Positions 1-38,658 of a stretch of 38,658 bases of DNA are shown one piece after another (the first letter of the stretch is position 1; the number at the start of each line of letters is the position of its first letter). Source of the stretch: a virus; IMG/VR virus record IMGVR_UViG_3300012362_000005, positions 1 to 38,658 of that record, one strand, 5' to 3'. The notes under the pieces were generated by a model. It was given only the letters and a program-made list of their open reading frames with translations, did no database searches and had not been told where the DNA came from. A program made the position numbers and the translations under genes.

Positions 1-3000
1 AACGTCGATCCCGCCCGTTGTAGTCGAAACCGCATAGGTGACTGAGGCCGTATGGATGCCGTAGGGGAAGCCCGATAGAGTCACTGAGGCCACAGCGATG
101 ACGGTGGAGGAAGAATTAATGACCACGCTGGTTCCATCCACGGAGAAATTGATGAGTCCTCCCGCTGGTTGCTTTACGTAGTGCAGGATAACCTGATCGG
201 CTCCCGGACAAGTCTCGACGATCGTAGCGGTCGGGGTGCTGGTATGCATCTGGTCGTCATCAAGTCCCTTAGCGACTGCTTGTTGACCCAGGCTGATCCA
301 GGAACCCGTGGCGCTGTAATTGGAGCATCCTAGAGGGCGATCCGACTGAGGCAAGCCATTTTCGTTAGAGAGCGTCGCCCAGGTTCCCGCGTTGCCGAAG
401 TTCGTGTACAGCCAATCCGTGAACGGAGCGCCGATGGTGTTCTTGGCAAAGTGCGAATCTCCGATCACCATAAAGCTAAGTTTATTTGACGACAATGGAC
501 TGAAAGGAACCTGAATAGAAGCCATTTGGCTGAACCATGTGTTTAAAGTTGAACGCCCGAAATACTGGCTATTGGACGGAATGGCGGCGCTGCCTGTCAC
601 GACCAAATAGGCAACTGTCGCACTCGAAGCATTTAACGCCGTCACCGTCATGCTGGAGAACGTGTTGGCCCCCGTCCAGGTCTGGGTGCCTGCGAGTTGG
701 CCATAGGTCGCCGTTGCGGAGGAGTTCGTTAGATAAGTCCCGGAGAGGTCTTGACCTAAAAGCGTCACGCTGGAGGCGTTGAGTTGAACGTAAGCTGTGG
801 AACCGCCCTTCAAGAAGGCCTTGAACGTAGAGGAGTCAAAGTTAACGACGGAGGTCGGGCTCGACGCCACGCTGGAGAACCCACTGGCCGTCCCCGTGGT
901 AACGGCGAGCGATGAAGCCCCACCTCCTCCCGATGAGGAAGTCCCGCAGGTGATACCGTCCGCCTGTGTCCAGTTTAAATGGTTTCCTCCTGAATCCGGG
1001 CAGACGTGGTTAGAATAAGCCGCGAAGTGCGGCCAGGAGTCCTCAAACCAATGCCCTTGGGTATCTTCGGTAAGTATCCCCATAGTCCAGGGCGGCATCC
1101 CAACGGAATTTCCGGCTGAACCGAAATCGATGGAATCGGGAGCCGTTGAATTGATGTTCATCGTGTTGGTCGAAAAATTGACGAAAGTAAGACTAAAGCC
1201 TTTATCGAAACCGGCGGTCGTGTGAACGGGGAGAGTCAGGCTCGGCGCAGGCCCCGGCTGGCCGCAGGAGAGGAGGCTAGAGCGGTCCACCGCCGCGACG
1301 GTCTGATTGATGCAGGCCAACTCACCGTTCGGGTCGATGGGGTAATAGAGCGGTAGAAGCGACGGCGCTTGGGCGACTCCCCCTGCCGTCGGTGAAGAAA
1401 CCACGAATTGAGGAACACCGCCGGGACTTGTGGCGGGCGTAAGAGAAGTCAAATTATTGCTGGCGCTGGTCATCACCAACTGGCTGGCTGTCAGATTCCC
1501 GATATTGACAACTCCTTGAGTCGAAACCGAGAGATGGGTCGAGGTGTTAGCGACGCCGGGAACGTTGCTGGCGATATAGAGATCATAAATAGCGGCCCCG
1601 TCCGATTTGATGGATACGGTGGAGGTATGAAGGCTTTGGCTCGTCAGCGTGATGCTGGAGGTAAAGGTCTTGATGTTCGCTTGAACCGCCGCCATGGTGA
1701 GGGCGTTGCTTCCGCTCGTGGTGGCGTCGCCACTTATTTCCGCAGCGGTCATGGCGGAGGAATTCCCCCGAACAAGGCCAGTCAAGGTGCTTCCGGTTCC
1801 AGTCCCTCCACGGTTCACCGGAATGATCGCGGCCTGGTTGAAGTAGGTGGCTGTTGCGCTCGATTGTTGTAAGTAAGTCGCCGTAGCTGAAGAGTTCTGG
1901 AGGTACGTCGCAGTCGCCGATGAAGTGGTCAGGTAGGTTCCAGAGAGGTCCTGTCCCAACAACGTAACGGATGACGGGTTCAAGCTCACGAAGCTCGTCG
2001 TCGTTCCCTGGAGAGCAACGTTGATCGTCCTGGAGTCAAAAACGACATTTGTGGTAGGGCTGGTAACAATAACCGAACTGGTCGTAGAACCCGATGAGAT
2101 GGCTAAGGGCGATGAACTTCCTCCCGATACCGTAGTCCAGGTCGGGACCGTTCCCGGGCCGCCGGAAGTTGCGACCTGACCATTATTTCCAGCCGACCCG
2201 TTCAATAGAACGCCACTGGAAATGGCGATATTTCCATTGAATGTGGTGGACGATTTCCAGGTGTTTCCGCCGGTCCAGACTTGGGTGGAATTCAGAAGGT
2301 CATAAGCGATCAGGTTGGAGGAGGCGTCTGTTTTGACGAACCGGGATGCCGTGATCCCGGTGTTAATCGTATCGGTTATTTGGACCGTACCGCTTCCATC
2401 CCCCGCGCCGATCTGTGTTTGCAAAACACCCGAACCTCCTGTTGCGGCAATCGTGGATATTTTATCGCCAGCGCTATTGTAAAGCAGGATTTGACTGCTT
2501 GGCTTAAGAATCAAACTCCCACCCGCCAATACGGTTTCAGTCAATGTGGTCAAAGTAGGGGCGGTAAAGATATTGGCCGTCCCACTGCTCGTATAGAACG
2601 TCGAGTTCGCTTGAAGCGTGTCTTGATTGTGGATGTAGCTGGTAGCGTTCTGTTGTAGATAGGTCGCCGTTGCAGAAGATAATGTGAGATAGGCACCGGA
2701 TAGATCATTCAACTGAACGTAAGCCGTGGAACCGCCTTTTAGAGTGACCGTGAAACTGGAACGGTCAAAATTCACCACCGTAGTGGGGCTCGAAGCGATG
2801 CTGGAGAATCCAGAGTTGGTACCGGTCGTCACTGCAAGATTCGCGGCCCCGCCTCCTTGGGTCGCGGCGTTGATCGTCTGGTTCGGCCAGGTGCCGGTGA
2901 TGGAGGTGATGTTAGTCCCTACAACAAGGCCCGGCGTGACGCCTTGAAGCGTGCTGATATTCAGGTTGGTGACCGTCCCGCTGGAGGCCGTGAAGGTGGA

Positions 3001-4467
3001 GATCGTCACGTAAGCCAAGGTCGAGGTGCTGGTGGCCGTCAAGGTGCTGACCGAGACGCCTAGAGCGTCCACGAAGGTTCCGGTCGAAGGATACTGCCAA
3101 TAGTTCAACGACCCAGAGATCGACGCATAGGTAGCGGTCGCGGATGATTTCTGCAAGTAAGTCGCCGTGGCCGAGGAGAGTTGCAAATATGTGGCGGTCG
3201 CCGAAGAATTTTGAAGGTACGTCGCCGTGGCCGAACTCAATTGAAGGTAAGTGGCGGTGGCTGAGGAATTTTGAAGATACGTAGCGGTCGCTGATGAATT
3301 CTGTAAGTAGGTGGCTGTTGCAGAACTGAGTTGAAGATAGGTTGCTGTGGCGGATGAATTTGTGAGGTATGTACCCGATAAATCCTGACCAAGAAGAGTC
3401 ACAGAGGACGGATTCAGGCCGATGAACGAAGTCGATGCCCCTTGCAACTTGGCGGTGAACGTGTTGGAATCAACTACCACATTCGTAGTTGGGCTGGTCA
3501 CGATCACGGAGCTAGTGGCAGAACCCGAGGAGATGGCAATCACAGCTGACCCGCCCCCTCCGCTCAAGGCTTGGCAGGTAAATTTATTCGTCGTGGCGGA
3601 CCAAGCTAAGGCATGGGCGGAATCTCCGCACGTAGCCAGCCCCGCGCCAGTGAGACTCCCTATATTTACCGCATAGGTAAAACTGGAGACAGCGGGAGTT
3701 GACCAGACGTTCTGGCCGGTCCAGGTTTGACTGGCGGCAAGTTGTCCATAGGTGGCGGTAGCAGAGGAGTTCGTCAGATAAGTAGCGGAAAGATTATTTC
3801 CCTGTAGTGTGACAGACGAAGGATTCAAGCCGATAAAGGCCGTGGAAGCTCCTTGTAAACTGGCTGTAAAGGTGTTGGAATCGACCACGATTTTGCTTGT
3901 CGGGCTGGAAACGATGACTGAACTGGTAGAGGAGCCGCTGGAAACACCGAGAGTTGAGGACCCTCCTCCTGTCGCCGGAACCACCCAAGTTCCATCCCCT
4001 CGCCAGAAGGTCGAATTGGAAGCGTTCGTTCCGCTGTTTAGATTCGTGACCGGCAGATTGCCGGTTACTCCCGTGGAAAGGCTGATCGGTTGAAGCGTGA
4101 CGGTGGCGGTCGAACCCGTGGCTGAACCATTGAAAGGCCCGACAAAATTCTGGGAAGCGGTCGGACTCGTGATTCGGACCCCGTTGACCATTGTTTCCAA
4201 GCTGGATGCGCCGCCACCACCTCCGTTTGATGGAATGGTCGGTGTTGTGGTGAGAATCCTATTGGCATCCAACCACAGAAAATACCCTGTAGTGCCATAA
4301 CCTAGTTTGGTTTGGGTGCTGATCGTCCCGCTGGAAACGCTAAAGGCAGGTTGATTGGCGATCGTACTGACATTGAGGATGTAATTCCCAGCAGGCGGAC
4401 TGCTGGGGCCGGCATAGGCCACCCCAGCGAGTCCCAGGAATACGAGGACTTTGGCAACTACTTTCAA
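1..4467 (-). CDS. Giant modular tail fibre with SGNH-hydrolase-like domain (partial; 3' end beyond the left edge)
   Basis: An uninterrupted frame of 1,489 codons runs from a TTG at 4467 to the window edge. TTG directly follows the TAA stop of the upstream 63-aa gene, and a stop codon precedes it in frame, so no longer start exists. Residues 1-19 look like a Sec signal peptide (basic start, hydrophobic core, AYA then GP). The rest is Ser/Thr/Gly-rich and typical of fibre shafts. A module of about 60-80 residues (SSP-T--V-FDS-TF, then a TAYVQL- or TSFIGL-like strand, then [12 protein letters not shown]) recurs about five times. Several copies end in decapeptide repeats, LQ(N/L)SSATATY. Near residue 1332 the sequence [11 protein letters not shown] matches block I of SGNH/GDSL hydrolases (Ser of GDS as nucleophile), suggesting a receptor-deacetylating tip. 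It probably continues at 38658-38260. Host adhesion is inferred from family character. Confidence 0.85.
3120..3390 (-). repeat. 30-bp tandem repeats encoding [10 protein letters not shown] decapeptides in the tail fibre
   Basis: Roughly nine consecutive 30-bp units, read on the minus strand, encode a decapeptide LQ(N/L/K)SSATATY. Wobble positions differ between units while the protein stays nearly constant, so the array is selected at the protein level rather than being a fresh duplication. It occupies about residues 360-450 of the fibre. Shorter arrays of the same peptide occur near 1835-1930 and 2640-2680. Periodic Thr/Ser/Tyr strands of this kind are common in trimeric phage fibre shafts. 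Confidence 0.85.
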
Positions 4468-4659
4468 TTAGTGACCGCGGCCCGGTCCAGTTCCCGAATG
4501 GAAAGGATGTTTCCCTGTGGCATACATTAGTCTCTTGCCATGGCCCTTTGCACTATGGCCGTCGTAAGCGGCTTCATGCGTCTTATGAACGCTATGGCCG
4601 GCCGGCGCGCTGGCTTCGATTTGTTGTTTTGGAACTCCGTGCGTGCTGTATTTGTCCAT
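4468..4659 (-). CDS. Small basic His/Gly-rich protein
   Basis: A 63-residue protein, rich in Lys, His and Gly, ending GTGPGRGH. The start ATG has a good Shine-Dalgarno (TAGGAG, 7 nt upstream). Its TAA stop is immediately followed by the TTG start of the giant fibre, so the two are probably translationally coupled. No family is recognised. The high His/Gly content and position just before the fibre gene suggest a minor structural or assembly role, but this is inference only. Confidence 0.6.
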   Translation of the reverse strand: MDKYSTHGVPKQQIEASAPAGHSVHKTHEAAYDGHSAKGHGKRLMYATGKHPFHSGTGPGRGH

Positions 4660-4668
4660 TGGATTCTC

Positions 4669-4821
4669 CTATTCTCTCGATGGTTTTGAAGGCGGCACCG
4701 GAACTTGGGTATGGTCGCCCGAAGGACCGTACTTGCCGCCCGGATGATCGATGATGTGCTTGATTTCTGAGTCTGAGACTGCATTTCCCTTGTTTTGGAA
4801 GGGATTCATTTTGTCGTTCAT
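4669..4821 (-). CDS. Small hydrophilic protein upstream of the fibre gene
   Basis: The 50-residue product starts at the ATG at 4821, chosen because a strong AAGGAGG lies 5 nt upstream; a longer in-frame extension to 4869 has no such site. It is hydrophilic, with no transmembrane segment, and Pro-rich near the end (VPVPPSKP). It is followed 9 nt later by the 63-aa gene. No family is recognised. Confidence 0.6.
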   Translation of the reverse strand: MNDKMNPFQNKGNAVSDSEIKHIIDHPGGKYGPSGDHTQVPVPPSKPSRE

Positions 4822-4845
4822 ATTGCCTCCTTGAAGGGGTATAAT
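4817..4845 (+). promoter_or_regulatory. Putative promoter reading rightward, leaderless type
   Basis: A perfect TATAAT at 4840-4845 has TTCATA (4 of 6 matches to the -35 consensus) 17 nt upstream at 4817-4822. Counting 7 nt from the -10 puts the transcription start at or next to 4852, the A of the ATG of the 53-aa gene, giving an mRNA with essentially no leader. The promoter faces against all neighbouring late genes. Confidence 0.5.
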
Positions 4846-4851
4846 TGAAGC

Positions 4852-5013
4852 ATGAATTCTGATCACCAAAAATTATGGCGCTTTAGAATTAAGGCATTGA
4901 TTTTAATCGTCATTGGCGTTCATTTCTTGGGATGGATTGGAGCGATCGGAGGATTCCTGATTGCATCCTATTTCCTCCAACCTCGTTATTCACCGCTTCC
5001 TCCGATTCGCTGA
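4852..5013 (+). CDS. Small membrane protein on the opposite strand to its neighbours (moron-like)
   Basis: The product has 53 residues: a basic N-terminus (MNSDHQKLWRFRIKA) and a long hydrophobic stretch at about residues 14-42 with a central Gly-rich break (GWIGAIGG), so one long or two short membrane segments. It lies on the plus strand inside the leftward late block, between the ejection-protein gene (3' ends overlap by 24 bp) and the small genes before the fibre. A TATAAT sits 6 nt upstream of the ATG, so it may be expressed alone from a leaderless transcript. Opposite orientation, an own promoter and a membrane product are typical of moron genes such as superinfection-exclusion proteins, but a holin-like role is also possible. 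No family is recognised, and coding status is not certain. Confidence 0.5.
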   Translation: MNSDHQKLWRFRIKALILIVIGVHFLGWIGAIGGFLIASYFLQPRYSPLPPIR

Positions 5014-7515
5014 TTCGTCTCCCCCACCTTCCAGAATACCGCCAATCATATTCGCTACCGGCATCGCCGCTCCGCGACCAAACGGAAGCATTCCGTCCGT
5101 GAGCCATTTCTGAATCGTCGGACTATAATAGGCGCGGGCTAAGGCTTCCGTAGGAAGAAATTGCGCCATGGCCTGAACAGGGTCTTTTAACAGCGTTTTC
5201 ATAAGACGTGCAGCCATAAATCCCATCGCCGTGTTGGGCGGATTCTGAACGGCGCTCATATTATATTTAGACCGATAGGCTAAATTAATAAAGTCGCCTA
5301 CCTTCTTTTGTTCAACTGCATTCGGAAACATCAAATCCATCATGTCCTGACCATATTTATTCTTCGCCGAGTCCATCGCGGCGCCGGAAATTTGACCATG
5401 CGTGTTGGGATCAAGCAACTTAGCTAAAAAGGATTGTCTCATCAGTTGTTGGCCTTCTGGGTCCATGGCATCCATGACATCAGAAACATTCTGCGTTCCC
5501 CCCTTGCGAAAGATCGCGTCTATAACGAAGGGACCGCCGGGACTATTCAAAACTTTCTTAAAAATGGGATTATCCGGCAAAGAGGGCGGCAAAGAATCAA
5601 GTTGCTCCGGCAATTTCAAAATGGCCGCCGAAGTCTCGGGATCGAGAATTCGACTGATCGTGGCGGGCGTCCACTTAGCGATTTGCTTCCTCACGAAAGC
5701 GCCCGTCATAGGATTATTAGAACCTGTTTCCGGGTCAATCCCTGAATCAAGAAAATCGTTCATAAAACGGGATTGGATATCCTGAAATCCTTGCGGCGGC
5801 AAAGCACGCTTGGCCATATCAATACCGGTCGTCATTCCAGGTTTGACAAGTCCGCTATAGATCATTTCTGGAGACTGACTTTTTAAAATGCCCTGGAGGG
5901 CCTTTTTATCAGTCTCGCCCATGTAAAACTTATAGAAGGCATTCGCCGCGTCATAGGCTTTCTGAGCCTCTGGCGATGATTGTTCAAATGCTCCCGCGAT
6001 ATCCTCCGACACGGTTCCATGTACCTGTTTAAGCATCCCACTATCAATCGTTCCAAATCCAGGCGTCGGACCCGTTGCGAATCCTTGCGATTGATCGATA
6101 GCCCGAATCGAATTCCCCAAATCGGAGCGCAGCCGCATGAGTTTGGAAAGCGGCATTGTTCGGTTGTCCATGAAGGCTTTTATCTCCTCTGGTGATATGG
6201 GTTGCGGAAGTTGGGAAGCGATCCGTGGATCATTCACATCAATCTTAAAACCGGCAGGCATACTTTGGGTTATTTGGGTCTTAGCCGTTTCGATCTCAGC
6301 GTTTCGTTTAGCAACCATTGCCTCTATTTCGCTCTGGCCTGATAAATCTTTCAAAAGTGAATTGGTCGTTGAGTCTTGAAATTGAGGCATACTCTCCATG
6401 GCTTGCAAGCGCATGTTATGGGCCATTTCTTGACTGCCTTTAATGGAGGCTTTAAAATTCGGATCAAAGGCATTTCTGGCATGTTCATAAAGGGCATCTG
6501 CGGATTTTCCCATCTCTTCAAAATACGATTGCGCCTGATTCTGCATATTCGTACCGAGTTCGTCGTAAGACAAGGGCGACCCATGACGCCGCAGAATGGC
6601 ATTTTTAAATTTTAAGGCCTGGGTGGTGTTCATGTTTGTATTATCGCGAACAAAATCATCTAGGTGTTTCTGAATGGCGTTGCCGTATTGTTCAAGACTC
6701 AGATTCACATCGCCATTTTCAAGGATCGATTTATGGGCCTTAATCATCTGTTGAAGCGCTTGCTCATCAAACTCACGGGCGACCTGGCGTGATCCCGGGA
6801 GCACCCGCAGGGCACTCGCAACGGTTCCAACAATAGGATTATCACTTCCTACGGTTTCAGCCGGGATTTGGACTCCCATATTATGAGCCGATTCGACCAA
6901 TTCGCGATCCGCCGAAGATAAATTCATGCCACCGAACAAAGGACCTAGAACTTCGCCGGCAGCGACGTTAACTCCTCCTTCTAATAAATCCCGAGTCGTT
7001 TCCCCCGCGATGCCCCCAGTCGTTGCTATAGGTTTTCTAATTCCTATCGCCGTATCCATAGCATGTGAGGCGGCCAAACCGCCCGCAACTCCGAGTGTCG
7101 GCGCGACGGGTCCTGATGCCGCAGCACCGGGGACGGCTTCCGCACCTACGGCTCCCAAGGTGAGCAAAGCCGGCGTATATATTTTTGATGCCATGCGGCG
7201 ATAATAGAGCGGATCGGGAGTCGGAATTGATTTCGCAACGGTATCAATAAACGTCGATCGATGGTCGGCATCCATTTGCTGATATTCGGGATCAAGTTCC
7301 GACATGACTTTATCGATCGCCGATCTTTGATAAATAGTGCTACCTGATTGAAATTCATGGTCCTGCCACATTTTTAATAGGACTGAGCTAGCCGATAATG
7401 GCGATGGAGCTGCTTGCGTCGCGGGAGAATCTAACGGAGCTGTTGAGATAGTCGGCGTTCCCGTATCGGAGGGTTGCGTATCATCGGCGGGATCGACAAC
7501 GGCCAAATTAGCCAT
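4990..7515 (-). CDS. Large internal virion / DNA-ejection-type protein
   Basis: The product has 841 residues. A Pro/Thr/Ser-rich N-terminal 45 residues precede a helical region. Residues about 110-150 form a hydrophobic Ala/Gly/Val-rich stretch (TPALLTLGAVGAEAVPGAAA) that could insert in membrane. The remainder is mixed helical and hydrophilic, and the end is basic (SANRRKR). Position and size (last and largest of three consecutive structural proteins after the collar fibre, just before the fibre gene) match the ejection or internal-core proteins of short-tailed phages. The start ATG overlaps the upstream stop as TAATG, so translation is coupled. No enzymatic domain, in particular no lytic transglycosylase motif, was recognised. 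The role is inferred from context. Confidence 0.7.
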   Translation of the reverse strand: MANLAVVDPADDTQPSDTGTPTISTAPLDSPATQAAPSPLSASSVLLKMWQDHEFQSGSTIYQRSAIDKVMSELDPEYQQMDADHRSTFIDTVAKSIPTPDPLYYRRMASKIYTPALLTLGAVGAEAVPGAAASGPVAPTLGVAGGLAASHAMDTAIGIRKPIATTGGIAGETTRDLLEGGVNVAAGEVLGPLFGGMNLSSADRELVESAHNMGVQIPAETVGSDNPIVGTVASALRVLPGSRQVAREFDEQALQQMIKAHKSILENGDVNLSLEQYGNAIQKHLDDFVRDNTNMNTTQALKFKNAILRRHGSPLSYDELGTNMQNQAQSYFEEMGKSADALYEHARNAFDPNFKASIKGSQEMAHNMRLQAMESMPQFQDSTTNSLLKDLSGQSEIEAMVAKRNAEIETAKTQITQSMPAGFKIDVNDPRIASQLPQPISPEEIKAFMDNRTMPLSKLMRLRSDLGNSIRAIDQSQGFATGPTPGFGTIDSGMLKQVHGTVSEDIAGAFEQSSPEAQKAYDAANAFYKFYMGETDKKALQGILKSQSPEMIYSGLVKPGMTTGIDMAKRALPPQGFQDIQSRFMNDFLDSGIDPETGSNNPMTGAFVRKQIAKWTPATISRILDPETSAAILKLPEQLDSLPPSLPDNPIFKKVLNSPGGPFVIDAIFRKGGTQNVSDVMDAMDPEGQQLMRQSFLAKLLDPNTHGQISGAAMDSAKNKYGQDMMDLMFPNAVEQKKVGDFINLAYRSKYNMSAVQNPPNTAMGFMAARLMKTLLKDPVQAMAQFLPTEALARAYYSPTIQKWLTDGMLPFGRGAAMPVANMIGGILEGGGDESANRRKR

Positions 7516-8708
7516 TAAGGAGTGGCCCCCGCTGGATTAAGCGCTTTTAGATAACGATCCGCAAGACTTGATCCTTGAGCATTGTCCTGGCCTTCGTTAT
7601 TGGCCGTATTATCTGGTGGCAATCCCCCCATGACTGGCGTCGTAACCCGTTCCGGCATCCCGCCAAACGATTTTGAGGTATGACCAAAACCTTGTATCAG
7701 AGAATTGAGTTGAGTTCGATGAATCTGATTGATCGATGTGACGGCTTTGGCTATTCCTTGGCGCTGACTATCGGATAATATTTGGCCTCCGGCTTTAGCT
7801 TGGATATAGGCTGTTAACTGTTCCGGGATGCCGCCTGTTTTCAAAAGTTGCGGTGCAGTCTGAGCGTTTAATCCGCCTTGATTTTGCGAAAGAATCGAAT
7901 TCGGATTCATAGCGACGACGGCATTTTCAAGTAAACCCCAGTCGGAGGCACCTGATGTGTCCTTTACTTTGGCGAGTTGATTGACAGCATAGCCCGCTGC
8001 CAGAGCATTATGAAGAGGTTCCGCCCGAGTCACGAATTGTTTTTGAAGATCAAGATCGATCTGGGTCGGAGATGTCCCTCCGGGCATAGTGGTCATCCCA
8101 GGAGTTCCTCCCGGCATAGGGGAAGCCGATCCTGTTTTAGGAGTAAATGTCGTAGGAGGTGTTCCAGGGGGACCGGCCATAGGTTCTTTGGTGGCGGCCG
8201 CGGGCGTCGCATTCAGAATGCTCGTATCGAGAGTCGCCCATTTTGGGCTTTCCGAGCTGATATATTTGGTTGCTCCGTACATCGCATCGGCATCGCTCAA
8301 TCCTTCTTTGCCGTTCGTATCGTGCCATTGTTTATTTTGGTCGATAAAATAGCCGAGGTCTTTCCCGAATCCGGACGGTGCAGGCGTATCGGGTAATTGG
8401 ACATCCGGCGCTAAAACTGACATTTGTTTTTTGATGAATTTATAAATTTCGGGTTGTGTGGCTTTTGGCGCTGAATCGTATAGTGTTGTAGCACGCTCTA
8501 AGCCAGTAAGCGCATTCGTTTTCGCTCTTTGTTCGATCTCGGCTTGTAATTTCTTTTGTTCAAGCTCCCTTTGTTGTTGGAGGGCTCTAGTTTGCTGCAT
8601 CAAATAGGCCATCTTTGCGCCACTATCTAAACCTTCGGACAGCCCTTTGCCGATATTGGCTTCAGTAACTCCCGTTGGAAGCGGTTGCGCGCGAGGGATA
8701 TCAACCAT
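7515..8708 (-). CDS. Putative internal virion protein with N-terminal coiled coil
   Basis: The product has 397 residues. Residues about 35-65 form a Gln/Glu/Lys/Leu-rich coiled-coil segment (LQQQRELEQKKLQAEIEQRA). Residues 165-215 are Gly/Pro/Thr/Met-rich low complexity (PGGTPGMTTMPGGTSPTQ). The C-terminal third is helical and ends in a disordered tail. It sits between the 342-aa and 841-aa proteins and shares a TAATG junction with the latter. No family was identified. A role in genome ejection is inferred from its place in the podovirus-type gene order. Confidence 0.65.
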   Translation of the reverse strand: MVDIPRAQPLPTGVTEANIGKGLSEGLDSGAKMAYLMQQTRALQQQRELEQKKLQAEIEQRAKTNALTGLERATTLYDSAPKATQPEIYKFIKKQMSVLAPDVQLPDTPAPSGFGKDLGYFIDQNKQWHDTNGKEGLSDADAMYGATKYISSESPKWATLDTSILNATPAAATKEPMAGPPGTPPTTFTPKTGSASPMPGGTPGMTTMPGGTSPTQIDLDLQKQFVTRAEPLHNALAAGYAVNQLAKVKDTSGASDWGLLENAVVAMNPNSILSQNQGGLNAQTAPQLLKTGGIPEQLTAYIQAKAGGQILSDSQRQGIAKAVTSINQIHRTQLNSLIQGFGHTSKSFGGMPERVTTPVMGGLPPDNTANNEGQDNAQGSSLADRYLKALNPAGATP

Positions 8709-8711
8709 AAA

Positions 8712-9740
8712 TTATCCGGCCAGCATGGAAGCCCCTTGGGGTCCCCATGTTGACGTTCCTCCCGGCCCAGAGTTAAAACCCGATGAGCTACTCGATGATG
8801 GGAATAATATTCGCGATCCTAGATTCGCCCAGCCCATAAGCTGATTTTGACTCGCGTTGTATTGGTTCAATCCAGCCGTGTAGTTCATCTGCGCCTGATC
8901 CAAGGCTTGCTGATAGGGACCTAGCTGTTGGGTCTGATAGGGTTGGTAAAGACTTCCCAAACTTGATTGGTAGTTGGTCAGTAAAGGCGATAAAGTGGCG
9001 GGTATGCTTGTAGCCGCTGACGAAGTGTAGCCCAGTTGCGTTCCCGTCGCGCCAAACCCGGCTCCGGCGGCGCCCCCGGCCGCCCCTACTGTTCCAGCAA
9101 CCTGGCTTCCAAGCGTGTTGATATAGCCCAGACGTTCAGAACTATTTTCCGCTTGGACATTCTGCTGGAACAACTGAATCGCCCGCTGGCCGGCCGTGGA
9201 ATCCGAAGTCGCCTGCTCCGGCGTGTCTCCAGTGACCATGATACCCCTCTGGGCCAAAGAATCCTTCAAAGTCATGAAATCCCGCTGCTGGCGCTGCTTG
9301 GTGGCCTCATTTATAGCGCCGGTCCCCTGTAAAGCTTGCAAATAGGCCGCAGATTGAGCCTGCGCCACTCCAGGAACCCCTGTGGCGCTCGTTGTTGAAC
9401 CGGGAGGTCCCGCAGACCCTCCGGATGTATTTGTGCCCCCAAAATAGCTTTGCAGGTAGCCCATAGCCGCAGATCCGACACCCTGGGCTTGCGCCAGTTG
9501 TCCCTGAGACCGCGCTTTGAGATCGGTTAAGGCCGCTTGATCGAGGTTTCCCTGCGCGTCATAGAGACCGGATATCTGTTGGAGAATGTTTTTGTTCTGC
9601 GCCAACGTATTCCCTGTGCCCTGGATCATCTGATTGAACTGATCGAGCGTCAGGCCTTCCTTGGAGAGGATATCCTGCTCTTGCGGCGTTAAACCGGGGA
9701 ATTGGGGCAGCTGTGGCGCGCTAGGCGGCGATCCGCACAA
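8712..9740 (-). CDS. Putative internal virion protein, Gly/Gln/Ser-rich
   Basis: The product has 342 residues and starts at TTG (9740), preceded by a strong AGGAGG at 5-nt spacing. The N-terminus is MCGSPPSAPQLPQFPGLTPQ, a Cys-Gly-Pro-rich opening seen in many ejection-type proteins. The middle is Gln- and Ala-rich and helical. Residues about 215-245 are Gly/Ala-rich (AGTVGAAGGAAGAGFGATGT) and hydrophobic enough to touch membrane. The C-terminus has a run of six Ser and a Gly/Ser-rich tail. It is the first of three consecutive probable ejection proteins (342, 397 and 841 aa). Confidence 0.65.
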   Translation of the reverse strand: MCGSPPSAPQLPQFPGLTPQEQDILSKEGLTLDQFNQMIQGTGNTLAQNKNILQQISGLYDAQGNLDQAALTDLKARSQGQLAQAQGVGSAAMGYLQSYFGGTNTSGGSAGPPGSTTSATGVPGVAQAQSAAYLQALQGTGAINEATKQRQQRDFMTLKDSLAQRGIMVTGDTPEQATSDSTAGQRAIQLFQQNVQAENSSERLGYINTLGSQVAGTVGAAGGAAGAGFGATGTQLGYTSSAATSIPATLSPLLTNYQSSLGSLYQPYQTQQLGPYQQALDQAQMNYTAGLNQYNASQNQLMGWANLGSRILFPSSSSSSGFNSGPGGTSTWGPQGASMLAG

Positions 9741-9771
9741 GGTGTCCTCCTGTATGAATATCAGCTACAAC

Positions 9772-10050
9772 TCAGATGGGCTTCACAAATCGCATATATT
9801 TACCGATCACTTCTTGCGGCATGGCCCCGAATTTTACTAATAAACGATGGAAATCCTTATGAATCAGTTCCGAATCCGTAAACCAGCCATGATATCCGGC
9901 TCTCCAAATCGATTGTTCCATGTGAAACAAATCCCTTATCAATGTTTTCTGGAGTCGTCCATGCTGATTTTGGACCCACCGGCAATAAATCCAACCGCTC
10001 GGATAGAGCGTCGCCTCTAGAATCCCATCGTTGAAAATGACCTGGCTCAT
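9772..10050 (-). CDS. Conserved-looking small phage protein after the collar fibre
   Basis: The product has 92 residues, is rich in Trp, His and Arg, and lacks a signal or membrane segment. The C-terminal half (WFTDSELIHKDFHRLLVKFG) resembles small proteins often found beside collar or fibre genes; some of those have been compared with acyltransferase-like folds, which I cannot verify here. The start overlaps the collar-fibre stop as ATGA. A minor structural or chaperone role is possible. Confidence 0.6.
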   Translation of the reverse strand: MSQVIFNDGILEATLYPSGWIYCRWVQNQHGRLQKTLIRDLFHMEQSIWRAGYHGWFTDSELIHKDFHRLLVKFGAMPQEVIGKYMRFVKPI

Positions 10051-10946
10051 GTCTTAATGATAAATAGCACCGTCGCATAAGGCGGATTCGCAGTTCCAGT
10101 CGCCCCTGTTCCCTGACTGTCGGTTCCCGGCGTCGCCGCGCCTGTGGCCCCGGTGTGCGTATGACTTCCTTGCGAATCCGTTTGATCATTCCGAATTCGT
10201 AGTGTTTCGCCACCAGATGCGTTTGGCGTTCTTAAATCATGGCTCCCATCGTCTCTGACGCCCGTATGGAGAAAACCACTGGTCAGATTTACGCTTCCAA
10301 GGGCTCCGCCATCCGTCAACGTGTGAGTATGGGCACCATCAGAGGAAATGCTGTGGGTATGCGAATTGACCGTATGCGAGTGCGAAGGCCCCGTATGGGT
10401 ATGGCTTTGAGTCCCTCCGCTGGATCCAACGTTCGTGAATAGGCTGCCGGCATCCTTTCCATAGAGGGCTTTCCCGCGCAGATCAGGAAGGTTAAAGGTC
10501 GATCCTCCATCGCCAACGCCCCAGGTCGTTCCAATGGCCGTGAACAGCGCCGCATAGGTCGTCCGGCTGACCGCCGATCCATCACAAGTCAGAAAACCTG
10601 ATGGAACCGACGTTCCAGCAAAGGCTCTTACTTCGCCGGTGAGAAAAACAGTCGCCAAACTATTCGCGCTTGGGGCCGTTTGATACCAATAGGTCGTCCC
10701 CAGAATTTGCGCCAACTGATACCGGATTCTCTCCAGTTCTCCGGATACCGAACCGGCATGGCTCGTTACACCGCCCGGAAAAGGATTGGTCTGAATCTGC
10801 ATCTGATTGTCTGTGACGGAATAACCACCCGCGCCGATAGCATCCAGCAAAGTTCCCACATTGCTGAGTTCGGTATTCCAAAGAGCCGATGTGATCAACT
10901 GGCCGGGGATGACGCTCTGTAAGGGGATGGTGCCCGTTGTAGGCAT
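10047..10946 (-). CDS. Short tail fibre with phage tail-collar domain
   Basis: The product has 299 residues. Residues about 104-163 match the tail-collar family (Phage_Col): GEVRAFAGTSVPSGFLTCDG, then YAALFTAIGTTWG, then STFNLPDLRGKALYGKD. It is followed by a His-Thr-Ser-rich region (residues 181-216 and about 255-266, with repeated HTHTG and HSHT), the metal-binding repeat seen in short tail fibres such as T4 gp12. The N-terminal 100 residues probably attach it to the tail hub. It would bind the host envelope at the base of the tail. The start overlaps the upstream stop (TGATG), and the stop overlaps the next start (ATGA). Confidence 0.88.
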   Translation of the reverse strand: MPTTGTIPLQSVIPGQLITSALWNTELSNVGTLLDAIGAGGYSVTDNQMQIQTNPFPGGVTSHAGSVSGELERIRYQLAQILGTTYWYQTAPSANSLATVFLTGEVRAFAGTSVPSGFLTCDGSAVSRTTYAALFTAIGTTWGVGDGGSTFNLPDLRGKALYGKDAGSLFTNVGSSGGTQSHTHTGPSHSHTVNSHTHSISSDGAHTHTLTDGGALGSVNLTSGFLHTGVRDDGSHDLRTPNASGGETLRIRNDQTDSQGSHTHTGATGAATPGTDSQGTGATGTANPPYATVLFIIKT

Positions 10947-11389
10947 CAGTGGACTCCTTGCTTGGCATAGAGATCAACCAATTCTTCAGCCGTGATTTTA
11001 CGCATCATACGCGCATCGGCGTATTGCCGCTCAACCGCTTCGCAAATCTCAGGCCCATGACCGGCCCATTTCGCTTCGATTTGCAGAGCCCTGACAATTT
11101 GGCGGATAATCAGCGGGCCGGTCGTTTCGTTCAGATCGAATTTCCGGCATTCTTTACAGGTCAAAATATGGATAACGGATTCTTTCCCGCGTCGATACAT
11201 GATGACCGGCGTTTGTGAATACTGGGCGTTTGGCATTTTGGCTACGACCTTGACCGTCCGTTTTGAATCGCCGATCATCGGCATTTCTTTATAGCCTAAC
11301 TGGCTGATCGGCGTCGCGCAGGCCATGCACAGCACCGTCTCATCGGCGAAGCAATCGCCGGGGATAATATAGTCATGCTCGAAAATCAT
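10946..11389 (-). CDS. Hypothetical protein with CxxC pairs (putative zinc-binding)
   Basis: The product has 147 residues. Two Cys pairs, CMAC near residue 22 and CKEC near residue 78, could coordinate one zinc ion. The C-terminal 45 residues are helical and charged (MMRKITAEELVDLYAKQG). It lies between the 520-aa tail protein and the collar fibre, coupled on both sides (ATGA and TGATG), so it is co-produced with tail proteins. Function unknown; it may be a structural adaptor or assembly factor. Confidence 0.65.
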   Translation of the reverse strand: MIFEHDYIIPGDCFADETVLCMACATPISQLGYKEMPMIGDSKRTVKVVAKMPNAQYSQTPVIMYRRGKESVIHILTCKECRKFDLNETTGPLIIRQIVRALQIEAKWAGHGPEICEAVERQYADARMMRKITAEELVDLYAKQGVH

Positions 11390-12948
11390 GAGGGCACCTT
11401 GATGCCGCGCGGCATATAGAGATAGAGCAACTCCGAGAGAAAAAAGTCTTGTCCCGCCGCGTCATTAATGAATTCGAATTGAGCGTCCCTTCCATAGGCT
11501 CCCACGTCAATCGTCTGTGGAATCAAGCTGTCTCCGGCGAATGTATCGACATCGAATTCCGCGCTGTCAAACATCGCTCCGGACCCATTCAGGGTGAATG
11601 TGGCGTCCGCCTGTCTGGCGCCATCAATCCAAAGCCGCATGGTGAAATTGACCTGTCCCGACGCGGAACCCCTGAATACGATTCCACGAAAATGTTTCCA
11701 CGAGCGGGGAGCGCCTAAATCCTGCCGAATGGTTTTGATTCTGACGGGATAGGATAGTCCGTTATCATCACGCGTAATTTGTTCGAGTTTCCAAATGTGG
11801 CCGGTGAAATCGCCCGTCCAGAGCTGCCAATCGCCCGGGCCGTTGCGCATTTCCCAGACGGCGGCGGCATTATATCCGGAGGCATGATTCTCATTATCAT
11901 GGATGATCCAAGCCTGATGCGGCGGTTTATCGATGAAATAAACCAACGCGATATTGTTAACGGAACCGCCCTCCTGCATAAAAAATTTTATCGCTCTCAA
12001 TTTCCGGTCATAGGCGCAGCAAAATTTCTCGATATTGGCGAGGTTTACATTGTCGCGAATGAATTTATCGATGAAGGCGGGTCGAGCCAATGGAGCGGAG
12101 GCATAGGCTCCCGTAGCGATGATCCCTTGAAGGCTGTAGATGGTCGAATCTTCCGCCATGATGAAAAGATTATTGTTGGCCTTAGCGACCAAGCGCCAAT
12201 GCGCGGCGCCGCCCTCCCAAAGCGATTCATGGTATCCCCAATTATTCGAGCTTGGATCGGTATCGTCGATCAGATAGGTCTTTGTTTTGTCCCAAACGAA
12301 TAATTGACCGCCCAAATCAATTCCGCCGACTAGGCCCCCCTTGGAATAAATCGGAATTTGAACCACATTGGCGTCTGAAAAATTGGTGGGGTCCGATAAT
12401 TTGGAGGCCCAGACTGAATCCCGCGTGAGGGCCCACAAGCGGATATTGGCATTTCTGGCATGATTAACAAGTTGGAAAGGCATCCCCGCCGAAGAACTCC
12501 ACGAAGTCGGCGTCGTCACAGCCGAAGACGATCCGGCCACCCCATCCCAGTATTGCGGCGCAATCTGGCCGTCGCACCAGAATACTTTCTGGCCGATGGT
12601 CTGTCCTGACTGTGAACCAATTTGGGCGAAGCAGATCGGGTTCGTTGCGGAATGCCCCGATTTCAGAATATGGGAAGCATCCGTATGATAAACCGTCCCA
12701 TTAGCGGCGAATAGCACAAACGCGGGGCTGTCGTTTAAGCGGAAATGATAACCGCCTTGGATTGGCGGAGCGCCGCCGATTGTCAGATAAATAGAACTGC
12801 CGCCGCGTTTGCTCAAGCCGTTTTCCCAATAGTTGACATTCTTCGACGGCAAAACGAGCGAGGTAACGGGTAAGAGTTCTTGGCTTCGGTCATCGCGGAG
12901 TCCGGTTTCCAAGAAGGGCGACCGCAAGAGGGTTCCTCGATAACTCAT
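11386..12948 (-). CDS. Tail hub protein, P22 gp10-like (packaged-DNA stabilisation / nozzle type)
   Basis: The product has 520 residues, beta-rich, with many Trp/Gly/Asp turn motifs and repeated aromatic strands such as LWALTRDSVWASKLSDPTNF, GGQLFVWDKTKTYLID and NNLFIMAEDSTIYSLQG. The pattern suggests a beta-propeller-like fold, as in gp10-type tail hub proteins of short-tailed phages. These close the portal channel after packaging and carry the fibres. The size and position, after the neck proteins and before the collar fibre, agree. The assignment rests on fold-like pattern and synteny, not on a diagnostic motif. Confidence 0.6.
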   Translation of the reverse strand: MSYRGTLLRSPFLETGLRDDRSQELLPVTSLVLPSKNVNYWENGLSKRGGSSIYLTIGGAPPIQGGYHFRLNDSPAFVLFAANGTVYHTDASHILKSGHSATNPICFAQIGSQSGQTIGQKVFWCDGQIAPQYWDGVAGSSSAVTTPTSWSSSAGMPFQLVNHARNANIRLWALTRDSVWASKLSDPTNFSDANVVQIPIYSKGGLVGGIDLGGQLFVWDKTKTYLIDDTDPSSNNWGYHESLWEGGAAHWRLVAKANNNLFIMAEDSTIYSLQGIIATGAYASAPLARPAFIDKFIRDNVNLANIEKFCCAYDRKLRAIKFFMQEGGSVNNIALVYFIDKPPHQAWIIHDNENHASGYNAAAVWEMRNGPGDWQLWTGDFTGHIWKLEQITRDDNGLSYPVRIKTIRQDLGAPRSWKHFRGIVFRGSASGQVNFTMRLWIDGARQADATFTLNGSGAMFDSAEFDVDTFAGDSLIPQTIDVGAYGRDAQFEFINDAAGQDFFLSELLYLYMPRGIKVPS

Positions 12949-13238
12949 CAGCCTTCGCTCACATCGTTCGGTTTCACAAATCGATCCTCATCGGCGTCAT
13001 TCGCTTTCATCCATGAGGTAGAGGCGATTCCTCTTCCCACAAACCCGGTAGCCTGAAGAACGCTGTTTCTCCAGAAAAAGAACTTCTTAACGATATATGC
13101 GGTCCCTGAATAGAGATTCAGGATATGGCTGCGGGGCGCCACTCCAATCGATCCGGAGGGAATTGGCATTCCCGAACCGCGCGGACCTTTTCCGAAATCG
13201 ATTGCCGAGCGGCGCTTTTCTGAGGTATCAATACTCAT
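12948..13238 (-). CDS. Small conserved-type phage structural-region protein
   Basis: The product has 96 residues. The pattern of an N-terminal KRRSAIDFGKGPRG, then PSGSIGVAPRSHILNLYSG, resembles small proteins commonly found next to tail genes, where the segment reads xPDGTIAxADRxHLxxxYSG. The Lys/Phe/Trp-rich middle (IVKKFFFWRN) is short and is not a convincing membrane helix. ATGA overlap with the upstream gene and a 1-nt TGATG overlap with the 520-aa gene show tight coupling. Function unknown. Confidence 0.6.
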   Translation of the reverse strand: MSIDTSEKRRSAIDFGKGPRGSGMPIPSGSIGVAPRSHILNLYSGTAYIVKKFFFWRNSVLQATGFVGRGIASTSWMKANDADEDRFVKPNDVSEG

Positions 13239-13765
13239 GAAAATTTGCCCTTCGTAAAGGTGATGCCGTCATCTGATAATGTTGCGGTGGCGACCGTCGT
13301 TCCGGCATTATTCTGAATTTTCTCTTGACCCGCTGTCGCGGTATGGGCGTTTTTAAGGGCCATGAAGGCGAACATTAAGGCCTGATAAACCGTCGGCGTA
13401 GCGCCCGGGACGCTGGATAATTCCGGCATGGTGTTGACGCTCAGGACTTTGGCAATGCCTTGTTCTTCGATGGAACCATCGAAATAGATTTGCCCTGATC
13501 CGATCACGGGATCCCCAACGGTTGCGGAGCCGCCGCTCTGCTGATAAAAGACGACGGTGTACTTTCCGGCCGCGAGATAAGACGGAAATGTTCCCGTATA
13601 GTATCCCGTCGTGCCTTGTTCCGCCAAAGTATTAACGTAGGTGGACCAGTTCGAGCTATTGAAAACCTCCGTCGATGATCCATTCGCGAGTTTCGCCGCA
13701 TTATCATGAATCGTGCAATAAACCGTCTGCCCCGACTGAGTAATCAGCTCCGTTATGGCCGCCAT
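13235..13765 (-). CDS. Virion-associated protein with Ig-like N-terminal part
   Basis: The product has 176 residues. Residues 1-100 are beta-rich (TGYYTGTFPSYLAAGKYTVV), resembling small Ig-like domains of neck or decoration proteins. The C-terminal part (PTVYQALMFAFMALKNA, then a beta hairpin with TLSDDGITFTKGKFS) is typical of a phage protein often found after the head-tail connector. Neighbours are the 298-aa connector-type protein and the 96-aa gene. The exact role is unknown. Confidence 0.6.
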   Translation of the reverse strand: MAAITELITQSGQTVYCTIHDNAAKLANGSSTEVFNSSNWSTYVNTLAEQGTTGYYTGTFPSYLAAGKYTVVFYQQSGGSATVGDPVIGSGQIYFDGSIEEQGIAKVLSVNTMPELSSVPGATPTVYQALMFAFMALKNAHTATAGQEKIQNNAGTTVATATLSDDGITFTKGKFS

Positions 13766-14661
13766 CAGTAATCCACGATGGTTTGCGCCATTTCATGAAG
13801 GTCGGTTCCATAAGTCGCCGAAGCAACCTTCGCCGTGAGGTCGCTCATCCATAAATTCCAGGCTTCGGGACCTCGAATATCATCGTTTTCCATCAAACGT
13901 TTCGCCCGGATGCCGTCGATCCAGAAATTCCGCCATTCGAGGTAAAGACGCTGCATGAGGGCGGAATTTAAATCCGTTTTCATGATATTTCCGTAATAAA
14001 AGAACTTAAGCCCATAGTTAAAGACCAAATCGGGCGCTACATCGAGGATAAATTCATCAAAATCCTCATCGCCGATGGGATAATACTCCCTGGGCCGACC
14101 CACAGCCGATGGGCGCGTTTTGAGATAGAAATCGGCGATATGTTTGGGCTCTAATGGATAAGCGAAATCGATCAGCATGTATCCGGAGGTCCCATCCGGA
14201 GCCGCGGCAAAAGCGGGCGTGACAGTGAGCGTGATGGTCCCCGAATTATTCGCCAATCCGACAATTTGACCTGCGGAACCCGCCCCCGTTCCAGAAATAA
14301 TGAGGATTTCCTTGCCTAAAACGTCCGTCAAGGCAAAAGTTGACCCGGCTGCCATGACTAACGTCGTTGCAGCGCCACTTTGAGCGGTTCCAGTCACCGT
14401 CCCAGTCAACACCTGCATCCGCATATCCGATGAGAAGTCCGCCGGGCATGAATACCGGCTTTGGCCGGGAACCAAAATGCCATAAGCGAAGGTCTGCATG
14501 ACCTTGGGTTGCCGACAATTCTCCCAAATCTTGTTTTTGAGCTGTTCCATGACCTCGTTTTGGTAAATGGCAAGCAGTGATGAAGAAGGGGAGTAATCTC
14601 CGGCTTGCCGGAGGCCTTCCGTCACCAAGGAAAGTAATGTGGGGTTAGCAGGCGACGCCAT
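13765..14661 (-). CDS. Head-to-tail adaptor / neck protein (putative)
   Basis: The start at 14661 (MASPANPTLL, 298 aa) is preferred over an earlier ATG at 14715 because it has an AGAGG site and lies just before the end of the upstream glycosyltransferase gene (17-nt overlap). A helical N-terminal region (LLAIYQNEVMEQLKNKIWENC, split by short loops) precedes a beta insertion at about residues 85-155 rich in Ala/Thr/Gly. A helical C-terminal region follows (DLVFNYGLKFFYYGN, then LYLEWRNFWIDGI). Helical adaptors with a beta insertion are typical of connector proteins that bind under the portal in podovirus-type phages. The identification rests on gene order and architecture. Confidence 0.6.
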   Translation of the reverse strand: MASPANPTLLSLVTEGLRQAGDYSPSSSLLAIYQNEVMEQLKNKIWENCRQPKVMQTFAYGILVPGQSRYSCPADFSSDMRMQVLTGTVTGTAQSGAATTLVMAAGSTFALTDVLGKEILIISGTGAGSAGQIVGLANNSGTITLTVTPAFAAAPDGTSGYMLIDFAYPLEPKHIADFYLKTRPSAVGRPREYYPIGDEDFDEFILDVAPDLVFNYGLKFFYYGNIMKTDLNSALMQRLYLEWRNFWIDGIRAKRLMENDDIRGPEAWNLWMSDLTAKVASATYGTDLHEMAQTIVDY

Positions 14662-15757
14662 GCAGGACCTCTTGATAGGTTTCAGCCCATAAAGGACATC
14701 GTTTTTCGATGTCAAAATGCGCTTCTACGACCGCTCTAGCCCGTTTCCCCATGCTTTTCCTAGCTTTGGCATCCTGAGCCATCTGATTGAGGCCGATCAA
14801 CCATCCATCCGGCGAATTGGACTCTACAAAAACGCCGCTTTCAGGGTCTAAATCCATCATTTCCGCATAAGGTGAGCAAAACGAGGACACCGCCGGCACT
14901 TCGAGGGCGGCCATTTCGAGCCATTTGAGCGGGCTCTTGCAGTTGTTGAAGTCCGAATCAACTAAGGGTATGACCGCGAAGTCTAAGTCAAGTATGGCTG
15001 ACACATAGGGATAGGCGGGGGTCGGGCACCATCCGCGGTATTCGATGCGCTTGGGATCGATTCCTTTGAGGGTGCCCTTAAATAATTGCCCCATGATAAC
15101 CAAGGTAACCATAGGATTCTGGCGCATGAACTCCGGCAGAACTTCCGCGAGAATTTTCCAGTCCTCGAAATGGCTGTAACCGCCTGTCCAGCCGAATCGA
15201 ATGCCTCGATGATCTTGAAACGGCAATTTCTTCCAAAGATCAAAATCGATGCAGTTAGGAAGGACTTTCACGGTGGCATTGAAGGGCCGAAAAACGGATG
15301 CGAGAATGTCCGTCGTCGTCGTGACGAGATCGGCTTCTTGGAGGACGATCTTCGCTCGCTCAAGACCTTTGGCGTTCTTGTCCAAATCGATATTCTTTCC
15401 ATCTTCCCAAATCGGAAGAACGCCACCCTCGTAGGCATGACTATATTCTTGGGTTCCAAAATCCTTATAATGCGGTGAAAGCGGGCTCACATTAAACACA
15501 TCGTCATCCCAATCGACGACTACTTTTTTCCCAAGTTTTTTGAAAGATTTCACGGCGTTGCAAAAAGCCTCATCAAACACGCGAGGACAAACGATGATCT
15601 CGGCCCATGCGATCTTCTCTGATATCTCATTGATGTGATCGCCTTTTTCGACATGGCGCACTTCCATGAGTGTATGTTCGGACGCGGTCTGATGCGGCGA
15701 AACCATGCGATACCAGCCGCAGCCACCGTTGTCGCGGAGGAAATAAAGGACTTTCAC
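14645..15757 (-). CDS. Glycosyltransferase, GT4/group-1-like
   Basis: The start is the GTG at 15757, preceded by GGAGGGAAG and sharing GTGA with the stop of the methyltransferase gene; an ATG at 15778 lies inside the upstream gene. The product has 370 residues. The N-terminal Rossmann-like half has KVLYFLRDNGGCGWYRM and VVVDWDDDVFNV, the latter typical of phage and polysaccharide GT4-like enzymes. The C-terminal half has RFGWTGGYSHFEDW, FAVIPLVDSDFNNCKSPLKW and LEMAALEVPAVSS, which correspond to the nucleotide-sugar-binding region of this superfamily. Such enzymes transfer a sugar from a nucleotide-sugar to an acceptor. Acceptor unknown: virion protein or host surface glycan. Its place in the structural operon suggests late expression. 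Confidence 0.85.
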   Translation of the reverse strand: MKVLYFLRDNGGCGWYRMVSPHQTASEHTLMEVRHVEKGDHINEISEKIAWAEIIVCPRVFDEAFCNAVKSFKKLGKKVVVDWDDDVFNVSPLSPHYKDFGTQEYSHAYEGGVLPIWEDGKNIDLDKNAKGLERAKIVLQEADLVTTTTDILASVFRPFNATVKVLPNCIDFDLWKKLPFQDHRGIRFGWTGGYSHFEDWKILAEVLPEFMRQNPMVTLVIMGQLFKGTLKGIDPKRIEYRGWCPTPAYPYVSAILDLDFAVIPLVDSDFNNCKSPLKWLEMAALEVPAVSSFCSPYAEMMDLDPESGVFVESNSPDGWLIGLNQMAQDAKARKSMGKRARAVVEAHFDIEKRCPLWAETYQEVLHGVAC

Positions 15758-16443
15758 AGACTTCCCTCCATCATCCATTCGGTCATGTTTGTGTTGACGA
15801 TCGGAATCACCGGACGCCGTTGCGCGGGAATGCGATTGGTCTTGAGGCCCGGCATATCGGTCAAATGGAGCCCGGCGCCGGCAGCTTCCTTAGCCAACCA
15901 AGACCGTTTATACCACCACCGATAACCGTCCCAATGATGGGGCTCGGTTTCTTTTTCATCGTAGGGATGGATTGAAATAAAGGTTCTCCCCGTCGGCGCC
16001 AAAGCATCCTTGATCCCTTTGAATAGATCACCGATATCATCCGGTTCGATGTGAACGGTCACGGAATTACAAAGGATGCAATCAAACGGCCCCATGAGTT
16101 TGGGGTCATCAAACGATTCCATCAATCGAAGATCGGGCCACTTATCGAATTTTTGACGTTCGCATTCGATCAGGGCTTCCTTAAGAAGCCCTACGGAGAT
16201 GTCCAAACCGTGAAAATGTCCAGCATCCAGATACCCAACAAGACGAATAGTGCCGCGGAGAGCACCGCACCCAAGATCAAGAAAATGATGTTTTGGCTGG
16301 AGTCCTTGCTGGGTGAGAAATTCATATTGCATCCTCGCTTCATAGCCGCCATTGGCGCCCGAGAAAATGACCGCTTCCTCTGCCGTTCCGTTGAATTCCC
16401 ATCGCTTCTTATAAGTCAGCCAATGATTAATTTTAGTCGTCAT
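15754..16443 (-). CDS. Class I SAM-dependent methyltransferase
   Basis: The start at 16443 is set by the ATGA overlap with the upstream 101-aa gene; the frame is open upstream but that stretch lies inside that gene. The product has 229 residues. Motif I is FLDLGCGALRGT (about residues 54-65), followed by GHFHGLDIS (motif II, acidic residue binding SAM ribose) and FDCILCNSVTVHIEPDD (motif IV region). The opening, with GGYEARMQYEFLTQQGL before motif I, is common in methyltransferases located in surface-polysaccharide gene clusters. It overlaps the glycosyltransferase gene by GTGA, so both are probably translated together and may modify the same glycan. DNA methylation is unlikely, since no (D/N)PPY-type motif is present. 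Confidence 0.82.
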   Translation of the reverse strand: MTTKINHWLTYKKRWEFNGTAEEAVIFSGANGGYEARMQYEFLTQQGLQPKHHFLDLGCGALRGTIRLVGYLDAGHFHGLDISVGLLKEALIECERQKFDKWPDLRLMESFDDPKLMGPFDCILCNSVTVHIEPDDIGDLFKGIKDALAPTGRTFISIHPYDEKETEPHHWDGYRWWYKRSWLAKEAAGAGLHLTDMPGLKTNRIPAQRRPVIPIVNTNMTEWMMEGSL

Positions 16444-16745
16444 ACGGTTAACGGATTCACCAAAGCAGTCGGCCTTCCCCATCCGCTTCGGATAAATTCT
16501 CTCCAGGCCTTTTGGCGATCTTTCAAATCTTTTCCTTGAGCGCGCGCCATCCATCCAGGGTGAGACTGATCGTAATCCAAGAGCGTCGTCGTGTTATAAC
16601 GACCGACATGACGCATCGTGCGCCCCTTCGTAAATCCATTGGAAGGGTCTTTCGCCAAATGCCGCGAGTACTGAATCAAATCGGCCATGGGCTCGGCATG
16701 GAGAGCTTTGATCTTGTCGCCTTCGTAATTCGCGCGGATTAGCAT
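16440..16745 (-). CDS. Hypothetical protein before the methyltransferase
   Basis: The product has 101 residues, rich in Arg, Asp and Trp and without membrane segments (MRHVGRYNTTTLLDYDQSHP, then GWMARAQGKDLKDRQKAWRE). It is coupled on both sides, TAATG at the start and ATGA at the stop. No family is recognised. It lies in the cassette between the capsid and neck genes that also carries the methyltransferase and glycosyltransferase. Confidence 0.55.
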   Translation of the reverse strand: MLIRANYEGDKIKALHAEPMADLIQYSRHLAKDPSNGFTKGRTMRHVGRYNTTTLLDYDQSHPGWMARAQGKDLKDRQKAWREFIRSGWGRPTALVNPLTV

Positions 16746-16939
16746 TAGAGTTCGTTTTTGTGTCTTTCGTAAAATTTCTTAGCATACCATTTTTCGCGAG
16801 CGAGATTAAATCGTCCATTCATTCCTCCAGTATCTTTTCGGAAAACAATTTTTGATGAATTTGGGGTGTGATCCGAATCTCTCGCTTTTCCATTTAGAGT
16901 TTCTTCGTGCGGGTTATAAGTTTCGTCATTATCAACCAT
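16745..16939 (-). CDS. Small hydrophilic protein downstream of the capsid gene
   Basis: The product has 64 residues, highly charged, with no membrane segment; the C-terminus is basic and helical (NLAREKWYAKKFYERHKNEL). A strong AAAGGAGAT lies just upstream of the ATG, immediately after a CCCC-GCAA-GGGG hairpin. The stop overlaps the next start (TAATG). Function unknown. Confidence 0.6.
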   Translation of the reverse strand: MVDNDETYNPHEETLNGKARDSDHTPNSSKIVFRKDTGGMNGRFNLAREKWYAKKFYERHKNEL

Positions 16940-16955
16940 TATTCATCTCCTTTTC

Positions 16956-16995
16956 CCCCTTGCGGGGCCCCGGCGAGGACGACCCCCCGCCGGGG
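16956..16995 (-). terminator. Double hairpin between capsid gene and the next gene
   Basis: Read on the minus strand, an 8-bp GC-only stem (16988-16995 pairing with 16968-16975, 12-nt loop) begins 15 nt after the capsid stop. It is followed at once by CCCC-GCAA-GGGG (16967-16956), a perfect stem with a GNRA tetraloop. No T-run follows, so this is not a standard intrinsic terminator. It may instead stabilise the capsid mRNA 3' end or reduce read-through. Confidence 0.5.
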
Positions 16996-17010
16996 GTAGA
17001 TTCCCAAGGC

Positions 17011-17916
17011 TTACGCCTGGAAGAATCCTGTCATCAAACCGGAACCTTTTTCGTTCCGGCTTTCGATGGTGAGTTCCGCTTCGATCTTGTACCGATCGGA
17101 CGAACCGGTTTTCGCCAGTTCGACGCGATTGACCGGCCTGAGCCACGCCTTGACCCACAACTCGAGCACGCCCAAGTTCAGGACATACCCCGGCTGAACG
17201 TCGTTGATGATGTGGTGCAGACGGATCATGATCGTTCCGAAGTCCGATTCATAAACATCGACGGTGTTTACGAGCTTCTTTTCTTCCGCTTCAATGCGCC
17301 GAACATTGGAGGTAAACCCGCTGATCTGCCTTTTCTGATAGGAGCCGACGAGCGTGACCGTCGGATAACCGCCCTGAGCCCAGACTAACGCCAGATTCGC
17401 GTTAAACGTCGGCTCGTCCAGCTTTTGGCTGGTGGCGGTCGCCGTGGTCAAGTTTGTGGCGATCCATCCCAAAAGACCTTTCATCTGCCTGGCTACGGAG
17501 GCCGACCCGGCCGCCGTGGTCGAGTTGATGAGGATGGCGTATTCGATGTCGCGGGCTAGTTCCTTTGTGCGCTTCAAGGTCTGATAGTCCACTTCATCGT
17601 TACGGCCCGCCGCTACGACCGCCCGCTGGGTTTCAGACACTCCGAATACCTTCCAGAGAATCTGACAATAGTTCCCCAATCGGACAGTCGGCGTGGCCGC
17701 CGTCGCCGTCGCGTCATCGCCTTCGATCTGGGCATTGGCCGCTGCTGTCGCCAGCACGTCGGTCTGCCATTCATGCAAGGTCTGGATAGCCCGGGTTGAT
17801 CCGGTATTGGACGTGATCCACGTATCCATGGGACTGATGTTTGTGATCACGTCAATCAGATCTTCCCGGTTACCTATCGCTTGATAGGTTTGAAATACTC
17901 CACCGGGTACTGTCAT
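17011..17916 (-). CDS. Major capsid protein, SU10 / DUF5309 type
   Basis: The start at 17916 (MTVPGGVFQTYQ, 301 aa) is chosen for the GAGGATG site upstream and because the family begins here. The segment FQTYQAIGNREDLIDVITNI, then SPMDTW and LHEWQTD, is the signature N-terminal part of the SU10 major head protein family, an HK97-fold capsid. It self-assembles into the procapsid shell around the scaffold. Upstream is the scaffold-like gene (15-nt gap), and a hairpin follows. Pro/Ala-poor composition, length and neighbourhood all agree. Confidence 0.9.
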   Translation of the reverse strand: MTVPGGVFQTYQAIGNREDLIDVITNISPMDTWITSNTGSTRAIQTLHEWQTDVLATAAANAQIEGDDATATAATPTVRLGNYCQILWKVFGVSETQRAVVAAGRNDEVDYQTLKRTKELARDIEYAILINSTTAAGSASVARQMKGLLGWIATNLTTATATSQKLDEPTFNANLALVWAQGGYPTVTLVGSYQKRQISGFTSNVRRIEAEEKKLVNTVDVYESDFGTIMIRLHHIINDVQPGYVLNLGVLELWVKAWLRPVNRVELAKTGSSDRYKIEAELTIESRNEKGSGLMTGFFQA

Positions 17917-17930
17917 AATTTCATCCTCAG

Positions 17931-19043
17931 TTAAGCTTGACCGCCCTCGCGTTTCAGACGAAATACTTCCATCCAATCCTCGGTGCGGCCAGTCTTTTTG
18001 GCGGTTTCAAAAGCCGCCTGATAACGTCCCTGCCAATTCGCGTCTGGCGATTCACGGCTTGGAGCGCCGCTTGAAGGTTCAATCACAGGAATAGCTACAG
18101 CATTGCCGTTGCGATCGATCACGGGAACCGTTCCGGCCGGAACGGATATCGGTTCCAGCCTGGGAACGATGGATGGCGTCACAGGAGCCGGAGGAGCTGG
18201 GGCCGCTTTCCCATTTCCGGCCATGAGGTCCTTGAGCTTCATCTCCTGATATTTCCCGAACCAGAATGCCTGGGTATCCAACGCTCTAATGGCCATTGGA
18301 TTGGCGGCGACTTCCGGTTTGGCCAATTCCGCATCCACGAAGGCCTGAATTTTAGGAGCGTACGTCAAGAAATCATCCGCTCCCAAATCGGCTTTCACTT
18401 TAGCGTCCAATCGCTTCAATCCTTCTTGAAACTGCTGTGGTGCTACCAAGGTCCGCAGTTCGGCTAACTGGGTTTCCAAGGCGGCTATCCTTGGATCCTC
18501 GGCCGGCTTGACAGCCGGCGCAGGTGCAGGCGGTTCTCCTGGTTTAGGAACAGCAAGGGAAGGTTGAGGTGGAGTCGGTTGGCGCAATGCGGCGCGTTCC
18601 GCCTCCAGATTGGCTCGTTCGGCAGCTAATTTCTGTCCCTGAATCGTCAAGTGGCGCTCCAACTGAATGTTTTTCAGAACGTCTTTGGCGGGAACATCCA
18701 TTTCAACGCCATCCACTTTCATTCGCACCATCGTTCCATCGGGCAGCTTGCTGAGGTCAAGGTAGACCGGCGTGGTAGGTGCAGGGGCGGGTGGTATCGC
18801 GGGCGCGGGCTTCATGGCAGGCGTGGCCGCTGCCGGCGGGAGCGCTTTATCTTTGTCCTCAAAGGGTTTCACGGGTTGGTTGTAGATCACTCCATCCTCT
18901 CCAACAAATTCCGGAAACAACTTTGCGGTTGTCGATTGCACTCTCGGCGCAGGCGGTTCGCCCGGCTTGGGAGCCGGTGCGCTGCCCGGTCTGTCAAGAT
19001 TCAGCGCCGCCTCGGTGGCGGTAGCTTGGTCTGTTACTTCCAT
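17931..19043 (-). CDS. Putative capsid scaffolding protein
   Basis: The start at 19043 (MEVTDQATATEA, 370 aa) follows a strong AAAGGAGG; a longer frame to 19151 lacks a ribosome site and overlaps the previous gene. The N-terminal half is Pro/Ala/Lys-rich and disordered (APAPKPGEPPAPRV and similar). Residues about 140-160 (KDVLKNIQLERHLTIQGQKL) and 215-235 are coiled-coil-like. The C-terminus is charged and helical (EDWMEVFRLKREGGQA), as in scaffolds that bind the capsid shell by their C-terminus. It lies directly before the capsid gene, where scaffolds normally are. Function is inferred from these features. Confidence 0.75.
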   Translation of the reverse strand: MEVTDQATATEAALNLDRPGSAPAPKPGEPPAPRVQSTTAKLFPEFVGEDGVIYNQPVKPFEDKDKALPPAAATPAMKPAPAIPPAPAPTTPVYLDLSKLPDGTMVRMKVDGVEMDVPAKDVLKNIQLERHLTIQGQKLAAERANLEAERAALRQPTPPQPSLAVPKPGEPPAPAPAVKPAEDPRIAALETQLAELRTLVAPQQFQEGLKRLDAKVKADLGADDFLTYAPKIQAFVDAELAKPEVAANPMAIRALDTQAFWFGKYQEMKLKDLMAGNGKAAPAPPAPVTPSIVPRLEPISVPAGTVPVIDRNGNAVAIPVIEPSSGAPSRESPDANWQGRYQAAFETAKKTGRTEDWMEVFRLKREGGQA

Positions 19044-19059
19044 GGTGGCCTCCTTTGGC

Positions 19060-19407
19060 TCATTCCGTTGACGGAGTAGAGCTGGCCAACTCGTCAAGCT
19101 TATGGCGCGCGTCTCGCGCTTCTTGGATTCTCCCAAGGATGCGGCTTTCAATCCGGTCCAAGGATTCCATTTGGCCTTTGATATGCGCGACCTGAGCGAC
19201 GGAGTTGGGTACGAAATCGAGGCCCCGAATCATGGTCAGGATTTCCCGTTCCATGGGGGCGAAAACGTTTTCTTTGATCCACTTCAAATGTCCTCCATCC
19301 ACAAATTCTTCGAAGGGACGCGCCTCCACGATGATTTTCTGCCATCTGGAAGCTTCGCCAGCCGCTAACCGGATGACTTCGTCGATTTCTGAGGTTGCTT
19401 TAGCCAT
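19060..19407 (-). CDS. Hypothetical helical protein between portal and scaffold
   Basis: The product has 115 residues from MAKATSEIDEVIRL, strongly helical and charged (MESLDRIESRILGRIQEARD). The start is uncertain: ATG at 19407 directly follows the T-tract of an intrinsic terminator and has no ribosome site, while an in-frame ATG at 19425 lies inside the terminator hairpin. Position between portal and scaffold suggests a head-assembly cofactor. Function unknown. Confidence 0.6.
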   Translation of the reverse strand: MAKATSEIDEVIRLAAGEASRWQKIIVEARPFEEFVDGGHLKWIKENVFAPMEREILTMIRGLDFVPNSVAQVAHIKGQMESLDRIESRILGRIQEARDARHKLDELASSTPSTE

Positions 19408-19456
19408 AAAAAAAGCGGGTCGCATAGAGGGTATAGGCCCCTATACGGCCCGCTTT
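19408..19456 (-). terminator. Intrinsic terminator after the portal gene
   Basis: Read leftward: AAAGCGGG/CCCGCTTT outer stem (GCGGG 5-bp core at 19453-19449 with 19419-19415), inner GTATAG/CTATAC stem, and a run of seven T (19414-19408). It begins 27 nt after the portal stop. The T-tract ends one base before the ATG of the next gene. It would reduce, though probably not abolish, transcription into scaffold and capsid genes, or be bypassed by a phage antitermination mechanism. Confidence 0.75.
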
Positions 19457-19482
19457 GCTTACGTCGTTTAGATTTTAAAGAA

Positions 19483-21444
19483 CTATGCCGGCGCCAAAAT
19501 GTTTTGCTGCGCGGGACTCATCGGCGCCGATACTCCTGGCGGCGACGGCTGCCCCTTCGCGCCCTCTCCTTGCTGCGGAGGCGGAGGTTGCATCGCCGGG
19601 AGCTTCATTTCATCCACATTCTTGAATCCAAGCAACTTCGCGATCTGCTCAAAAGGGATCATGGGATTGAAAAATTTAACATTCGGAGCCTGGATCGCGC
19701 CAATCTGGAGCAGTTGCCCCATTTGAGCGTTGGCTTGGTTTCCGAGTTCCGAGAGAGTTTTATATTGCGCCATTTGCTGAGCCTTATTCTGTCCCAAGGC
19801 CGGCATGAAATCGAAATCGCCTTGGATGACAAGTGACGGCGGCGCTCCGATATACTTTCCTTTCTCATCCTTCACAAATTTCCAGCCGAGGACCCGGCCC
19901 GTGACCATCTCGATAAACGCATCCGATTCATACTCCTGCTCATAGCGAAGCAAGTATTGAAACAACGGCACCAGCCCCGTCAAAGCGATATTCCGTATGA
20001 CCATATTCGTTTTCTTAGACGAATTCGATTGCAGAATATTGGAGGTCGTCGCCGCCTGCTCATCATTCGCCTGAGAATTCACGCCCAACTGCTCGGCGCT
20101 GATCGATGAGATTTCAGCGTAGAGCGCGTCCGTCCGCTGCTGTGCCGGCAAACTGATCGCCACGGGATTAGACATTTCCAGTTCCCGTATGGCTTCCGGC
20201 GTGACATCGGCGCCCTGAATGATTCCACCCATTTTCCTGATTTTTGCCGCCATCAAATCGATTCCGGCGTTTTTATTGATCAACAGCGGCGGACGCAGGG
20301 CTCGAGCAACGGCTTCCCGTTCCTGATTGATCCGGGCATTGGTTTCCTTTTGCAATCCCTTCGTCACTTGCGGGAACGACTTCCCATACATCTGATGCGC
20401 TTCGGGGAACGAGGTCGCCACAATGAACGGCGGCCGGACCGTTTCTGTCGGGTCAAACTGGAGCGGCAGATTATTGTCCACCCAACCGCGCATCTCCGCC
20501 ATAGGACGCTCGGCGTTCCCGCCCAGAACGAAACTCCCCGATATCAGATGGCCATCCGAGGCCTTGGGTTGCAAATCCCAGAATTCATAGACCCAGATCG
20601 CTTGCAGTTCCATCACATCCTCGGGCGCGCCGGCAAAGGGCGACCCTTGATTCAAATTCCTCTGGTTCTTGATAAGATCCGTCCCGGGCATCGTCCCCGC
20701 CCAGGGGATCAAGTCCACATTCTTATAGCCTCGTTTTTCGCAGTAATCGCGCGTGCGCTTCACGCGGTGGCAGATCGGAAAATTCCAGTAATTCTTCCAA
20801 GTGCTCTCGAAGTGGAAAAATAAATCCTCATAGGGGACGCATTCCACTACCGGCGTGAAAAACTGGATGACTTTCTCCATATCCGCCGGATCGGGCGGTT
20901 CCACGGAATTTCCATTTTCATCGACCAGGTAAGAAGTCCGCACCCCTTTCAATTTGGTTCGGATGATCTTAAATCGGGGATAGATTTTCAGGATGCCGAT
21001 CTTATTTTTGATGGCATCCTGCACGAATTCATAGATTTCCTGGTACGCCATAATGGGGTGCCCATTCAACCGATAGTTGATGAGCGCCTTGATGATATCG
21101 AGCGTTTCGCGCGGAACCGACTTCCAGGACCGGATCGTGCAGAGTTCCTCGAAATCGAAAAACCATGTTTCTAGGCATTCTTCGATAATACGCTGCACCT
21201 GGGCATAAGTCTTTGGAATGAACAGGCGCGGGACGCCGAGCATTTCGGAGAACGCGATTTCCTTCTTATCGAACTTGGCGTCGTAGAGGTCATTATCCTC
21301 AGCCCATCCGAATTCAACGAGGTTTCGGACGTTGCGGCTCATCCGCAAAATATCGTAGCCCCGCCGGATGAGAGCCCATTCCTCGGTTCCGGGCTTGCCG
21401 ATGTATTCGACTTGACTGTCGGCGGGGAAGGGAATCGCGTCCAT
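19483..21444 (-). CDS. Portal protein (podovirus type)
   Basis: The product has 653 residues, the usual length for large podovirus-type portals (P22/SU10-like). It sits immediately after TerL (1-nt overlap) and before the scaffold and capsid genes. Long helical regions are seen: residues about 430-475 (ISSISAEQLGVNSQANDEQA, then TTSNILQSNSSKKTNMV) and IALTGLVPLFQYLLRYEQEY, typical of the portal stem/wing. The Pro/Gln-rich C-terminal tail (MQPPPPQQGEGAKGQPSPPG) is disordered. It forms the dodecameric ring at the capsid vertex through which DNA is packaged. No single diagnostic motif; the assignment comes from length, order and helical pattern. Confidence 0.85.
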   Translation of the reverse strand: MDAIPFPADSQVEYIGKPGTEEWALIRRGYDILRMSRNVRNLVEFGWAEDNDLYDAKFDKKEIAFSEMLGVPRLFIPKTYAQVQRIIEECLETWFFDFEELCTIRSWKSVPRETLDIIKALINYRLNGHPIMAYQEIYEFVQDAIKNKIGILKIYPRFKIIRTKLKGVRTSYLVDENGNSVEPPDPADMEKVIQFFTPVVECVPYEDLFFHFESTWKNYWNFPICHRVKRTRDYCEKRGYKNVDLIPWAGTMPGTDLIKNQRNLNQGSPFAGAPEDVMELQAIWVYEFWDLQPKASDGHLISGSFVLGGNAERPMAEMRGWVDNNLPLQFDPTETVRPPFIVATSFPEAHQMYGKSFPQVTKGLQKETNARINQEREAVARALRPPLLINKNAGIDLMAAKIRKMGGIIQGADVTPEAIRELEMSNPVAISLPAQQRTDALYAEISSISAEQLGVNSQANDEQAATTSNILQSNSSKKTNMVIRNIALTGLVPLFQYLLRYEQEYESDAFIEMVTGRVLGWKFVKDEKGKYIGAPPSLVIQGDFDFMPALGQNKAQQMAQYKTLSELGNQANAQMGQLLQIGAIQAPNVKFFNPMIPFEQIAKLLGFKNVDEMKLPAMQPPPPQQGEGAKGQPSPPGVSAPMSPAQQNILAPA

Positions 21445-23180
21445 CAGAACGCCGCCTCCACGTCGGCAAACTCAAACTCCTCTTTCGTCGGCGCTTCATG
21501 GGGAAACCATCCCAGCCTCGACTGAAAAACATACCGCATCGCCGCATGATGGTCGTGCTTGCCTTCCTGGATTTTATCTTTCGGCCCGCGCACGTCCTCG
21601 TTGGCGTAGGTGTCGCGCTGCAAGGTCCGCATCGAGTTGATCAAGAGTTGATTCTCCGGCCGATCGAGAATGTAAAGCCCCGGAGTGTGATCGTCTCGTC
21701 CCTGTAATAGGCCGCGAATAATATCCACACCGGCCAGAATGGAACCTTGATACGAATCTGCTTTCCGCAGACCTCGCAGTGCAAAATCTCCATGGGTAAG
21801 AATCTTCCAAATGTTGATATTGTCGAAAGCCGTACGGTCGGAGTCGCAGTGGGGATCGACTTTTCCGAAGGCGTACCGGTAAGTTCTGAGGAGCGCATTT
21901 AAGTCCTCCTTGACGGCGCCGATGCGCTTCTCGCCGAGGTAGCAGCGGTCCACGAAAGCGGTCTCATCCCGGTCTACGCAGACGACGACGGCCGCCGTCG
22001 CTTTGACCTCATGCGGATCGAGTCCCAGATAAGCCACATACAGCAAGTAAGGGCACATGGGGTTGTGATAACTCTCGGCCGGGTCGGCATTCCAATCAGC
22101 GCGTATTCCAGCGCAATGGCAATCCAGATACTCCCCATCCCCCAAGCCCAGCTTTTCCGGCGGCAGGACATGGATCCTCCGTTTAAAATACGACCCATAG
22201 ATCAGCCCCGACAGACTGATCCACTCGCCCAAGAGCCGCATTTTCAGCGTGTCGTAGCTTCGGATGTTCGAGCAGATTTCGCGCAGGACGTTCAGGTTCG
22301 CTTTCGGGTTCGAGATCGAACAGAGCTGGAACCAGCGGATCGAGTTTCCTTTGGCGTCCGCATCCTTGTTCCAGAGCCGGTCATAGACCCAGGAGAGGCC
22401 GTTAGTCGGCGTCATTCCGAAGGCGATGTTCAATTTATCCGAGGTGACGAATCGCATCAGGTTTTCGTCGAAGATATCTTCTCTCGGCTCCTCGTCATAA
22501 CGTATCCGGTCCCGCGGGGGCCCTTGGTAGGTTCCGACTTCGGCGTTGTTCGTCATGAGATCGACTGTCGCGCAGACTTCGCGCTCTTTCGGGTGGACCA
22601 AAGTAAGTTCCATCTTCTCCGCCGACCAGGACTTTTCCCAACGGCCGTCGATCAAATAATCCCGCGGGACCCAGTTCCGGATCGCCGGCAGGTTATGCTT
22701 CAGGATGCCGTTCTGATAGTCTTCGCAGACCACGCGGATCCGGTTCATCTTTTTCGCCGGCAATTTCGACTCGGGGTAAATCCCTTTCAGGCTGGGCGGG
22801 ATCATGCGGCATCCGAAGATCAAATCCTCGATCGTGCAGGTGGTGGTTTTCGACGACTGGTTTCCTCCTGAAACGCCAGTGATATTCGCGGTGCAGGCAT
22901 GGACATCTTCCGCTGAATCGACGCGCGGCGGTATATCGGCCGGGCGCAGGAACTCCGACAAAAACCGCCGTTCTTCCGGGCTGATGGCGCTGCGGGTGGG
23001 CTCGTAGAAATAGAACGGGTCGGAGCTTTTCAGCTGCTCATATTCCGCGAGGCGGGCGTTCAGGAACTCGGTTTCTGCGGCCTGGGCGCGGCGGAGGTCT
23101 TCGACGGTGAGGAGCTTTCTGGGCCGGCCGGTATGGCGCATCAGAGTCCGGTCGGGTTTAGTCGCGAGCTTCGGTGGCAT
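21444..23180 (-). CDS. terL: Terminase large subunit
   Basis: The product has 578 residues. The N-terminal ATPase has a variant Walker A, GGNQSSKTT (residues 105-113), Walker B RIRYDEEP (225-232, with DEE), and a coupling motif MTPTNG (256-261). The C-terminal RNase H-like nuclease shows YLGLDPHEV (384-392), CDSD (445-448) and HDHHAAMRY (542-550), giving the expected acidic residues. It cuts concatemeric DNA and drives it into the procapsid through the portal. The ATG lies 4 nt after the upstream stop. A downstream in-frame ATG at residue 14 is an alternative start. Confidence 0.92.
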   Translation of the reverse strand: MPPKLATKPDRTLMRHTGRPRKLLTVEDLRRAQAAETEFLNARLAEYEQLKSSDPFYFYEPTRSAISPEERRFLSEFLRPADIPPRVDSAEDVHACTANITGVSGGNQSSKTTTCTIEDLIFGCRMIPPSLKGIYPESKLPAKKMNRIRVVCEDYQNGILKHNLPAIRNWVPRDYLIDGRWEKSWSAEKMELTLVHPKEREVCATVDLMTNNAEVGTYQGPPRDRIRYDEEPREDIFDENLMRFVTSDKLNIAFGMTPTNGLSWVYDRLWNKDADAKGNSIRWFQLCSISNPKANLNVLREICSNIRSYDTLKMRLLGEWISLSGLIYGSYFKRRIHVLPPEKLGLGDGEYLDCHCAGIRADWNADPAESYHNPMCPYLLYVAYLGLDPHEVKATAAVVVCVDRDETAFVDRCYLGEKRIGAVKEDLNALLRTYRYAFGKVDPHCDSDRTAFDNINIWKILTHGDFALRGLRKADSYQGSILAGVDIIRGLLQGRDDHTPGLYILDRPENQLLINSMRTLQRDTYANEDVRGPKDKIQEGKHDHHAAMRYVFQSRLGWFPHEAPTKEEFEFADVEAAF

Positions 23181-23184
23181 CCGT

Positions 23185-23445
23185 TCAGCCCGGGTTCTTC
23201 ACGCCGGGGGACTGGCCCGAATCGACGGTGAGCTTCATTCCGTTCCGGCGGGCGAAATTCACGGGTCCTTTCCCCGGCTGTTCGAGGTCGTCGAGGTTAA
23301 TTTCGATCGGGTCTCCGTTGCCGATGCCGCGCCGGTTCGGCTTCTGGGATTTCCGGTTGGCAGCGATATCGCTGCCGCGACCGGGTCCTCGGCCTTCGGT
23401 GAAATATCCCCTAGTCCCCCCTGCGCCGGCGCCTTCATTGCTCAT
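23185..23445 (-). CDS. Hypothetical Gly/Arg/Asn-rich protein before terL
   Basis: The product has 86 residues, Gly/Arg/Asn-rich and predicted disordered at the N-terminus ([20 protein letters not shown]), with a short conserved-looking core ([20 protein letters not shown]). The start overlaps the stop of the 60-aa gene (ATGA). No family is recognised. It is too small and disordered to be a typical small terminase. Confidence 0.55.
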
Positions 23446-23624
23446 GATTTCCCTCCATGTCTCCCGTAATCGTGGTACGACTTCCCGCCGTGGTGTGCCC
23501 GGCGCTTATAGTGCGCCGTATGCAGAGCGGCCGCCACGGCCTGATTCGCCGGGTGGCCGGCGTTCACCATTTCGCGGATGTTCTGTTCGATCGTCGCGCG
23601 CGATTTTCCCGGTTCGAGCGGCAT
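23442..23624 (-). CDS. Small basic conserved-type phage protein
   Basis: The product has 60 residues. The opening [20 protein letters not shown], then [14 protein letters not shown], matches a widespread small phage protein whose pattern is PGKSxxxIxxNIxExxxxGxPxxQAxAxA. The tail is basic and His/Gly-rich ([15 protein letters not shown]). The gene is close to the portal/terminase genes in many phages, as here. Function unknown. Confidence 0.7.
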
Positions 23625-23626
23625 GG

Positions 23627-24976
23627 CTAAGGCTTCCCGGCGACGAACGTTTTAAGCTGCACGCCTCCCGTGGTTGGTCCCTGGACGTTCAGGCGCAGCC
23701 AGTTATAGCTGACCGGCCCCAGGTCCCAGATACTCACGGTTCCGGTCGATGAAAACACGCTCATGGTAATGCTGGCGATCGCGACGTTATACACGGTCGT
23801 CGTCAGCGGCGCCCAGTTCGTCTGATCGTTTGAGGCTTCCCAGCGAAACGTGGGAGTGCCGGTGATCGCTAGAGGAGCCAGCGTGTAAGTATGGGCCGCG
23901 GTCTGGGTTCCGGAGGAGGTCGGCACCACGTCCGCCTGCCCGAGCTGCGCCTTAGCGGAGGTCGTCGCCAGCATGAATGTCCCGGCCGTCACCGGCACCA
24001 CATAATACGTCGTCTGGTTCGTCAGGCCTGAAATCGCGAGCGTCCCCGCCGTATACAGGACGGGGAGCGCCTTGGTGAATTTATGAGCCGCGATCGTGAT
24101 CGTCCCGACATTAATCGCGAACGAGGAATCCATCGCTCCGAACATCGATCCCGTGGCATTCCCCAGGGCGGTGCTCGAGGAGGTAAACGGACCGATCGTG
24201 AGCGCGCTTTGGGTGGTGGTGGTAATCGTATAACTCGTATTCAAGCCCACGCTGTTTGTCGTGGAAGTGACCACCGACCCCACCGCCTGGGAAGTGACGG
24301 TCAAACTCGCGACGGAGGCGTTAAACGCCGCCGCCAGGTTCGTCGCCGTCTGAGCCGTGGAAGTAATCGGGATGAAATCCTTCCCCGCCAGCACGCAGGT
24401 TCCATTGATGCACGCCGTCGCGGCGTCCTGCCCTCCCGAAAACGCCGCCGAGGATATCGCCGTCAAGGAACTCGACTGGATCGAAAATTTATTCCAATAA
24501 CTCCCGTACGCCGGCGCCGTCGAAAACACAACCCCCGTCGCCGATCCGAACGCGCAAGTCGATAAATATACCGTCTGACTGGCAATATCAGAGGCGATGT
24601 TGCAGGCCGTGTTCGAACTGGTGAGCAAATCCACCCGAATCGGAATGTTGCTCCCAGCTATAAACAACGTCTGGTTCGCCAGCGCCGTGTTCGAGGTGAT
24701 CAATACCTTCGCCGTGGCCGTCGCCGTGCTGAGCGCCAAAAACGACGCCACCGTGAAGGTCCCCGTGCTCTGTTCCCCATCCGTGAACGTCTGTGCCGCC
24801 ACCGTCGCGGAAGCCCAGTTCACCTGCATCGAGACGGACTTCACCTGCGATAAATCCAGATAATACGTGTTCGAGTACGCCAGCGCCGTCTCGTTGGTCA
24901 ATACGGCCTGCGACGGAATCTCCGCGGCGGCAGCCCAACTCCCCAATAACGCCAACGCGATCAATAATCGTCTCAT
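23627..24976 (-). CDS. Secreted-looking Ser/Thr/Ala-rich protein with beta-strand repeats
   Basis: The start at 24976 ([20 protein letters not shown]) is preferred: it follows the upstream stop by one base with an AGGGG site, and it gives a classic Sec signal peptide (two Arg, hydrophobic core, Ala-rich cleavage region before EIPSQ). The product has 449 residues. The mature part is Ser/Thr/Ala/Val-rich and beta-strand-like. A middle segment ([20 protein letters not shown], then [13 protein letters not shown]) resembles repeat units of phage structural/adhesin-like proteins. The C-terminus ([15 protein letters not shown], then [10 protein letters not shown]) resembles a carbohydrate- or surface-binding beta domain. 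A signal peptide is unusual for a virion protein. It could be an exported adhesin, a decoration protein or a surface-exclusion factor. Confidence 0.75.
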
Positions 24977-24977
24977 C

Positions 24978-25151
24978 CTATTGCCCCTGCACGTAATCCC
25001 CATGCGCCGCCACCTGGTAATACTCCGTGTCCGACCACTTCAACTGCGCCTTCGCCGTCGATCCGTTAATCACCGTCGCCGGCAAAACCACCTTGCCAGA
25101 CTGTTTACGAACCACAGTCACATCCCTTAGCCCCCGCATCATCCAGTACAT
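24978..25151 (-). CDS. Small beta-rich protein before the secreted-looking gene
   Basis: Starting at the ATG at 25151, which has GGGAGGG just upstream, the product has 57 residues (MYWMMRGLRDVTVVRKQSGK onward). It contains a short beta-strand pattern (KVVLPATVINGSTAKAQLKW). The TAG stop is one base before the next gene's ATG, so the two are coupled. No family is recognised. Confidence 0.55.
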   Translation of the reverse strand: MYWMMRGLRDVTVVRKQSGKVVLPATVINGSTAKAQLKWSDTEYYQVAAHGDYVQGQ

Positions 25152-25255
25152 AAATCCCTCCCACACACTGGACACTTCCCCGGCGGAACCGCCTCCGAAC
25201 CCTCTATAACCGCATTCGGCTCAGGCACACTCTCCGTCTCCTCCGGACCTCTCAT
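25139..25255 (-). CDS. Tiny Cys-rich protein
   Basis: The product has 38 residues: acidic and Pro-rich first half (MRGPEETESVPEPNA), then PPGKCPVCGRDLCTG, a CxxC with an extra Cys that could bind a metal. A good GGAGGG lies 7 nt upstream of the ATG. It overlaps the upstream stop as ATGA and the downstream gene by 13 nt. Cys-knuckle micro-proteins like this are common in phage genomes. Confidence 0.5.
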   Translation of the reverse strand: MRGPEETESVPEPNAVIEGSEAVPPGKCPVCGRDLCTG

Positions 25256-25452
25256 GCCGCTACCCTCCGTTCGCCCATCGCTAATCGCATGTCCCCATGA
25301 CGCACCACCCGATGCTCAATTCCCATCAAATCCCCCCCGAGCAAAATAATCTCCGGCTCACAGTAACAATCCGTCGCACGACCGTAGACATGCGAGTAAT
25401 CGTCCCCTGCATAAATCTGATGATGCCATATGATCCGCAGCAGACTAGGCAC
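25252..25452 (-). CDS. Small phage protein with DCYCEPE motif
   Basis: The product has 66 residues from a GTG at 25452, a start without an obvious ribosome site and therefore uncertain. The core DDYSHVYGRATDCYCEPEII, then MGIEHRVVRHGD, matches the pattern of small phage proteins that read HVxPxxDxxxHxxxxDCWCxPxxxxxxxxxVxH. The stop overlaps the next start as ATGA. Function unknown. Confidence 0.5.
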   Translation of the reverse strand: MPSLLRIIWHHQIYAGDDYSHVYGRATDCYCEPEIILLGGDLMGIEHRVVRHGDMRLAMGERRVAA

Positions 25453-25487
25453 GCCGCAGCCCGCAAGACCCCATACACTCGATGCAG

Positions 25488-25769
25488 TCAGACATGAATA
25501 ATCTCCAGTCCCCGCTCGGCAATCAATCCAGACCCTGTGATGGCCACGACGCCCGTCGAAAATTTGCTTTTTGTTTTTTTCGGCGGGAAAGGGGGATGGG
25601 ACCCATAACCACCCTCCGGGGCCGCCCCCCCTGCCCCGACCTCCAGGGCCCGCGCCAGACGTAGAGCCCAGAACATATCGACGAGCGCCGCGACTCCTTC
25701 CCGGCTCATGGGCGATGGGTCGCCCTCATTCACCGTCGATAGCTTCTGATAACGTTTATTATATTTCAT
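25488..25769 (-). CDS. Hypothetical protein downstream of the putative small terminase
   Basis: The product has 93 residues. The N-terminal half is helical (REGVAALVDMFWALRLARAL), and the middle is Gly/Pro/Lys-rich (PPFPPKKTKSKFS). It follows the TerS-like gene by 28 nt. No family is recognised, and start choice is uncertain: ATG at 25769 has only a weak GAG site. A tract of seven A within the gene (minus strand) does not match the reading frame of a -1 slippery heptamer. Confidence 0.45.
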   Translation of the reverse strand: MKYNKRYQKLSTVNEGDPSPMSREGVAALVDMFWALRLARALEVGAGGAAPEGGYGSHPPFPPKKTKSKFSTGVVAITGSGLIAERGLEIIHV

Positions 25770-25797
25770 ATTCTCAGACGATAGTCATACGCATGTA

Positions 25798-26304
25798 TCA
25801 TGCTTCGCTCAGTCTGTCCGTGATGGCTGTCAAACGTGCGCGCGAGTCGGTGATCGCCTTCTGCAAGTTCAATGCTACGTCGGTAACAGAGAATGTGGAC
25901 CGTGCATCGCCCGACATATCACGCGCCTTATCGACGGCGATCCCGGCGACCATCATGAGTTGAGGAGCGGAGCACATTTCCATCTTCTCAGGGGTGATGT
26001 TTGAGACGGCCCAATCGGCGGTATGGAGGAATTTTGCGGGCAACCTTTTTTGGAGTTGGCGCACTGTCTCTATATCGTATGTCGTACGTTCAGCAATAGC
26101 GGCGACGGTATCGCGGTTCAAGTGTGCGAGTTTGGCGGCTTGGCGTTCAGAGTGGCCCGTTTCGAGCAAAGCTTTACAAAATACTTGTTTTTGGTGGGGA
26201 GTACGCTCCAAAGTTATGGCCACGGGATGAGTATGCGATGTGTTTGCGCATTTGTCAAATCGGGCGCCGGCTGGCAATGGAGTAGTGGGCCAGCGGGGAT
26301 CCAA
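25798..26304 (-). CDS. Putative terminase small subunit / HTH DNA-binding protein
   Basis: The frame gives up to 168 residues; the start is uncertain (TTG at 26304, or GTG at 26223, which is close to the first conserved-looking residues ITLERTPHQKQVF; neither has a clear ribosome site). A helix-turn-helix is visible in SERQAAKLAHLNRDTVAAIA. The rest (ITPEKMEMCSAPQLMMVAGI, then AVDKARDMSG) resembles phage HTH proteins often labelled small terminase or DNA-binding regulator. It is the first gene of the leftward late block and lies upstream of terL, where a DNA-recognising packaging subunit is expected. A late-gene regulator is the main alternative. Confidence 0.6.
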   Translation of the reverse strand: MDPRWPTTPLPAGARFDKCANTSHTHPVAITLERTPHQKQVFCKALLETGHSERQAAKLAHLNRDTVAAIAERTTYDIETVRQLQKRLPAKFLHTADWAVSNITPEKMEMCSAPQLMMVAGIAVDKARDMSGDARSTFSVTDVALNLQKAITDSRARLTAITDRLSEA

Positions 26305-26463
26305 TGTTGGGGCTCGCAGTTCCCCTCCGCATTTGCGATCCTAGGCCCCTAAAAATTGGTGGCCATGCTAGATGATGTGATGTCAGTTTTAAGCCTCACA
26401 GATTGCAAAAACAAAATTCTCATTGAGTTTAATATGTTGTTAATGTTACTATCTATATTCCCT

Positions 26464-26499
26464 TATATATAATATAAATATATATATATATTATATATA
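26464..26499. repeat. AT-only inverted repeat, 13-bp arms
   Basis: TATATATAATATA at 26464-26476 is the exact reverse complement of TATATTATATATA at 26487-26499, with a 10-nt spacer also made only of A and T. It could form a cruciform or an easily melted element. Low sequence complexity means chance expansion is also possible. Confidence 0.6.
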
Positions 26500-26636
26500 T
26501 AGACAAGTAAGTATTATGTATTACTAGGGGTTATAGGACATGGGGGGGGAAAGGCAAACATATTGAACTCATTCTATTTTTAGTTGTTTTGTATCTAATC
26601 GTTGACGGAAAATAAGAATTATAGACGGTGGCTAAA

Positions 26637-26668
26637 TTGACAAATAGCAATAAGATATATGTTATAAT
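26637..26668 (+). promoter_or_regulatory. Rightward promoter for early block A
   Basis: A consensus TTGACA (26637-26642) and TATAAT (26663-26668) are 20 nt apart, longer than optimal, but TG at 26660-26661 makes an extended -10 (TGtTATAAT). The first rightward gene starts at 26717, leaving a leader of about 40 nt. A second TATAAT at 26694-26699 lacks a matching -35. Confidence 0.6.
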
Positions 26669-26716
26669 TGCGACTCAATCAATTGAATAAGTTTATAATG
26701 ATAAGAGATCATACAA

Positions 26717-27130
26717 ATGAAAATCCATAATTGCCCAAACTGCAACCATGAGGCACCTGATCCTATTGGACAAATTTGCTTACGTTGCAACCATACATGG
26801 TTATCGAAATTGGTCAAACCAGCGATGTGTCCCAAATGCAAATCCTCATACTGGCATAAACCGCGCATACGCGCATTGAAGCGCTACCCAGAAATTTATG
26901 CTCTCTCCGTCGGAGAATCTGTGGTCATGCCATGGCCGCAGCCGCGTAGGGGAGGGCCTCATCCTGTGTTTGGAGTTATCGCTCGATTGACCGCAGCTGG
27001 CCGCGGGCGATTCTGGACGGAGCCGAAATCAGATGGGGTGCATGTGAAGCGGCTCTCTGATGATAGCGCCGAGGAGGTTACCGTCGAAGAGACCAGGCCT
27101 GAAATGTCGGCTCCCTCCAGAAAAGACTGA
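26717..27130 (+). CDS. Protein with two zinc ribbons
   Basis: The product has 137 residues. Residues 6-27 carry CPNCNHEAPDPIGQICLRCN and residues about 38-50 carry CPKCKSSYWHKPR, so three CxxC pairs within 50 residues, typical of tandem zinc-ribbon proteins that bind nucleic acid. The rest (RYPEIYALSVGESVVMPW, then FGVIARLTAAGRGRFWTEP) is a small domain seen after such ribbons in some phage proteins. It is the first early gene, directly behind a strong promoter, so a regulatory role such as transcription control is plausible but not shown. Confidence 0.7.
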   Translation: MKIHNCPNCNHEAPDPIGQICLRCNHTWLSKLVKPAMCPKCKSSYWHKPRIRALKRYPEIYALSVGESVVMPWPQPRRGGPHPVFGVIARLTAAGRGRFWTEPKSDGVHVKRLSDDSAEEVTVEETRPEMSAPSRKD

Positions 27131-27139
27131 AAATATCAC

Positions 27140-27169
27140 TTGACAGGTTAGTAGTATTCATGGTAGTAT
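27140..27169 (+). promoter_or_regulatory. Promoter with direct repeats before the 71-aa gene
   Basis: TTGACA (27140-27145) and an extended -10 TGgTAGTAT (27161-27169) are separated by 18 nt. The octamer GTAGTATT occurs twice, 13 nt apart (about 27151 and 27163), overlapping the spacer and -10, so it could be an operator. The site begins 10 nt after the 137-aa gene. Confidence 0.55.
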
Positions 27170-27203
27170 TAGTATATGAATAAAAAGAAAGGAGTTCACG
27201 ACC

Positions 27204-27419
27204 ATGCAAACCTTCACTGAAAGAATCTCAGACGAATCCAAAGTTTCGTTAGCGGGTTCATTTATTATTTGGCTTAAGCATATGGCCGTTGCCAACGATA
27301 AACATGAAAATGAATTATGGTCGATGTGGCAGAACTATTCTGAAGAGTGCCGCCTCGCCGATCAAAGCGCAGTAATCTCAGAATTCTGTCTTTGGAATAA
27401 ATTAATGGAGGTAAACTAA
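27204..27419 (+). CDS. Small early protein
   Basis: The product has 71 residues, mostly helical and acidic, with many Trp (FIIWLKHMAV, then NELWSMWQNYSEEC). A strong AAAGGAG lies 10 nt before the ATG, and a promoter is about 40 nt upstream. The stop overlaps the next start as TAATG. No family is recognised. Position and strength of signals suggest early, abundant expression, as for host-takeover proteins. Confidence 0.6.
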   Translation: MQTFTERISDESKVSLAGSFIIWLKHMAVANDKHENELWSMWQNYSEECRLADQSAVISEFCLWNKLMEVN

Positions 27420-27556
27420 TGACCCCTCTTCCGCCGCACACGGCGATTCGTCATTGCCCGATCTGCGGCCAGGACCGCGCGCGGCACGAGGATCGTTACT
27501 GCGAAATCATGCGGATGATCTGGGGAGTACCGGCGAGTGATGGCGTTAAGAAATGA
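27419..27556 (+). CDS. Tiny protein with a zinc-knuckle-like CxxC
   Basis: The product has 45 residues: MTPLPPHTAIRHCPICGQDR, then ARHEDRYCEIMRMIWG. One CxxC pair with later His and Cys could bind zinc. GGAGG lies 8 nt before the ATG; the start overlaps the previous stop (TAATG) and the stop overlaps the next start (ATGA). The coupling supports a real gene. Confidence 0.65.
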   Translation: MTPLPPHTAIRHCPICGQDRARHEDRYCEIMRMIWGVPASDGVKK

Positions 27557-27822
27557 TCGACCGCCCCTATGACTGGCCGCGGCCGCGTGAAACCGAATGG
27601 CGTCATGCCTTGAAAGGAGCCCGCCGTATGTATTGCCGAGATTGCGGAAATTATATCTTGCCTGGCCATTGGTGCAGGAATTGCTGGACCGCCCACCGCC
27701 GGTATTGGCTGGTGGTGTGGCTATCGTTATGTGCAATCATCGGATTGGGCCTGGGACTGGAATGCGGGCATCGGATAGGACGCGCTGCGACGGGGAGGCT
27801 CTATGTCCAAATCCCTCGCTGA
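27553..27822 (+). CDS. Membrane protein with N-terminal zinc ribbon
   Basis: The product has 89 residues. Residues 27-45 carry CRDC and CRNC pairs (YCRDCGNYILPGHWCRNCW), followed by a single transmembrane segment at about residues 50-70 (YWLVVWLSLCAIIGLGLGLE) and a short basic tail. The start overlaps the preceding stop as ATGA. A membrane-anchored zinc ribbon suggests a protein that recruits a partner to the membrane. No family recognised. Confidence 0.6.
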   Translation: MIDRPYDWPRPRETEWRHALKGARRMYCRDCGNYILPGHWCRNCWTAHRRYWLVVWLSLCAIIGLGLGLECGHRIGRAATGRLYVQIPR

Positions 27823-27988
27823 ATTTATTAAAGAAAAAGGCTCCGTCGAACAGGCCGCTAGAGCTTTGAATGTCAGCCGTCAATCGATGGATCGCTGGCT
27901 AGCGGGGCGCTCTAAACCGTCGAGAGTGATGACGGCCTGGGCGCAGTCGCAGGGGATTGATTTGTCTGCGCCCACACGCGGCGCGTAA
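27803..27988 (+). CDS. Small HTH regulator (Cro/CI-like)
   Basis: The product has 61 residues. The segment GSVEQAARALNVSRQSMDRW, then LAGRSKPS, is a helix-turn-helix of the lambda-repressor-like type, covering most of the protein. GGGGAGG lies just upstream of the ATG, which overlaps the previous gene by 20 nt. It ends convergently inside the 3' end of the VapE-like gene (77-bp overlap). A transcription regulator of the early/replication blocks is the likely role. Confidence 0.7.
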   Translation: MSKSLAEFIKEKGSVEQAARALNVSRQSMDRWLAGRSKPSRVMTAWAQSQGIDLSAPTRGA

Positions 27989-29495
27989 AATCACCCTGCC
28001 GAATCGTCTTGGGCTCCCACCCGAGACGCCGCAAGATCGAACCCAGACGACGCTGAATACTCGGCTCTAAATGGGCGCTGTCCAGACTGAGCGCCGTTCC
28101 CACCTCCGATAAGGTGAGGGGATCTGTGTTAATCCGATGTTCCAAGAAGTTCTGCACCAAGTTCTCCCACTCATCGAACGCGCGGCGCTCCTCCTGCGCC
28201 GTTAAGGTGACCTCCGCCGGCATCGTATACCAATCCTCGCCGCCCAGATAGCGTGTAACCGCCTCGGCGAATAACTGATCCCGATTCCTCTGGATACCGA
28301 CTAAGTCGATCCGCCCGCACGCCAGCGGCCAGAACCGGCGCGCGCCCGTGTTGTCCCTCAGATAGTTAAATTCGTTCGTCGTGCCTACGAAAATCGAGCG
28401 GCGCGGGTAATCCTGCGTCCACCGGCCGTATGGCGCGCGGTAACGGTCCGTACGGCAGGTGATGACTTTCTTGATGCGGTTGGTGTCGGCGCGAGAGAAT
28501 GAATCGAGATCGGCGATTTCCACTAACAGCTTGCCTTGCAGACCGGCAAAGAAGTCTTTGCTCGTGATCTCCTCGGAAGCTTCCATATACCACTTGCCGC
28601 CGATCGCTTCCAACACCCGGGATTTAAAGATGCCTTGCTTGCCCTCTAAAATGACCATGTTATCGACCTGGCAGCCGGGCTGAAAAACTCGCGCCACCAT
28701 CGATAGCCAGAAGTTCCGGCCCACCGCAAACGTATAGGCGGATTCCGGCAAGCCAAGATAATCGATAAAAAAACGGTCTATCCGAGATGTGCCGTCCCAC
28801 TGGAGCGAGCGCATCCAGTCCTTTGGTTCGTTATGTTGACATTGATGCCCGCGCACTCGAACCGCATCGGCCACAGTCGCAACGGTCGTTTTGGTCAGAC
28901 CGAAGTCCCGCTGTAAGGTGATGGTCAGATTGATGTCGTCAATGTCCCGCCACTCGATCGGCCGGTGCTCGAGATCAGACCGGAAATAGCGTTGGTAAAA
29001 TTCATCGAACCAGACCAAAGCCTGAAACGCCGGCCACCCCGTTAATACCCGCACAATGTTGTCTACATTATTGAGCGGCGCTCCTGATTTGGTGCAGGCC
29101 ACCCCGAGCTGATCCCAGATCGCCTGAATGCTTGAACTCACCGGATCCGCCGCCTCCCTGATTTCGACTTCGATCTTCGGAATGATCACCAAACGCGATT
29201 TGGCCCAGTCTGTGAGCTGTTTCCAGTCCCAACCGTCTTTGATGGCCTGAGCGATGTTCCACCCGCCGGGCTGGCCCGCGGGAATCAGAACTTTGACCTC
29301 CGAAGCTACGGCCGCTATGGTTTGGGCGAGTTTAGCGAAGGATTCCCGGCTCTCAGTCGTCGCATCCGGCCACAGAATGACCCGGTTCGCGAAATAAGGG
29401 GTCAAATCAGGGCCGGGAACGTCTACCGTATAGCCCTGAGCGATGGTTTTGGCAGGTTCTAGGGCTAAAGGTTCGACAATGAGGAGGGAAGTCAT
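27912..29495 (-). CDS. Toprim-like / VapE-type helicase (primase-helicase-like)
   Basis: The product has 527 residues. The N-terminal region (residues 1-85) looks like the core of a degenerate Toprim domain: LLIVEPLA (Glu retained), ANRVILWPDATTES (where DxD would be; only the first Asp is clear), and PGGWNIAQAI. The C-terminal part matches virulence-associated protein E-type helicases: GKQGIFKS (Walker A, 285-292), LLVEIADLDSF (Walker B-like, 324-334), FVGTTNEFNYLRD and GARRFWPL (sensor and arginine-finger-type motifs). It would unwind DNA and perhaps prime replication. The start overlaps the VRR-NUC stop (ATGA). Whether the primase part is active is unclear. Confidence 0.82.
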   Translation of the reverse strand: MTSLLIVEPLALEPAKTIAQGYTVDVPGPDLTPYFANRVILWPDATTESRESFAKLAQTIAAVASEVKVLIPAGQPGGWNIAQAIKDGWDWKQLTDWAKSRLVIIPKIEVEIREAADPVSSSIQAIWDQLGVACTKSGAPLNNVDNIVRVLTGWPAFQALVWFDEFYQRYFRSDLEHRPIEWRDIDDINLTITLQRDFGLTKTTVATVADAVRVRGHQCQHNEPKDWMRSLQWDGTSRIDRFFIDYLGLPESAYTFAVGRNFWLSMVARVFQPGCQVDNMVILEGKQGIFKSRVLEAIGGKWYMEASEEITSKDFFAGLQGKLLVEIADLDSFSRADTNRIKKVITCRTDRYRAPYGRWTQDYPRRSIFVGTTNEFNYLRDNTGARRFWPLACGRIDLVGIQRNRDQLFAEAVTRYLGGEDWYTMPAEVTLTAQEERRAFDEWENLVQNFLEHRINTDPLTLSEVGTALSLDSAHLEPSIQRRLGSILRRLGWEPKTIRQGDFTRRVWAQTNQSPATAPRPSSLSTV

Positions 29496-29896
29496 GGAAC
29501 GACCAAATCAGCAACGACGCGCGCTAAAATCCCTAATCCCCCAAGACGGTGAACCGTTTCAAGGAAGTTCTCCTGCCCCTCAGTCGCCCGGCCGCGCTCC
29601 GATTTGCACTCCACAGCTATAAACCGCCCTTGGGCCGTTAGACCTATCAGATCGCTGGATCCGGGCGCCAGTCCCGCATGAAGTGCCCGGGCTTGCCGAA
29701 CCAGCACATCACCTGGCCGCATAAATACCATCGTGGGTTCGCTCACCCGGACTTGGCCCCCTGCCCAGCCCACCCCGGAGTTGTTCCGCCACAACCGGTG
29801 CCCAAGCTCAGAGGCCCGGATTTGAAGCTGTTTGACTAAATCGATTTCAGCCAATGAAATGTCTCGCGCGGCGGTCGCGGTGTTTGGGATGCCCAT
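29492..29896 (-). CDS. VRR-NUC domain nuclease
   Basis: The product has 134 residues, nearly all a VRR-NUC domain of the PD-(D/E)xK fold: GSSDLIGL (Asp82), RFIAVECKSERGRATEGQEN (Glu96, Lys98, Gln108) and a trailing RLGGLGILARVV. It probably cuts branched or flapped DNA during replication or recombination with the SF2 helicase and VapE-like helicase of the same operon. The ATG at 29896 has AAAGG 9 nt upstream; it overlaps the upstream zinc-protein gene by 50 nt. A downstream TTG at residue 15 is a weaker option. Confidence 0.82.
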   Translation of the reverse strand: MGIPNTATAARDISLAEIDLVKQLQIRASELGHRLWRNNSGVGWAGGQVRVSEPTMVFMRPGDVLVRQARALHAGLAPGSSDLIGLTAQGRFIAVECKSERGRATEGQENFLETVHRLGGLGILARVVADLVVP

Positions 29897-30017
29897 GATG
29901 ATAGCCTTTGCAGAAATGACAGCGGTAAATGTTCATGCCGGGAATTACATCAGGGGCCATTGAATATCGAATCTTGCCGGTGCAGGATTTTCGGCGCTGC
30001 CGGCGCTTGGAACTCAT
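29847..30017 (-). CDS. Small zinc-finger-like protein
   Basis: The start at 30017 (MSSKRRQRRKSC, 56 aa) is set by an ATGA overlap with the helicase gene. It contains a basic N-terminus, then KIRY and NIYRCHFCKGYHHGHP, the CxxC-x3-HxxH motif of a widespread small phage protein that appears with replication genes. Zinc binding and nucleic-acid contact are likely. The exact function is unknown. Confidence 0.65.
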   Translation of the reverse strand: MSSKRRQRRKSCTGKIRYSMAPDVIPGMNIYRCHFCKGYHHGHPKHRDRRARHFIG

Positions 30018-31408
30018 GCCACTCGGTTCAAGCGTTTGGCCTGCCGTGCCTTGAACACATACCACGCCCAGCGGCGCGGGAATTTATAGCCGCGCTCAAT
30101 GCCGATCTGAGTCAGTTCCTCAAGCGACTGCGCGAAGCCTTGCGTACGGCGAGACTCGCGGCGTGATGCTTCTTTATCGATTTCACTAAGCTGGCCGTCC
30201 TTTTTTTGGACCATCCTCGGCTTGACTTCAAAGACAAACCCGCAGTATCGGCAGCAGACCATCCCGGCCTTTTGAGCCGCGAAACATTTCGGGCAGATTT
30301 TAACGGCGATTCCAGCCCCTCGCGCATCCCGCTCGCGGCCGGCTCGTCCTTGCAGGGACCATTCACGATCATCGTCAGGGAGGCCATGTCTCGACCAATT
30401 CCCAACGTGGTCCAGTATAAGAGCATGAGTCTTTCCTTCAAAAGGCCGCAGCGCTCGACCGACCTGTTGGAGATAATAGCTAAGGGATTGGGTGGGCCGC
30501 AGTAAAATCGCGACTTCGATTCCAGGGACATCAAATCCCTCTCCAAAAATTTCAACGTTCGATAGCACTTGTAAACGTCCTTCCTTAAAGCGTTCAATCG
30601 CTCCATCGCGTTCCCCCTCGGGAGTCTCTCCGTCGATGTGATGGGCGGGGATTCCCGCAGAATTGAATTGTTCAACGACATGGTGTGAATGTCGGATAGA
30701 TGCGCAGAATACAATCGCATGCTTGCCGTCAGCGAGTCGTTTGTAGTGTTCCACGGCATCGCCCGTGATAGATGGTTTGTCAACGACTTGAGCCAGTTCG
30801 CGTTTCTCATAATCTCCCATCCGGGTGTGAATTCCATCGAGATCGACGGTTGAAGGAGCATACAGTTTGTAAGGACTCAAAAAGTATCGCTCGGTCAGCC
30901 AGGAGATGCTGGGCCCTGTGACGATTTCTTTGAAGAACGACGCGAGACCCTGACCGTCAAGCCTTTCTGGGGTTGCCGTGAGCCCGATGTGAAACGAATT
31001 TGGGAAAGCGTTATAGACTTTTCGCCAAGAACCAGCCGCAAGATGATGGCATTCGTCCCAGACAATGAGTTGTGGGACGGCGAATCGTTTGTAGCGTCTG
31101 GCGAGGGTTTGGATCGAGGCGATGTGGCAGAGAGGACGGTTCTCTGAGTAAAACCCGGCGGCAATGAGCCCATAATCAAGTCCTTCCTTTCGAAATGCGG
31201 CGATCGACTGCTTGATCAGTTCCCGGCGGTGAACCACGAAAAAAGACCGCATCCTTTTGCTGGCCGCCGTATGAAGCATATGGGCCGTCAGGGCTGTCTT
31301 GCCAGCGCCGCAGGGCGCTTGGATCAAGATAGACCGGCAGCCTTGCCGCATGAGAGCGCGGGTTTTGGCGATGATTTCCGTTTGATAGGGACGTAATTCG
31401 ATCGGCAT
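30014..31408 (-). CDS. SF2 DEAD/DEAH-type helicase with C-terminal zinc ribbon
   Basis: The product has 464 residues with the SF2 motifs in order: RPYQ near the start, APCGAGKT (31-38, motif I), WDECHH (117-122, motif II), LTATPERLDG (143-152, motif III), NVEIFGEGFDVP (motif V) and QQVGRALRP (314-322, motif VI). A zinc ribbon follows (CPKC 372-375 and CCRYC 385-389). DNA-dependent ATPase/helicase activity in replication or recombination is expected. It heads the leftward replication island. The promoter and ATG are nearly adjacent (see 31421-31449). Confidence 0.88.
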   Translation of the reverse strand: MPIELRPYQTEIIAKTRALMRQGCRSILIQAPCGAGKTALTAHMLHTAASKRMRSFFVVHRRELIKQSIAAFRKEGLDYGLIAAGFYSENRPLCHIASIQTLARRYKRFAVPQLIVWDECHHLAAGSWRKVYNAFPNSFHIGLTATPERLDGQGLASFFKEIVTGPSISWLTERYFLSPYKLYAPSTVDLDGIHTRMGDYEKRELAQVVDKPSITGDAVEHYKRLADGKHAIVFCASIRHSHHVVEQFNSAGIPAHHIDGETPEGERDGAIERFKEGRLQVLSNVEIFGEGFDVPGIEVAILLRPTQSLSYYLQQVGRALRPFEGKTHALILDHVGNWSRHGLPDDDREWSLQGRAGRERDARGAGIAVKICPKCFAAQKAGMVCCRYCGFVFEVKPRMVQKKDGQLSEIDKEASRRESRRTQGFAQSLEELTQIGIERGYKFPRRWAWYVFKARQAKRLNRVA

Positions 31409-31420
31409 GGGGCGAAGGGA

Positions 31421-31449
31421 ATCCTACAAACCACTTGCTGGGTTGTCAA
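31421..31449 (-). promoter_or_regulatory. Promoter for the leftward replication island
   Basis: Read leftward, TTGACA (31449-31444) and TAGGAT (31426-31421, 4 of 6 matches) are 17 nt apart. The predicted transcription start is about 31414, only some 6 nt before the helicase ATG (31408). There is no Shine-Dalgarno, so the transcript may be translated as an almost leaderless mRNA. Confidence 0.5.
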
Positions 31450-31478
31450 CATTATTGTATATATTAGCAGGAGGATTT

Positions 31479-31664
31479 ATGAAACAAAATAAAAAGAAGT
31501 ATCCCCTTATCGCTTTCCGGCTAAAACAACAACAATATGACTATATCCGTCGAGAAGCCGACGAGCACGGCCTATCCATTGCCGAATATGCAAGAGCTAT
31601 ACTGATTCCGTTTCAGTTGCCGACGATAATTAAGAATGTTGACAAAGTAGTAACAAACAGCTAG
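31479..31664 (+). CDS. Ribbon-helix-helix-like small protein
   Basis: The start at 31479 has AGGAGG 6 nt upstream; an earlier in-frame ATG at 31407 overlaps the divergent helicase gene. The product has 61 residues. The pattern of a beta strand (PLIAFRLKQQQ) followed by two helices (YDYIRREADEHG, SIAEYARAILI) resembles Arc/MetJ-type DNA-binding proteins. It lies beside the divergent promoter of the helicase, so it may regulate these two operons. Confidence 0.6.
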   Translation: MKQNKKKYPLIAFRLKQQQYDYIRREADEHGLSIAEYARAILIPFQLPTIIKNVDKVVTNS

Positions 31665-31673
31665 AATCCCACC

Positions 31674-31850
31674 ATGCCTCAAGAATGCATCTATTATCCA
31701 AAAGAACCGCGCATGTATGGAAAATCGATTCCCGAAATGCTTATGGAACTCCAAGGTGAAGCCAATTTCTATAGATCAATTCTTCATGCTGAACCCTTCA
31801 CGCGAGAAAGAATTATCTACCTTTTGATGAATGAGGTTTATTCACAATGA
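31674..31850 (+). CDS. Small hydrophilic protein in the recombination operon
   Basis: The product has 58 residues (MPQECIYYPKEPRMYGKSIP onward), helical and charged in the second half. The ribosome site is weak, but the stop overlaps the next start as ATGA, as in the rest of this operon. No family is recognised. Confidence 0.5.
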   Translation: MPQECIYYPKEPRMYGKSIPEMLMELQGEANFYRSILHAEPFTRERIIYLLMNEVYSQ

Positions 31851-31981
31851 CGATTTCTAGCTCCCCATGGGACAATGGTGCGATATCCACCACGACCGCT
31901 ATGCGTCCATGGAAACGGATGTTGACAGAACCATGGAACCTAGGGGTCTCAAACCGGGGAGCGCGATTTTATGACGATTGA
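31847..31981 (+). CDS. Tiny protein overlapping the exonuclease start
   Basis: The product has 44 residues (MTISSSPWDNGAISTTTAMR onward). GAGG lies 10 nt before the ATG. It overlaps the previous stop (ATGA) and extends 11 nt into the YqaJ gene. Coding potential is supported mainly by coupling, so confidence is moderate. Confidence 0.4.
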   Translation: MTISSSPWDNGAISTTTAMRPWKRMLTEPWNLGVSNRGARFYDD

Positions 31982-32894
31982 AATCCTCCATCCCAAAGAC
32001 GAAGCCGACTGGCTTGCGATGCGTCGGCAAGATGTAACCTCTACCGAGGTCGCGGCGCTATTTGGTTGTTCTCCCTATATGACCGCATTTGAATTATGGC
32101 ACCGAAAGCATGACAACCTGGAAGTGAAGTTCGAACCCTCCGAGCGCATGAAATGGGGCACTCGGTTGCAAGACAGTATCGCTGCTGGGATTGCTGAAGA
32201 TAAAGGCTGGAAAATACGAAGAATGACCGAATATATCCGCGATCCCGAATTTAAAAGCGGCGCCAGTTTTGATTTTGGATTTCATAGCGACGGCGCGGAC
32301 GAAGGCCTTCTTGAAATTAAGAATGTCGATTCCTTAATCTTCCGTGAAGGTTGGAATGCGGAAGGAGATAATGTTGAAGCACCTTTGCACATCGAAATGC
32401 AAATCCAACAGCAACTTTGGTTGACAGGGGAATTACAAGCCTATATTGGGGCTTTGATCGGAGGAAACCGTGTCGTACTTATTAAACGAGAACCGGATGC
32501 AGTGGTTATGGAATCAATTAAGAAAAGAATCGCGGAATTCTGGAAATCAATCGAAACTCACAAAGAGCCAACTCCGAATTATGCGAAAGATTATGAAATT
32601 ATCTCACGGTTATATTCCTACTCTGAGCCTGGTTCGGTGTTTAATGCAGACGCTCGCGTATCCAGACTAGCTTTTGCCTACAAGCAAGCCGCGAACGAAG
32701 CCAAAGCCGCGAACGAAAAGAAAGATGCCGCCAAAGCCGAAATCCTGACTCTTATCGGATCGGCTGAGAAAGTGATAGGAGAGATGTTTACGATCTCGGC
32801 GGGGTTGACTGGCCCCGCCTTGATTCCCGCCTACGAGCGAAAAGGGTTCCGGAACTTCAAAATAACTTGGAAAAAGGAGAAACCGAATGCCTAA
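31971..32894 (+). CDS. YqaJ-family exonuclease (lambda-exonuclease-like)
   Basis: The product has 307 residues. The motifs are those of YqaJ-type PD-(D/E)xK exonucleases: DVTSTEVAALFGCSPYMTAF (22-41), GASFDFG (Asp101) and LLEIKN (Glu115, Lys117), followed by IEMQIQQQLWLTG (the Q motif). It degrades one strand of dsDNA ends to expose 3' single strands for annealing. It is directly followed by recT (8-nt overlap), the usual two-component recombination pair. GGGGAG lies about 10 nt upstream of the ATG. Confidence 0.9.
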   Translation: MTIEILHPKDEADWLAMRRQDVTSTEVAALFGCSPYMTAFELWHRKHDNLEVKFEPSERMKWGTRLQDSIAAGIAEDKGWKIRRMTEYIRDPEFKSGASFDFGFHSDGADEGLLEIKNVDSLIFREGWNAEGDNVEAPLHIEMQIQQQLWLTGELQAYIGALIGGNRVVLIKREPDAVVMESIKKRIAEFWKSIETHKEPTPNYAKDYEIISRLYSYSEPGSVFNADARVSRLAFAYKQAANEAKAANEKKDAAKAEILTLIGSAEKVIGEMFTISAGLTGPALIPAYERKGFRNFKITWKKEKPNA

Positions 32895-33738
32895 ATCCGA
32901 AATAGCCAAAATCACCCCGCAGGACGAAGTCTGCCGAAGGCTGGCGGAACGGGAGAAAGACTTCAAAACAGCCCTCCCTCCGCAGATCCCGTCCGCGCGG
33001 TTTGTCCGCGTCGCTCAGACTGCGGTCCGCAATAATCCCAAGATTGTCGAATGCGACCGTGCGACCCTTTATTCGGCGTTCTTTAAATGCGCTGCCGATG
33101 GACTCTTGCCCGACGGCCGGGAAGCGGCGATCGTGCCGTTTGGAAGTACCGCGCAGTATATGCCGATGGTTCAAGGTATCTGTAAGAAAGCCCGCAATTC
33201 CGGGGAAATCAAAACGATCAACGCCCAGGTCGTCTTTAAAAACGACATCTATGAGCATTGGATCGATGAATCTGGAGAGCATTTTAAGCATGTGCCGGCG
33301 CGCGGTGATCGAGGAGAACCCATTTTGGCATATGCCTTCAGCCAAACCAAAGATAATGGGGTGTTCTTTGAAGAACTAGATATGGTCCAACTGAAAGCGA
33401 TCGAAGGCATGTCCCGCCAGAAAGGCGGTCCGTGGTCCGGTCCGTTTCGAACCGAAATGATGCGGAAGTCCGCGATTCGGCGTCTCTTGAAATACCGGGT
33501 TCCTTCCAGTTCGGATATTGACGAGCTCATTCGGCAAGATGATCCTATATACGATAAAGATCCCGAACCTCCAAAGCCGGCCGAAACGACTTCCTCACGG
33601 TTGAGGGGAATTGTGGAAACCACAGCCACCACAGCCACCACCGCACCTACGGTATCCCCGGCAACCCCCTCCAGTCCAACTCCCTCTGAGGAAGCTCAGG
33701 AACTAGCAGTCCAGGCGGGCGAGGAGTTGCCTCTCTAA
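32887..33738 (+). CDS. recT: RecT-family single-strand annealing protein
   Basis: The product has 283 residues. Core RecT pattern: FVRVAQTAVRNNPKI, then LYSAFFKCAADGLLPDGREA, YMPMVQGICKKARNSGEIKT, and MMRKSAIRRLLKYRVP. A Pro/Thr/Ser-rich tail (residues about 230-275, e.g. TTATTATTAPTVSPATPSSP) is disordered and may bind SSB or other partners. It anneals complementary single strands produced by the YqaJ exonuclease, for recombination and end repair. The start overlaps the exonuclease stop by 8 nt. A 16-codon frame (33739-33789) sits between recT and the next gene. Confidence 0.92.
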   Translation: MPKSEIAKITPQDEVCRRLAEREKDFKTALPPQIPSARFVRVAQTAVRNNPKIVECDRATLYSAFFKCAADGLLPDGREAAIVPFGSTAQYMPMVQGICKKARNSGEIKTINAQVVFKNDIYEHWIDESGEHFKHVPARGDRGEPILAYAFSQTKDNGVFFEELDMVQLKAIEGMSRQKGGPWSGPFRTEMMRKSAIRRLLKYRVPSSSDIDELIRQDDPIYDKDPEPPKPAETTSSRLRGIVETTATTATTAPTVSPATPSSPTPSEEAQELAVQAGEELPL

Positions 33739-33785
33739 ATGACAGACGCCCTGGGCATCTGGTATCGGAAGATCAAGGAGGTAGC

Positions 33786-33869
33786 GTGAGTTGGCCTGAT
33801 GCTCTAGTAGCGTGTGTAACCATAATCGCTGTGACAGTATTTTTGATTCTGGTGATGAATCTCTTATGA
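33786..33869 (+). CDS. 27-residue single-pass membrane peptide
   Basis: GTG start with an excellent AAGGAGG 4-5 nt upstream. The peptide is almost all membrane segment (MSWPDALVACVTIIAVTVFL, then ILVMNLL). The stop overlaps the next start (ATGA). Such micro-peptides in phages may regulate holins, membrane enzymes or envelope stress; none can be assigned. Confidence 0.55.
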   Translation: MSWPDALVACVTIIAVTVFLILVMNLL

Positions 33870-34153
33870 CCCCACCCACCGCGAGGGAGAGAGCGAAACG
33901 CATCGGAAAAAAGGCCGTTTCAGATGATTATGTTGAAGATGGCGGTTATATTCTTGATTGGCTTGTCAATGATATTGTCGAGGCTCTCGAATCCGTCGAG
34001 CGGGAGACGTTGGAGAGGGCGGCAAATATTGCCTATGACTATTGGGAAAAAAACAAACAAAGGGACGGCATGTCGGCAGTTTTATATGTGCGTGATGAGA
34101 TTCGTTCCCTCCTCCCCGCCCCAAAACCGAGAGATAAGGAGGAATTGAAATGA
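33866..34153 (+). CDS. Helical charged protein
   Basis: The start at 33866 overlaps the membrane peptide's stop (ATGA); earlier in-frame ATGs have no ribosome site. The product has 95 residues, mostly helical and acidic/basic alternating (IVEALESVERETLERAANIA). The ending PKPRDKEELK is hydrophilic. No family is recognised. Confidence 0.55.
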   Translation: MTPPTARERAKRIGKKAVSDDYVEDGGYILDWLVNDIVEALESVERETLERAANIAYDYWEKNKQRDGMSAVLYVRDEIRSLLPAPKPRDKEELK

Positions 34154-34293
34154 CCTATCTATACATTAAGAGTGAGCCACAATTATGGACGGTAGGCTTC
34201 TATAAGCCTGACGGTAAATTTGAGCCAGAGAGCGATTGGCCTTCGAGTGATAAAGCGGCTGAACGTGTGCATTATTTAAATGGTGGAAATTGA
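34150..34293 (+). CDS. Small conserved-type phage protein (KSEPxLWTVGFY)
   Basis: The product has 47 residues. The pattern YIKSEPQLWTVGFYKPDGKF, then ESDWPSSDKAAERVHYLNGG, matches a very common small phage protein of unknown function. The start overlaps the previous stop (ATGA), and GAGG lies about 7 nt upstream. Confidence 0.7.
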   Translation: MTYLYIKSEPQLWTVGFYKPDGKFEPESDWPSSDKAAERVHYLNGGN

Positions 34294-34300
34294 TGATCTT

Positions 34301-34314
34301 CCCCCGCAAGGGGG
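34301..34314 (+). promoter_or_regulatory. CCCCC-GCAA-GGGGG hairpin in the mRNA leader
   Basis: A perfect 5-bp GC stem with a GCAA (GNRA) tetraloop on the plus strand, beginning 8 nt after the 47-aa gene. A second possible stem (CCCGC near 34336 with GCGGG near 34361) follows before the next gene's ribosome site. The same tetraloop hairpin occurs on the other transcribed strand at 16956-16967. A role in mRNA stability or attenuation is inferred. Confidence 0.45.
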
Positions 34315-34408
34315 AGGGCCCTGGTGGTTGATTCCCGCACCCTAGAAAGCCTAGAAAAGCGGGAGACGACGGTAAAAAGCGTTGATGGTTTACAGTAAAG
34401 GAGGAAAA

Positions 34409-35167
34409 ATGACTCAGCTGCTTGCCTATCACGATGATCCGCAGATCAAAGACAAATATGTGAACCGCGTTCGCGCTCATGCCAAGGCCGATGAGATCGT
34501 GAAAGGTTTTTACTGGAAAGACGGCAAGGGATGTGCTGTCGGATGCTCGGTCCATTCCGATAATCATACAGCCTACGAAACGGAAATGGGCATCCCTCAA
34601 ATGTTGGCGAGATTAGAGGATCGGATTTTTGAAGGATCGACAAACGGGTGGTCTAAGCAATGGCCGGAGCGGTTTCTTGAAGCGATCCCAATAGGAGCGG
34701 ACTTGTCAAAAGTAGGATGGAAATTCCAGCATTGGCTGTTGCTTGATCCGAAAGAAGGCGTTATTCGGTTCGCACGCCAGCAAGATAAGGAACTGTTTAA
34801 GGAAATCGGTACTTTAATATGGGATTTGGCGATGGGTAAACAAATATCGGCGAGCGCGGCGTGGAGCGCGGCGTGGAGCGCGGAGAGCGCGGCGTGGAGC
34901 GCGGAGAGCGCGGCGTGGAGCGCGGAGAGCGCGGCGTGGAGCGCGGAGAGCGCGGCGAGGAGCGCGGAGAGCGCGGCGTGGAGCGCGGAGAGCGCGGCGT
35001 GGAGCGCGGCGAGCGCGGAGAGGAGCGCGGAGAGGAGCGCGGCGAGGAGCGCGGAGAGGAGCGCGGAGAGGAGCGCGGAGAGGAGCGCGGAGAGGAGCGC
35101 GGAGAGGAGCGCGGCCTATGAACGCCAAGGCGAAAAGTTGCTGGAATTGTTGAGGGAGGCGAGATGA
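34409..35167 (+). CDS. Phage protein with long Ala/Ser/Trp/Glu/Arg repeat tail
   Basis: The start at 34409 has AAAGGAGG upstream; the product has 252 residues. Residues 1-147 match a widespread phage protein: MTQLLAYHDDPQIKDKYVNR, then KGCAVGCSVHSDN, MGIPQMLARLEDRIFEGSTN and FLEAIPIGADLSKVGW. Residues about 148-236 are a low-complexity repeat of SAAW-SAE (21-bp) and then SAER (12-bp) units, probably one long helix or solenoid, then AYERQGEKLLELLREAR. Family members often carry such repeats of variable length. Function is unknown. The stop overlaps the next start (ATGA). Confidence 0.75.
   Translation: MTQLLAYHDDPQIKDKYVNRVRAHAKADEIVKGFYWKDGKGCAVGCSVHSDNHTAYETEMGIPQMLARLEDRIFEGSTNGWSKQWPERFLEAIPIGADLSKVGWKFQHWLLLDPKEGVIRFARQQDKELFKEIGTLIWDLAMGKQISASAAWSAAWSAESAAWSAESAAWSAESAAWSAESAARSAESAAWSAESAAWSAASAERSAERSAARSAERSAERSAERSAERSAERSAAYERQGEKLLELLREAR
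34852..35117 (+). repeat. GC-rich tandem repeat (21-bp then 12-bp units) in the 252-aa gene
   Basis: The first half is 21-bp units (gcggagagcgcggcgtggagc pattern) and the second half is 12-bp units (gcggagaggagc). All unit lengths are multiples of three and hold no stops in several frames, so frames on both strands stay open. The near-identity of units indicates recent slippage or recombination, in contrast to the fibre repeats. Confidence 0.8.
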
Positions 35168-35418
35168 AATTCAGAAAGAAGCCAGTGGTGATTGATGCTG
35201 TTCAATTTCAAGGTTTTCCCCCAACTGAAAGCGGGAATAAAAATATGTTTTTGGAATGGGAGATTCAATCCGATAAAAACGGGCCATTTTTAATAATCGA
35301 GACGCTTGAAGGGAATCATCGATGTAACTTAGGTGATTGGATCATCACTGGCGTTAAAGGCGAGCGATATCCTTGCAAACCCGATATCTTTGAGGCTACT
35401 TATGAACGCGCCGATTGA
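35164..35418 (+). CDS. Small conserved-type phage protein ([21 protein letters not shown])
   Basis: The product has 84 residues. Signature: [20 protein letters not shown], then [20 protein letters not shown] and [12 protein letters not shown], matching a very common phage protein of unknown role (the family usually reads [26 protein letters not shown]). The start overlaps the previous stop as ATGA; it overlaps the next gene by 17 nt. Confidence 0.75.
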   Translation: [84 protein letters not shown]

Positions 35419-35779
35419 CAATACCCAAAACTGGCAGACGCTACGATCAACACATCAAGTGGTGTGTGCAGAGTGCGAGACGATCATTTCTTGCCTGGAA
35501 CAGGAAAGGGAGTCATTAAGGGTCGAGCGTACGCGGCTTAAGATGGAAAAGGAGCGACTACAACACTTATTGGATGAAGCCAAACGATATGGCTATTTGG
35601 GTCCGGATGCGCCAATTTATAAATCTCGCGACCGCTACCGGGGCCTGGCGGAGAGGATGGCGGAAGCTGGTCGAGAATTACTCCATCATACACATTGCGA
35701 GGAAATGGACTCTTACCCAAAAGGGGGCAGGGAATTGCATGATGCTCTCGCCGCCTACGACTCCGCGCGGGAGGAATGA
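35402..35779 (+). CDS. Coiled-coil protein
   Basis: The start at 35402 has GAGG 6 nt upstream. The product has 125 residues. Residues about 30-62 are a coiled coil rich in Glu/Arg/Leu (LEQERESLRVERTRLKMEKE). A second conserved-looking part contains RYRGLAERMAEAGRELLHHT and HDALAAYD. Small coiled-coil proteins of this pattern are common in phage early blocks. Function unknown. Confidence 0.6.
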   Translation: MNAPIDNTQNWQTLRSTHQVVCAECETIISCLEQERESLRVERTRLKMEKERLQHLLDEAKRYGYLGPDAPIYKSRDRYRGLAERMAEAGRELLHHTHCEEMDSYPKGGRELHDALAAYDSAREE

Positions 35780-35961
35780 TGAAATATCGAGATTCAAATC
35801 ATCATCTCCATGACTTTGAAAACGACATTTTTCAAATGAATTTTAGTCATACCCATCCTTTAGTTAAGCAACTAATAAATCAGCGCTTAAAAGTATGGTG
35901 CCCTATCTGTGATATTGTTTTTGGAGTTATCTTGGATTACAACTCTGTATTGGTTGATTGA
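35776..35961 (+). CDS. Small CPIC-containing protein
   Basis: The product has 61 residues (or 60, since two ATGs are adjacent), rich in His and Asp at the N-terminus. One CxxC (WCPICDIVFG) follows a helical stretch. The start overlaps the previous stop (ATGA). It ends 48 nt before the next gene. No family is recognised. Confidence 0.5.
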   Translation: MMKYRDSNHHLHDFENDIFQMNFSHTHPLVKQLINQRLKVWCPICDIVFGVILDYNSVLVD

Positions 35962-36009
35962 AAAATTATCCCAATGTGTATGCTGGATTGAAGCGCAGAA
36001 GAAGAAAAC

Positions 36010-36354
36010 ATGAGTGAGACGAAGATGGCGGCAGAGGAAAAAGCAAGATGGATTGTAGATAATACCCGCTATGATCCCACCGTCGGAAGTAAAGGTAGTC
36101 GTGTTGATTATTTCTTTGAGTATCTCTTAGAAGAAATCACAAAGGCCATCAAAGACACCGAAGCCCAAGGGAGAGAAGAAGGGGTCGCTCTAGGAAAGGA
36201 CCTGGGACTTATGGCGGCGGCAGACAAGGCTTATGAAAAAGGGTTCGTGGAGGGGCTGAAACAAGCGGCGGAGATTGCTGATAAAGCGACTATATGGGAT
36301 GCGGGAGTCGTAAGACAACAAATCTTGGCCCTGTTGCCAGAGGAGGGAAAGTGA
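36010..36354 (+). CDS. Helical protein with repeated Glu/Lys/Ala
   Basis: The product has 114 residues, highly helical and charged (MSETKMAAEEKARWIVDNTR, then EEITKAIKDTEAQGREEGVA and GFVEGLKQAAEIADKAT). The pattern resembles small phage proteins that end ILALLPEEGK. A purine-rich AGAAGAAG lies upstream. Function unknown. The stop region overlaps the next start (GTGA). Confidence 0.55.
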   Translation: MSETKMAAEEKARWIVDNTRYDPTVGSKGSRVDYFFEYLLEEITKAIKDTEAQGREEGVALGKDLGLMAAADKAYEKGFVEGLKQAAEIADKATIWDAGVVRQQILALLPEEGK

Positions 36355-36611
36355 GTTTCCCAGACGAGAAGTTGAAACAGTTAAAAGAGCGGAATCCTTT
36401 GCAGATGAGAGGAGTAGAAATTATGCATCTTCTCTCGCGCCTGAAAGCGGCGGAGATGCTTATAGGCATACCTGATCCCCTCAATGTTATTTGGAAACCA
36501 TTGTTTAAGGACTGGCTAGATAAGTCAGGAAAATGGACGCCCTCTTACTTTGATGGAAGCCAAGATGATTTAAAACGATGGAAGGCCTGGCGCAAAGCGG
36601 CGGGGAAATGA
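36351..36611 (+). CDS. Small helical basic protein
   Basis: The start is GTG at 36351, with GAGGAGGG just upstream and a GTGA overlap with the previous stop. The product has 86 residues, Lys/Leu/Arg-rich (MRGVEIMHLLSRLKAAEMLI, then WKPLFKDWLDKSGKW), ending DDLKRWKAWRKAAGK. No family is recognised. Confidence 0.55.
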   Translation: MSFPDEKLKQLKERNPLQMRGVEIMHLLSRLKAAEMLIGIPDPLNVIWKPLFKDWLDKSGKWTPSYFDGSQDDLKRWKAWRKAAGK

Positions 36612-36826
36612 GTTTTTTACAAAGAGACTGGGAATTAATTCGTTTTATGTTCGTTGCATGGCAAGGCTTTCTGGCAGGTAATTTTCATCATGCCGCTTGC
36701 CGCAGGAAGGACGATGTACGCCTTAAGGCTGCCGAAGCCTGCGCCGAGCAGCTGCGGGGCTTGCGAGAGTTCATTGATTTCGATCCCAGCCGGTTGAAGG
36801 CGTGGCAGGAGGCGAAAGGGAAATGA
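36608..36826 (+). CDS. Small helical protein
   Basis: The product has 72 residues (MSFLQRDWELIRFMFVAWQG onward). The N-terminal 20 residues are aromatic and partly hydrophobic, but not a clear membrane segment; the second half is helical and charged, ending RLKAWQEAKGK. The ending resembles that of the preceding gene (RWKAWRKAAGK), so the two may be paralogues. Coupled by ATGA at both ends. Confidence 0.5.
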   Translation: MSFLQRDWELIRFMFVAWQGFLAGNFHHAACRRKDDVRLKAAEACAEQLRGLREFIDFDPSRLKAWQEAKGK

Positions 36827-37158
36827 AAAAGTGGATTTGGCTGTTGATGGTACCCTATGTCGTTACAACCAGTTCCGTAGCTGTTTCTAGTTGCCATTAT
36901 ATTGAACCGTGGCTTTATAAACAAATGCCGGTCTACTATCTGGGGAATATAGGATCATGGCCGGTCTACTATCTGGGGAAGATAGGACCACCCCCTGATC
37001 GAGAGCAAGCCGAAGACTTAGCCAAAACTCTTATACATCAGTTCAGGAAAAGCCAGTCTTCTGATATCGACACAAAGGCCTGGTGTTTATCTCAGAAAAA
37101 TTGCATCTGGCTTGAACATGATAAAAAGAGTGGCAGATGGTGGCAGGGAAATGAGTGA
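36823..37158 (+). CDS. Secreted or membrane-anchored small protein with an internal duplication
   Basis: The product has 111 residues. Residues 1-22 (KKWIWLLMVPYVVTTSSVAV) are a signal-anchor or signal-peptide-like segment. Residues about 35-56 hold two copies of an 11-residue unit (PVYYLGNIGS, then PVYYLGKIGP) encoded by a 33-bp tandem duplication (36927-36992). The rest is hydrophilic with two Cys (AWCLSQKNCIWLEHD), which could form a disulfide. The start overlaps the previous stop as ATGA. A periplasmic position fits, for example as a spanin-type or envelope factor, but no family is recognised. Confidence 0.55.
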   Translation: MKKWIWLLMVPYVVTTSSVAVSSCHYIEPWLYKQMPVYYLGNIGSWPVYYLGKIGPPPDREQAEDLAKTLIHQFRKSQSSDIDTKAWCLSQKNCIWLEHDKKSGRWWQGNE

Positions 37159-37255
37159 CGCCACCAACGATCTGGGGATGTTCCTCGTGTTCTTGATCGT
37201 GGTGATCGTTATGGCAGCATTGCTGGCTGCGCTGGTAAAGGAGATCGGCAAATGA
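37151..37255 (+). CDS. 34-residue single-pass membrane peptide
   Basis: ATG at 37151 with AGGGAA just upstream, overlapping the previous stop by 8 nt. One membrane segment of about 22 residues (MFLVFLIVVIVMAALLAALV) is flanked by a polar N-terminus and KEIGK. The stop overlaps the start of the lipoprotein-like gene (ATGA). Size and topology are compatible with a holin-type or regulatory membrane peptide. Confidence 0.6.
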   Translation: MSDATNDLGMFLVFLIVVIVMAALLAALVKEIGK

Positions 37256-37506
37256 ACAGAATTACTTTTTGGTTCGTCATCATAGCCTTGCTGACAACCG
37301 GATGCGGTAAGCTCAAGGAGACATTTACTAGCCCGCCCCATGGCGACTCCTGGGCATCGTACCATGCGTACGAAGACTGCGTAAGGGCCTTGGACCATCA
37401 GTCGAACGATCCAAAACATCTTAATCTCTCAACCCCTGTAGCCATCGAGCGCATGGAGGATGGTACGAAGATCGCTATTTACGACGAGGGCGGCTGCGCG
37501 GACTGA
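37252..37506 (+). CDS. Putative small lipoprotein
   Basis: The product has 84 residues. An N-terminal hydrophobic segment (ITFWFVIIALLTTGCG) ends in a lipobox-like LTTGC, so Cys18 may be lipidated; the -3 position is Thr rather than Leu, which is suboptimal. The rest is hydrophilic with two more Cys. It is the last rightward gene and overlaps the DUF1353 gene convergently by 28 bp. Together with the adjacent membrane peptide it might form a lysis or spanin-like pair; this is inference. Confidence 0.55.
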   Translation: MNRITFWFVIIALLTTGCGKLKETFTSPPHGDSWASYHAYEDCVRALDHQSNDPKHLNLSTPVAIERMEDGTKIAIYDEGGCAD

Positions 37507-37862
37507 GAGCGGTGTTTGTTCCATGCCACCCACCCACCTATTCGCACCCCAACCCAGTAGGTCCAAGCCATCCAAGCGGATTCACCGTCTGTCAACATAG
37601 CTTCTCTTAAAATACGGTCAGCTACGCTACGGGGAACCCAGGCGGAATAGTAAAGCCAGTCATGGATCACGCCGCTTTTTTTAGCGTACTTATGGCTCCA
37701 TGTGCTTGCGAAGTCCGTTTCAAATCCCACCGGAACCGTGATCGTTCTATTGGCCTGGATTTGTCCAAGAATATCACTCTCATACCGGAAGGGATGATTG
37801 ATGACACGAAAATTAATGTCGTCTATTTCCTCGACATCTAGCGGGTCAAGGAACCGGGACAT
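37479..37862 (-). CDS. DUF1353 protein
   Basis: The product has 127 residues matching DUF1353: ITVPVGFETDFASTWSHKYA, then GVIHDWLYYSAWVPRSVADR, and VGVRIGGWVAWNKH. The conserved HDxLY and GFxTDFAS patterns suggest a small metal-dependent fold, but no activity has been established for the family. DUF1353 genes are frequent near phage lysis or tail genes. The start overlaps the stop of the 67-aa gene by 17 nt. Here it is the last gene of the leftward late block if the genome is circular. Confidence 0.8.
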   Translation of the reverse strand: MSRFLDPLDVEEIDDINFRVINHPFRYESDILGQIQANRTITVPVGFETDFASTWSHKYAKKSGVIHDWLYYSAWVPRSVADRILREAMLTDGESAWMAWTYWVGVRIGGWVAWNKHRSQSAQPPSS

Positions 37863-38049
37863 TAGGCGGCGTTACACCTTCTAGCTCCGTTACCTTAGCC
37901 TTCAAGTCCGCTACAAGCTTCCGGATATCAGTGACGAGTGGGTCTAGATTAGCGACTTCTCCAGTCGTGGTAGCGACACTTGCAATCCCCTTTTCCAAGA
38001 CCGGGATGACTTCCCCGGCGACGTACAGAAACGTGTTCAGACTAATCAT
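37846..38049 (-). CDS. Small helical late protein
   Basis: The product has 67 residues with AAGGAG upstream of the ATG. It is helical (EVIPVLEKGIASVATTTGEV, then VTDIRKLVADLKAKVTELEG), heptad-like in the middle, and ends PPNVPVP. A weakly hydrophobic N-terminus is not a clear membrane segment. Function unknown; small helical proteins after fibre genes are sometimes lysis-related or tail-assembly factors. Confidence 0.6.
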   Translation of the reverse strand: MISLNTFLYVAGEVIPVLEKGIASVATTTGEVANLDPLVTDIRKLVADLKAKVTELEGVTPPNVPVP

Positions 38050-38059
38050 GTTAATCTCC

Positions 38060-38248
38060 TTACTGGCTTTTGGCCAACGTATCCAGGTTATTCAGCGCCG
38101 TGATGATGGCGTTGATCGATGCCACTTGAGTCGTGTAGTCGATACTCTTGAGGCGCGTGAAAGCCGCCGTAACGTCAGCTACGACGGCGGCTTCCGCCGC
38201 CGAAAGGCTGCTGATCGCCGCGTTTAAGTCTGTTATGGTGAGTGCCAT
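38060..38248 (-). CDS. Small helical late protein, Ala/Thr-rich
   Basis: The product has 62 residues with AAAGGAGG upstream of the ATG. It is all-helical with heptad-like spacing (ITDLNAAISSLSAAEAAVVA, then SINAIITALNNLDTLAKSQ), suggesting a short coiled coil. It lies between the cohesin-like partial gene and the 67-aa gene. No family is recognised. Confidence 0.6.
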   Translation of the reverse strand: MALTITDLNAAISSLSAAEAAVVADVTAAFTRLKSIDYTTQVASINAIITALNNLDTLAKSQ

Positions 38249-38259
38249 AGAATCCTCCT

Positions 38260-38658
38260 TTAAGTGATCGTGATGCTTCCAGAGACGCCCGAGAGAACGA
38301 CACTTGTTCCCGCCGGGTTTGAGCCGATGATTCCTGTCATGGAAATAGAGTAAAGCCGTTTAGCGACCGTCGCATCCGTGCTTAAACGCACGGTCAGCAA
38401 GAGCCCTTGTCCCAAGACGGTCTGGTTGATGCCGAAAACCAATACCCGCAACGCCCCCGCCACGATGGAAGTAGAAACCGACTTCTGCGCGGCTATTGCC
38501 ACGGGCCCAGGCGTTGCGGAGACGAAAGAAAAACCGGAAGGCAGCGGCAAGTCAAATTGAAGGCTGGCGATCTGGCCGGGACCGGGAAGAAAAGCAATCG
38601 GAAGATCGAAGGCGGATAACGCCGGGGCGCTTAGGACCCCTCCCGCGACGACCGATCC
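38260..38658 (-). CDS. Cohesin-like C-terminal domain, partial (start beyond the right edge); probably the end of the tail fibre
   Basis: The frame is open from the last base to the stop at 38260 (132 residues); an internal TTG at 38550 could be mistaken for a start but has no ribosome site. The pattern (IASLQFDLPLPSGFSFVSAT, then RVLVFGINQTVLGQG, LLLTVRLSTDA, ending VSGSITIT) resembles cohesin-type beta-sandwich domains, which bind partner proteins or extend surface proteins. Joining the window ends, the left-edge fibre continues into this frame at an exact codon boundary, giving one protein of about 1,621 residues with this domain at its C-terminus. That join is inference. Confidence 0.7.
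   Translation of the reverse strand, partial: GSVVAGGVLSAPALSAFDLPIAFLPGPGQIASLQFDLPLPSGFSFVSATPGPVAIAAQKSVSTSIVAGALRVLVFGINQTVLGQGLLLTVRLSTDATVAKRLYSISMTGIIGSNPAGTSVVLSGVSGSITIT

Follow-up and report, generated by a model that had tools for sequence, protein, structure and literature searches.

The fibre gene and its genomic setting

We analysed the whole of IMG/VR record IMGVR_UViG_3300012362_000005 (38,658 bp, classed as linear; here, the window), one end of which carries a giant fibre gene that is the last in a minus-strand late operon, next to the tail genes. The main genes of the window are:

1..4467, minus strand: giant fibre gene, 1489 codons, 5' end complete (TTG), 3' end cut by the contig end
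4990..7515, minus strand: large ejection-protein-like gene upstream of the fibre, labelled by position only in a P22-like order
10047..10946, minus strand: tail-collar protein without a signal peptide, possible virion-bound adaptor (Pfam Collar, E 4.3e-23)
11386-12948, minus-strand late operon: weak virion-protein match
17011..17976, minus strand: major head protein (phrog_1328, E 1.5e-82)
19483..21444, minus strand: portal protein (phrog_1216, E 1e-24)
23627..25003, minus strand: second signal-peptide gene, beta-rich, upstream of a terminase-like gene
38260..38658, minus strand: C-terminal fragment encoded by an open gene at the opposite end of the contig, with an Acidobacteriota-type domain

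This gene order is like that around the tailspike (gp9 class) of P22-like podoviruses, with the fibre following gp10-like and ejection-like genes as the final structural gene, although the ejection-protein labels across 4990-9740 rest on position only. A tip or receptor-binding role would be expected for the window fibre as for that tailspike, from which it differs in having a signal peptide, at least 1489 residues, and module and decapeptide repeats; no sequence similarity of the fibre to a known tailspike was found. Relatives of the major head protein occur in Bradyrhizobium retamae and in one Omnitrophota-group genome, and none was found in 149 Acidobacteriota-group genomes. A glycosyltransferase gene (phrog_7162, E 2e-38) and a methyltransferase-like gene lie between the capsid and tail genes (14645-16554, minus strand). 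On the plus strand, a 21-base tandem repeat (GAGCGCGGCGTGGAGCGCGGA, about 11 copies) at 34852-35115 falls inside or overlaps the frame 34382-35167, and a short lipoprotein-like frame at 37252-37506 (MNRITFWFVIIALLTTGC) is possibly a spanin.

The TTG start of the fibre gene stands directly 3' of an in-frame TAA, the stop of the preceding small frame, so that no upstream start is possible, just as the original prediction had stated. Further support for this start comes from a second phage contig, IMGVR_UViG_3300006638_000010 (G001, with loci L088, L090 and L091), in which the ATG of a homologous gene, L088, aligns to the same residue. Because the fibre gene runs off the contig, its C-terminus is not in the record. 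The fragment at 38260-38658, on the same strand, would continue the fibre's reading frame were the two ends of the contig contiguous, and it contains a domain similar to one found in Acidobacteriota genomes (E 1.8e-13). We do not claim that joining the ends completes the fibre, as the ends do not overlap and the fragment has no relative in IMG/VR.

Within the fibre gene, the following features were located, all on the minus strand and listed from the N-terminus:

4411..4467, minus strand: Sec/SPase I signal peptide, residues 1-19, cleavage expected before Gly20
3985..4008, minus strand: FWRGDGTW stalk motif, common to many phage fibres
3742..3951, minus strand: repeated module 1, residues 173-242
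3574..3630, minus strand: cysteine pair 280/298
3334..3543, minus strand: repeated module 2, residues 309-378
3127..3363, minus strand: decapeptide array, 8 copies
2656..2832, minus strand: repeated module 3, residues 546-604
1900..2106, minus strand: repeated module 4, residues 788-856
1843..1929, minus strand: decapeptide array, 3 copies
1264..1314, minus strand: cysteine pair 1052/1068
946..1002, minus strand: cysteine pair 1156/1174
700..909, minus strand: repeated module 5, residues 1187-1256
451..462, minus strand: GDSH motif, residues 1336-1339, SGNH block I-like
208..327, minus strand: cysteine pair 1381/1420, within the non-repetitive distal part

The five modules and the decapeptide arrays described in the original prediction are real and far beyond chance, with SATATY alone occurring 14 times (in the 8-copy and 3-copy arrays and as single copies) against 0.005 occurrences expected from composition shuffles. 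No Pfam or PHROG domain was detected in the fibre protein itself, and a search of genomes with the fibre module (with A1) gave no match.

The GDSH-type motif that had been proposed to mark a possible deacetylase is likewise present, in the context FMVIGDSH at residues 1332-1339, in which a GDS motif follows a hydrophobic strand as in block I of SGNH/GDSL proteins. Searches of Pfam, NCBIfam, PHROGs and the PDB produced no SGNH family match to the fibre, in which only part of such a domain could be present, and dedicated searches with the PF13472 and PF00657 profiles at E values up to 10 also gave none. From residue 1300 onward only 190 residues lie within the contig, and SGNH blocks II-V, including any Asp/His, would fall beyond its end. 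AlphaFold2 run from the single fibre sequence reached a pLDDT of 32. With the gene truncated at its 3' end, an SGNH enzyme was dropped as the main finding, and a deacetylase is no more than a possible reading of the motif. The C-terminal region matched synaptotagmin C2 with an E value of 0.002 over the whole chain, each stretch being weak, which was judged to be chance, and no relatives of the tip domain were found in IMG/VR and phage records.

Signal peptide and cysteines of the window fibre

The N-terminus of the fibre has the tripartite n-h-c form seen at the true N-terminus of Sec/SPase I secreted proteins, in which charged residues at the start are followed by a hydrophobic core free of charges and then by an AxA-type site (AYA/G). 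It contains neither a lipobox nor a twin-arginine motif. Signal peptides were called throughout by a rule of our own, with conservation as added support. When fibre N-termini in general were shuffled, 2.5% of the shuffles satisfied the rule, as did 8.9% of shuffles of the window fibre's own hydrophobic N-terminus; at the latter rate a match is not decisive alone and is no proof of a signal peptide, and conservation is therefore the better evidence. Homology between the L088 fibre (1404 aa, N-terminus MRLFKTALLIAGLSSVALG/GPVGPPGGAPILN) and that of the window begins at residue 1, with 39% identity over residues 1-67 (E 7e-6), and L088 was the only match to the fibre N-terminus in an IMG/VR search (with A2). 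The signal peptide originally placed at residues 1-19 is thus borne out by its form and by the conservation of both start and peptide in L088.

The head and packaging genes of the window and G001 have no detectable similarity at E 1e-4. What the two phages have in common is the fibre N-terminus, a small protein rich in beta structure (E 3e-7) and another exported protein, the product of window gene 23627-25003. Its G001 counterpart (E 5.5e-37) is encoded immediately upstream of the signal-peptide fibre gene; as that copy lacks its 5' end, the signal peptide is visible in the window copy only. Four signal-peptide genes stand in a row in G001.

Folding in an oxidising compartment would predict a higher cysteine content in exported fibres, and this was found. 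Counted beyond residue 40, the median cysteine content was 15.1 per 1000 residues in signal-peptide fibres versus 3.1 in signal-less ones (p 1.2e-6), whereas the ordinary genes of the same two contig groups did not differ (3.6 versus 3.8 per 1000, p 0.30). Other signal-peptide genes of the same contigs were equally cysteine-rich (15.9), and cysteine counts were even in 21 of the 24 signal-peptide proteins of at least 300 residues. The eight cysteines of the window fibre form four close pairs (P 0.00095), as in disulfide-bonded proteins. A second sample held just three signal-peptide fibres, one of them lacking cysteine, and gave an enrichment p of 0.10. Since that fibre has no cysteine and the L085/L086 signal-peptide proteins have no cysteine pairs, disulfides are not universal in the class. 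Overall, the enrichment and pairing of cysteines supports, independently of the signal peptide, the view that these fibres fold outside the cytoplasm.

Signal peptides on other phage fibres

The FWRGDGTW stalk module is common to hundreds of fibres. By our rule, a signal peptide is present in 11 of 73 phage fibre frames with this module, nearly all from IMG/VR, compared with the 2.5% rate in shuffles; most fibres with the module have none. L002 and L003, the nearest relatives of the window fibre by stalk module and decapeptides, are both among the 11, and by inspection L084 and L085/L086 also start with a signal peptide. The property extends to neighbouring genes. Among those of 150 aa or more that lie no further than 4 kb from the fibre, counted over all contigs, signal peptides were found in 14 of 60 beside signal-peptide fibres versus 5 of 252 beside signal-less ones (odds ratio 15, p 1.3e-7). 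The corresponding figures in a second sample, obtained with a different query, were 5 of 15 versus 6 of 173 (p 6e-4). Several exported fibre-like proteins per phage occur in L012, L088 and L032, and L012 has five signal-peptide genes in the same region. The recurrence of signal peptides and likely disulfides on fibre genes of many unrelated phages suggests that in some phages part of the fibre is made outside the cell interior. The original prediction had called a secretion signal on a phage fibre unusual, which is right for textbook phages, but such fibres are a recurring class in environmental phages and in some prophages. In the literature searched, we found no description of a signal peptide as a class feature of tailed-phage fibres.

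Related stalks are found in other contexts. Single-chain FWRGDGTW fibres (L204, L050 and that of Bradyrhizobium phage ppBjS10J-1) have the same stalk motif, with identities reaching about 80% in the stretch around it, but differ in having no signal peptide, few cysteines and an N-terminal attachment domain of their own. Cellular 'tail fibre' surface proteins of Bacteroidetes and Patescibacteria have similar stalk modules and nearly all have signal peptides; these differ in being encoded in cell genomes, and their export has reasons unrelated to phages, which weighs against reading the combination as a phage trait. Two very large FWRGDGTW proteins from alphaproteobacterial genomes (L119 3459-11165 and L133 302-5437) have a pseudopilin-like N-terminus (GFMLAPLLYMLALAGVGAGVMF). 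The L003 signal-peptide fibre (9638-12778) has five decapeptides and, at its end, a Pfam SPOR domain (E 7.8e-7); such domains bind peptidoglycan, normally in the periplasm.

Several signal-peptide proteins have features of virion tail proteins. That of L032 has a Collar domain (E 4e-11), and that of L109, a prophage of Nitrobacter sp. Nb-311A, has an S74 chaperone match (25.6 bits, cut-off 22) and a sub-threshold Collar match, its gene lying directly after a tail-tip-like gene. In L129, a Rhizobiales prophage, a 154-aa protein without a signal peptide is followed 8 bases later by a signal-peptide fibre with a weak beta-helix match. In the phage contig L204, both parts are in one chain without a signal peptide, as evidenced by matches to the first 40 residues of the 154-aa protein (E 4e-7) and to the fibre stalk (57-77% identity). 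When two proteins occur as one chain in some genomes and apart in others, they usually function jointly, and the exported half of the L129-type fibre is therefore likely to form the distal portion of a virion fibre. Of ten candidate adaptors put through this split-fibre test, the one in L129 alone had a clear fused counterpart, in L204.

Probable export, possible docking and alternative roles

Sec export and extracytoplasmic folding of these fibres appear well supported by the sequence statistics, and the window fibre itself is very probably exported. Export before assembly, one of the two roles in the original prediction, gains from the conserved N-terminus, the clustering of signal-peptide genes and the enrichment and pairing of cysteines, which all point the same way. 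Our best model, to which we give slightly less than an even chance, is that the window fibre is a Sec-exported, disulfide-bonded distal fibre that docks on virions at or after lysis. The late-operon fibre would be made in the infected cell as a substrate of Sec and signal peptidase I, cross the inner membrane, be cut after residue 19 and fold outside the cytoplasm, with disulfides forming within its four close cysteine pairs. The product would be a distal fibre part, with stalk modules and decapeptide arrays followed by a tip domain. On lysis, the exported fibre would most likely dock on a virion-bound tail protein, or adaptor, made in the cytoplasm; no obvious adaptor adjoins the fibre gene in the window. 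P22 tailspikes reportedly attach last, in vitro, and exported fibres could by the same kind of late attachment join virions when the cell opens. Given export, docking of the window fibre on virions, at or after lysis, seems somewhat favoured; cleavage and trimerisation are predicted steps as well.

A serious possibility, though one we doubt on balance, is that the exported protein never enters the virion. It would then coat the infected (or lysogenic) cell or lodge in its envelope, serving as adhesin or receptor decoy, and so block other phages, a role already raised in the original prediction, or stop new virions from sticking to debris. The signal-peptide and cysteine evidence also fits this role. 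It would account for several exported fibre-like proteins in one phage and for the same stalk modules in true cell-surface proteins, a terminal SPOR domain such as that of L003 would suit an envelope-resident protein, and the window and G001 share exported proteins although their head and packaging genes are dissimilar. Against a decoy, however, are the location of signal-peptide genes at fibre positions in late operons, the Collar, S74 and (weak) beta-helix tail domains in signal-peptide proteins, the split and fused fibres of L129 and L204, and the lack of any outer-membrane anchor or secretion signal in the sequenced part of the window fibre.

The remaining alternatives dispense with either export or phage biology. 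The N-terminus is where phage fibres are usually joined to the tail, and the hydrophobic N-terminus of the window fibre could be an uncleaved anchor that fixes the fibre there, with no signal peptide in vivo; this is improbable, since unrelated proteins repeatedly show the tripartite form and AxA-type sites, accompanied by cysteine enrichment downstream. Very improbable is an origin outside phage biology, as a captured host surface protein or a misassembled contig end. Cellular FWRGDGTW-module proteins nearly all having signal peptides and the Acidobacteriota-type domain at the opposite contig end would fit such an origin, but the fibre gene belongs to an unbroken minus-strand operon that also holds the portal, capsid and tail genes, and the same arrangement is found in many independent phage contigs and prophages.

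Returning to a Sec-exported distal fibre, filamentous phages provide virion coat proteins (pIII and pVIII) that are Sec-exported before assembly; inoviruses, however, assemble in the membrane and tailed phages in the cytoplasm, where the textbook examples also build their fibres. The nearest precedent found in a tailed phage is the T4 antiholin RI, which has a cleavable signal peptide and acts in the periplasm (PMC8385771), but it is a small lysis regulator rather than a fibre. Potentially, the window fibre represents a widespread tailed-phage strategy in which the receptor-binding distal half of the fibre is split off, Sec-exported, oxidised in the periplasm and joined at or after lysis, a proposal that we advance tentatively and still regard as doubtful. 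If it is correct, cytoplasmic virions would leave the assembly line without complete fibres. The prophages of Nitrobacter Nb-311A and Rhizobiales AFS036838 make the question of fibre export testable. If many environmental phages do export fibres, phage annotation would need a class of secreted fibres, such fibres would often misfold when expressed in the E. coli cytoplasm, and fibre maturation, disulfide chemistry, host range and superinfection control in these phages would need to be rethought.
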